The notes below the pieces were generated by a model. It made no database searches. It was not told the DNA's origin and saw only the letters and a program-made list of their open reading frames with translations. This document shows positions 1 to 64,000 of a stretch of 64,000 bases of DNA, one piece after another (positions within the stretch are counted from its first letter, which is position 1; each line of letters begins with the position of its first letter). This DNA comes from Argopecten irradians. Lineage: Eukaryota > Mollusca > Bivalvia > Pectinida > Pectinidae. The stretch is taken from contig NC_091142.1 in the NCBI RefSeq assembly GCF_041381155.1, positions 39,791,604 through 39,855,603 of the forward strand, in the 5' to 3' direction. The position numbers were made by a program, and so were the translations under genes.

Positions 1-1606
1 TTATACATATAACATATCATGTTATTTTATCTATTTGGGGTTTTTCCCGTTTAAGTTGTGTGTTGTATGGTTTGATTTTTTTTATTCTTTTCTTAATTTT
101 TCAATATATTTTTTTTAAATAAATATATATTTTAACCACAGCATGTAGTGACGTAATAATAATTTTGTGTTTGTGTTTTTACACAACGACTAAAGGTTGA
201 AATACTTTTTTCAAAATTAACTTCTTTTTTTTAATTTCTCGCAGATAAATGTTCAAAGAAAAGTAACCATTCATTTAGTCAGATACATAGTAAATTGAAA
301 AGGTACTTGTTAATTTCTCAAAGGATTATACTGAAGAAAAAGTAAGTATTCATTTAGCAACATAAATTGAAATGATACTTAGAGAGTCATTTGCATTTAA
401 TCATAATGAAATAAAAAAAAACCTAGATCGACTGTGATCCTGGTCTATAAAAGAATACCATATGAAGTAGCCTAGACGTACATCAAACACCAATGTCACT
501 TAACATCTGGACACCTTGTCTGTGAACAAAGCTTTAATCTTTTATGTATACACTATATATATTTATATAAGAGCATGTATGCTTGTATACGTTTAATACA
601 ATTATTTGTCCGTAAAACATTTGCTAATACTTTAGTACGTTTAAACCTAATATCATGGAAAGATATATTGATTTGAAAAGAAAAGAAAATCTTATTTGTA
701 TTGCTTTAGACTCAATATAATTTAACGGGTTAAATTAACGCCTGCAAAGCCGTTCAAATACATTGATGAAAGCTTCATTTATGAAATATCTAGGTCTTAG
801 ATGTCCTTCATCTATTTCTAACAGTAAATCACTATTAATACCATTTTTTGAATTAGAAGTCGTTGTTCCAATATTTCCTTGTCAATATCGATGAATTCCA
901 TTGCAACAATATATCGTCATCAAGCCGTATCGACTTGGATACTCTAAATCACAAATAATTATCATTTTTGAATGTTGAAAAATCGCAGAATGCCGAGATA
1001 AACCTATAGAACAAAAACAAATTGAACTCAAATCAACACGTATATATATAGCATGGTAATGGTTCATCCTTGTTACTTCTGATTAAGATTATTCTAATTT
1101 CTGACACTGGAACCGGATTTGATTAAAATGTGAGATATCGTGGATACAACGCAGTGCTAGCTCCTCCAAAACACATTTATTCATTATCTTATATTTCTTT
1201 TTTTTCATGCTAAAACTGATTGTTTAATTTGCCATTTTCTCCTTTTCATACATCCACGAAAGATATCTGAAAAATGGTGCGAAAATCCGACGTTATCGTG
1301 ACTTCTTAATAGAGACATTGACGTTGTGTATTGATTTGGAATATAACACGTGGTAAATTAATAAAATAGTACTGTTTTGTCTGGTAGTTTGAAAATTGAC
1401 TTTGAACATTGATGTCACTATGGGGTTTTTTTCGGCAGGCATTTGCATACTTTACAACACAAATCCATATAGTTAAAAAATTTTTAACATACCCATATCA
1501 GGTCTGCATATGAAATTTAAAAGTAATGACATCAATAGAGCTCTGTTACCTCCTTAAAGATCTGTGATCTCGGTTATGTATTTTATATAATCCTTTTATT
1601 TGACAT
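1..1606. other. AT-rich intergenic DNA, no gene seen
   Basis: No reading frame here has coding character or recognisable similarity on either strand. The sequence is AT-rich with many short homopolymers. The only small open frame (882-1067, minus) looks like chance. Confidence 0.7.
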
Positions 1607-1969
1607 TTAAAGATGCTCCACCGCCGACAGAGCAAAAATGATATTCATCATTTGAACAATAATTGGTGTTTAAACGTGTATATATGCCTAATTAACACAA
1701 AAAATAACATAAAATAATTTATTTCGCCTTTGGTGCATGCGCAATCATTACTTCATTTCATATAAGATATAGTGCCACAGATTTTTTTCGGGATGCAATT
1801 AATCATTTTTCATCGTTTTAACTTGAAGTAAAATTAGAAGCTCAAACTTTTTTAATGGTGGTAATGATGTAAAGTCAGTAACTTTTGTACCCGAAGAAAA
1901 ATACTAAATCGTCTGATCTTGTTTTTGATAGTGAAAAAATACCATTTGTCAGTGGTGGAGCATCTTTAA
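1607..1969. mobile_element. TTAA-flanked MITE, family A copy 1
   Basis: A 363-bp non-coding element with terminal inverted repeats TTAAAGATGCTCCACC (left) and GGTGGAGCATCTTTAA (right). The outer TTAA on both sides fits the piggyBac-type target duplication. Related copies lie at 10607-10799, 42501-42863 and 51097-51460, sharing internal blocks such as AATAATTGGTGTT and CCTGTTTTTGATA. The TTAA target is confirmed by an apparent empty site just downstream (2011-2068). Confidence 0.85.
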
Positions 1970-2010
1970 GACTACAATAGTATGACATTATTTGTTATTT
2001 TTTTTTTTAA

Positions 2011-2068
2011 TATATAATCCTTTTATTTGACATTTAAGACTACAATAGTGTGACATTATTTGTTATTT
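2011..2068. repeat. Duplicated flank preserving the MITE empty site
   Basis: This stretch repeats the sequence on the left of the MITE (from about 1584) joined directly to the sequence on its right (1970-2000), with a single TTAA at the join. It therefore looks like the pre-insertion version of the site, produced by a local tandem duplication before the element landed in the first copy. Confidence 0.75.
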
Positions 2069-2069
2069 T

Positions 2070-4056
2070 ATAGTGTAAATAAATGACTTATACGTATATC
2101 TTTGTTGTTGTTTATATAATAAAACTGAATATGCCAGGAAAAGTTATTTGGTGACCTACAATCCAATTAAGTCCACCAGAACTTCAATATCGAGGTATAC
2201 AAAACTGGATTAACACGACAATGTAAATTTACATATAGGAAATATTACCTCCAATAAACATTTGCATATGATATATATAATTTACTGATTGACTTCTATA
2301 TTTGATCAGAACAAAAATCGAAAGTGTACAAATAGACAAAGGTCTGCTAATCAATAATGAAATCGAAGACCCATTTATGTAATTTTATACGTTTGAAGTC
2401 TTCACACAATGTAAATACCTTAAAGTTTTTGTAAATATGCCTACTGTCTTCAATAGAGAAGATATTGTTGTGGGGAAATGGTCAGCAAATTTTAAGACCA
2501 CTACAAAAACAGTTCTTATGTATAGTAAATATAATAGTTGCCGTGGAAAATGGGTTCGAAAAGGAGGGCAAGGAATTCGAGGTTTACGAAGGGAAAAAAA
2601 CAAAATAAGAAAACGAGACAAATAAACTTAGCTTAGGAGATTTTGTTGGTCGAGCATTACATATCAGAAATCAACCTTAAATAAACCCAAAATAATTCAT
2701 GTTTATTAAATAAATTATTTTAATGAAAGAAAGAAAAATAAATGTTTTCAAATGTAAAACAAAACTACAGTTTTAAACACGATATTTTCTTTGCCATTGA
2801 AATGTTCTAAGCAACTTAATTATTTATACTGAAAAAGAGTGGTATATCTATAACGATAACTTTGAGGTATGAGAGATACCCGTTCATGTGTAAACATAGG
2901 AAGGATGGGGATATTCTACCCTCGGTAAACCCCTCGGCAAGCCTTGAGTTTTACTACATTTTGTGACCCTCGGGTAGCATACCCCTATCCTTCTTATCAT
3001 CATGAAAAAAGTCCCATACACCAATTTGTTTAATTCTAAATATCAAGTAAATCGGTATGTTGGTTGTGTATCTTTGCAGCTTTAGTACTGTTTCTATGGC
3101 ATCAATCCTAAACATGCATAAATTATGTGAATGTGGTAGTTTTTTTACTTGTAGACATTTTTGCTAAGTTTATCATCTAGAAATTCAACAGCGCTTGGTA
3201 AGGTTACATAGTGGAGCTGCAGTGAAAATGTAATTTTTTATACGTATGGGAGGTAATTATATTTGCTTTATTGTCATGAATGTCAAGGAGTTTTGTTTTT
3301 TTATTTTGTTTTAAAGAAATGAACTCCAGGCATTCCCATAACATAGAGGATAAGCCGTACACTTATTTATTTATTGTTTGTTGTTTGTCCAAGAAATATT
3401 ATTTGAAAATTTCTTGAATATTTGAGGAAAGGTAACGAAAAGAGGTAACAAATAGAATATCATATTACCTCATAAACAATTCACATGTTTGCGAGTCTTT
3501 GCGAACAAAAGTTATAACTTCGATACGAGTTTCATAACATTTCATTTGAAATGAACACAAACTTAAGATACTATTGATCACAAAACAGCTGTCTCAGGTC
3601 TATACAGCTAGTGATACCTTAATTGATCAGGCGGATTATGTGATAACATTTCTATTTGATTAGTTGTTACTAAATATGAAAACATAACAATAACATTTAT
3701 CTAGGATACCATTATACAGCACACTCACACGAACGTGACATTGTTAATTTACAACTATAGGGTAAATCAATCGGTAAACGTACATTATCAATTACTTAGT
3801 GAATACACCAAATCATTTTGTGAATAGTCAACCGTTTCTTAAGTTTATTGAATTATTCCACAATGACGAGGGTATGTGCTTATCCAGACCCACCGTTACC
3901 TAAGCAAACAACACGCGAGTTCAAAATACTGGTTTTGAGCACATGTAGAATTCATTATCACTTTAGTTTAATACTAGGCATGTGAAAGTCCTACGCTTAT
4001 CCTTCCTGTCCAAACAGTATATCTTAGCTTCGTCGTCACATATTCCGGAATATCTG
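2070..4056. other. Intergenic DNA upstream of the lectin gene
   Basis: No convincing gene. Small opposed open frames at 2385-2625 have no recognisable domain. One imperfect hairpin lies at 2898-2995. The region presumably contains the promoter and 5' UTR of the lectin gene, but I could not place a start site. Confidence 0.55.
2898..2995. repeat. Imperfect inverted repeat (about 30-bp arms)
   Basis: Left arm around GGAAGGATGGGGATATTCTA, right arm around TAGCATACCCCTATCCTTCT, about 40 bp apart. Possibly a short palindromic MITE; no target duplication was identified. Confidence 0.5.
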
Positions 4057-4410
4057 ATGTTACAGTTAATGATGATTCGGATTTTATTTTATCTTGGAAG
4101 TCTGATAAGTCCTGTATCCCTTTATAGAACAATAGATGTGTCCGTAACAACAGATACCGGGAATATCTTTAGCACGACTGTCCAAGTACAGGAGGGCATG
4201 GCCCTACTCGGGTCCGGACTCATATCCGAATCACAGCCCTATGGACTTATACAGTGTATCCGGAAGTGTCTTCTGCTCGGGGACTGTGTCGGACTTGTCC
4301 ACCAGGGCGTCACATGTACTCTGGGGAAACAGCTGGACGGATTCGCCACTATTAACAACCCTTCATCAGTTTACGTGCAGAAGTCTACCATTTCTAGCCA
4401 ACTAGATCAG
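4057..4410 (+). CDS. Lectin gene exon 1: signal peptide and PAN/apple-like region
   Basis: Encodes residues 1-118. Residues 6-20 form a hydrophobic segment following MMIR, typical of a signal peptide. Further on, CIRKCLLLGDCVGLVHQG and a later CTLGK give the spaced cysteines of a PAN/apple-like fold. The exon ends CAG|GTACAT in phase 0. Confidence 0.75.
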
Positions 4411-7400
4411 GTACATAATCATTGTTCAAATGACTCTCTGATAATATCTTTATTACCTTTGTGACATTGTCTGAATTCAATTTTATGTATGTTTCCTGTG
4501 TTTGTGAGTCTAAGTTGTCTAGCGTCTTCCTCACAGTTAACGTCATGTATAGGGCGTTCAGGTGTATGGTGAACGAGTGTAGTTAATTCCATACTTTAGT
4601 GTGAACTATTGTACGCTTTATAGTGCAATCCCCCTGAATCATGCCGCTAAACATACCGAAGAACACACTCCACACGGTTTCTTTAAAGTCTATTAATACC
4701 GTCAATTGTATAACTGCGAAGAAGAAATATTTCACAGACTTTAAAATCTTCAACGTGTTGAAGATGGCCATTGTCAGTTAGAGACACGAGGATGCCTTGA
4801 GCAAGTGGCAAAACAAAACCTCCCACGTAGAGGCAGGCACTCAATTAAAGGTAAAAATAGAGGTGATGAAACAGATTTTTGAAAGATATGATTAGACATT
4901 TTTGGCAAGAGAGCCACTTCATCAGTGAAAATAAATATTTTGATCAAATTGAGTTTTTAATCTTCACAGTAATATAAAAACATCAAAAGTTATTTACCAT
5001 TAAACAGTCAGAGTAATTTCAAATCCTTAATAAGACATCAGACAGCATAAATGAATTTTTGGTATTTTCTTTAAACAGGGAAAACACATTTCAAACATGT
5101 ACATGAAGTAATATATTCAAATCTGACCATTTAAAAAGAATCTTACGAGCTTACGAGAGTAGTTTCAAAATTCCATCCATGTTTATAATTTCAAAATCAA
5201 AGTCACTAAATCATTTTAACGATCTAAGACAATTTTTTAATTTTACTGTATTTTATGTCACAGAGCGGGAATGATTGGCAGACTGAAAGAGAAATATAAA
5301 ATCTCAAATTAGCATTGCACTAGTATTTAAGTGGTAATGTTATCAAATGCAATGTCTTGAAGAAGAAGGCTCATCACATCCACATTGTTTACTCACAGGC
5401 TAATAAATTCATTGCAATGGTTTTTTTCGACCTTATGATATATTGACCAACCAACTTAATGATTTTCCACAGATCACAGTAAAAGTTTGGAATCTACTAC
5501 ATGTAAAAAACGTGGTACTTCAACCCCAAATCCCATCAGAGTAGTAAAGTTCAAAGAAATAAAGAATTGAAAATTGAAAAAGTTATTTTGCAATAAGGTT
5601 CATTCTGTACTGAAAATTCCCAAAATAGAAATTGATTTTGGAAACGAATCAATTTAACTTTCTCTTTATATCATTGTTATCAGAAAACGCCTTACTTTGG
5701 TAATCCATAATTAACTACCAAGTGACCCGGACAAAATCATATCCTGGGCTCAATCTTTTATACACAGGAACTACGGGGCACCGATTGGGACTTTGTCTTT
5801 TTGTAATCAAAATCAATTTTGTGTACACAAATTGAATTCTGTCATAACGAAATCATTTTCGTCTTACAAAATTATCTTCCAGCACACAAATTTCATATTT
5901 GTCTACACAAAATTCATTTCTGTCATGATAAAATGCATTTTTGTGGACGAAGTCAAAAGTGAAAATTGAACACAAAAGTCAATTTTGTCACCGAATCCAA
6001 ATATGAATATATCACTTGCCAAAGTTATCTTATCATAGCTTTCAAAAATCTGTTTCATCACCTCTATTACAACCGTTTATTGGGGCCTGCCCTTACGTGG
6101 AAGGTTTTGTTTTGCCACTTGCTCAAGGCATCCTCGTGTCTAACTGACAGTGACCATCTTCAAAGATATTGAAGTCTGTAAAATATTTATTCTTAGTAGT
6201 CAACCAGTTTTTGAAATGAACTGTCTCATCACGATTTTGTAACGTGGCCTTTCATTGGATATAGTGACTGTTGGTATGGCACGCGCTCACGTTGTTAAAC
6301 CAATGTGTCATTACATAATGGATAGGCTGCAAGAGCTTTTAGAGGAAGGTCTGCCAATCACGCAGATTGCACAATATTTCAACTTCCAAGTCTGGTTATC
6401 CTTCGCCAAAGAATGAGCGAACTGTAAGCGTTTCAATCAATCGGTTAGCAGCTTACAAGTAAATGTCAAACATAGACTAATTTGCATACTTAACTGACGA
6501 AAATGAATTCTGTCGAGACGAAAATTAATTATGTCCACAAAAATGAAATTTGTCATAACAAAAATAATTTTTGTCCACTGACGGATAATTTTGTTTAACA
6601 AAATTTATTTTTGTTATTACGGAAACGAAGTTATTACAAAAAACTTTTTTGAGAGACGAAAGTGATTTGTAACGACAGAATTCAATTTCGTGTTCACAAA
6701 ATTGAATTTTGTCATGACTTTGCCCACTGAAAGATTGTTTGTATAGTAAAACTTATTTTTGTAATACATGTATGTTATAAATTTTGTTAATCTGAACTCA
6801 CTTTTGTTGAACAAAATTCATTTTTGTCTACACAAAATTGGATTTCGGGTACAAAATCACAAGTGTCCCATTTGGCGCCCCGTAGTAACTCCATTTAAAA
6901 AAATGTTTTTCATTTATTTGGTTGTTCCCTAATATTTCATGATCTAGAATTATTCTTTGGTATAAAACTTTGTATAATGCCAACACTATGGGATTACATA
7001 GCAGTCGACTACCTTCTGAACCGCCGAGAACCAAAAATATCGGATGCCAATGTAGCAATATACTTGCACTTCGTTTATATGAAAAGTCCTCTGTGATTAC
7101 ACAACAGAAATCATTAAAATGTCTACAGTGAGGCGAAATGATAGAAAAACCCAAACAATGAACTAACCATTTGTAAGTCATGTATAATGATTTTTTTTAA
7201 AACAACACGAAAATTAAACATGCCTTTCCTTTTCCTGTCATAGGCATGTCATTTTGTTTCGTCCCATGGGAACCATGCAAGAGGGCATTATTGAGTATAA
7301 GAATACGTGACTTTACGCCCATTCTCACATATATACAATGAAATTCTATCGATGTTATTCTAATACTATGTATCCATGAATGATTTCAACAATGCAATAT

Positions 7401-10400
7401 ATATATATATATATATCTTTTTTTAGACCTTACAATGGTTTATCATGCCAATATTTTATAACGATGGTACTTCAAATACGTGTACCAGTATATATGATAG
7501 TCAAACACGAAAAGATTTTTATTATTATTCGAATTTATTAGCATTCGACATTTAACATTCAAAACTTATAATCTCTGAAAAACTTAACTTTAAAATGTCG
7601 TGCAGCTCGATATACGACATTCGGCATTCAAAAATATCACTGGTCAACGACCGAACTGTGAAACGTTGTGTAGCTCAACATATGACATAAGAATGTAGTT
7701 GACTGTTGAACAATCTGATTAAAACCTTATGTCTATGGCTTGTTTGTTACCTCCGATATCTGTCTAGTTACACAGCAGTCGTTACACCTCAATAGGCCGG
7801 TCAATTGCAAGTGAAAAACGTCGTGTTTACTTAACAACTACAATGGCTACTAGCATAGCTTGATGAACGTTCTTGTTCTTCTTTATCAAGGAATGATATG
7901 TTGGAACCACAATAAAATCTTATGATCCTCTGTCATTATGATTAGGAAGTTAATGGAACATGAGGTGGTTATATAATCAGGACCCAGTTTCATGAACATT
8001 CCTTCACAGTTTAAGGAATCCCTTAACTTAAAATTCTTCATGGGAAAGCATTACAGAATGTAGGGAAGGCTCCTTAACTTAATTTTTTTCCTTAACTTTT
8101 GTAATGCTTTTCTATGGGGACATTTCTTTTCAGGAATTCCTTAAAGGAATGTTCATGAAACTGGGCCCTGAATATGAAAATAGTTGCTCAAAACGACGTT
8201 TGGTGTTAGATACAAGATGAGCTCTAAACCTAAACTTCTCTTTGAAGAAAAATCACTTTACATACATTTACCTACAAACGCAACATTTTTATGAAGTTGC
8301 AAGTTACGCTTATGGATTTTTTTTATTCAGGCTTTAGCTGATGTATGCAATTCCGATGTCTGCGGTGAACGGTATGTTTGTCAGCTACTAGCACAGGGCT
8401 ACCAGTGTATACCGACGGGTAGGTTCATTTATTCGCTTCTGATCAACAATTTCTGACTTTTAATTTTATAAATATATCAATTCAGCATGTTTTTATCATC
8501 TAATTAATTCTGACTACCAGAAGGGATACACAATATAATACCTAACTACCAGCGGGAGGTTCATTTACGTAAGGGTTCCATTGTAAGGCAATTCATTAAA
8601 GAATTGTAAATTAGAAATAATTAAAGTTTATTGAACTGAGTAAGAGCACTTCGAAAATAATAACATAAATAGTTCATGAATATTTTGTAACATGAATTCG
8701 ACAAAAACTCTCTCTATTCCATCATTCATAATGGGTCTCTTGCCAGTTGATAAGAGGAACGTACTAGATCGTAATTTTATAAGCAAAAATGAAAGAGTAT
8801 AGAGTTGACGTTTGTAAACGTGTTATATTTCCAGAGTGTGTAGCATTCCCTTTTGCTCTAACAAACTCATTTGTGAATGTAAGTGTAGGAGCCACGAATA
8901 CCCTGACTTGTGCAAATAACTTAATACAACACGGAAGTGCCGTCCAGACCTGTCAGGCAAGTGGACAGTGGTCCCCGGGTGACCTAAATTGTGGTAAGTC
9001 TGAATGAAAATTACTTTGTGGCGTTATCATTACATGAACATTTAAAACAATAATATCAATATTAGGACAGTTTTTGTCTATTTAAATCAGGCGATCGGAC
9101 TTGACTGTTTTGAATCTTTATTTAATTTTACACATAATCTGTTCGTTACTCGTACGAAAGCAGTATCCTTTTTTCTGTCTTTCGAAGCAATTTTACTTTC
9201 ATAGTTTTCGTTTTTACCCTTTGTTTCTTCCTGATTGGCCATTTTCTTGCTTTTTCATCTATCGTAGTGCCCGTATTCCCTCCGACCCTATCGACATTCC
9301 TTTTGCTGTTATTTGGTAGTTTTGTGTTCTCTTATTCCTTCTATTTAGTCAGTTTGTCGTTTCATTTCGTTGTCGTTTGTTTCATTTATCAATGTCGTTT
9401 GCTCCTTTATCAATGTCGTTTGTTTCCTTTATCAATGTCGTTGTCGTTTGTTTCCTTTATCAATGTCCTTTATCAATGTCATTTGTTTCCTCTATCAATG
9501 TCGTTGTCGTTTGCTCCCTTTATCAATGTCGTTGTCGTTTGCTCCCTTTATCAATGTCGTTGTCGTTTGCTCCCTTTATCAATGTCGTTGTCGTTTTTCC
9601 TTTATCTTGTCTAAGTGTTGTTTATTGTTCAATGTCATTTGTTTCCTCTATCAATGTCGTTGTCGTTTGCTCCCTTTATCAATGTCGTTGTCGTTTGCTC
9701 CCTTTATCAATGTCGTTGTCATTTGTTTCCTCTATCAATGTCGTTGTCGTTTGTTTCCTTTATCAATGTCGTTGTCGTTTGTTTCCTTTATCAATGTCGT
9801 TGTCGTTTGTTTCCTTTATCAATGTCCTTTATCAATGTCATTTGTTTCCTCTATCAATGTCGTTGTCGTTTGCTCCCTTTATCAATGTCGTTGTCGTTTG
9901 CTCCCTTTATCAATGTCGTTGTCATTTGTTTCCTCTATCAATGTCGTTGTCGTTTGTTTCCTTTATCAATGTCGTTGTCGTTTGTTTCCTTTATCAATGT
10001 CGTTGTCGTTTGTTTCCTTTATCAATGTCCTTTATCAATGTCATTTGTTTCCTCTATCAATGTCGTTGTCGTTTGCTCCCTTTATCAATGTCGTTGTCGT
10101 TTGCTCCCTTTATCAATGTCGTTGTCATTTGTTTCCTCTCAATCAATGTCGTTGTCGTTTGCTCCCTTTATCAATGTCGTTGTCGTTTGCTCCCTTTATC
10201 AATGTCGTTGTCGTTTTTCCTTTATCTTGTCTAAGTGTTGTTTATTGTTGTGTGTTTTTTCTTTGGTGCCGTTTCATATTCATTGGCCTTCGTTGCCGTA
10301 GCTGTTATCTCTTCTTACTTAACTGTTTCATTTGTTTCCCTTGATGCTGAAAATATATTGCCGCATGACCGTTTTGTCGTCTTTACCAGTATTTACTTTT

Positions 10401-12037
10401 CCCTTTTCTCTGTCCTCCTTGCAGTTTGTCATTCCTTTCGTTGTCGTTTGTTTCACTTAATACTTGATAGTACTGCTTCATTGCCTTTGTCTCTCTTTAG
10501 CCGTCTTTCACGCTTTTTACTTCCCTCGTCGTTCTTTCCCATTGCTGATAGCGTTTTATTTTAGTTTCTTCTGTCCGTCATTGCTGGTGTTTTGTGTTGC
10601 TTATCTTATGACGCTCCACCGCCTACATACTCATCATTTGAATAATAATTGGTGTTCAATCGTATATATATGCCTTACAAACACAAAAAATTGTTGGTAA
10701 GGGTGTAAGGTAAGTAACTTTTGTAACTGAAGAAAAATACTTATGCGTTTGATCCTGTTTTTGAAAAAATACCATTCGTCAGCCTTGTAGTATCTTTAAT
10801 GTTTGATGTATTATTTATTTTCCTGTTTATCCAGAAGCCATATTCATTAATCTTTAAAACATAAATTGTTCAGCGTTTATTGCTTTTGTTTACTTTAATT
10901 AAGCGCCGGCGTGCGATACCTCCTTGGGTTATGTGGAATATCCAGACGCTTGTTTCCGGTATGTGCAGAGCAGGACATCAAAGCTGGACGCCTTAGCGGT
11001 CTGTCAGCAGGAAGGGGCGTCCCTTGCTCGGATAGACTCGCAGACAAAATACGACGCCATGGCGTCGATGGTGGATTCACTAGGTAGTCAAAAATTACAT
11101 TGCATGATTATACTGAATCTTGATTAAAATGCAAGTTTTATCAACATGTAATAAAATAACTTACCTCTTAACTATATGAATGCAATACATGTGTCAACTA
11201 AGGTTTCTTAACCCTAACATTAAATTATGAAGAACTTTAATGAAAATGTGGTTAGACGCAGTAAATATAATTCGTTTAACGAGATACGACAGTTTCTATC
11301 ATCATACTTCTGTTTTGTTGTTATACCGATATTCTAAAACATCATTTTCCTACTTTTTTTCTCTGAACACTTTCACATTTTGATATCGCAAACTAAGCTT
11401 TTGGATCAGTACGATTTAAGTGCTGTCATTTATGAATTAAGAAGAGAATAATAATAATAACAATGATAAAAAAAAAGATAAAAAATCTCAGGGTATCAGG
11501 AATAAATACGAAATATCGACATTATCATAGATTTTAATTTGGCAAAGTTTTTTGTCATTAATATGAAGAAATAAAAACGCTAAGTGGGGAATCGTTTTTT
11601 GGAATATGGGAAAGAAGAAATAAATAAAAAGATGGAAAGTATATTTATCAAACAGTTTGTTTGGATAAATAAAAAAAAAAAAAAAAAAAAAAAAAAGACT
11701 TTGCTCATGGAAAATCAGGAGTCAGAATATACTTTTACTTTCGATTGTCATTTAAAGATTCGGCCAACAAGAAAAGCCTTCATCATTTGGATGTGAAGGA
11801 ATAAAACACAATATAATTTATAGATGTACATGTGCGATGTTTTCAGGTGGCCTGTACTACATAGAAGGATACCAATCTGGCACGAGCTGGTACTATGAGG
11901 ACGGTACAGTAATGACCTACACGAACTGGTATACCTCCTCCTACACCCCCGGGCCGTGTGTAGCCTACTACCCCAATAGCGGCATCACACAAATGGACTG
12001 TGCTGTAGGACACTATTTCCTGTGTGAAATGATATAG
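4057..12037 (+). CDS. Secreted PAN/EGF/sushi/C-type lectin-domain protein (gene span, 5 exons)
   Basis: Predicted exons are 4057-4410, 8331-8418, 8835-8993, 10904-11083 and 11847-12037. They join in frame (972 nt, 323 residues) with GT-AG introns of phase 0, 1, 1 and 1. The product begins with a signal peptide, then a cysteine-containing PAN/apple-like stretch, a short EGF-like module, a sushi-like module and a complete C-type lectin-like domain to the stop. Such proteins are secreted carbohydrate or microbe-binding molecules in invertebrate immunity; a role here is inferred from domains only. The lectin domain keeps the structural cysteines (six) but lacks the EPN/QPD and WND calcium-binding signatures, so classical calcium-dependent sugar binding is doubtful. 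The start chosen is the first in-frame ATG; ATGs at 4069 and 4072 would also leave a good signal peptide. Additional exons in the 3.9-kb first intron cannot be excluded. Confidence 0.8.
4716..6196. repeat. Pair of inverted arms (about 165 bp each) in lectin intron 1
   Basis: The left arm at 4716-4886 is found inverted at 6040-6196 with moderate divergence (shared blocks GTCAGTTAGA, GGATGCCTTGAGCAAGTGGC, GAGGTGATGAAACAG). The spacer is about 1.15 kb. Either two oppositely oriented copies of one dispersed repeat or long terminal arms of a decayed element. The right arm sits inside the 5769-6888 element. Confidence 0.6.
5769..6888. mobile_element. MITE-like element with ACTACGGGGC(A/G)CC ends
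   Basis: Left end ACTACGGGGCACC and right end GGCGCCCCGTAGT are inverted repeats, extended by a shared GGGAC block. The interior is mostly short AT-rich, partly palindromic units that alternate strands (pattern ACAAAATT..AATTTTGT). It contains the inverted arm at 6040-6196, so it is probably nested. No transposase frame is intact. Confidence 0.6.
7980..8168. mobile_element. Short palindromic MITE (189 bp)
   Basis: Terminal inverted repeats of about 24 bp: left GGACCCAGTTTCATGAACAT, right ATGTTCATGAAACTGGGCCC. The interior is also partly self-complementary (AGGAATTCCTTAA near the right arm). It lies in intron 1 of the lectin gene. Confidence 0.75.
8331..8418 (+). CDS. Lectin gene exon 2: EGF-like module
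   Basis: Residues 119-147 plus one base. The pattern VCNSDVCGERYVC followed by GYQCIP matches a minimal EGF-like cysteine layout. Acceptor TTATTCAG, donor GG|GTAGGT, leaving phase 1. Confidence 0.75.
8835..8993 (+). CDS. Lectin gene exon 3: sushi/CCP-like module
   Basis: About 53 residues with cysteines and the motif GQWSPGDLNC near the end, as in the last strand of a CCP/sushi domain (W followed by the fourth Cys). Acceptor TTTCCAG, donor GTG|GTAAGT, phase 1 on both sides, the usual arrangement for shuffled extracellular modules. Confidence 0.75.
9371..10240 (+). repeat. 28-bp minisatellite with higher-order structure
   Basis: The monomer is about 28 bp (core TTTATCAATGTCGTTGTCGT followed by TTGCTCCC or TTGTTTCC). 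Truncated junctions CAATGTCCTTTATCAATGTC recur at 9461, 9820 and 10023, and a distinctive end (CTTGTCTAAGTGTTG) occurs near 9606 and again near 10225, so blocks of several monomers were copied together. Because 28 is not a multiple of three and the monomer has no stop, all three forward frames stay open and encode the same rotating peptide. It lies in intron 3 of the lectin gene and is not coding. Confidence 0.9.
10607..10799. mobile_element. TTAA MITE, family A copy 2 (internally deleted)
   Basis: Recognisable by GCTCCACCGCC near its left end, AATAATTGGTGTT inside and TATCTTTAA at the right end. About 170 bp of the interior is missing compared with the 363-bp copies. It lies in intron 3 of the lectin gene. 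Confidence 0.7.
10904..11083 (+). CDS. Lectin gene exon 4: N-terminal half of the C-type lectin domain
   Basis: Encodes 60 residues starting APACDTS. It has the first three CTLD cysteines, an aromatic core (YPDACFRYV) and the helix motif AVCQQEGASLARIDS typical of these domains. Phase 1 on both sides; donor TAG|GTAGTC. Confidence 0.85.
11847..12037 (+). CDS. Lectin gene exon 5: C-terminal half of the C-type lectin domain and stop
   Basis: Begins after TTTTCAG and ends at TAG 12035-12037. SWYYEDG, TYTNW, PGPC, MDC and FLCEM mark the W/G core and the last three cysteines. The position that usually carries EPN or QPD reads SSYTPG, and WND is replaced by ITQMDC, so the canonical calcium site is absent. 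Confidence 0.88.
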
Positions 12038-12049
12038 AAATACGCAGGG

Positions 12050-12225
12050 TTGCCGACCCTCACGCTTTTGGCAGGATACTCACTATTTTGTTGAGACTCG
12101 TGCTTATGGCGGAATATTCGCTGTTTTGGTTGGAGACTCACTATTTTTGCGGAATACTCACTATGATGGTTGGAGACTCGCAATTTTGACGGAATACTCA
12201 CTATTTTGGTTGGAGACTCGCGACT
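12050..12225. repeat. 40-bp minisatellite just after the lectin stop codon
   Basis: About four degenerate copies of a 40-bp unit containing GGAGACTC and GGAATACTCACTATT. It starts some 13 bp after the stop, so it may be part of the 3' UTR. Confidence 0.8.
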
Positions 12226-14521
12226 TTTGATGTGTCAGTCTCAAACAGCATGAGACATTTAGTCATTTTTTGTAAATATTCTCTCATATTCACATTTACC
12301 TACTACTATAAATTTATTTGGCCCTTTGAACTGACAATAGACAAATTATTAGACACATTGTACAAGAACTATGAACAAAAAGAAAACATTTTCACCGCCA
12401 GATTTTATAAAGACCGCTACACATTTTATAAGTAAGTGTATTATAATAGTTAATGTTACGAAAAAATGACGGAGGAGATATCTTATTTGGATTAACGGTT
12501 TACAACTCTGGCATCTTCAATACTCCAGGGGTTACTATCATTGTCGTTATGTACCCTCCTTTGGAATGTGTCATAACAAATCTGAAGACAATTCAGGAAT
12601 AAAAAAAAAAAATCTGCAGAGGTTGCCTTTGAAAATGACATATTCCTTGGGTGGATATAACGACAGTGATAGATCTAAGTACCCACGGGAATGCAACCTT
12701 GGGTAAGGTGTATGACTTGGTCATAATAAAGTACAGAGAGCTGTAACCGAACATAACATTACTGTACATGTACCAGACGTACACCTGGGAATTCGAATTG
12801 TAGCGATTTAGCGAGTTTTGATGTGTTGTGGTATTTCTTAATAGTTTTATCATGCCTTTAGAAGCAGTCCCATTGGTCAAAAATTATATGTTTTCCTTTC
12901 ACCGAAAAAAGTAGTAAAAAGGTGATAAATTATTGTTGATGTGTTGAAACAGAGTACGTTGTGAGTTATGTGCAATAATAAAGTATATGATGTCAATAAA
13001 AGTGCACAAGGGGTTGTAAATATATATGCAATGGAGTAAAATGACAAATATTTATTCTCATTATTTCATTTATTGTTCAAGGTACTCTTGAAGCATCGTG
13101 ATCAGCTGGTTTTGTGAAGCATAATGTATTTGTATTAACGATAACAGAATTGTATATGATAGTTTTTTAATAGTTGACTCATTCAAAATAAAATGTTTTA
13201 GCAACAAATAGTTCATTATTAAATTTGAATATTTTTGAGGTAATGTTATAATGTTAAAAAAAGACATTTATCGACTTCATGGATGCAATTACTGTAGCTT
13301 ATCCACCCACTTAACACTGAGGAGTCACACCTACTTCACAACCCTTGTCCCCTCCATTTAATATACTAAATACTCGAAATATCAAGGTAACTTTTCACAT
13401 TTGCATACTTTTAGTTTACAGTTAACAAAAATCATAAAGACTGACCTTAAGTTTAAATTGGTTGTTTTAAATTGTGTTGAACCGACTTTCTTTATCGTGC
13501 GATTTATTTTCGCAAATTTCGCTATCCAATGTCAATTCGCGAAAGGTTAGGCCTAGTAGCCGCAGGAAATTATAGGTAACTTTTTTATATTTGCATACTT
13601 TACAATTACGAAAGTCATAATGATGGGTTTGTAGTTTAAATCAAGGTAAATTCACGAAAGTTTATCTTCCCATATTAACATCTTCTACAATTCCTGTAAA
13701 TTTAATTCAAAGATATTTGTATTCAATTTTTACTCCGAAAAATATTATTCCGCGGAAATCGCGAAATAGTGGCTGTGAAAGGTTTACAATATCCTATAAT
13801 GTTTTGAAATACGGAAAATGATTAAATACTGTCGTGTTTTTTTATTGTTAGTAATCGACATCAGTCAATACTTAACCCACTGCCTTAATTTCATGAATGA
13901 AATTAATTTCATATCTAAAATTATGTTCATTCCTGGATAACAATGGACCAAATCAATACACTAATATCGATTTCGACTGAATGTATTTATGTTTGTACTT
14001 ACAAATATGAACTGGAGAGGACTTAAATAGGCGTAGCCTGATGTCCGATCCTTTTGATGTATATAATGTCAATAAAATATTGTTGAAATTGAAAATTTCG
14101 ACCGAAATAGCTGCAGTCAATATCGACACATGGAAATATGTTTTAATGAGACAAACTATTGGTTGGGATAGTCACGTGTAATGTCAATAATGAAAACGAC
14201 AAAGCGTTTTTTCTTGTTCCAAATCGACAAAACTAGGGCAAAGTATAACACAAGAAATAAAGATTTCTCTTAGTATAAATACACAATTAACAAAACACAT
14301 AAAAAGTAAAATTAACGGTAGGAAACAGCCTATATTTGAAATGTCCATATTACAACATCACGAACAACTGATAACAGAAAATGATTTAATTATTGCAATA
14401 TATGTTTTTTATAGATATATGAACAAAATATAATTGACTCTGTGGGTGTGTGTGTTTTCACAACGTACATTATCTAATCTGTTTATAAGATAATATTTAC
14501 CATACCGACGCTAATTCAGCT
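12226..14521. other. Intergenic DNA before the satellite
   Basis: No gene seen on either strand. Two diverged copies of a segment (GGTAACTTTT..TTTGCATACTTT) about 190 bp apart, around 13386 and 13577, hint at an old tandem duplication. AATAAA-like sites occur near 12716 and 12975, but I cannot assign a poly(A) site. Confidence 0.55.
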
Positions 14522-17500
14522 ACCTTTCTCTGAACATATGTACCTGCTGATGTTTGGACCACTGCCTTTGTCTGAACATCGTGTACTTGCTGATGTTTGG
14601 ACCACTGTTTTGTCTGAACCTATGTACTTGCTGATGTTTGGACCACTGTCTTTTTCTGAACCTATGTACCTGTTGATGTTTGGACCACTACCTTTGTCTG
14701 AACATCGTGTACTTGCTGATGTTTGGACCACTGCCTTTGTCTGAACATATGTATCTGCTGATGTTTGGACCACTGCCTTTGTCTGAACCTATGTACCTGC
14801 TGATGTTTGGACCACTGCCTTTGTCTGAACATCGTGTACTTGCTGATGTTTGGACCACTGCCTTTGTCTGAACATATGTACCTGCTGATGTTTGGACCAC
14901 TGCCTTTGTCTGAACATATGTACCTGCTGATGTTTGGACCACTGCCTTTGTCTGAACATATGTACCTGCTGATGTTTGGACCACTGCCTTTGTCTGAACA
15001 TATGTACCTGCTGATGTTTGGACCACTGCCTTTGTCTGAACATCGTGTACCGGCTGATATTTGGACCACTGCCTTTGTTTGAACATATGTACCTGCTGAT
15101 GTTTGGACCACTGCCTTTGTCTGAACATGTGTATCTGCTGATGTTTGGACCACTGCCTTTGTCTGAACACATATACCGGCTGATATTTGGACCACTGCCT
15201 TTGTCTGAACATCGTGTACTGGCTGATATTTGGACCACTGCCTTTGTTTGAACATATGTACCTGCTGATGTTTGGACCACTGCCTTTGTCTGAGCATGTG
15301 TATCTGCTGATGTTTGGACCACTGCCTTTGTCTGAACACATATACCGGCTGATATTTGGACCACTGCCTTTGTCTGAACATCGTGTACTGGCTGATATTT
15401 GGACCACTGCCTTTGTTTGAACATATGTACCTGCTGATGTTTGGACCACTGCCTTTGTCTGAACATGTGTACCTGCTGATGTTTGGACCACTGCCTTTGT
15501 CTGAACATATGTACCGGCTGATATTTGGACCACTGCCTTTGTCTGAACATCGTGTACTGGCTGATATTTGGACCACTGCCTTTGTTTGAACATATGTACC
15601 TGCTGATGTTTTGGACCACTGCCTTTGTTTGAACATATGTACTTGCTGATGTTTGGACCACTGCCTTTGTCTGAACACATATACCGGCTGATATTTGGAC
15701 CACTGCCTTTGTCTGAACATCGTGTACTGGCTGATATTTGGACCACTGCCTTTGTCTGAACATATGTACCTGCTGATGTTTGGGCCACTGCCTTTGTCTG
15801 AGCATGTGTATCTGCTGATGTTTGGACCACTGCCTTTGTCTGAACACATATACCGGCTGATATTTGGATCACTGCCTTTGTCTGAACATCGTGTACTGGC
15901 TGATGTTTTGGACCACTGCCTTTGTTGAACATATGTACCTGCTGATGTTTGGACCACTGCCTTTGTCTGAGCATGTGTATCTGCTGATGTTTGGACCACT
16001 GCCTTTGTCTGAACACATATACCGGCTGATATTTGGACCACTGCCTTTGTCTGAACATCGTGTACTTGCTGATGTTTGGACCACTGCCTTTGTCTGAACA
16101 TATGTACTTGCTGATGTTTGGACCACTGCCTTTGTCTGAACATATGTACTTGCTGATGTTTGGACCACTGCCTTTGTCTGAACATATATACCGGCTGATA
16201 TTTGGACCACTGCCTTTGTCTGAACATCGTGTACTGGCTGATGTTTGGACCACTGCCTTTGTTTGAACATATGTACCTGCTGATGTTTGGACCACTACCT
16301 TTGTTTGAACATATGTACCTGCTGATGTTTGGGCCACTGCCTTTGTCTGAACATATATACCGGCTGATATTTGGACCACTGCCTTTGTCTGAACATCGTG
16401 TACTGGCTGATATTTGGACCACTGCCTTTGTTTGAACCTATGTACTTGCTGATGTTTGGACCACTGCCTTTGTCTGAACATGTGTATCTGCTGATGTTTG
16501 GACCACTGCCTTTGTCTGAACACATATACGGCTGATATTTGGACCACTGCCTTTGTCTGAACATCGTGTGTACTGGCTGATATTTGGACCACTGCCTTTG
16601 TTTGAACATATGTACCTGCTGATGTTTGGACCACTGCCTTTGTCTGAACATGTGTATCTGCTGATGTTTGGACCACTGCCTTTGTCTGAACACATATACC
16701 GGCTGATATTTGGACCACTGTCTTTGTCTGAACATCGTGTACTGGCTGATATTTGGACCACTGCCTTTGTTTGAACATATGTACTTGCTGATGTTTGGAC
16801 CACTGTCTTTTTCTGAACATATGTACCTGCTGATGTTTGGACCACTGCCTTTGTCTGAACTTGTGTACTTGCTGATGTTTGGACTACTGTCTTTGTCTGA
16901 ACATCGTGTACTGGCTGATATTTGGACCACTGCCTTTGTTTGAACATATGTACCTGCTGATGTTTGGGCCACTGTCTTTGTCTGAACATCGTGTATTTGC
17001 TGATGTTTGGGCCACTGCCTTTGTCTGAACATATGTACTTGCTGATCTTTGGGCCACTGCCTTTGTATGAACATATGTACTGCTGATATTTGGACCACTG
17101 CCTTTGTCTGAACATATGTACCTGCTGATGTTTGGACCACTGCCTTTGTCTGAACAATGTACTTGCTGATGTTTGGACCACTGCCTTTGTCTGAACATAT
17201 GTACTTGCTGATGTTTGGACCACTGCCTTTGTCTGAACATATGTACTGCTGATGTTTGGACCACTGCCTTTGTCTGAACATATGTACCTGCTGATGTTTG
17301 GACCACTGCCTTTGTCTGAACATATGTACTTGCTGATGTTTGGACCACTGCCTTTGTCTGAACATATGTACTGCTGATGTTTGGACCACTGCCTTTGTCT
17401 GAACATATGTACTGCTGATGTTTGGACCACTGCCTTTGTTGAACATATGTACTGCTGATGTTTGGACCACTGCCTTTGTCTGAACATATGTACTTGCTGA

Positions 17501-20500
17501 TGTTTTTGGACCACTGCCTTTGTCTGAACATATGTACTTGGCTGATGTTTGGACCACTGCCTTTGTCTGAACATATGTACTTGCTGATGTTTGGACCACT
17601 GCCTTTGTCTGAACATATGTACTTGCTGATGTTTGGACCACTGCCTTTGTCTGAACATATGTACTGCTGATGTTTGGACCACTGCCTTTGTCTGAACATA
17701 TGTACCTGCTGATGTTTGGACCACTGCCTTTGTCTGAACATATGTACTGCTGATGTTTGGACCACTGCCTTTGTCTGAACATATGTACTGCTGATGTTTG
17801 GACCACTGCCTTTGTCTGAACATATGTACTTGCTGATGTTTGGACCACTGCCTTTGTCTGAACATATGTACTTGCTGATGTTTGGACCACTGCCTTTGTC
17901 TGAACCTATGTACTTGCTGATGTTTGGACCACTGCCTTTGTCTGAACATATGTACTTGCTGATGTTTGGACCACTGCCTTTGTCTGAACATATGTACTTG
18001 CTGATGTTTGGACCACTGCCTTTGTCTGAACATATGTACCTGCTGATGTTTGGACCACTGCCTTTGTCTGAACATATGTACCTGCTGATGTTTGGACCAC
18101 TGCCTTTGTCTGAACATATGTACTGCTGATGTTTGGACCACTGCCTTTGTCTGAACATATGTACTGCTGATGTTTGGACCACTGCCTTTGTCTGAACTAT
18201 GTACTGCTGATGTTTGGACCACTGCCTTTGTCTGAACATATGTATTGCTGATGTTTGACCACTGCCTTTGTCTGAACTATCGTATTACCTGTGATGATGT
18301 TTGGACCACTGCCTTTGTCTGAACATATGTACCTGCTGATGTTTGGACCACTGCCTTTGTCTGAACATATGTACTGCTGATGTTTGGACCACTGCCTTTG
18401 TCTGAACATATGTACTTGCTGATGTTTGGGCCACTGCCTTTGTCTGAACCTATGTACTTGCTGATGTTTGGACCACTGCCTTTGTCTGAACATATGTACT
18501 TGCTGATGTTTGGACCACTGCCTTTGTCTGAACATATGTACCTGCTGATGTTTTGACCACTGCCTTTGTCTGAACATATGTACCTGCTGATGTTTGGACC
18601 ACTGCCTTTGTCTGAACATATGTACCTGCTGATGTTTGGACCACTGCCTTTGTCTGAACATATGTACTGCTGATGTTTGGACCACTGCCTTTGTCTGAAC
18701 ATATGTACTGCTGATGTTTGGACCACTGCCTTTGTCTGAACATATGTACTTGCTGATGTTTGGACCACTGCCTTTGTCTGAACATATGTACCTGCTGATG
18801 TTTGGACCACTGCCTTTGTCTGAACATCGTGTACTGGCTGATGTTTGGACCACTGCCTTTGTCTGAACATATGTACTCTGCTGATGTTTGGACCACTGCC
18901 TTTGTCTGAACATATGTACCTGCTGATGTTTGGACCACTGCCTTTGTCTGAACATCGTGTACCTGCTGATGTTTGGACCACTGCCTTTGTCTGAACATAT
19001 GTACCTGCTGATGTTTGGACCACTGCCTTTGTCTGAACATATGTATCTGCTGATGTTTGGACCACTGCCTTTGTCTGAACATATGTACCTGCTGATGTTT
19101 GGACCACTGCCTTTGTCTGAACATATGTACTTGCTGATGTTTGGACCACTGCCTTTGTCTGAACATATGTACCTGCTGATGTTTGGACCACTGCCTTTGT
19201 CTGAACATTGTATGTACTGCTGATGTTTGGACCACTGCCTTTGTCTGAACCTATGTATCTGCTGATGTTTGGACCACTGCCTTTGTCTGAACATATGTAC
19301 CTGCTGATGTTTGGACCACTGCCTTTGTCTGAACATATGTACTTGCTGATGTTTGGACCACTGCCTTTGTCTGAACATATGTACCTGCTGATGTTTGGAC
19401 CACTGCCTTTGTCTGAACATCGTGTACCTGCTGATGTTTGGACCACTGCCTTTGTCTGAACATATGTACTTGCTGATGTTTGGACCACTGCCTTTGTCTG
19501 AACATATGTACCTGCTGATGTTTGGACCACTGCCTTTGTCTGAACCTATGTATCTGCTGATGTTTGGACCACTGCCTTTGTCTGAACATATGTATTTGCT
19601 GATGTTTGGACCACTGCCTTTGTCTGAACATATGTACTTGCTGATGTTTGGACCACTGCCTTTGTCTGAACATATGTACTTGCTGATGTTTGGACCACTG
19701 CCTTTGTCTGAATGTTTTGACCACTGCCTTTGTCTGAACCTATGTACTTGCTGATGTTTGGACCACTGCCTTTGTCTGAACATCGTGTACCTGCTGATGT
19801 TTGGACCACTGCCTTTGTCTGAACATCGTGTACTTGCTGATGTTTGGACCACTGCCTTTGTCTGAACATATGTACCTGCTGATGTTTGGACCACTGCCTT
19901 TGTCTGAACATATGTACCTGCTGATGTTTGGACCACTGCCTTTGTCTGAACATATGTACCTGCTGATGTTTGGACCACTGCCTTTGTCTGAACATCGTGT
20001 ACTTGCTGATGTTTGGACCACTGCCTTTGTCTGAACCTATGTACTTGCTGATGTTTGGACCACTGCCTTTGTCTGAACATATGTACCTGCTGATGTTTGG
20101 ACCACTGCCTTTGTCTGAACATATGTACCTGCTGATGTTTGGACCACTGCCTTTGTCTGAACATATGTACCTGCTGATGTTTGGACCACTGCCTTTGTCT
20201 GAACATATGTACCTGCTGATGTTTGGACCACTGCCTTTGTCTGAACATCGTGTACTTGCTGATGTTTGGACCACTGCCTTTGTCTGAACATATGTACCTG
20301 CTGATGTTTGGACCACTGCCTTTGTCTGAACATATGTATCTGCTGATGTTTGGACCACTGCCTTTGTCTGAACATATGTACCTGCTGATGTTTGGACCAC
20401 TGCCTTTGTCTGAACATATGTACCTGCTGATGTTTGGACCACTGCCTTTGTCTGAACATATGTACTTGCTGATGTTTGGACCACTGCCTTTGTCTGAACA

Positions 20501-23500
20501 TATGTACTGCTGATGTTTGGACCACTGCCTTTGTCTGAACATATGTACCTTGCTGATGTTTGGACCACTGCCTTTGTCTGAACACCTATGTACTGCTGAT
20601 GTTTGGACCACTGCCTTTGTCTGAACATATGTACTTGCTGATGTTTGGACCACTGCCTTTGTCTGATAGATGTTTGGGCCACTGCCTTTGTCTGAACATA
20701 TGTACTTGCTGATGTTTGGACCACTGCCTTTGTCTGAACCTATGTACTTGCTGATGTTTGGACCACTGCCTTTGTCTGAACATATGTACCTGCTGATGTT
20801 TGGACCACTGCCTTTGTCTGAACTATGTACTTGCTGATGTTTGGACCACTGCCTTTGTCTGAACATATGTACTTGCTGATGTTTGGACCACTGCCTTTGT
20901 CTGAACATATGTACTTGCTGATGTTTGGACCACTGCCTTTGTCTGAACATATGTACTGCTGATGTTTGGACCACTGCCTTTGTCTGAACATATGTACTTG
21001 CTGATGTTTGGACCACTGCCTTTGTCTGAACTATGTACTTGCTGATGTTTGGACCACTGCCTTTGTCTGAACTATGTACTTGCTGATGTTTGACCACTGC
21101 CTTTGTTGAACCTATGTACTGCTGATGTTTGACCACTGCCTTTGTCTGAACATATGTACTGCTGATGTTTGGACCACTGCCTTTGTCTGAACATATGTAC
21201 TGCTGATGTTTGGACCACTGCCTTTGTCTGAACATATGTACTTGCTGATGTTTGGACCACTGCCTTTGTCTGATCATATGTACTGCTGATGTTTGGACCA
21301 CTGCCTTTGTCTGAACATATGTACTGCTGATGTTTGGACCACTGCCTTTGTCTGAACATATGTACCTGCTGATGTTTGGACCACTGCCTTTGTCTGAACA
21401 TATGTACCTGCTGATGTTTGGACCACTGCCTTTGTCTGAACATATGTACCTGCTGATGTTTGGACCACTGCCTTTGTCTGAACATATGTACTTGCTGATG
21501 TTTGGACCACTGCCTTTGTCTGAACATATGTACCTGCTGATGTTTGGACCACTGCCTTTGTCTGAACATATGTACTTGCTGATGTTTGGACCACTGCCTT
21601 TGTCTGAACCTATGTACTTGCTGATGTTTGGACCACTGCCTTTGTCTGAACATATGTACTTGCTGATGTTTGGACCACTGCCTTTGTCTGAACATATATA
21701 TACCTGGCTGATGTTTGGACCACTGCCTTTGTCTGAACATATGTACCTGCTGATGTTTGGACCACTGCCTTTGTCTGAACATATGTACCTGCTGATGTTT
21801 GGAGCCCACTGCCTGTTTTGTCTGAACATATGTACCTGCTGATGTTTGGACCACTGCCTTTGTCTGAACATATGTACTTGCTGATGTTTGGACCACTGCC
21901 TTTGTCTGAACATATGTACTTGCTGATGTTTGGACCACTGCCTTTGTCTGAACATGTTGTACCTGCTGATGTTTGGACCACTGCCTTTGTCTGAACATAT
22001 GTACCTGCTGATGTTTGGACCACTGCCTTTGTCTGAACATATGTACCTGCTGATGTTTGGACCACTGCCTTTGTCTGAACATATGTACTTGCTGATGTTT
22101 GGACCACTGCCTTTGTCTGAACATATGTACCTGCTGATGTTTGGACCACTGCCTTTGTCTGAACATATGTACTTGCTGATGTTTGGACCACTGCCTTTGT
22201 CTGAACATATGTACTTGCTGATGTTTGGACCACTGCCTTTGTCTGAACATATGTACCTGCTGATGTTTGGACCACTGCCTTTGTTTGAACATATGTACCT
22301 GCTGATGTTTGGGCCACTGCCTTTGTCTGAACATATGTACCTGCTGATGTTTGGACCACTGCCTTTGTCTGAACATATGTACTGCTGATGTTTGGACCAC
22401 TGCCTTTGTCTGAACATATGTACTTGCTGATGTTTGGACCACTGCCTTTGTCTGAACATATGTACCTGCTGATGTTTGGACCACTGCCTTTGTCTGAACA
22501 TATGTACTGCTGATGTTTGGACCACTGCCTTTGTCTGAACATTGTACCTGCTGATGTTTGGACCACTGCCTTTGTCTGAACATATGTACTGCACTTTGCT
22601 GATATTTGGACCACTGCCTTTGTCTGAACATATGTACCTGCTGATGTTTGGACCACTGCCTTTGTCTGAACATATGTACCTGCTGATGTTTGGACCACTG
22701 CCTTTGTCTGAACATATGTACCTGCTGATGTTTGGACCACTGCCTTTGTCTGAACATATGTACCTGCTGATGTTTGGACCACTGCCTTTGTCTGAACATA
22801 TGTACTGCTGATGTTTGGACCACTGCCTTTGTCTGAACATATGTACTTGCTGATGTTTTGGACCACTGCCTTTGTCTGAACATATGTACTTGCTGATGTT
22901 TGGGCCACTGCCTTTGTCTGAGCATATGTACTTGCTGATGTTTTGACCACTGCCTTTGTATGAACCTATGTACTTGGTGATGTTTTGGACCACTGCCTTT
23001 GTCTGAACATATGTACTTGCTGATGTTTGGACCACTGCCTTTGTCTGAACATATGTACCTGCTGATGTTTGGACCACTGCCTTTGTCTGAACATATGTAC
23101 TTGCTGATGTTTGGACCACTGCCTTTGTCTGAACATATGTACTTGCTGATGTTTGGACCACTGCCTTTGTCTGAACATATGTACTTGCTGATGTTTGGAC
23201 CACTGCCTTTGTCTGAACATATGTACTTGCTGATGTTTGGACCACTGCCTTTGTCTGAACATATGTACTTGCTGATGTTTGGGCCACTGCCTTTGTCTGA
23301 ACATATGTACTTGCTGATGTTTGGACCACTGCCTTTGTCTGAACCTATGTACTTGCTGATGTTTTGACCACTGCCTTTGTATGAACCTATGTACTTGCTG
23401 ATGTTTGGACCACTGCCTTTGTCTGAACATATGTACTTGCTGATGTTTGGACCACTGCCTTTGTCTGAACATATGTACTTGCTGATGTTTGGACCACTGC

Positions 23501-24815
23501 CTTTGTCTGAACATATGTACCTGCTGATGTTTGGACCACTGCCTTTGTCTGAACATGTGTACTTGCTAATGTTTGGACCACTGCCGTTGTCTGAACATCG
23601 TTTACTAGCGGATATTTGGACCACTGCGTTTGTCTGAACATATGTACCTGATGATGTTTGGACCACTGCCTTTGTCTGAACATATGTACTTGCTGATGTT
23701 TGGACCACTGCCTTTGTCTGAACATATGTACCTGCTGATGTTTGGACCACTGCCTTTGTCTGAACATATGTACCTGCTGATGTTTGGACCACTGCCTTTG
23801 TCTGAACATATGTACTTGCTGATGTTTGGACCACTGCCTTTGTCTGAACATATGTACTTGCTGATGTTTTGGGGCCACTGCCTTTGTCTGAACATATGTA
23901 CTTGATGATGTTTTGACCACTGCCTTTGTCTGAACCTATGTACTTGCTGATGTTTGGGCCACTGCCTTTGTCTGAACATATGTACTTGCTGATGTTTGGA
24001 CCACTGCCTTTGTCTGAACATGTGTACTTGCTGATGTTTGGACCACTGCCTTTGTCTGAACTTGTGTACTTGCTGATGTTTGGACTACTGTCTTTGTCTG
24101 AACATCGTGTACTGGCTGATATTTGGACCACTGCCTTTGTCTGAACATATGTACCTGCTGATGTTTGGACCACTGCCTTTGTTTGAACATATGTACCTGC
24201 TGATGTTTGGACCACTGCCTTTGTCTGAACATATGTACCTGCTGATGTTTGGACCACTGCCTTTGTCTGAACATATGTACCGGCTGATGTTTGGACCACT
24301 TGCCTTTGTTTGAACATATGTACCTGATGATGTTTGGACCACTGCCTTTGTCTGAACATATGTACCTGCTGATGTTTGGAGCCAGCCTTTGTCTGAGCAT
24401 GTGTACCTGATGATGTTCAGACCACTGCCTTTGTTTGAACATATGTACCTGATGATGTTTGGACCACTACCTTTGTCTGAACCTATGTACCTGTTGATGT
24501 TTGGAGCCAGCCTTTGTCTGAGCATGTGTACTTGCTGATGTTCAGACCACTGCCTTTGTCTGAACATGTGTACTTGCTGATGTTCAGACCACTGCCTTTG
24601 TCTGAACATATGTACCTGCTGATGTTTAGACCACTGCCTTTGTCTGAACATATGTACCTGATGATGTTTAGACCACTGCCTTTGTCTGAACATATGTACC
24701 TGTTGATGTTTGGACCACTGCCTTTGTCTGAACTTATGTACCTGATGATGTTCAGACCACTGCCTTTGTCTGAGCATGTGTACTTGCTGATGTTCAGACC
24801 ATTGCCTTTGCTAAG
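14522..24815. repeat. Satellite array, 42-bp monomer, about 10.3 kb
   Basis: Roughly 245 head-to-tail copies of a 42-bp monomer (blocks TATGTACCTGCTGATGTTTG and GACCACTGCCTTTGTCTGAA, then CA). The monomer is a multiple of three and lacks stops in several frames, so long artefactual open frames arise: three frames on the minus strand (up to 1,710 codons) and one on the plus strand. Many monomers are 41 bp (TGTACTGCTG, one base short), which shifts frames repeatedly; there is no codon bias or splice structure. I read it as non-coding satellite DNA. Diversity is higher at both edges (14.5-17.1 kb and 23.5-24.8 kb) than in the middle, as expected if homogenisation is strongest in the centre. The right edge shows variants with GTTCAGACCACTG and GTTTGGAGCCAGC. 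Confidence 0.97.
15018..16940. repeat. 169-bp higher-order repeat within the satellite
   Basis: In this part, four variant monomers recur in fixed order: one with CATCGTGTACTGGCTGATAT (43 bp), then TATGTACC.., TGTGTATC.. and CACATATACCGGCTG.. (42 bp each), giving a 169-bp period. Equivalent points fall at 15018, 15187, 15356, 15695, 15864, 16033 and 16202. The central and right part of the array lacks this strict order. Confidence 0.85.
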
Positions 24816-26674
24816 GATGTCGTCTGCGCTGATGACCTTTATATTATCTATTTATATTGACATTTATATTATTATTTCACCCATGTCCTTCATGAAAATA
24901 TTTGAAACATTGAACTTTTTCAGGATATCGTCTGAGCTAATAACGCTGTAGACGTCTATTTGACCAATGTCCATTCTGATTATGTTTGAATCATTGCTTT
25001 CGTCAGGAAATCGTCTGAGCTTATGACCTTGTAGACGTTTTCTTGACCAATGACCTTGATAAAGTTGGCGTAACTAATGCCATTGATGATGTTGTATGTG
25101 AGAATAACCTTACTAACAAATCTTGACCAATAACTCTTACTGACGTTGTCTTGTAATAAGCTAATTCATAATGCTAAACAAACGCCTGTGTTTTCTACAT
25201 ATATGATCCCACTGAACTTGATTTGAACAACGTGATCTTGACTTTAAGCCTTGCTGTCTAGACCAATGGCCTTGTTTGTGAGGATATTGCTATTGTTTTT
25301 GATGTTGTCTGGTTCTGTAGCCTTACTGATGTTGTCTTAGCAAATTACCTTGCTAACATTTTCTGAACGATACTCTAGTTGTGTCTTCGCCAATATTGTC
25401 TTGCTGAAGGACTTTCTGATGTTGTCTAGACCATTGACATCGCAAGCATTGTCAAGGTATTATGGGCTTGGACTGACAAATGATTTTTACCCAAGACGTA
25501 CTATATATAACGCCTTTGCAGACATGCACTAATAACATGAATGAAGTTAAAACTGAATTAGGCTTAAAACATAGTTGTGATGTCATCTATTGTTGTTTCT
25601 GTACTTTAACTTCCGGATTATCGGACCATTACCTTTAACTTTAGGCTGTGACTGTCTTATATGTGACTCTAATATAAGACAGTAAAAGGTAGCATATGGG
25701 AGAGTTACACAATACGGGTGAGTATATGTCTCCGGGCATAATCCCATAGTTATGTTAACACACAACCTGCCGGAATATTCCATTATTTTTTATTCCAAAT
25801 TACGAAAAAATCCCACAAAAAGAATATGAAGAGAATTTAATCCTCTTTTGATGTAGAATTAAACACATCCACAGAATTTCTGTTTATATCCCGTATAGAG
25901 TTTTCCTCCTTATTATGAATTCACCATTTAACACTTATCTACAGCATTAACTCCAATTTCCACTTTCTGAAACCTTGTTGTTTTTGTACACCACTTTCGA
26001 TTTTAAATTTCCAAATCATCTACACTGTAGTTTTACACTTATTTTTGTGTTGTTACAACAACATTTCAGAATTTCACCTGAATCCCATTGGCCTGTTGAA
26101 TGAAATTGCACACGGTAGCCACCGTATGAATAAATCCAAAATTGTCCATTTAGAAGTCGAAGTTTTAAATCCTCTGAATTCAATGAAATTTCTGGGGCAT
26201 CAACTGTTTTGAACTGGCTTGAAAATCACTGTTATATGCTATCATTTTAGCAAGACCCTTTCAAACAAATGCCTAAATTGCAAGTCTAGTTTCATATGTC
26301 ATTTCTTTACCACATCAGATATTGGAAAGAAATGTCCTTCTAGCAATAAAAGTTAATAAAGCCACTTTAATATATCGCTTACATTGAGAAAGTAATATCC
26401 CTCCATCACTGTTGGCGGACATGGTGAAAATGAATTTACAGATAGTTGTCCAACCCAAAAGCATGCTTTATGCATTCCGTTCATGAATGCTGTTCATCAC
26501 ATATCACACAGGCAAAGGTAATTCTATGTTGCCATTATCTATATCAAATTCTTCATGGTTGAATGCACAATGGTAGAGCTACCTGAGCTCATATACAAAG
26601 GCAAAAAAAAGACCTGGCTTATATTAGAAATAAAAGTGTACTTAATTAACACAAAGACTAGATTGTAAGTTAAG
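24816..26674. other. Gene-free flank with decayed satellite-like repeats
   Basis: From about 24816 to 25480, degenerate segments resembling CTGATGTTGTCTTGACCAATG and GACCTTG recur irregularly and again near 26780-26940. They look like a diverged relative of the satellite monomer. The remainder to 26674 is AT-rich with no gene that I can support. Confidence 0.5.
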
Positions 26675-26779
26675 AGATAAGCCGAAAACTGTACATGTTG
26701 GAGAGAGAACAGATATCGGCTCTGACGGGCCTCGATACAGTTCTCTCTCCAACATATTGTACAGTTTTCTGCTTATCTT
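26675..26779. repeat. Perfect-looking hairpin element (about 35-bp arms)
   Basis: Left arm AGATAAGCCGAAAACTGTAC followed by ATGTTGGAGAGAGAAC; right arm GTTCTCTCTCCAACAT followed by ATTGTACAGTTTTCTGCTTA. The loop is about 30 bp. Few mismatches, so a young palindromic MITE or a strong RNA hairpin if transcribed. Confidence 0.75.
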
Positions 26780-27084
26780 CCTAACATATTGTTGACATTG
26801 TCTTGGCTTGTAACCTTACTTTTGTCGATGTAACTTGACCTTGCTGATGTCTTGAGCAATAGCCTTAACTAATGGTTTCGTTTCAACATGTACATTGACT
26901 ATCAATCTTGCTGATGTAAACAGGATCATTGCCTTTGATAACTAAATCAATCGCTTTTAAATACAAGTATTGCACTGTTGCAGTCATCACTAATAAGAAT
27001 TTCATCTCATGTGCTGTATAGCTGGTTATTTTTGCAGGGTAATATTTTTTTACAATTTCACTTTTTACATATTACTACAAATGA

Positions 27085-28000
27085 AATTTGAGAAAGATCC
27101 TTTGAGTACTTTCTGAGATAATAACAGTAACAAACTTCAATAATCAAAATCCAAGATGGCTACCTGTCAGCCATCTTTTTGAATGATCAGTCCAAAAATG
27201 CAATATGCACAACTAAGGTCCTAGGGGAACTTATATATATAAATTTGAGACAGATCACTTCAGTACTTTCTGGGAAATAGTGGTAACAAGCTTCAACTAG
27301 CAAAATCCAAGATGGCGGCCTGTCGGCCATCTTGGTCATCGATCGGTCCCTAAATGCAATATGCACAACTAGACCCCTAGGGGAACCTGCACATGAAATT
27401 TGAGACAGATCTCTTCAGTACTTTCTGAGAAATAGTGGTAACAAACTTCAATTGTCAAAGTCCAAAATGGCACCCTGTCGGCCATCTTGTTCAGCGATCG
27501 GTACAAAAATGCAATATGTATAACCAGGGACCTAGGGGACCATGCACATGAAATTTGAGACAGCTCCCTTCAGTACTTTTGGAGAAATTGCAATAACAAA
27601 CTTCAATTGTCAAAATCCAAGATGGCGACCTGTCGGCCATCTTGTTGACCCATTGGTCCCAAAATGCAATATGCACAACTAGACCCCTAGGGGAACCTAC
27701 ACGTGAAATTTGAGAGAGATCCCTTCTGTACTTTCTGAGAAATAGTGGTAACAAACTTTACCTACCAAAATCCAAGATGGCTGCCTGGCAGCCATTTTGT
27801 AGACCGATTGGTCTCAAAATGCAATATGCACAACTAGGGCCCTAGGGGAACCTACATATGAAATTTGAGAAAGATCCCGTTATTACTTTCTGAGAAATAG
27901 TGGTAACAAGAATTGTTAATGGACGGACGGATGGACAGAAGGACGGACCACGGATGAAAAGCGATTTGAATAGCCCACCATCTGATGATGGTTTGCTAAA
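27085..28000. mobile_element. Pearl/Helitron-like element: 155-bp tandem repeats, ACGG microsatellite, 3' hairpin
   Basis: The block CCAAGATGG (or CCAAAATGG) recurs at 27151, 27307, 27462, 27616 and 27772, a period of 154-156 bp. A short ACGG-type microsatellite follows (about 27918-27947), then a hairpin AGCCCACCAT..ATGGTTTGCT with CTAA at 27996-27999. This order, tandem core then ACGG microsatellite then 3' hairpin with a CTRR end, is that of bivalve pearl elements and Helitron-associated non-autonomous elements. Each core unit carries a small palindrome GATGGC..GCCATC. The 5' limit is uncertain. Confidence 0.65.
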
Positions 28001-28195
28001 AAACATTATTACAAAAATAAAACCAAAACAATACATAATTATCATAAATATTTATTACTCTAATGTTTCATTTAAACTTTCTCAAACATTCACCATTCTT
28101 ACTGACACACCATACAATAAATGAAGACACAGTTGAAAAAATATATTATAATGTATTGTGTAGCACTAGCTTATAACATACTTCATTTTTAAGTG

Positions 28196-28362
28196 TATTC
28201 TGTATTTGCATATAACAGAGTTTTCTGTCCTTGCAAGTAGGTATCGATTGTAACGTTATATGTTTGAGAGCGTAACGTCAGAGTTTTCAGAGAACAATGT
28301 GAATTTTGCTCAAGATGACAATGTCTTCATTGATACCTCTGTATGTGCAAAGACAAAAACTG
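28196..28362. mobile_element. MITE family B copy (TTGCATAT ends)
   Basis: About 167 bp, starting ATTCTGTATTTGCATATAAC and containing GTAGGTATCGATTG. Copies lie at 40740-40917 and 63679-63832. The arms are inverted repeats of about 50 bp (clearest in the 40740 copy). Confidence 0.65.
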
Positions 28363-29049
28363 TGTAGATTAATCACACACTTCCTTTTGTAGTGTATACT
28401 GTTGAGTCAGTCGAGTTATGATGTCGTGTGTAAAATGGACCAAGGGGACATAACCACTATACTTGAGTATATCTTTGTATAGCAGGAATACAAACACAAA
28501 TGCTGTTCTCCTTATTTTGGTCAGAGAGACATCTAATTGAAAACATAGAAGGGCCAGCTAGGTATTCATCTCCAATTTCCTAGTACAGTATACTAATTTC
28601 AATATTAGCTGATAGTTGGGTCTTGATGAAAATGCCTCTCATCAAATGGTAGGTAGAAGAAATATGTATGAATACTTATTTTTAGGCAATGATCTTTTTT
28701 ATATGTTTTGTTCAAAAAATGAGATTAAGAATCCACCATAGATAATAAAGCATATGACTACTGGCAGGATAAACCAGATACCCCATTTCAACGACAACGC
28801 TGCCAAAGTAAGTTGTGTTATCTTAAAAATATATCAATATGAAAACTGCATAACCTGTATAAACAATTATGGACGGAACTATGTAAATGTTAACAATGTA
28901 ACTAGCTTTGGAATGTAAGCGTTCAGCTTTGTGTACAACATATTTAATTACAGATGTTATCACAAGCCAGTATACGTGGAGAAAACATCTTGCTAACGAG
29001 TCTTCAATGGCATAATATATATTTCAGTTATTAAAACACTAAGTATAAA
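28363..29049. other. Downstream of TMEM17, no coding sequence seen
   Basis: Probably includes the TMEM17 3' UTR on the minus strand. No open frame or repeat stands out. Confidence 0.5.
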
Positions 29050-29346
29050 CTATGTAAGCAGGTTCTGGTGATACGAGTCGTAGCCGTCGTGCCAGTGGAC
29101 CTCCTCACCAGGAAGCTGTTCTAGGTCCGTAAACTGCCGTAGATGAAACTTTGTCACCTGATAGTTCACCATTGTCCGGATAGCAAAGTAACCACACACC
29201 GCCTCGAACAGAATAAACAGGGCCTCCACAATGTGTACGGCCCGCTCCAGGGGTAACAAGATGGCATCGTCATTAAACGTCAGTAGTAAGATCAACGGTA
29301 GCTGTATCAACAGTGTTAACAGCCAAGAACCGGCCAATTCAGGAAC
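29050..29346 (-). CDS. TMEM17: TMEM17 exon 4, third and fourth membrane segments and C-terminus
   Basis: 297 nt after CTCCAG. Begins VPELAGSWLL, has two hydrophobic segments and ends with an acidic, histidine-rich tail and a stop at 29050-29052. The first 11 nt of this exon, plus its acceptor, are repeated in the adjoining tandem array. Confidence 0.95.
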   Translation of the reverse strand, partial: VPELAGSWLLTLLIQLPLILLLTFNDDAILLPLERAVHIVEALFILFEAVCGYFAIRTMVNYQVTKFHLRQFTDLEQLPGEEVHWHDGYDSYHQNLLT

Positions 29347-32300
29347 CTGGAGAATGTAGATATACAAAGATTGGTCATCAAACAAAATAAAGATAGGTCA
29401 TATAAACCTAATTCAGGAACCTGGAGAATGCAAATATACAAAGATTGGTCATCAAACAAAATAAAGATAGGTCATATAAACCTAACTCAGGAACCTGGAG
29501 AATGTAAATATACAAAGATTGGTCATCAAACAAAATAAAGATAGGTCATATAAACCTAACTCTGGAACCTGGAGAATGTAAATATACAAAGATTGGTCAT
29601 CAAACAAAATAAATATAGGTCATATAAACCTAACTCTGGAACCTGGAGAATGTAAATATACAAAGATTGGTCATCAAACAAAATAAAGATAGGTCATATA
29701 AACCTAACTCTGGAACCTCGAGAATGTAAATATACAAAGATTGGTCATCAAACAAAATAAAGATAGGTCATATAAACCTAACTCAGGAACCTGAAGAATG
29801 TAAATATACAAAGATTGGTCATCAAACAAAATAAAGATAGGTCATATAAACCTAACTCAGGAACCTGGAGAATGTAAATATACAAAGATTGGTCATCAAA
29901 CAAAATAAAGATAGGTCATATAAACCTAACTCAGGAACCTGGAGAATGTAAATATACAAAGATTGGTCATCAAACAAAATAAAGATAGGTCATATAAACC
30001 TAACTCTGGAACCTGGAGAATGTAAATATACAAAGATTGGTCATCAAACAAAATAAAGATAGGTCATATAAACCTAATTCAGGAACCTGGAGAATGCAAA
30101 TATACAAAGATTAATCATCAAACAAAATAAATATAGGTCATATAAACCTAACTCTGGAACCTGGAGAATGTAAATATACAAAGATTGGTCATCAAACAAA
30201 ATAAAGATAGGTCATATAAACCTAACTCTGGAACCTGGAGAATGTAAATATACAAAGATTGGTCATCAAACAAAATAAAAATAGGTCATATAAACCTAAC
30301 TCTGGAACCTGGAGAATGTAAATATACAAAGATTGGTCATCAAACAAAATAAAGATAGGTCATATAAACCTAACTCAGGAACCTGGAGAATGTAAATATA
30401 CAAAGATTGGTCATCAAACAAAATAAAGATAGGTCATATAAACCTAACTCAGGAACCTGGAGAATGTAAATATACAAAGATTGGTCATCAAACAAAATAA
30501 AGATAGGTCATATAAACCTAACTCTGGAACCTGGAGAATGTAAATATACAAAGATTGGTCATCAAACAAAATAAAGATAGGTCATATAAACCTAACTCAG
30601 GAACCTGGAGAATGTAAATATACAAAGATTGGTCATCAAACAAAATAAAGATAGGTTATATAAACCTAACTCTGGAACCTGAAGAATGTAAATATACAAA
30701 GATTGGTCATCAAACAAAATAAAGATAGGTCATATAAACCTAACTCAGGAACCTGGAGAATCCAAAGATTGATCATAAAGAAAGAAAACAAGCCTGGAGC
30801 CAAGAGTAAAGTCACTAGTCATCATTAACTGTGCTTAATAACTATAACCAAATTCTCAAAACTAATTTTATTAACAAATAGACTACGGTCAAAAATTTCC
30901 CCTATATAGAGGTAAATTAAAATAGTTTGATGCTTTCTGTCTTGAGAAAGTGGAGCCAGGTATTAGGGAGAAAAACTGTTTGATGTACTTATACCACACA
31001 TTTCATGAAGGTTAACTTAATTATGACAAAAGGGAGATAACCCAAGCTATTTGCAATTTTGTTTTAAATATAAGAGCCTTTTCTATATGGTACAATATAT
31101 TACACAAGGAAAAATTCTTTCTTTAAACATATCAATGTAAGAAAGATTTGCCATTTATGTGGTATATATTTTCTGAGAAAAATAGCATTCAATACATTTT
31201 GCTTACAAACGACTCGGAAAACATTTGCCAATGTAAGGAAATCACACCAACATGACCAAACATTGTCACAGTTTAATTAGGTACAAATGGTTTTTTTTTC
31301 AGACTTAGCCCTTAAGCTGGCTCACAAAGCCCTATATCTGAGATACTCATACAGCTTACATTTACTATATAAAATTTATGAACTATACATATTTAATTTA
31401 TTTCTACTCATATATGCTCATCAAACTAATTCATTATTTCTATTGTATCATTCATCTTTAAAATTTTATGAAACTTTTGCATTCATATTCCTAGGGTTTA
31501 GACCAATCACCATTTAGCTATGTATCATTTCCTCCATTACTTCCTTAGCAACTTATCTATGACGTTATAATACATTGTTATTATCACATGAAAAAAATTA
31601 AGAACTAAACATCCTCACAGTTTATAACTTACCCTCTCTGTTAGGTTGCCAGTGTATCCTATATAAAGACGGATGATCTCGATAATTGTATACACAATGT
31701 AGATAGCAATCAGAACAATCACATACAAGATGGACAGTCGGGTATACTGGAATAAAAAAACAGAAAATTTTACACTATCTTATTTAAAATATAACATTTA
31801 TAAACATACTAACAGAAATAAGTGGATTCCACAGTATTAAAAGCCAATACAATTTATCTTATATCACAATTAAAGTAAATTTTAAATCAATAAAAATTTC
31901 CAATGTAAAATTCCATTAAAGTGTAATAGTGTTAATATTTTGCTATGTTAATTGCGCAAAATATTTTTTTCCCTAAAGTTTCTCATATATCATTTATCCA
32001 CAAATATTTGCTAACAAATAAGCAATCCAAACTGAAGCAGAATTATCTTACCTTTATTTCGAAGCACACTAGTATGGACGTTAACCAGAATGGGATGAAG
32101 AACATGTTGAAATACAGAGCCATCTGTAGGGGAAGATTGGACACATATTCATTTCCTGCAAAACAAAGCAACACATTACTAAAAATATTTGCTCCTGGTT
32201 GATAATACATATAATCTAATGATCCTCAAATCTAAATATGATACATGTACAGTAATAATACAAAATGTATTCCAGCTACTGTACTCATAAATGAAGTAAA

Positions 32301-35051
32301 CTTTCTGATACAGAATCTAAAGTGTTCAACACATTCTAACTACTGTAAATGTTGATGTTAATGGAGACATACAAATATCCCCAGAGGCTGACTGGTTACT
32401 TGATTTGTGCTCTTCTACACATGAGTCAGATAAAAAGTTATCTCAGAAAATGTTCCAGCATTAGATGGAAGAGTTTCCAGAAACAGATCTAGAGGAGCTA
32501 CAAATTCAAATCAAGTTATATTCTAGAAGTAGAAGAGGGCTAATCGAGTTGAGCTCTGATTCATAGCACAATACATGTCAATAGATTCTTGATGTGTTCA
32601 AGCTCTAACATGCGATATATGCAAGACTAAATGCAATGCAGATTACCACATGAAGACTAGTTCAGGCATCAGCAAGGACTACTTCAACTTAGATTACTCC
32701 CATAACCAACAAAACACATATGAAACATTATTATTATAATTGTGTGACCATGTAATCAGTTGAAATAAGGCCTCAAACACACGTAGGAGTAGACTATACT
32801 GTCTCCAATCTTATTAAAATTTAGATTCTTATAAACACTCCGTTAAACAGAAATCTGACTACATCCTATAAAGGGGTCATGAACTTCAGATCACATTGCA
32901 TTTTCTACACCTTGCTACATCAATTGAAAACAAGTTTCGTCCCAGTATGCATATACAATCAGCTTTATTATGCTCTTTGTGTGAGACGACTATGTACACT
33001 GAATAATTCTGACAGTTTTTTCAAACCTTTTCGTTCCCGGAAATTCAGATTTTGCAGGCAGCAATTTGATTGGCCATTTCAAAAGGTCACCTGGACATGA
33101 CTCATAATGGGATTTTCTCAGATCCTCTTCTCAAACATAGAGATAATAAGAATCTGTATTTTAATCAGATTGTTCTGTCTCATCTAAATGTGAGAAATTA
33201 ACTTATTTATTCCATTTATAGAACGTTCCTCAGAGACTTAGTAATTATGATTGCAGAATTTGGATATAATTTGCAGTCATTGTCATATAACAGATGGATG
33301 AGAGTAATGTGCTGCCACCAGGCTTGAACCAGCCACAGGGATATTACTGTTCCATCGCCCTTACCAACTGGTATAAAGGGAAATACCCTCTGGCACGAAT
33401 CTAGAACTGAATCAAGGTGACCATATCATATTGCCAAAATTATTACACAAAATCCCCACCCTTCAAGAAAACATCTCAGCTCACAATAGTTTACACTTGG
33501 AGTGGACTTCAGCATCTAATGAACTAATGTACAGTAAAACCCCGTTATATCGCCACCTTCTGTTTTTCAAGATTTTGGCGATATATCGAGATATATCTAT
33601 ATATTATGTACTGTAATACGAATAGTTCCATAATCAAAGTAAATTTCGATAGTAGTCTTTCAATAAATATGTCAGATTTTTGTGTGTAAAATACGAAAAC
33701 CGAACTCGTTTGTGTTACCAAGTATTGTGCCGTAATTGCCTGCTAGCTGGGATTTTCTTGGTTACATAATATTTTTAGCCAGGGAAATCCCACCCGGAAA
33801 CAAAGAATAGAAGTTCTAAACAAGCACAGTGCAGACGTGACCTCACTTCCGCGCACATGTCTGCAAATATCAAAAGAGGTACTCCGGTAATAAACGGCAC
33901 TTAGACGACAATTTGATCTTACTAGTAAACGTCGGATTCTTCTGCAAGTACGTAATAATTATACCATGTATCGCTCTTGAAATTGCTAGTTGCATTTTAT
34001 GGTCCGATATAAACGAACACATGTACAGAAATGAGTTTTATTCACCTCAACTTGCGACACCTACCTGTAAAAAAATAGCAAATGTGTACCCATAGTGTTA
34101 ATTGATTTCACTAGTACTGTGTACACACGGTCGTAAACGCGGCCATAGTGTGTGTAGCTGATTATGAGTCTGTCGGCAGTTGAGCACCTTACGAAAACAT
34201 GTGTCCCTATTAACAGAATGTGGCGATATTAACGAGGTCATTTTAGTGTTATTTTAATCATTTGTTCCACGAATGTGATGCGGATGGCGATAGGCGGCTT
34301 GGACGGTATAACGGGTGTATTTGTATGGAGGGAAATCTGTTCTGAATAAATTCATGGCGATAAGCGGGTTTGGCGGTAAAACGGATGGCAATATAACGGG
34401 GTTTTACCGCAGTTATTTTTATGTACCTAGGTGAGAGCAGTAACTGTCTGTGGCAGGCGGGCTTGACCCCGCGAATCCTGGACTTATTGGTCCACTGCTC
34501 TATATACCTACTGGACTAAAGGGAAATTCTCTCTAGCGCGAAGTAAGAACGCAATTGTATCACTATTTACAATTAGAACCTATCAAGAGGCCTTGTGTTG
34601 GTACAGAATGTACTAATCACCACTAGGCCTACAGACATCAGCTATGGGTAGTGATACAGCTTTTTCTACATGTAGGCTGGTAGGTACGAAACGTCCTGAT
34701 AAAGGCCCCTTAACATCAACGAACTCTGATGTTTAACCAACAACTTCTTTTTTTATAAGTATCCTTATCCTTATCCTGAATACGCGTAAAAAGTTAAAAA
34801 GAAACGTTTGGAATGCCATAACTTTAACCAGTGTTAGTGTTTTGTTGAGACATGCTTTTTCTGATATAAACATACAGAATATGACTGTAAACAACATCAA
34901 TTCATCAAAAAAACACAATAGTTCATAATTTGCGGAAATGTAAAACACCTGTTTTTAGTATTTGGTGTTGATTTGGATCCTGTGCGTTCTTTGATACCGG
35001 GAAAAGAACGTCGGTAAAATTTGTGACAGTTCTTCGTAAAGTGGCCTCCAT
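29050..35051 (-). CDS. TMEM17: TMEM17, ciliary transition-zone membrane protein (gene span, 4 exons)
   Basis: Exons in transcription order: 35051-34949, 32155-32052, 31746-31633 and 29346-29050, joining in frame (618 nt, 205 residues; the human protein is about 198). Intron phases are 1, 0 and 0, all GT-AG. The product has four hydrophobic segments at about residues 45-66, 74-95, 114-131 and 142-163. Family-typical stretches are seen in every exon: RRTVTNFTDVLFP near the N-terminus, LPLQMALYFNMFF, IIRLYIGYTGNL, and VPELAGSWLL followed by QLPLILLL. TMEM17 belongs to the MKS/B9 (tectonic-like) complex that gates membrane-protein entry at the base of the cilium. The gene is head-to-head with the coiled-coil gene on the plus strand. 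Its third intron carries a tandem array that includes copies of the exon 4 acceptor. Confidence 0.93.
29342..30770 (-). repeat. 74-bp tandem array containing the exon 4 splice acceptor
   Basis: The unit, read on the plus strand, starts GGAACCTGGAGAATGTAAAT and recurs every 74 bp from 29342 to 30748 (1,406 bp = exactly 19 periods, 20 occurrences). On the coding strand each unit reads TTTACATTCTCCAG|GTTCC, the same acceptor and first bases as exon 4. The exon-proximal unit shares 11 exon bases (GTTCCTGAATT). Copies differ at only a few positions (GTTCCTGAGTT or GTTCCAGAGTT; one CTCGAG variant). Confidence 0.95.
31633..31746 (-). CDS. TMEM17: TMEM17 exon 3, second membrane segment
   Basis: 114 nt (38 codons) after ATTCCAG, ending GAGG|GTAAGT. 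Hydrophobic YVIVLIAIYIVYTIIEII, then the conserved RLYIGYTGNL. Confidence 0.93.
32052..32155 (-). CDS. TMEM17: TMEM17 exon 2, first membrane segment
   Basis: 104 nt after TTTGCAG, ending AAAG|GTAAGA. Encodes GNEYVSNLPLQMALYF and a hydrophobic stretch to CFEIK. Confidence 0.93.
33310..33410 (-). mobile_element. tRNA-derived SINE-like fragment, copy 1
   Basis: On the minus strand a possible A box (ACCAGTTGGTAAGGGC) is followed about 35 nt later by a B-box-like GGTTCAAGCC. A related segment lies at 34450-34545. It lies in TMEM17 intron 1. Confidence 0.45.
33532..34409. mobile_element. Pogo/Tigger-like non-autonomous DNA element (878 bp)
   Basis: Left end TA|CAGTAAAACCCCGTTATA and right end TATAACGGGGTTTTACCG are inverted repeats of the CAGT(A/C)AAACC type known from pogo-like elements. 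Related subterminal motifs (GGCGATATA, GGCGATAAGCGGG) occur inside. No transposase frame. Confidence 0.7.
34450..34545 (-). mobile_element. tRNA-derived SINE-like fragment, copy 2
   Basis: Shares with copy 1 the run AAAGGGAAAT..CTCT..GC(A/G)CGAA on the plus strand and a B-box-like GGGTCAAGCCC on the minus strand. It is diverged and lies next to the pogo-like element. Confidence 0.4.
34949..35051 (-). CDS. TMEM17: TMEM17 exon 1
   Basis: Starts at ATG (35051-35049) and encodes MEATLRRTVTNFTDVLFPVS and about 14 further residues, ending ACAG|GTGTTT in phase 1. The spacing RR..N.T..LFP matches the N-terminus of vertebrate TMEM17. An upstream ATG at about 35067 opens a different frame and is not used in this model. 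Confidence 0.85.
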
Positions 35052-35072
35052 TTTGATATGCGGCGCGCATAG

Positions 35073-35080
35073 TCACGTGA
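35073..35080. promoter_or_regulatory. Palindromic E-box TCACGTGA
   Basis: A CACGTG core in a full 8-bp palindrome, a typical proximal-promoter site for bHLH-ZIP factors, close to the TMEM17 start. Site recognised by pattern only. Confidence 0.4.
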
Positions 35081-35794
35081 TGTAAACATTGATAATATAG
35101 AGAAAAGTTCAATTATTTTTTTATTTGATAGGGAAGTTTGATTCCTTCAGCAAAATGTTGTATTTTTGTGCTAGACCTAAGTAGTTTTAAAGTCACGATG
35201 AAAAATAAATAAATAAAATATGCATGAAAAAGCTAAAGATATTCCGAATATTCTTGAAAAATATTCCGAATAGCCTAAATTGTCCAATCAAAATCGTCGT
35301 TACATTTCGAACACACCTGCCGTAAAATTGAGCGAATTTTGAACACAACATTTGATGGTAACAATATTTTGTATGTATTCAGTCCATTATTAGTGCAATT
35401 ATTTCCTTAATGATACATGCAATATGTAAAGTTCGAGCTTTTTGATGTGTGATTTCTCCATATTTCTTTAGCGCGTCTCCTTGCCTTGGTAAACAAAGTC
35501 ACAAACCACTGCAACTGAATCAAAGGAAACATTTCTTTCAAATAGATTTCCAGCATATGTGTAAGATTTAACCGTGTATTTTTTTTATCTTATGACAGAT
35601 ATTTAAATTTTGAAAGGGATGGGGTGGCGGGGTTTAATATATGGGACGGTTTAAAGTTAACAGTAACAGCTCTACTGGCAGGCCGATTTGTATTGCGAAA
35701 ATTGGTACCCGGCGAGAACTGGTCGCTTGCTAGTAACTTTTGTCAGGTACAGTAGCAGCGCTAAATCTGGCTATAAAGCTAGATTTTGACTAGT

Positions 35795-36312
35795 ATAGCC
35801 AAATCTGACTACATGTATAGTGGACAAATGTAAACAAACAGGTGAGGTCTGGTCACATTTCCTTGTGCAGGATGAAAGCATAGATGATGAGATATGTTAA
35901 CCAGTGAGATGAATAATGTTTGCCTACTTGATCATTTTCAGGCGACTTTTTTAAATTCTATCAGTGCAATTATTTGGTGTTAGATTCGGGCCACAGATGC
36001 GCTTGCTGGAGCATGCAGATCCTGTGTAAAATTGACCCTGTGCAAAAAGTGCTCGGTCGGCTCATATACAACAAAATATATGGCAAATTTCAAATGGAAA
36101 ATTAGGATTTTATATGTTTTCATCAGAACATAGTATATATGAGGATAAATTGATGCGAGTACCAAAAAATGAAATGATGGATTTAAAAATGTTTCATTTT
36201 GCCGATTCTCAAGATTCGTCATTCAATTTTCGATGTGTTAGATGATTTTGTGACCAGGTATGTTGCTTTTGTTTACATTTGTCCACTATACATGTAGTCA
36301 GATTTGGCTATA
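35795..36312. mobile_element. Inverted-repeat element with exact 42-bp termini (518 bp)
   Basis: The left end TATAGCCAAATCTGACTACA and its next 22 bases are reproduced exactly, inverted, at 36271-36312. Weaker complementarity continues (GTGAGGTCTGGTCAC versus GTGACCAGGTATG). Perfect arms mean recent mobility. The inner minus-strand open frame (35980-36222) has no recognisable domain. Confidence 0.85.
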
Positions 36313-36986
36313 ACATCAAATTTAGTATATGAGGTGGAATAACATTATTCAATAACAAACTTGACCTCATGGTATTTGGAGACATGGACATTGTTAGTAG
36401 GCAAAAAGTTGTTGTTGGCTACTTCAGGGTAAGGATATTAGAGTTTGAGGCAGTGATCATCACGTTGAACATTTGTTTTCTGTCTGTTTCTTACAGTTAT
36501 AAGGCAGGAGGCGAGTTACCACAACAAAAGCATTGACCAAAGTATAATGATATGACTGACTGTATGGCCAAGATACATGTTCATACTTTAAAAGAATATA
36601 TATTATAAGTTTAATGGTGAGACCTAGACAAGTAGTTTAAAGTAATTTAATATAAGGATGTGTGTCTTGGCCTATAATGATCAGATCAATGTAATTCAAG
36701 GTCATGCTTCTTGACATAACAGTCAGATCATTGCTTTAGTTCTGGTCAGGCCACATTAACGTGTCTTTCTTATAAATACAATTACAATATATCAATTTAT
36801 CTTTTGAAAGAAAAAACTTTTGAAAACTGCATTTAGCAAAGGGTAATATATATCAACACCTACTTTCAAGTAGACTGGTTATGCTTAAGTTATGTCTTAA
36901 GTTACCTTAATTTGTTCTTAAATGTGTATTTTCAGAGATGGCTGCTTGAAGATTTAGAATATTCATATGGTACAGAACCTAACATA

Positions 36987-38466
36987 ATGGAAACAGAAAA
37001 CAAAGAAAACCAACTGGTGCCTACTTTTGAAAAGGTAATTTTTCAACATTGTTAAAAAAGATCATGCTGAAATTTTTGGTGTTTTGCATTTGATATTTGT
37101 CTCACCTTTGACAAGTCATTGTTCGCAGATATGCAAAATATTATCAATACAACATAAATAGCTATTGATTTAAGTAATTATTATGACAAACACAGGTTTA
37201 AAAAGAAAGCAAGAAAAAATCATAATGATAAAATGAAAAAGAAGCATTTCATAAACACATTCATCCTTAAGGATGGACAGAGGTTACTATCACTGACGTC
37301 ATATCCAACCTTGGACAATCTTATTAGTCATAGTAAAACTGGAGGCAGTTCAGGAGAAAACAACTAACCAATCACAGACCTGAAGAGGCTTCCTTTGAAG
37401 ATTACAGATAGAACAACCCCCGACTTCTAAGCCACACAGTAAACCACAGTGTACCGGTTTTTTATTCTTTTGATGTACATCAAAGGCGCACATTACCTGT
37501 GCATTCTGTTGCCTTCAATTTTGCTATGTAGTCCAGGGTTGGCTATAAGATCAGTGATAGTAACCTCTAGAATATCGAATGAAACACATCATAATGTCCT
37601 GGCTTTTCTCTTTCATTTGAGAAAGGGGATTTGCTTTGGGATGGGACCACAGACATCACTGTTGGTCTGAATATGATCAAAAGAGCCCTGAAAATGGAAA
37701 GCATGCAGATGAGATTCATTGTAAGAAGTTTTATTCAGACATTGATTATGATTACAGGTATTGCTTAACACAGCCACTGCTTCCCCAGCGATTTGTAGAA
37801 CTCCACTTCAGAGTGTGAACAACCTTACTGTCAACCGCAGTACTAAGAAAGCCTTGTACAGTCAGATCACACCAGTAGTAAAAACTCCAGGGCGAAAGGC
37901 CGGCAGGTAGGGACTGAAAACAAATAAATTCAATTCAAATCCTTTTTAATTTTCATTTTAAAATTTTCATGCACTTTACAATAAGCTCTTGGAACTACCC
38001 TTTCGTTAATGACACAGTCCAGTTTTGTGTAAGAAAAACAGAATAATATCCATTTTGGTAATTTTACTACAGAAACAGGAACTAATCATTTAGATAATTA
38101 AGGTGTCACGATATTGGCCATGGTGATGTGATGCTACATGTTTTTGTATTATAAAAAGGACCAAAATGGAAATATTCTCAATTTTCTAGATATATTTAAC
38201 TATCATGTCATGATGATTTTGAAGAAATACTTAAATTGAAATAAATAATAATATTGAGTTGAGTCTCGCACTTGAACTGGCTGCTGGTGAAAGTCCCAGA
38301 AAATTTAGTGTCTCTTTTAAAGGTGTTGTGATTTGTTCACTTTATTTACAGGGCATGTCAGTCACTGCTTGTGTATCAGGATAAAGAACAACCTAACACT
38401 GAGGAGGTGCTCCTTAATTCACTGGTGTGTAAGAAGGTGGACGAAGTCATCGCCAAGGCTAAACTG
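36987..38466 (+). CDS. Coiled-coil gene exons 1-3: basic N-terminal region
   Basis: Exon 1 (36987-37034) starts METENKENQLV; its transcribed part begins at 36936 after TTTTCAG, so a non-coding exon must lie upstream. Exon 2 (37758-37906) carries ICRTPLQSVNN and TPVVKTPGRKAG, proline-directed TP sites in a basic stretch. Exon 3 (38352-38466) begins the helical part (VLLNSLVCKKVDEVIAKAKL). Phases 0, 2 and 0 agree. Confidence 0.8.
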
Positions 38467-41400
38467 GTACTATAGCTAAACTTAAGTTTGTTAAACACTA
38501 AAAAAAGTGGTATAACTCAGGTCATTTGGTCAAACATTCTGCTGAATTTATCATTATTTTCTTTACTTACCTTCCTTTCTATCCTGTTGCATGGAATCAA
38601 ACAGACTGTTTAAATCATTTCTGTTCGCTTGCATATTGACAGAGATTTGTGGTAGAGTCTTATACAAGAGCAGTGATTTTCTTACTCAATGATTTCAGAA
38701 GCCTGTACCTTCGGAATTGGGAAACATGTATATGTAAGAGAGATTTTCTTTCTTTGGGAAAAGGTTTACATAAAATTGGGAATATACAGCAAAATTTGTC
38801 GAGGGAAAGGGCCTTTATTCGGCTCAAATATTCCTAAAAAAAAATCACTGATATGTGTGTGTCAGTCATTTACAATGGCTTTTTCTGATTTTCCACAATA
38901 ACAAATGTTTGTTTGTTGTTTTAGTTTTATGTCCTATTAAAAATAGGATGCAAAGCCGGAATATCTGGAAATGTAGTATACAATATCTTTTGATTGGTAA
39001 ACATTTATGATACACATATGTTTATGAAAAAAAGTGAATTTTTATGTCAAAACACAGGTTTTAATATTAAATCTTTTTCTTACTCTTTAAGCAATATGAA
39101 AATCAGATAGCAGAAAAGGAGAAAACAATAGCCGATCTCCAGAGTATGGTTGATAATGTGGAGGTTACTGTGAGCAATGGAAAACAAGATAAAGGAAGAG
39201 AAAACACTAGTCTTACAGAAACAAAAAGTTTAGGGACACAGATTGGTCCAACAGAAACAAACATTTTTGGAACCCAGACTGATCCTGTTGAAATGATCAA
39301 TTCAGAAACACAGATCGACCCTATAGAAACAAACAATTGTGAAACCCAGATTGACCATGTAGAAACAAACAGTTCATGGACACAGGTTAGTCCTATCGAA
39401 ACAAATAATTCATGGACTCAGTTTGAGCCTTTGGAAACAAACAATTTGGGGACGCAGATTGAACCTATAGAAACAAACAGTTTGGGGACACAGATTGATC
39501 CAGTTGAAACAAACACTTTAGGGTCACAGATTGAAGCTGTAGAAACAAACAGTTTAGGAACTCAGTTTGAACCTATAGAAACAAACAGTTGTGAGACCCA
39601 GGCAGATGGTTCTCCGTGTCTGCGATGTGAACAGATGGACAATGATATCCTAGAGAAACAAGTGTCTCTGTATGTCAACAGTATTGTCACCAAGTGTACA
39701 GCTGATCTACAATGTGAACAGGTAAAGATTTCAGTAAAAATATGAACTCTATACTCTACATATTTAACAAATATTAATTAGCACTGTGTTAAGTAGCTGT
39801 GATGACATAGCTCTGAACGACGGACGGAAGATTTCTGACAGATGGTCGTTGTCAGAGCTACGATTCCGTCCCATTGACCATAGTGTTGCAAAACATTCAG
39901 CGGTGAAAATGTTGCATTTCACGTGTGTCATGTACTTTTGTAATTAAATTCAACAATATCAAACATTTTAAACATAAAATGACTATTTATTTACCCACCT
40001 CCATGTCTAAATTATATTTTAAAGCACTTTTGAATGGCTCACATCTCCGACACGGCTCACTTGGCCGCCATGATGCTTCTCGTTTGAAAGTCTCGCGCTC
40101 CAAATATGGCAACTAGTACCATATATGGAATGACCTACAAATTTTCACTACGAAAGAAATATAATGTCACAGAGTTATTAACATGAACTTAAAAAAATCT
40201 TTTTCGCTATATTCTAAATAATACTTACATTTGTTCAGTTCCACCATGTTTATTCTTAGTTTGTTGGCTTTTTAAAACTTTTAAACATATTTTACCTGTT
40301 GAGTGTTTCATCACGGTTTCCGTTAAATCAAACATGGCGGCGTATTTGAACAGAATTATACATGTGTTGTGTTTGCCTTGGATTTTACCACTAATAGTTG
40401 ATGAAACATTATAATCGAAAGGTTTGTGAATTGAATATTGGTCATTGTTGTCAGAACAATACAGTTACATAAGGATAATACTCAAAAAATATATTTTATC
40501 AGTCTCAAAGTGCGCATGTGAATCACAGTGGGGCTTGCAACACTATCGGCAATGGGGTGGAATTCATACCCTGCCGGGAACCGGAGTGGAGGCAGGGTAT
40601 GATTATTCATTCTATGTGTTAAGATACAACTAGTTCTCTTACCTTGATATGGGAACAACTCTTATATGATATGAATACCTGTCAAATGTAAATGTATCTT
40701 GACCAAGACTAAAATTCTGTTTTGCATTTTATATCAAGATTATTCCGTATTTGCATATCACAGAGATTTCTGCTCTCGAGGGTAGGTATTGATTGAGACG
40801 TTATGTGTTTGGGAGAGTAACGTCATACTTTTCGGAGAAAATTCTGCTCACAAAATAATGACATCACAATCAATACCTACCCACAAGGGAGGTAACTGTA
40901 ACATGCAAAAATGGAATGCCGGTATGATAAAGTTATGGTCGTTGGAGACTTGAACGTTGTTTTGCTGAATTGTATGAACTCTGAATTTGCAGATCGCTGC
41001 ATTTTTAAATCAGACAACGGATGCCGATCGAGACCACCAACTTGTGAGTGCCAACTCTGTGATACAAGAACTACGGACTGAACTAGACCAGTATACAGGG
41101 CTAACTGAGAGTGTCGTACTGGCCGAGACACTGCAGGTATGTATAGTTTGGCTGACCTTTCATTGGATGTTTCATCAGTTCCTTTTCTGCAAGATCCTGT
41201 GAGGTGGAAATCAATACTGATAAAAAAGCAAGCAGTGATTCCTTATCCAGCGGGATCATTACTTTTTCAGTTGATTGATTTTTAGGAGGCATTCTTTCTT
41301 TCTCTGCTTTATAATGTGTGCAAAAGTCTATATGGCATTCATCTTATATTTTCTCCCCCAGGTAAAGATACAACAGAGTGTAGAAGATAACTACCACAAG

Positions 41401-44400
41401 TTGAGGGCAGCTGCCAACAGATTGGCTTATCTTCAGTCACAGACAGAGCAACAGGTAAAGGGAACTAAGAATTGCACAGACAATAGGGCATTTTATCTAC
41501 ATATACACCACATATCTGGTACTTGATTTCTTTAAATATATGTATGTAGTTAGCCTGCTGGTTAGGGCTGTTCCAGCAAAACATATGTGGAATCCAGGAA
41601 AGGCACTAGAAGGAATAGGATGTGTTGTGGTGGGTTCAAAATGAAATCACTATGTGCCAGGGTGGCGTTTCAATAAAATCACTTCAGTGTGTTAGTCTAT
41701 CTGAAGCATTTGTAAACTTTTGATATAAAATGCAAAATTTGTGTTTTATAATGTTGCTGTCAGTCATCCTGACTAAAAAATTAACTGTTGAGAAAAATGT
41801 TTATTTCTAGCAATATCAATGCATTGTTCATCTTCAATAAAAAACAATTATTCTATTTTCTGGGTGTTTTGATATGATAATGACAGAATATTTATCTAAA
41901 ACATATATTCAATCAAAATTGGCAATGGTACAGAGAAACAATGGTTTAATTTTGAGAAAATACTGTTTTTTATCAACAGATCTTTATTTGAATTCACTGG
42001 TATTAAGTCAAGGAAAAAGTGACGGTTCACAAATTTACGTATGAATGTTCAAATGTCTACTCTTGCATTACGCTTGTGCAACACTTCGGTCTTCGGTATC
42101 TTTAGTAGATTTTCCGCTGGTTCTAGGAAGATTGTTTATACAAATTTAGTAATAGATGCAGCACATAAAACAATAGTTCACTGCACCATATACAGTACAA
42201 TTTTGTCGTAGGACTCTTCGGTGATGCTAGAAATCAAAATATGAAAATTCAAAAAGATGTCGGAGCAAAATAAAAAATTAAATCGTTTCTATGCCATGGC
42301 CTCATTCACAAAAAATAGACATATGGGGGTGTCAACAAACTTGAAAATTGCTTCTAATGGTGGGTTTCCAAATTTCAATGTGCCTTCCCCCCCCCTCCCT
42401 ACCCTAAGTTTCCCTCCCTACCATATAAGTTTTGCTGGAACAGCCCTTAAGAACTTTTTCAAACATAGGTATCAGTTGTTTATATTGTGTATGGAAACCT
42501 TTAAAGATGCTCCACCGCCAACAGAGCATGAACAATACTCATCATTTGAACAATAATTGGTGTTAACTCGTGTAAATATATGTCTAATTAGCACAAAATT
42601 ACATATAAGATAATTTATTTTGTTTCTGGTGGATGCCCAATCAGTACATCATTCCATATAGGACATAGTGCCAGATTTTTTTGGGGAGGCAATTAATTAT
42701 TTTTAATATGTTTATAAATCTTGAAATAAGAAGCTCAAGTTTTTCAATGGTAATAACGGTGTAAAGAAAGTAACTTTTGTAATTGAAGAAAAATTCTTTC
42801 ATTTGTCTGCTCCTGTTTTTGATATAGAGAAAAATACTATTTGTCAGTGGTGGACATCTTTAAAATAGAGTACATTATTACTGTAGAGAGAGATAAGTAG
42901 AAAATATATGTCCATTATTTTTGAAACTAGTATTATTACTATTAAAATTAATAAACTTATGATTATTTTCGTTTATTGAGCAAACTGTATCCATGAAAAG
43001 ATTTTGTAAAATTATTTTCAGATGACGTAAAATATGTGACACAGACTGTTTACAAATTTGGTTACCCTTGAAAAGCAATAATCCCAAAAGTTATGTTTTT
43101 CTAAAGGCATCTGACATGAAGGAAAAAATGGAAGCTAATGATCTACAAATGAAGCGTTGTCAGCATGAGAAGTTGGAAGTCCTGGAAAAGTATGAAAGTA
43201 TGGAGAAAATGTTAGAGATGTCGCGGGACAGTCTGGCACAGGTACTTCACTGTTACTATAATAGACAATTTCTAATAAGAAAAGTTTCATTATTCTTTGG
43301 TCACATTACCATTAAGTATGCAAAAAAAAATCCTTCCAAAACAAATAAAAAGATAATAATAAAACAGGAAGACGCAAGTACATAGATCATTATGAATACA
43401 ATTTTTAGATGTTATCTAGTCATGAAATTTCTGCAGCAATACCTAGGCCTACTACTTCTGACATGTTACCCATAAAAGTCACAGTAATACATTAGCTTTA
43501 AATATTTCAATTTCTTTGTATGAAATATAATTTGATTTAATCTGTTTTCAGATGGAGGCTCTCTATAAAACAACATCAGCAGAACTAACCATCACAAAGA
43601 GTCAGATCCAAGTGAACAGCAGTGAGGTGATCTCACTGACTAAAGGTTAGATATATATGAAGAGCAGGTAAAAAAAAAAAAATGTTTAATAGTTGTGTTT
43701 TTTTATGTATATATATATATATCACTGTGCAGGTGATGTAATTTTATTAAGGGCTATTATATTACTGCATAGCGGTTACATTTTGGGGATGGTTTATTTT
43801 CACTATACTCGCATACAATTCGCAGGTATTATCTGAATGATGTGTCCTTTATTTATGGAATTGAAAATAAGCAGTAAAGGATGTGAAAAGTCTTTATTGA
43901 TGTTAATGATTACTTTGTTAAGGTATTGATCCTCTAATTTCACATTAACAGCTTATGAGGACAGTGAAGCAGGGTTAAAAGAAATGCAGAGCCGATATAC
44001 TGTTGACACAGAAAAATTAACAGAGGAGAAAAATCTGTGAGTATATGATATCCAATACTTTCTTCATTTTTATGAACAAATTAAATTTAATGGTTTGTGT
44101 TTACATTTGTGTAAACGCAGTGGATGCTATGCAAGAATACACACACCGGAACACTGACTTCCGCAAGTAGTGTGATTGCGCATCAGATAAGGCCTATTGT
44201 ATCTGTATTGACTAATCTTCAATATAATGCAAGTATGAATGTAATGTAAATATTAAATTATATATCAGAAAATAAAACATTAAGCAAATATTGTTTGAAT
44301 GGGATGAAAAAAGATGAGTTAATGAGGAACCTCTCTGAATTTGACAACATTTCCTGCCAAATTGAAGCCAGATGTTCCAGGATTCCATCAATCGACAGGC

Positions 44401-47400
44401 TGTTCCAACAATCGTATAACATTATATTTTTTGTACAGATATTTCAACATGACGCGCTAACGCGAATACCTGTGGTATATTGGATATAAGTGTATAATCT
44501 TACACTTGTGCTCTGTAAAAAATTATTATTATTTTGTTTTCTGTCACCAATAAAATCACACCTGACATGCAGTTTTAGCTGGTGCAAATTTATGACATGG
44601 TGTTTGATTTTTGATTAGCATAAGCATTGTAGACATCCAAATTCATGTAACTATTTTGAATGCTTACATTTAAATGTACATCTTACAGACTCACCTCACA
44701 ACTTGAACAGATGGAAGTTACCCTGAATGATCTCCGTACAGACTTAAGTGATGTTCAGGAAAAGCTATCTGTCACCGAGAAGGAGGTAGTCAGTCAAGGG
44801 GAGACAATCACAGCTCTCAACAGTCAGCTAGAGCAAACCAAGGAGAATGCTGCTGTACAAGTGGAACTCAACCGTGGCATCAAGGTAATTACCGTAAAAA
44901 TGTTTTATTTTGAAGATGAATTGATTAATTTACAATATGATGTGCATTTTGTGCAATAATCATAAAAGTAACTTTGTTAGTGACGTCTTGAGGAACATTA
45001 CAAAAAATTATAAGTGTAAAGCAACTTTATCGTGACAACTTAAAGTTATTTTAATGCTTAAAGACTTTCACAACGACTAACTTTAGTGATTTACAAGTTC
45101 TACTTTACCAAAGTCTAAGTTATATGCTTAAAGACTTTCACAACGACTAACTTTAGTGATTTACAAGTTCTACTTTACCAAAGTCTAAGTTATATGCTTA
45201 AAGACTTTCACAACGACTAACTTTAGTGATTTACAAGTTCTACTTTACCAAAGTCTAAGTTATATGCTTAAAGACTTTCACAACGACTTACTTTAGTGAT
45301 TTACAAGTTCTACTTTACCAAAGTCTAAGTTATATGCTTAAAGACTTTCACAACGACTAACTTTAGTGATTTACAAGTTCTACTTTACCAAAGTCTAAGT
45401 TATATGCTTAAAGGGACAATTCACTCAGGCTAATTCTTTTACATAACCAAGAAGCAAAATATGGCATGAATGTATTGTTCTACATTTCTTATGAAACATA
45501 TAACATAAGATATTGACAAATTCCACATCATTATTTAGTATTTTAATTGATACCGTTGTAATTACAAATCATTGATCAATACGATTAAGCAGGTACAATA
45601 TGTACGCTGTACCCATACCCGAGCCAAAGTCACGCACGTTAAACAAATGAACTACATAACCACTGTGGAGGTGATATAATGATTTTTTAGGCAAAACAAT
45701 TCACCTTATAAGGTAAACACACTTCTGTCAGAGCGATTTGAGCAGTTCTAGACAAAAGTAGCATTACTCTACGAGCAAGGGACTGGGTTCGGCATACAAG
45801 ATATTCGACCACAATATGTAATGGCGGACAGCGAGTGAGTTTGAACATTTCACACGCATTTCACCACCATGGGATTTTCTGACATATCACAGTAAAACCG
45901 ACTGATCTAATTTCCATTAGAACTGGGGGTTTCCGATATATATACAAATTTTAATGTTCTCGTAGAATGAATTGTCACTTTAAAGACTTTCACAACGACT
46001 TACTTTAGTGATTTACAATTTCTACTTTACCAAAGTCTAAGTTATATGCTTAAAGACTTTCACAACGACTTACTTTAGTGATTTACAACCGTACAAGTTC
46101 TACTTTACCAAAGTCTAAGTTATGTGAAACTAAATCACACATGGAAGTTTTGATTTACAATATATGACCTTCAAAGTTTGTTATTGTTTGGATTATTATA
46201 TAAAATGCCTTCACTGGGTTGATTTAAATTTGGTCAGTGAAGATAAAGAGAAGCGAACGCTATTGAAATGTGCTTGATATGATACAAATAACACATAAGC
46301 ATATAAATGCACTTACTGTACAAAACCAACCTTCTTATTTTACACTGCACATTTCATCATTAACTACGTTTTTACAGCAATTTAATTTTGCAGTTGATAG
46401 TCAACATGTGATACTGTAGCCGTGTTTGACACTTTTTCATGGTGATTTATTTTTTTTGCAATTTTTACTTGCCCACAGAATACATATTATGATTTATTAT
46501 TATTACAAGGATGATGTATCTTTCAGAGCAAAAATGAAGATCTCCTTAGAAGCATAGAGGAAAAAAATGATGACAATGCTAAACTAAGACAGAAATTAAG
46601 TGAATTGGAATCCCAGCATCGCTGCGCCGAAGAGCAGTCAGAATCTGAAATGGAGGTACTAAGACAGAGGTGTGACAGTCTGCTGACAGAACAAGCTCTA
46701 ACCCGACAGGCACACATCAACCAGGTGCGCGACCTGGAGCAGGAGTTAGCACGCCGCGACTGTAGTGGACAGCTTCGTACTGCCCACGGCCTGATACAGG
46801 AACTTCAGACGGAGCTCGCGGAGTACACAGAGCTGTCAGATAGTCTCAAGATGGCAGAGATTTTACAGGTAACTATTACAGGTGTAGCTCTCAAAGAGTA
46901 CGGGAACCATTAGGATCCCAAAAGGATTGGTACTTTAGGAGTGTGAATAGATATGTTTGCAGCTACACAATTTATAGAAAATCAGCAATTTGGTCACTCT
47001 TATCATCTCTAGTATTACTTTGAAATGTTGTTTTGTTAACACTGGTATGGTCATAAGCTTTAAAAATACAATTACACTTTACAACTCTGTTGTGTAAACT
47101 CAAAAGAACTTTTAAAAAATCAATTGATGGGATCTTCAGAAATAAGTACAGTAACAGCATATCCTCTAAGTGTTAGGTTTAACATTGGTATCGTCTTATT
47201 CAGAATTTATTTGGAACTATTGTGCTAAAGAGGTTATATCATTATTGCTCTGTACACAGGCGAAGGTACAAGAGGTGGTCACTGAGAATTTCCTGAAGGT
47301 GAAGACAGCTGCAGACAAACTACTGACGTTAAAGAGGAATATTGATACAGAGGTAACGAACAATTCTCTGCTAAAAACTTCTCTAGGTAGCACAATTTGT

Positions 47401-50400
47401 AAATCCATTTCAGTAGTGTTTGATGGAATCTTGAGAATTTACTGTTACATTGCATCTAGCAAAAATCTTTTTTTTGTCTTGCTTAATGTTTGTATTTGTG
47501 TATAAGTCTGTTTCAATCAGAGTTATAGTAGATTTAATATATGTGACCTATAGATATCCTATAATGTTTGTACAGGCAGTTGAATTTTACATATATCCAG
47601 ATTTGTCAAGTTTATAGAATTACCCACATGGATGTAAAATAAATAAGTAAAAATAAGTCACAGCTTGGAACTATAATCTTGATTCCTCTCTCAATGACAG
47701 AAATCTGAAGTTGCTGATCAGAAAAAAGTGAATGAGGAAGAAAAAGTTGACCTTGAGGAGATGAAAGTGAAACTTGAATCTTCCCAACAAAGCATGGCAC
47801 AGGTAAGTGGACGGTTTGGTTATATCTTGTTGCATGTAACAACAAGGGTAACTTGAAAAAGTATAAAGTTTTTGGTGTTTTTAAGGGAGTCTGTTGCATG
47901 CAGAGAAAAGCTCAAACCTATAATACTGTTAAGTTATGTAATATATGTTTGAGTTGCTGTACATTGCACATGTCTTGCACCATTCATAATTTACTCATGA
48001 AAATTTCTTGAATCTTTTAAAGTGTGTTGCTTACATTAAATTGAACTTAAAATCTAAATAAAATACATGTATAAAATAAAAGAAAAAATATCTGACGGCA
48101 AAATGAACCAATTTTCAAAACAACTAAATAGCCAGTTTATCAACAATTTCTCCATACGAATGCGTATGAAACAACAAATCATAAAACCTTCCGAAAAGCT
48201 ATGTTGTGTTTTTGGTTACAGTTTGAGACGTTGTACAACTCTACATCTGCTGACCTCCTAAACGCAGCTAACCAGGTCGAGGCCCTCACAGGGGAGCTCC
48301 ACACAACAAAAACAGGTAAAGAGGGATCTGTAGGGAGATAAATCTAGATCATCAGTTTATACAAGATAGTAAAAGTGAATAAAAGAAGGTGAAAGTTGGT
48401 CAGTAAATCAAATACAGTCAAAATTGCCTTAGCGACCTTCTGAATTCAGCGACCTTCTGTCTTAAACGACCTAAATTATTCCTCCCAGCGAAAATTACTA
48501 TATAATCTATCTGTATTAAATGACCGTCTGTCCTATGCAACAAGCGACCATACTTATAGGATCCAACGACACTCGATGTTCTGTATTTAACAACCCAAAT
48601 CAAACATGCATTTGTCTTCTATTCATATGTAAAGCCAAGCCAGTTAACTATCCTGTAGGGCTTCCAACCCAGCCCCATTAAGGCAAGACAAAAGAGCTAT
48701 CCATATGGCTTGGTTATATACACGATGTGTTCACTTTGACATAAATTAGCACTTATTCATGCATGAAGTCTCTCGGCTTCGGTACTGATAGCCGAAGCCG
48801 TCTGCATGTCTGAGCTGGATATTGCAAGGAAAATGTGCTATTTAGTCACGATGTTTGTGATAAAAATCAAGAATAATCACTTCCAAAACCAACTAAAATA
48901 ATGATGAACAATGATTTACTCGCATAAGAACGACATGAATGTAGAAATATTGTACTGAAAATCTATCAGTTTAGCTAAGCATGATGGCAGCCATTTTGGG
49001 AGATAGTAACAGAGGAGTCGGAAATAGCTGATTTCCGGATTTTTTTTTTAAATATTTTTTTTTTCACACTATTTTTTTTCCATGTTTTTTATCTATAAAA
49101 TAAATGAATAAAATGATGAAAGAAAATTTAAAAAAAAAAACATTAAAAATTTTTTTTTATTTTTTTTTCTGCTTTTAAATACATTGTAATTTTGTAGCTA
49201 TTTATGATATATAAGTGGTAGGCTTAAACAAATATTTGTTTTAGAAATTTTTAATCTTATTCATGAATAAAAACAGAAAGATAAATAAAAAAATAAATAG
49301 ATAATTGAAAAATAAAAGTGCCTAAAATTAAATACATAATTAAAAGATGTATTAGATTATGTGATATATCATATTTTTAATAATTTTCTATTATTTTGAC
49401 TGTTTTTAGTACAACAAAACTGTCAAAACATGTCCCACAATAATTATTTCGAAAGGGGTGATTCAAGTAAGAGACCAACTGTCATATGTGACCTATTTTT
49501 CAATCTCCTTTGGAAGGTCTCTTAAAACAATTTTGACTGTACAATTATTTCTGTTTAACTTTCAAAGGAGAAGGGGGAGGCACTTGTGAGAAGGAGGAGG
49601 CACTTGTATTAAGATTTGATGTTGGTGTTGATAATTGCCATTTTGTTAGCAATCCTTTTACTAAAATATCTTTTAATATTTCATGGACCTTTGTGTCTCA
49701 AAAAAAGTGTCTCCACCCCTCCCATGTGGACAATTTTGGAACTGTGCTAGCCCTTACCATAAAACCATATTTAATCATGCTTGTTGTCCAAGATAGATCC
49801 ATTTGTGTACTCTGATTGATACATTTCATTACTGGTAGTAAATGGCATGTGAATGTTATTGAATCTATTATCAGTATTTTTACTTCTTTTTAATACAGCA
49901 TATGAGGCATGTCAGTTAGGCAAGGAAGAGGTTTTGAATAAACTGAAGGAATTTGAAAAAAATGAGAGATCAAAATCTGAGGAAATTCAGGGACTGCAAA
50001 TTTCTCTCAAGGCAAAAGAGGAGGAGCTTGAAAGTGTGAGCAAACGGTGGGTAGTTATTATAAATAAAATGATAGTGTTTTAATAAAAAATAGGAAAAAA
50101 TGTCTTTTTGTGGTACATAGGTTATCAAATCTGAACTATATATGAGCAAGATTTCTGAAAATGCTTTTTATAAAGCCAATAAAAATCACTTAAGTTTGAT
50201 ACCTTTCTTTTTATAAAAAGAAATTAGTACAAACTTTGTAAAGAATAATAAAAAAAAAATCACCAACACTGTAGAACCATTAATTGCATGGTAACGATAT
50301 TTGCCATATTTTGCAGAATATTGAGAATGTTGCAAATGTTTGATCCATGAACGTATTTTTGATTCTTGCAAATGTTTGATCCATGAAATTATAAAGAATA

Positions 50401-53400
50401 GGAAAATTTTAACTTCTTTTGGATAAAACCCCTAATTTTTTTTTACAAAACTTAGAAGTTATTTTCATGAGTATCAAGCATATGTGCAATCTGAAGAATT
50501 AAAAAAAATGTAACAGAAGCACAGTCTGGTCATAGAGTAACGAAGAAAGATGTTTTGTTACATATTTTGTTATGATTCAGGCTTACTACAAAACTTAAAA
50601 GTTAGTTTCATGAGTATCAAGCATATGTGCAATTTGAAGAATTAAAAAAAATGTTTCAGAAGCATATTCTGGTCATGAAGTAACAAAGAAAGACGTTTGC
50701 TTCATATTTTGTTAGGATTCAGGCTTACCTATGTATAAATCTGAAAACAATTTATATGATAAATTAAATTGAGATTTATTAGTCAAGGTTTGTATTTCTC
50801 AGACTGACACAGGTGGAAACACAATCCAAGGAAAAAGAACAACTGATCACGTGTGAAAAAGAACAGTGAGTAATTAATTAGTTCAGTAGCAAGATTTGCA
50901 TTTTTACTTCCAATGTCACAGTGCTCAAGTACGCATGCTCCAATCACGATCTTTCTCTGTCCACGTGTGATGTCTTAGGCTTTCTTCATTTGGTGGATGC
51001 CAAACAGTTAACCAACTTAAAACGTTTAAAATCTCTTGTTGGTACTTTCAAATTTTGTAACTGAGAGAAAGTCTATGGTTTATTAGGATGTTTAAGTTAA
51101 AAATGCTCCTCTGCCGACAGATCATAAACAATACTCATTAATTGAACAATGATTGGTGTTTAATCATGTTTTAATATGAATGATTAACACAAAAAATAAT
51201 ATATAATAATTTATTTTGCTTTTTGTGCATGCACAATCAATAATTCATTCCATATAGGACATAGTGACACAGAATTTTTTCTGGATGCAATTAACTATTT
51301 TTAATATTTTTGTCTTGGAGTAAAATAAGAAGCTCAAACTTTTCAATGGTGGTAATGGTGTAAAGTAAGTAAGTTTTGTAACTGAAGAAAAATACTAATT
51401 TGTCTGTTCCTGTTTTTGATAATGAAAAAATGTCTTTTGTCAGCAGTGGAGCATGTTTAATGTTTGACTTCTGTATTCAATGGTGAAATTTAAATTATTT
51501 GTCGCTTTAAGCTATATGCTAATGCTCTTAATTACACAATATGGAATAAAAGAAGATATTTATATTTAAGTGACACGCCATGATATTTTAAACAACAGTA
51601 CTTTTGAATTACTGTAAACATACTTATTCAGTGTTAATTTTATTTTAGCACTTTTTGCACTCTCTTTGAAACACTTTTTCATCTAAAGGCTATAACACTA
51701 AAATTTTGTGTAATAAGGTATTTTCAGTATTGAACCATCAACTTGTGCTGATTTATATCTGCGCTAATAAATGATGATTAACATATTTTCGCATTTTTGC
51801 TTAATTTTAAATGTGCTAAAATGAGTAAATTTACATTAATAACTAATTGTTGAACAACCTTAGTGACATTCATATTGTATATTTCAGTCTAATCTTGGAG
51901 GTGAACAACCTTCAGAGGACGCTGGACTCTCGTGATGAGGATGTTGAACAGGCCGAGAAGGAACTGTATGAGATCCGTGAATACATGACAGAAAAACTGG
52001 AGACCCTAGACAGGCTGAAATTGGAGGCTGAGGCTAGAAATATGGAGCTGGATAAGTGTCAGAAGGAAAACGTAAAACTCAGGGTAAATATGGTACCACT
52101 TGTGCATCACCTCAAATGTAAGAAAAAATCTCAAGCAAGGCATTTTCTACAAGAAAGATAAGAATTCAAGATGTTTTGCAGCAGAAGTAAAGTCTGGTCC
52201 TCAAGTGGCTATAATGTACAGTATAACTTGTCCAAACTGTCTAATTGGGATACCTGTGTACAATTTACACTGTAGTAGATATAATTATAAAAGTAATACT
52301 GTAAGGACTGGTTTAGTTGTTAACAGGTAGTGGATGCAATGGGATATCTTCATAATATAGTGGTAGATATAAGGTTGTGTAGTTACAGCTAAACTAGAAA
52401 TAAGGGTGGAAGGTATCCAATAGGGATAAACAATATATCTGATAGGTCAAGGTATTAGCTGAATGTTCAATAACCTGTTTCTAGTTGATAAAAATCTTAT
52501 CAATATGATATATGGACAAATTCTTCAAATGCTTCTGTTGATCTAAAAAAAATATTGTCATTCTGCCGATTACGATAGTTACTTAACTATAGAGTGTGAA
52601 GCTAGGATACAGGTATTTTGTCAGTATTCTTTTGAGGTTCTGAGCTTTTGAGCACACAGATAATATGTATTATTTGAGTCCAATGTTTTTGTCTTTGCAA
52701 TTACTTGTATATATGATGTTTTAATATCAATTTCAGGACAATTGTGCTGTGATGCAGTCTTCAATCCAAGAGTTTAAGTAAGTCCATATTTGAGTTCTGT
52801 TTATTATGCATTCTATTTCTTTTGAAACTTCAGACTTCATTCATTTCCATTTAGAAAAGTGTTAATTTTCAGTTATTGGAAAACTTTATGAAATATGTCT
52901 ATGATCTATATTAGAATAACTCCTCTTTATCAGGGCGACGGTACAGAGCAATGCTTATGAGTTGTCGGAGACTAAGGGCCACGCATCTCGTATGTTACAT
53001 GAACAAGCTGAGGAGTTGAGAGAATGTAGTCAGTCGGCTACGGCTCTCACTGACAAGATGAACACCCTGTTACAAGAGCTTCGTCGTAAAGTCGGCATCT
53101 CCACACAACAGGTCAGTAGCAGCTTTTCTTTGTTAAATTCATCAGCAAAATGACATAAAGTTTACTGAAGGCTATTCCATGTAAACATTTACCTCAGTAC
53201 CCATACAAACGGCTTTGAAATAAACCATTCCCATGTATGCTTCAATTTTCTCTCTGACTACGTTACTTGTACATCTGTTTTGAAATTAATTCCTGGAGTG
53301 ATTACTGGAATATATATATAGTTAAAATGACAAATACATATCAATACATTCTAATCATAGAAAGAAATATATTATCAATGAGTATGTGGGATATCCAGTG

Positions 53401-56400
53401 GGATGTAATTTTCGTGTATATAACAGAAAAGATCTTTTTGTGTACCAAGCTTCTTAATGCTTAAAGATGATAGTCCAATGACAATAAACTACTGATTTAT
53501 TTTCACTTTTCAGAATGCACCCACTAATTCTGAAGTTTGTAAAGAGAATCCTGATGTAGAGGAACCTTGTGAGAATAATAAAAATAAAAGAAATTGTAAA
53601 GCTAGAAAATCATTTTTGTCAGAGATATTCCTGGCCGCGTCCAAAAAGGAAACCAGTCTTGTCTCGCCTCTAAGGGAGGAGTACGGTAATGGATCGGATG
53701 AGGTAGGGGAAGAGAGTCCCGGGTCTGACCAAAACATCTCCGGGATATATCCTCTACAGAGTAGCACAGAGGTGAGCCCAGCCACCATCAGCAGGAACAA
53801 GTTAGGCTCCTCAAGTTCTAGTGCATTTGCACCAGTACGGACTGGTCAGAGCCTGATAGTTCCGCAGGCAGGGCCTTTAGGTTCATCTAGTGATAAGGAT
53901 TCTACCGACGAGGCCATTAATGTGAACCAGGAAAGTAATACCTCCGAACCAGTCAGCCAACCAGAGGAGACTCTCACTCAACAAATCAACACAATCAACG
54001 AATACTTCACAGAAATCATCCGTCTAGCCAGCATTGTGGAGAAGGCATCACGACTGTCTATTGATGAAGTCAACGCTGATAAGTAAGCGGATTCTAGTCT
54101 TTTTGGCGGTCTGTATTATCATTGGGAAATAAAGTACCAAAGCTATCTAAATGATACTTTTCTACAATGCTGATTTATATATAATGCTTATGCATCTTCA
54201 GTATAATTAATTAAGATTGACCGTTTTGTAAAATGTTTGAAGTTATTAAATTTGTTGTTATAATTTTTAACCTTAGATAAACAACATGGAGTAATGATTA
54301 TGTTGTCAAATCAAATGTTCTGTGGCCTGGTGTTGGCAATTACTTAAAGTGTGACAAACAATAACATTGAATTGCCTCTTGAAGAGAGTGGAGCTTATGG
54401 TGTTATCTGTAACTATGTGTACTGACATTGATTTCTACAATAATTTTGGATTATAGTTGTTGTGATAGATATGGACAATCATTTAAAGGAAGGAAAATGC
54501 TGAATTTTAAGAAATCCAACATGCCAAATGGGTCAAAATTACCAGGTCAGGTTTTGGTGCAAGTCCAGAGATGAGCTTTGCTGTTGTTCTCCTTGAGGAA
54601 TAGTTGTAAAATAACCACTACAAAGGAGACTTTTAACAGATTTGTACAGTTGCATCTATTCTAATAAAGTTTACATTTTGTTGGTTTGTTTTAGTGAGGA
54701 ATTGCGACAGAACATCCAGAGACTACAGATTGTAGAACAGGATGTTGTGAGGAAGGAAAAGGAAGTGGTACGACAGAAGGAAGTTATAACAACACTAGAA
54801 CAACGACTGGAAAATATGGCTGAGAACCTCGAACGTTTCTCTGACCAGGAATCTCTCATTATGGTAAGTAACAGTCTTGTGACTGAGTTTGAGTCACCAC
54901 CAACCTTGCATAATTTTAAGAACCTGGAAGTTTCAATGATGTTGGTTGCAGTCAAATATAACACTTGTTATGACCCAGAATAACAGAAATGAGAAACCAG
55001 CAGCTAAATTCAAAACACAATTTAATTATATACAATATTATACAGAGATGGTTTACAATATCTAAAGTAATTGGTGGTGGTACAAGAGTAATACGATGAT
55101 TTAAAGTGTTACTTATCTGTATGCGAATGTCCTGGTATAATCCTTGATTCTTCCAGGTTTCAAATTAACAATAATCAAAAATCCACGAGGAAAATGAATG
55201 TCCACAGATGATTTGTAAAGTTCCAGGCAATATGAATAAATCCACACAAAGTGTTGTAATAATCCACAGATAAAGTCACAATAGCTCTCCCAATAGAATC
55301 TAATATGGCACTGTACAACTCTTGATATGTCTCATTACAGGTCTCATTACAGTTCTGATTAGCTTTGGACAGTTGGAGTATATATAGCTAAACCCTATTT
55401 CAAGAATATTGGAGAACCTTCTACTTCTAGAAATATCTAACTAAAAACAGTAAACAAATAAACACACAGAACTTTCTGGAAATAGATCATTCTAGATCTC
55501 TACTTATAATCAACATTTTTACAAACATATTTGTTTATACGATGATAATATTCTAGAAAGTTCTATAACCTAAATTAATTATGTGAACTTTATAGGATGT
55601 ATTGATAATATAGCTATAGGAGTTATCTTCCCTATCTAATAACTACATGTATTTAGTGTCATACATAACACACCCCTCCTTAAAGAAAAGAAAGTTTTCT
55701 TGAAAAGGAAACTTTCTTGAAATATCAAGTAACGTTTAAATCCTTGATAAGGCATCAGCCAGAATATTGTCTTTCCCTTTGATATGTTTGATGTCAAGAT
55801 TGTACTCTTGCAAAGTCAAACTCCACCTGAGAATTCTTTGATTTTTGTTTTTCATTTTCCCAATGAATGTTAATGGGTTGTGGTCGGTGAAGACCAACAC
55901 AGGCACAACTGTAGTGCAGAGATACACATCAAATTGGTTCAAGGCCAAAATCAACGCTAAACATTCTTTCTCAATGGTGGAATAATTTCTCTGGTGTTTG
56001 TCAAACTTTTTCGAGAAATAACAAATTGGATGGTCAATTTGTTCAATACCTTCTTGCATCAAAACAGCACCAACACCTACATCGCTGGCGTCAACAAACA
56101 GTTTAAACTGTTTATTAAAATCTGGAGCAGTCAGAACTGGTGAGTTTGATAATATGGCTTTCAATTTCTCAAAGGCAGACTTACATTCGTCTGACCAGAC
56201 AAATTTGACATTTTTCTTTAACAAAGCAGTAAGTGGAGCTGCTATAACAGAGAAATTTTGACAAAATTTTCTGTAGTATCCAGCCATACCAAGAAATCTC
56301 ATCAGCTCTCTCTTGCTTCCAGGAGTTGGAAAATCTATAATTGATTCTACTTTGGCCTGAACAGGTTTAACCTGCCCCTGTCCTACAACATGGCCTAAAA

Positions 56401-59400
56401 ATTCAACAGTTGCATGACAAAATTCACATTTCAATAAGTTTACAGTCAATTTCATAGTAGTGAGTCTTTCGAAGAATTCACGAATCCCGCGTAGATGGTC
56501 TTCCCACGTGTCGTGGTAGTTGATGACGTCATCAATGTATCCATCACAGCCTTCCAGGTCTGATATCACGCAGTTAAGAAGACGTTGAAATGTTGCCGGG
56601 GCATTCTTCATACCAAACGGCATAACTTTGTACTGGTACAAACCTTGTGAAGTTACAAATGCAGACACTTCTTTGGCTCTTTCTGTTAATGTCACCTGCC
56701 AATATCCTTTCAACAAGTCAAACTTGCTTACGTTCTTAGCTTTGCCAACTTTGTCAATACACGAGTCAATCCTTGGAATTGGATAAGGGTCTGTTTTACT
56801 GACAGAGTTAACTTTTCTGAAGTCAGTACAGAACCGGTATGTCTTGTCTGGCTTTGGTACCAGAACACATGGAGAGCTCCATTCACTTTTGCTTGGTTCA
56901 ATAATATCATTTTCCAACATGTATTGAATTTCTTTCTTTAAATGTTCTTCTTTCAAAGGATTGACACGGTAAGGATGTTGCTTGGCAGGTGTTGCATCTC
57001 CCACATCCACGTCGTGATAGATAGCATCTGTTTTGCCTGGTGTATCCGGAAACAAATGCTTAAACTCAAGTATCAAATCTTTCAGTTCATTGCGTTCCTT
57101 TCCTGATAGATGACATAGTTTCTTGTCCAAGTTCGCGAGCACATCTGAGTTCCGTAACTTAAGACCACAGTCTAAACCTACATCTTAAGCTTGTACACCA
57201 CCATCTAAGTCTAATTTACAAATATCAGCTGTACTTTCACTTTGTGATGGTACAGAGGCCAAAGTAGCAATAGGTTGAGAGGTCTTGCTCTCTTCTCTAT
57301 CTACATATTTCTTAAGCATATTAACATGACATAATTGAGTTTTCTTGCGCCTCCCTGGAGTTTGTACAATGTAGTTAACATCATCGACCTTTTTCTCAAC
57401 AACATAAGGTCCAAAATATCTAGCTTGCAAAGGCTGACTCGGTATTTGTAATAGAGCCAAAATTTTGTCACCTGGATCAAAACTTCTTGCACGGGCATCT
57501 TTATCATACCATGTTTTCATTTTGGTTTGAGTAACGGCCAAATTTTCTTTTGCTAGTTCACATGCCCTTGTCAACCTTTGCTTAAAGTTAGACACATACT
57601 CTAAGATATTCACTTTAGAATCTTCTTCCAAAATTTTGTCTTTCAAAATTTTCAAAGGACCACGTACAGTATGTCCAAACACAAGTTCAAAGGGACTGAA
57701 GCCAAGAGATTCTTGTACAGATTCTCTAACGCCAAACAACAACATGTGTATGCCTTCGTCCCAATCTCTTTTGTTTTCAAAACAATAAGATCTCATCATA
57801 TTCTTCAATGTCTGATGAAAACGTTCTAAAGCACCCTGAGACTCTTGATGATAAGCACTAGACTTATACTGCTTGATCTGGAGCTGGTACATGAATTGTT
57901 GAAAAATACCAGACATGAAATTCGAACCTTGGTCCGACTGGGCAGCTTTTGGAAGACCAACCAATGTAAAGAATTTAACCAAAGCCTTGACTATGTTAGG
58001 GGCCTTAATATTTCTGAGTGGAATGGCTTCAGGAAAGCGTGTGGAAGCACACATAATAGTTAAAAGATACTCATTCCCAGACTTAGTTTTGGGTAGAGGA
58101 CCTACACAGTCTATAATGACTCTACTAAATGGTTCCTCAAATGCTGGAATTGGGTGCAGAGGTGCCACAGGGATTTTCTGATTAGGTTTCCCTACCACCT
58201 GACAAGTATGACAAGACCTACAAAAATCAGCCACATCCCGTTTCAACTTGGGCCAAAAGAAGTGATCTAAGATCCTGTTATAAGTCTTGGTAACACCTAA
58301 ATGCCCTGCCATAGTTACATCATGAGATAAACTCAGAATATCTTGCCTATACCTCGGTGGGACAACTATTTGATTGACAACCTTCCAGTCTTCTTTGGGA
58401 GACACATCAGGGGGCGCCACTTGCGCATCAACACACCTGACTGACGGAAGTAACAAACCGGGACTTTCTCAGCCTCTTCCTCACTCAAAGCCCGATTACA
58501 CAATAAGGAGATTTCAGGATCTTTCTCCTGTTCTACTATAAGCTCCTCTCTAGACAAAGATGATTTACTCATCATGTCAGACAAAGAAGTACCCTTGTTA
58601 GGAACAACTCTATCACTATCAAAGTCTACAGGATTGCTCAAAAGATCACACTTGCTCCCGACATCCTCTATATCATGAGCCAAGAAAGTGTCACCTAACC
58701 CTGGACTATAATGATCCTCAACTACTGCAACATCAGAAACCTTCTTACTCATTGAACGAGTTACAGCACAAGAAGGGAAAATACCAGGAAATTCCTGTTG
58801 AATAGTCTCAGCATCATCTGTTTTATCAGGGATACTGGACACTAAGGGATCTACCCTAACTTTCTCTCCAGCCAAGTCATTGCCTAAAATGAGCGACACG
58901 CCCTCTATGGGAAGTTCCTGTCTAACACCAATGGTGACAGGCCCAGTAACCAAGTCTGACTTTAAATAAACAGAATGGAGAGGCACATTAACAAAACCTA
59001 ACTCTACACCTTGAAGCAAAACACTACTACCAGATGAGGTCTCCTCAGACAAAGGCACTACGCCATCTAATATCAAAGAATGAGAAGCCTCAGTATCTCG
59101 CAAAATCTTCACAGGTTTCAAGTTGGTAATATCACTAGTAAGTGAAACAAAACCTTCAGAAATGAAGGGAGAGTACTTCTCCAAGACACTATCAGACTCT
59201 GAGCTCTTAATTTCAACAGACACTTTAGAATCTTCCACAATATCACTAAGTTTCTGACTAGGCTTTGACATAGCTAACACAGAAGGAACTGACTGTTTAC
59301 GCCTTTGCTCCTTACGCTGGAGAGAATAACATTCAGACATAACATGCCCTACTTTCTTGCAGTAATTACAAACAGGACCAGAAGAAGACCCCCACACCTG

Positions 59401-62400
59401 CCCTATGATCTGTTTTAGAATCAGACTTAGTTTTATCACCTAATTTAGGTTTGTCGTTGGAAGGGCCACTAAAGGTTGGGTTCCTAGGCTGACCAAATTT
59501 ACTAGTACCTGTGGTACTGTTTTTGTCTTGAGAACTGTTTTTAACAAATGAGCCTTTGTGGGTGAGAGCGTAATCATCAGCCATTGTAGCTGCTTCACTA
59601 AGTGTTTCAACTTTTCTCTCATCTAAGTTAGTTTTTATGTTTATGTGGACACAACGTTTAAACTCCTCTATCAACAATAATTGCCTCAATTTACCGAAAT
59701 CCTCATCAATTTCTTTAGAATCACACCACCTATTAAATAATTGTTCTTTTTCTCTGGCAAATTCTACATGAGTTTGTTCATCTCTCTTTCTCGAGTTTCG
59801 AAATTTCTGGCGGTAAGCCTCAGGAACTAACTCATAAGCTTTCAAAATAGCTTTCTTGACTACTTGGTAATTTGAAATCTCATCTACAGATAAAGAAGAA
59901 TAAATGTCTCTAGCTTTACCAATCAAGACACTCTGAAGAAGCATTGTAAGCTTATCTTCAGGCCATTTCATACTATCAGCTATTTTCTCAAAATGCAGAA
60001 AATACTTGTCAACTTCTTTCTCTTGAAAAGGAGGAACTAACCTAATGTTTCTACTGACATCAAAACCTCTGTTTCCTTGTAAACCCTTAAAAGTTGAATT
60101 ACTTGAACCGTCTTGAGAAGCTAGTTCTAATTCTTTCATTCTAAGTTCTGTTTCAGCTTGAATTTTCTGCTTCTCTAGCTCTAACATCTGATCTCTCTCA
60201 ATCTCTTTTTCTTTTAATTCTCTTTCAATTTCTTTTTCTCTTAACTCTTTTTCTTTGTCTATTTCTTTTTCTCTTAACTCCTTTTCTATTTCTCTTTCTC
60301 TCATTTCTTTCTCTTTATCTATTTCAATTTGTCTTAGTTTCATTTCATGTTCAAGTTCCATTTGTCTAATTTGAATTTCTGAACTGACTGTTTCCTCTAT
60401 ACTATCTAATGCACTAGAGTCAAATTTGCCATTGTCAACAAAATATCTTATAATTACATTCCTAATTTCAGCTTTCCTCCATATTAGTTTTGATAGTAAG
60501 GCCTAAATGTTTACCCAATAACAGTAAATCCTTCTTACTAACTTGCAAAAGAACTTCCAGGGATGGCGCTTTAACAAACTGTTCTACCTGCATAGTAGTC
60601 ATGTTTATCTAGCTGTTGGTTTCAAATGTAAACTCCAAGTTTAAACACAAATTTTGAAAATTTCTTAATTAATTTTTCAAAGTTAGATTTCACAAATAAA
60701 ATATCAATCTCGGACACGAGCCCCCAATTCTGTTATGACCCAGAATAACAGAAATGAGAAACCAGCAGCTAAATTCAAAACACAATTTAATTATATACAA
60801 TATTATACAGAGATGGTTTACAATATCTAAAGTAATTGGTGGTGGTACAAGAGTAATACGATGATTTAAAGTGTTACTTATCTGTATGCGAATGTCCTGG
60901 TATAATCCTTGATCCTTCCCGGTTTCAAATTAACAATAATCAAAAATCCACGAGGAAAATGAATGTCCACAGATGATTTGTATAGTTCCAGGCAATATGA
61001 ATAAATCCACACAAAGTGTTGTAATAATCCACAGATAAAGTCACAATAGCTCTCCCAATAGAATCTAATATGGCACTGTACAACTCTTGATATGTCTCAT
61101 TACAGGTCTCATTACAGTTCTGATTAGCTTTGGACAGTTGGAGTATATATAGCTAAACCCTATTTCAAGAATATTGGAGAACCTTCTACTTCTAGAAATA
61201 TCTAACTAAAAACAGTAAACAATTAAACACACAGAACTTTCTGGAAATAGATCATTCTAGATCTCTACTTATAATCAACATGTTTACAAACATATTTGTT
61301 TATACGATGATAATATTCTAGAAAGTTCTATAACCTAAATTAATTATGTGAACTTTATAGGATGTATTGATAATATAGCTATAGGAGTTATCTCCCCTAT
61401 CTGATAACTACATGTATTTAGTGTCATACATAACACACTGTATCTGGGAAAGTCATTACAGTGCTAAAAGTATATTGCCATGTAGCAATCTCAAATCATG
61501 CTATACCGTCTGGCTATAGGTTTATTCTAATTATCCGCATAGTAGATGTTTGCAACCATGATGTCAGTGTGAGCAAATCATGGAAATATTTTTTTTGCAG
61601 AAATAATTTGTTGGAAAGATCCAATTCAAATCTAAGTTAATTTTGACATCATGCCTGTTTTGGTGTATACGGTTGAACTGTTTGTAAGTAAAAGTCCATT
61701 ATTTCAAGTATAAATCCTGACGGACCTGCAGATTTTGATATGGGTTTCTAATGGTTTTGTCAAGGCTCATCTGAAAACAATATAAAGTCACCAGATCCGT
61801 CTTTAATTCTTAAAATGAACAACTAGACCCAACCAGTTAAACCGTTTAAACAAAAACGGATGAAATTTCTTCTTTTTTAAATGATCTCATAATCGATTTC
61901 TGTGGTACAGAGCCAGAAGGCAGAACTGATGGACCTACGGTCTCAGCTGAGGGCGCTGGAAGGTGAGAAGCAGGTACTCAAAGACCAGGTGAAGGAAGCC
62001 GTGGGTAGGATGTCAGAGAAGTCACAGGGAGGAGAAGGATCATCTAATATCACAGAGGTCTTCAATCTTAAAATGAAGGTACATATGGACTGTGTACTAC
62101 ATATTTAATGCTCTTTTATTTGTGGCTTTCTATGGTTCTTGCATACAAGTACCGGTAGATGTTCCAGACCAAAAGTTGTAAGATAGGATATCCATAATAG
62201 GGTGATTAAAACTGAAAAACTTTGTAAATGGTGATACAAGTGCTAAATGGTAATTTCTGATCCTATTTAAGAAGTATTTAAACCTTTGAAATGTCAGTAA
62301 AATTACATAATAATACTCCCTGCATGCTGTCTGCCAATAAAGTACCAGGTAAGTAAGAAAGGGCCAATCAGTGACTTACTAACTCCTTACTGCTGCCCTT

Positions 62401-63366
62401 GTTTGTTAACTTTTGCTATTTCTGTCCACTCTATAGAATTAACGTAACAATAGAAATCAAGCTGAAGAACTCTTACAGGTAGATGGTATTAGACAATTGT
62501 TGACATGAAAAAAATATACAGATGTGTCAGTATAACATATATCTATAAGTTTTATGTTGTTTTTAAGATCCAGAAATTAAGGGACCAGCTGTTGAAAAAG
62601 GATGACTACTATGAGGAGCTCAGCAACAAGGCCACACGTCGGGTAGGCTATTATATACCTATAGAACCTGGGTTTTATTTATCTTAAATAATAGTTGTTC
62701 ATCGAAAATTACAAGTTGTATAATTTGTTTTGTAATTGATGTAAAATAAATAAAGTTTATATTGATAGTTGTTTTATGTATTTAAAAAGATAAAAAAAAA
62801 AAACATGGTTTGAATTAACGTACATGAATATACATTATGTACATATATGTAATGATTTAACAATGTGTGCTATTATTGACAGATTGTCATGTTTAGTAGA
62901 CATGCTAAGATCCTTTGTTTTTTCAAATTTTGATAATGATTTAGTAAATGTAGAAATTTTTCAACTTTAGAGAGGCGGAGAAAATCACTTTGAATGTTTT
63001 TTCTTTGATAAAAAGAGAGTAAGTTATAGGACATACAACTTCAATGTTACGGTGGAGGATGATAATCTTATGACAAAGATTTTAATTCCTGGTATAAAAT
63101 GGGGTTGATCATGTTGTTGATATACCTGTAATCTGTTGCAGATAAAAGTGTTGGAGGAGAATTGGAGACGAGCGGAGGCAGAAGTGTATAGATTTGACGA
63201 GCTGATAGAAATTGTTGAACAGACACTAACAAAGCGTGCAGATCTTGTGACACAGCACCAGGAGTTGAAATATCTCCAGAAAATTATACAGGGCCAGAAA
63301 AGTCTGCCCTCAGAGAGAGACTCAGCTTCTGTGCCTCTGAAATCTATCAAAACTGCTAAATGGTGA
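36987..63366 (+). CDS. Large coiled-coil protein, 24 coding exons (astrin/SPAG5-like candidate)
   Basis: Exons: 36987-37034, 37758-37906, 38352-38466, 39092-39721, 40993-41136, 41362-41454, 43107-43241, 43552-43645, 43952-44036, 44689-44884, 46527-46868, 47260-47352, 47701-47802, 48222-48315, 49899-50046, 50803-50865, 51888-52083, 52737-52777, 52934-53111, 53514-54082, 54695-54863, 61911-62078, 62568-62642, 63142-63366. Together 4,152 nt in one frame (1,383 residues), all GT-AG. The protein has a basic, TP-containing N-terminus, a 12-residue tandem repeat (residues 147-278), long heptad-rich coiled coils from about 315 to 925, a Ser-rich acidic linker (983-1110) and C-terminal coiled coil ending TAKW. 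The C-terminal exon (VLEENWRRAEAEVYRFDELI) and overall plan recall astrin/SPAG5, a spindle and kinetochore protein; this is memory-based and weak. An upstream ATG (36938-36949) forms a three-codon uORF in the first exon. Introns hold MITEs, two tandem arrays and the LTR retrotransposon. Confidence 0.85.
37279..37568. repeat. Inverted repeat, about 34-bp arms, in coiled-coil gene intron 1
   Basis: Left AGAGGTTACTATCACTGACG, right TCAGTGATAGTAACCTCT; the similarity extends to AACCTT/AGGGTT. About 290 bp in total, probably a MITE. Confidence 0.65.
39092..39721 (+). CDS. Coiled-coil gene exon 4: 12-residue x11 TQ repeat
   Basis: 210 codons. Residues 43-174 of the exon (39218-39613) are 11 uninterrupted copies of a 12-residue unit with consensus ETNSLGTQIEPI; every copy keeps TQ except one with SQ. 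The array is followed by a CLRCEQM segment and a short helix. At DNA level the unit is 36 bp, so the array could vary in length between individuals without shifting the frame. Confidence 0.93.
40740..40917. mobile_element. MITE family B copy, most complete
   Basis: Starts ATTCCGTATTTGCATATCAC and ends with the inverted equivalent ATGCAAAAATGGAAT. Inner arms GGTAGGTATTGATTG and CAATCAATACCTACC are exact inverted repeats. It lies in intron 4. Confidence 0.75.
40993..44884 (+). CDS. Coiled-coil gene exons 5-10: cassette A
   Basis: Exons of 144, 93, 135, 94, 85 and 196 nt. Heptad-rich with few prolines or glycines. Characteristic segments are VIQELRTELDQYTGLTES, YHKLRAAANRLAYLQ, MEALYKTTSAEL and AYEDSEAG. 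The order, phases and several exact lengths recur in exons 11-17. Confidence 0.88.
42501..42863. mobile_element. TTAA MITE, family A copy 3
   Basis: 363 bp, the same length as copy 1, from TTAAAGATGCTCCACC to GGTGGACATCTTTAA, flanked by TTAA. It lies in intron 6. Confidence 0.85.
45055..46124. repeat. 70-bp tandem array split by a MITE
   Basis: Five copies of a 70-bp unit (starting CTTAAAGACTTTCACAACGA) at 45057, 45127, 45197, 45267 and 45337, then a 568-bp insertion, then two more copies from 45980 and about 46049. The five left copies are almost identical. It lies in intron 10. Confidence 0.95.
45412..45979. mobile_element. TTAA-targeted MITE inserted inside the 70-bp array
   Basis: Inverted ends AGGGACAATTCACTC and GAATGAATTGTCACT, flanked by TTAA at 45408-45411 and 45980-45983. 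Intact array units read GCTTAAAGACTTTC with one TTAA at the same place, so the target duplication is directly visible. Confidence 0.9.
46527..52083 (+). CDS. Coiled-coil gene exons 11-17: cassette B
   Basis: Exons of 342, 93, 102, 94, 148, 63 and 196 nt. Segments parallel cassette A: LIQELQTELAEYTELSDS, FLKVKTAADKLLTLK, FETLYNSTSADL and AYEACQLG. Exon 11 is extended at its 5' side with extra coiled coil. All junctions keep phase. Confidence 0.88.
48415..49539. mobile_element. Pogo/Tigger-like non-autonomous element (1.1 kb)
   Basis: Ends CAGTCAAAATTG and CAATTTTGACTG are inverted repeats, flanked by TA on both sides (48413-48414, 49540-49541). The subterminal unit (C)AGCGACCTTCTG is repeated near the left end. 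The interior is very AT-rich with no transposase frame. It lies in intron 14. Confidence 0.75.
50445..50735. repeat. Tandem duplication, about 143 bp
   Basis: The segment beginning ACAAAACTTAGAAGTTA at 50445 recurs at 50588 with modest divergence (shared ATGAGTATCAAGCATATGTG). It lies in intron 15. Confidence 0.8.
51097..51460. mobile_element. TTAA MITE, family A copy 4
   Basis: 364 bp, left TTAAAAATGCTCCTCTGCCG, right GTGGAGCATGTTTAA. More diverged at its ends than copies 1 and 3. It lies in intron 16. Confidence 0.8.
52737..54082 (+). CDS. Coiled-coil gene exons 18-20: linker region
   Basis: Exon 18 (52737-52777, 41 nt), exon 19 (52934-53111; helical, MLHEQAEELRECSQSA) and exon 20 (53514-54082; low-complexity, Ser/Asn/Glu-rich and probably disordered, then a helical end INEYFTEIIRLASIVEKASR). 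The 41-nt exon is required to keep frame between exons 17 and 19. Confidence 0.82.
54695..63366 (+). CDS. Coiled-coil gene exons 21-24: C-terminal coiled coil
   Basis: Exon 21 (54695-54863; EKEVVRQKEVITTLEQRLEN, resembling part of exon 10) is separated by a 7-kb intron carrying the retrotransposon from exons 22 (61911-62078), 23 (62568-62642) and 24 (63142-63366, stop TGA). Exon 24 contains VLEENWRRAEAEVYRFDELI and a basic end KSIKTAKW. Confidence 0.85.
54966..55670 (-). repeat. 3' LTR of the retrotransposon (705 bp)
   Basis: Nearly identical to 60731-61435. Visible differences include TTGATTCTTCCAGG versus TTGATCCTTCCCGG and CATTTTTAC versus CATGTTTAC. Confidence 0.93.
55671..55684 (-). other. 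Polypurine tract
   Basis: The minus strand reads AAGGAGGGGTG immediately before the 3' LTR, the expected place for the plus-strand primer. Confidence 0.65.
55736..57184 (-). CDS. Reverse transcriptase and RNase H
   Basis: Open from 57184, directly after the integrase stop and in the same frame. Residues below are counted from 57142. RT motifs: FCTDFRKVN, SKFDLLKGYWQV, MPFGMKNAPATFQR, and catalytic GYIDD (202-205). The RNase H domain has D351 (LFVDAS), E391/E393, D420 (VFTDHN) and D463 (LADALSR). No ATG is needed if made as part of a polyprotein; as read, the upstream TAA would prevent this. Confidence 0.93.
   Translation of the reverse strand, partial: DVGLDCGLKLRNSDVLANLDKKLCHLSGKERNELKDLILEFKHLFPDTPGKTDAIYHDVDVGDATPAKQHPYRVNPLKEEHLKKEIQYMLENDIIEPSKSEWSSPCVLVPKPDKTYRFCTDFRKVNSVSKTDPYPIPRIDSCIDKVGKAKNVSKFDLLKGYWQVTLTERAKEVSAFVTSQGLYQYKVMPFGMKNAPATFQRLLNCVISDLEGCDGYIDDVINYHDTWEDHLRGIREFFERLTTMKLTVNLLKCEFCHATVEFLGHVVGQGQVKPVQAKVESIIDFPTPGSKRELMRFLGMAGYYRKFCQNFSVIAAPLTALLKKNVKFVWSDECKSAFEKLKAILSNSPVLTAPDFNKQFKLFVDASDVGVGAVLMQEGIEQIDHPICYFSKKFDKHQRNYSTIEKECLALILALNQFDVYLCTTVVPVLVFTDHNPLTFIGKMKNKNQRILRWSLTLQEYNLDIKHIKGKDNILADALSRI
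57185..58456 (-). CDS. Integrase
   Basis: 423-codon frame. N-terminal zinc domain H45, H52, C82 and C85 (SLSHDVTMAGHLG, CRSCHTC). Catalytic core D116 (IIDCVGP), D175 (QSDQGSNF) and E211 (GALERFHQ), i.e. D-x58-D-x35-E. A C-terminal region with PGDKILALL and GPYVVEKKV matches the GPY/F-type module. All catalytic residues are present. It ends at an in-frame TAA (57187-57185) that separates it from the reverse transcriptase. Confidence 0.93.
   Translation of the reverse strand: MLLPSVRCVDAQVAPPDVSPKEDWKVVNQIVVPPRYRQDILSLSHDVTMAGHLGVTKTYNRILDHFFWPKLKRDVADFCRSCHTCQVVGKPNQKIPVAPLHPIPAFEEPFSRVIIDCVGPLPKTKSGNEYLLTIMCASTRFPEAIPLRNIKAPNIVKALVKFFTLVGLPKAAQSDQGSNFMSGIFQQFMYQLQIKQYKSSAYHQESQGALERFHQTLKNMMRSYCFENKRDWDEGIHMLLFGVRESVQESLGFSPFELVFGHTVRGPLKILKDKILEEDSKVNILEYVSNFKQRLTRACELAKENLAVTQTKMKTWYDKDARARSFDPGDKILALLQIPSQPLQARYFGPYVVEKKVDDVNYIVQTPGRRKKTQLCHVNMLKKYVDREESKTSQPIATLASVPSQSESTADICKLDLDGGVQA
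58366..59439 (-). pseudogene. Zinc knuckle and retropepsin-like protease segment
   Basis: CCHC knuckle CNYCKKVGHVMSEC (C24, C27, H32 and C37 of this frame), then a retropepsin-like domain with ILRDTEAS (115-117) and ILGNDLAG. The active-site triad expected as DTG or DSG reads DTE, which should abolish protease activity. The frame ends about 40 codons into what should be the integrase leader; the protein continues in another frame after a run of five C on the minus strand (about 58412-58418). Confidence 0.85.
59366..60466 (-). pseudogene. Gag main part with SCAN-like capsid domain
   Basis: Open frame in which the first ATG is at 60361 (331 codons from there). Residues 1-75 from that ATG are a highly charged coiled coil (repeats of EKELREKEI). 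The following 160 residues contain KWPEDKLTMLLQSVLIGKA, AYELVPEAYRQKFR and EFKRC, the hallmarks of the SCAN domain, which is thought to derive from Gmr1-like Gag proteins. It ends by frameshift into the protease frame at a run of five G (about 59390-59400). Confidence 0.85.
60468..60602 (-). pseudogene. Gag N-terminal fragment, frameshifted
   Basis: Starts at ATG (60602-60600), 44 codons, then a premature TGA. The same protein appears to continue in another frame from just after 60480, so a one-base change near 60471-60482 separates it from the rest of Gag. Confidence 0.65.
60707..60726 (-). other. Primer-binding site, tRNA-Pro type
   Basis: Four bases inside the 5' LTR the minus strand reads TGGGGGCTCGTGTCCGAGAT. 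This is complementary to a tRNA 3' end with acceptor strand ACGAGCC, discriminator C and CCA, the arrangement of tRNA-Pro. Confidence 0.7.
60731..61435 (-). repeat. 5' LTR of the retrotransposon (705 bp)
   Basis: Begins and ends with the short inverted repeat TGTTATG/CATAACA. Same length as the other LTR. Confidence 0.93.
61436..61910. other. Remainder of coiled-coil gene intron 21
   Basis: Intron sequence between the retrotransposon and exon 22; nothing else recognised. Confidence 0.6.
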
Positions 63367-64000
63367 TGACATATATCTTCAATCTACCAACAAATTCTAT
63401 ATGGAAATGCCTCAACATCTTGGGTGGAAGTGTTTTTGAGATTATAAACTCATCCTTTGACAATGATATGATATGTGTAATAGTGATACGGAGATTAATG
63501 TGAAAAATCTGCAAAATATTTTGTATTCTCTCAATGCAATGCAGCTTAAATCGTTTAGACATTTTTTTTCTCAATCAGTGTAGATCAATGTATGTATGAT
63601 CACTTAGAAATCAGGTTGATGTTGTTTCCTCACTAGAAAAACCCCTAGAAATTCAAGAACAATATGCTGTATATTTCTATTCTGTATTTGCATTTTACAC
63701 AATTATCTACCCTTGCAGGTAGGTATTGATTGTTACATATTGTATTTGTGTGGATATTAACTATTTTGCAGGGAAATATTCTTACCTGCAAGGGCAGGTA
63801 ACTCAGTAATATGCCAATATGTAATAAGGAATAATTTTAAATACATGTACTATTAAAATAAGAAATATTTGTTAGGATTAATATATTATTTCATGTTATC
63901 CATAGCAGCATTCGATTTGTTTCTGACAATTGTTCATGCAATGTTTGTTTTAAAAAATGTGTCTCAGTTTCTTTTTTATAGGGCATTTCCCAAATTATCT
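63367..64000. other. 3' flank of the coiled-coil gene
   Basis: Presumed 3' UTR and downstream DNA, with a MITE family B copy at 63679-63832. No clear AATAAA was found close to the stop. Confidence 0.5.
63679..63832. mobile_element. MITE family B copy near the window end
   Basis: Starts ATTCTGTATTTGCATTTTAC. Inner arms CCTTGCAGGTAGGTATTGAT and TTACCTGCAAGGGCAGGTAA are partly inverted. Related to copies at 28196 and 40740. Confidence 0.6.

Follow-up and report, generated by a model that had tools for sequence, protein, structure and literature searches.

What does it mean for a gene that one of its splice acceptors is present in twenty tandem copies, of which only the last borders an exon? This is the question raised by a locus in the window, i.e., the whole stretch of 64,000 nucleotides analyzed here, in which the acceptor of exon 4 of a TMEM17 gene is preceded by a long array of near-copies of itself. 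According to the original prediction, these copies may act as decoys that tune the output of the gene through nonsense-mediated decay (NMD). The answer depends on where the true boundary lies, how similar the extra acceptors are to it, and what their use would produce.

The gene was delimited with the Pfam profile PF09799 (Transmemb_17), to which exons 3 and 4 score above the curated cut-off of 26 bits (Table 1). This family is wider than TMEM17, and we take the gene to be TMEM17, the name already proposed for it, because of the family match and a resemblance to the human protein. The profile ranges of the two exons adjoin, with a true split consistent with 64/65; the overlap at position 65 stems from the exon 3 query, which extended three bases beyond the exon and therefore has an intronic last residue. 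Exons 2 to 4 (exon 1 was not located) form one open frame down to the stop codon, reading ...IGYTGNLTER/VPELAGSWLL... (here and below, the slash marks the splice junction). Since exons 3 and 4 adjoin in the profile and join in frame at 29346, the terminal copy of the array (copy 0, CTCCAG/GTTCC) is the authentic exon 4 boundary, as had been predicted, and the gene stays intact over exons 2 to 4. The array takes up more than half of intron 3. Besides the possible poly(A) signal of Table 1, an AATAAA is found at 28056, ca. 990 nt beyond the stop codon.

Table 1. Coordinates of the TMEM17 gene and of the tandem array in its third intron
Feature	Positions	Strand	Evidence
TMEM17 exon 2	32052..32155	-	Weak PF09799 match (profile positions 1-24, E 0.049, 14.6 bits, under the curated cut-off); open frame with exons 3-4
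TMEM17 exon 3	31633..31746	-	PF09799 positions 18-65, E 2.3e-09, 38.2 bits
TMEM17 intron 3, GTAAGT...CCAG, 2286 nt	29347..31632	-	Donor AGG/GTAAGT after 31633; acceptor before 29346
Coding part of TMEM17 exon 4, 98 aa counted from the acceptor, ending in the stop TAG	29050..29346	-	PF09799 positions 65-107, E 4.7e-06, 27.6 bits
19 full 74-bp units	29336..30741	-	TRF and unit table; the terminal unit coincides with the authentic boundary of intron 3 and exon 4
20th copy, on the intron-side edge, degenerate and with a gap of 8 nt, core CTCCAG/GTTCCTGAGTT kept	30742..30788	-	Local alignment
Possible poly(A) signal ATTAAA, ca. 100 nt past the stop	28943..28948	-	Motif only

The acceptor-like copies lie on the minus strand between 29346 and 30752, and all 20 keep an exact 74-bp register (29346+74k, k=0-19). 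The predicted count and spacing were thus right, but the copies are not all identical: 17 have the exact motif CTCCAG/GTTCC, and the other three carry a single substitution, CTCGAG at 29716 and CTTCAG at 29790 and 30678. Exact CTCCAGGTTCC has 17 matches in the 64,000-nt window, all on the minus strand and inside the array; 100 dinucleotide-preserving shuffles gave 0.00 on average. TRF delimits a minisatellite-like tandem array at 29339-30761, with a period of 74, 19.2 copies and 97% matches. Each unit corresponds to the last 63 nt of intron 3 plus the first 11 nt of exon 4, acceptor included, i.e., it spans the intron-exon boundary and contains both a part of the exon and a splice signal. The degenerate copy at the intron-side edge has a local alignment score of 59, which none of 1623 random stretches of the window reached; without the acceptor core, the score drops to 34, equalled by 39 of 1595 random stretches, so the rest of this copy is weakly similar to the unit. 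The random stretches were drawn leaving out the array surroundings and a 10-kb satellite.

Variation among the units is limited. Units 0 to 18 have on average 2.0 differences (maximum 7), full units being ca. 97% identical; five of the 19 share one common sequence and another five a second one. Within the exonic part, the complete 11 exon bases (GTTCCTGAATT) are common to copies 0, 1 and 10, while the remaining 17 copies deviate at +9 and nine of these at +6 too. The two variants (+6 T/A and +9 A/G) both fall on third codon positions, a placement that is suggestive but, with a chance of 3/55 if the sites were random, too weak a sign to argue for selection. A homogenized interior and a divergent edge can be clearly told apart at the intron side, where the degenerate copy is found; the pattern is less clear at the exon side, where unit 0 carries one private change.

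Pyrimidine content at -20 to -5 is 0.69 in all 20 copies, and the AG-free stretch upstream measures 59 nt in 19 of them and 39 nt in the edge copy. Nine other acceptors of the window (two of TMEM17 and seven of the neighboring coiled-coil gene) range from 0.44 to 0.88, with the array value inside this range. The seven come from 12 coiled-coil gene acceptors that were tried, five being dropped since the guessed border was off an AG (those at 39k, 44k, 52k and 54k) or uncertain (51k). By these simple measures of sequence, the decoys match the authentic acceptor, and what sets the latter apart is the exon 4 sequence directly after it. As the acceptors themselves carry no mark of the authentic site, decoy use could be substantial. 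The prediction of about 19 decoy acceptors ahead of the true one agrees with the 19 extra copies, 18 of which have YCAG. The exception is the decoy at 29716, with a G at -3, a departure from the acceptor consensus that marks a poor site; hence, this copy should be a poor acceptor.

Some other ways in which the repeat might affect the transcript were considered and rejected. Recursive splicing at CAG/GTTCC would need a donor, and by inspection GTTCCT lacks the GTRAGT donor consensus; likewise, no good donor was seen by eye that would turn the units into cassette exons. The folding energy of the array RNA was -307, below that of all 10 mononucleotide shuffles (mean -256, lowest value -268), which are a weak control, and a small AGGTT/GACCT hairpin appeared in all five units folded. 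A special RNA fold of the array was discarded because of this weak control and because repeating any folding unit gives the same result. The Rfam scan of the window retrieved no family at gathering score.

The frame arithmetic of the original prediction was confirmed by translation. From the decoy adjoining the exon, 34 aa are read before a TAA in exon 4, and from each of the other 18, 28 aa are read before a stop in the next unit. The consequence that had been drawn from it, decay of the mis-spliced mRNA, is much weaker. Canonical NMD requires that the stop codon be followed by an exon junction. The natural stop is located in exon 4, and all 19 decoy stops are upstream of it in that exon, beyond which no junction is known. 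Because they share this exon, junction-dependent NMD from decoys is not expected, unless there were an intron in the 3' UTR or NMD sensed 3' UTR length. The NMD step is the weakest link of the proposal, which overall is partly supported: the gene, the acceptor, its multiplication and the frames were right.

Even so, a regulatory role of the array as a length-dependent splicing rheostat is conceivable. The decoys would compete with the authentic acceptor and divert a sizeable share of transcripts into non-productive forms, with array length tuning TMEM17 output. Such a role would be in keeping with 19 decoys in perfect 74-bp register, all but one with YCAG and every one leading to a premature stop, and those nearest exon 3 would be transcribed first. 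There are precedents too, since in human IFI6 (6-16), two downstream minisatellite units are reported to serve as splice donors, giving three mRNA species (PMC4526556), and the authors of the amphioxus globin study pointed out that the repeats of a mirage could be used as cryptic sites (PMC3087553). However, besides the position of the decoy stops in the exon of the natural stop, amphioxus mirages are said to leave splicing undisturbed (PMC3087553, PMC3902484), and selection would probably act against strong mis-splicing. On balance, such tuning seems unlikely. It is similarly doubtful that the proportion of productive TMEM17 mRNA is set by how many decoys there are, in a length-controlled competition among acceptors that would mirror IFI6 on the acceptor side.

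Another possibility is that the array derives from a dispersed satellite or transposon-derived repeat that happened to reach the exon border, the acceptor being there by chance. The window, with a G+C content of 35.8%, does contain many other tandem arrays: the eight with a period of at least 20 and at least three copies (TRF), this one included, cover 14,456 of the 64,000 bases (22.6%). Among these, the TMEM17 array is the only one known to cross a splice site, sites having been placed in TMEM17 and in a part of the coiled-coil gene. Against a dispersed origin, the authentic site reads the final 11 bases of the unit in the frame of TMEM17, and a search of the 64-kb window with a 25-nt core, allowing up to three mismatches, gave 19 matches, every one in the array and none outside it. 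We consider this origin quite improbable.

The other repeats of the window are of diverse kinds. One is a satellite of 10.3 kb (14523-24810), built of 42-bp units in a higher-order period of 126 bp. Its frames on the minus strand remain open over as much as 1715 aa, probably owing to a unit length (42) that is divisible by three, and frame changes from unit to unit are numerous. At 27075-27909, there is a 155-bp repeat (5.4 copies, 82% matches) with a consensus that contains a AAGATGGCGACC...GGCCATCTTG inverted motif. Two arrays are associated with the coiled-coil gene: a 36-bp tandem repeat in its plus-strand frame (39217-39590), coding for a 12-aa unit resembling ETNSLGTQIDPV, and a 70-bp repeat, probably intronic, at 45054-45413 (5.1 copies, 99% matches), a young array of possibly variable length. 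The region of the same gene harbors an LTR-type retroelement (ca. 55000-61405) with reverse transcriptase and RNase H on the minus strand. Its direct repeats are identical at 634 of 641 aligned bases (98.9%), and each contains a 12-bp GTCTCATTACAG tandem repeat. These 12-bp arrays end in TTACAG (55329 and 61094) and were considered as further tandem acceptors, but they were rejected as they sit in the direct repeats flanking the reverse transcriptase frame.

The product of decoy use suggests a third alternative, in which the array as a whole would serve as one robust alternative terminal exon and generate a truncated TMEM17 with a hydrophobic tail of 28 aa. Whichever decoy is used, the product is nearly identical, with 18 of the 19 giving the 28-aa tail and one the 34-aa tail, all ending in VPELGLYDLSLFCLMTNLCIFTFSRFLS or close variants. 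For one such tail, the best 19-residue Kyte-Doolittle mean is 1.61, a value near that of membrane segments. Yet this convergence on almost a single product follows automatically from a 74-nt period in which one frame is open and the following one meets a stop, and a role of the array as a source of this isoform is very improbable. As for an assembly artefact that inflated or collapsed the copy number, it is hardly credible: the BflGb6 mirage did appear aberrantly assembled in a draft genome (PMC3087553, legend of a supplementary file), but here several units have their own substitutions, in mixed order, and together with the degenerate edge copy this means that the array is not the simple repetition of one read, even if the exact number may be off.

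The TMEM17 array is, then, probably an ordinary minisatellite of the mirage type, close to neutral and compatible with mostly correct splicing. It has the structural features of a mirage, although only one of its edges is clearly divergent. What could be established directly are the gene, the junction, the unit, the number of copies and the frames, and the following steps would account for them. A 74-bp segment across the boundary between intron 3 and exon 4 would have been duplicated in tandem on the spot. Its growth and homogenization by unequal exchange, replication slippage or gene conversion would then have placed 19 extra acceptor-like sites upstream of the original one. Most transcripts would use the authentic acceptor, preferred because it alone has real exon sequence directly after it, and the array would be close to neutral. 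Occasional use of a decoy would add k x 74 nt to the last coding exon, the product being a TMEM17 truncated after the segment encoded by exon 3 and extended by a hydrophobic tail of 28-34 aa. In a window so rich in tandem arrays, one that runs across a splice site is to be expected now and then, which argues against assuming a selected function by default. Against neutrality, the acceptors are alike, the repeat donors of IFI6 are used, and tandem repeats are retained in human transcripts. Besides, BflGb6, with at most six units, may not predict the behavior of 20 copies. By analogy with the same gene, variation in array length among individuals is plausible.

Arrays that cross an exon boundary are rare, but repeats of this kind have been described before. 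Among the matches listed in the open-license PMC literature, there was no earlier report of a boundary array in TMEM17 nor of a mirage in a mollusc, which does not prove absence; an abalone gene described there contains an ordinary variable intronic minisatellite, away from the boundary (PMC6905558). With TMEM17, a gene whose family belongs to the ciliary transition zone joins those that carry a minisatellite across an exon boundary, and mirages would extend beyond cephalochordates if the host is not a lancelet. It also provides a large natural series of near-identical acceptors that differ mainly in position and downstream sequence, so that one RNA-seq set could show the effect of transcription order and exon sequence.

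The closest relatives of the array are the mirages of amphioxus, likewise minisatellite-like repeats with a unit across an intron-exon boundary of a working gene. They have been described in Adh3, the globins BflGb6 and BflGb9, and TnC, with similar imperfect duplications in PGBD5 (PMC3087553, PMC3902484). Many of their repeats hold AG/GT signals, and the boundary units are reported to escape homogenization (PMC3087553). RT-PCR of Adh3 and the globins suggested that regular splicing is undisturbed (PMC3087553); the same non-interference is reported for Adh and TnC and was inferred for the PGBD5 duplications (PMC3902484). BflGb6 has six or three units of 150-160 bp, depending on the haplotype, each of which takes in an intron end together with the beginning of the exon that follows (PMC3087553). 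As in BflGb6, what is duplicated in TMEM17 is an intron's 3' end along with the 5' portion of the exon after it, and an edge unit differs from the homogenized interior; in contrast, the array has 20 copies of 74 bp and is in another gene. A splice site multiplied by a minisatellite within a gene is also what characterizes IFI6, where the unit is short and in frame, although there it is the donor instead of the acceptor that is multiplied, and the use of the repeat copies is documented. Finally, minisatellites are found at exon-intron boundaries in human segmental duplications as well, where they can change the structure of a gene and bring cryptic splice sites into use, and two thirds of the intron modifications at tandem repeats also have repeat-retaining transcripts (PMC2812944). 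These repeats resemble the TMEM17 array in their location but consist on average of four units of 30 bp in recent paralogs, in which they lengthen exons or introns or form novel introns.
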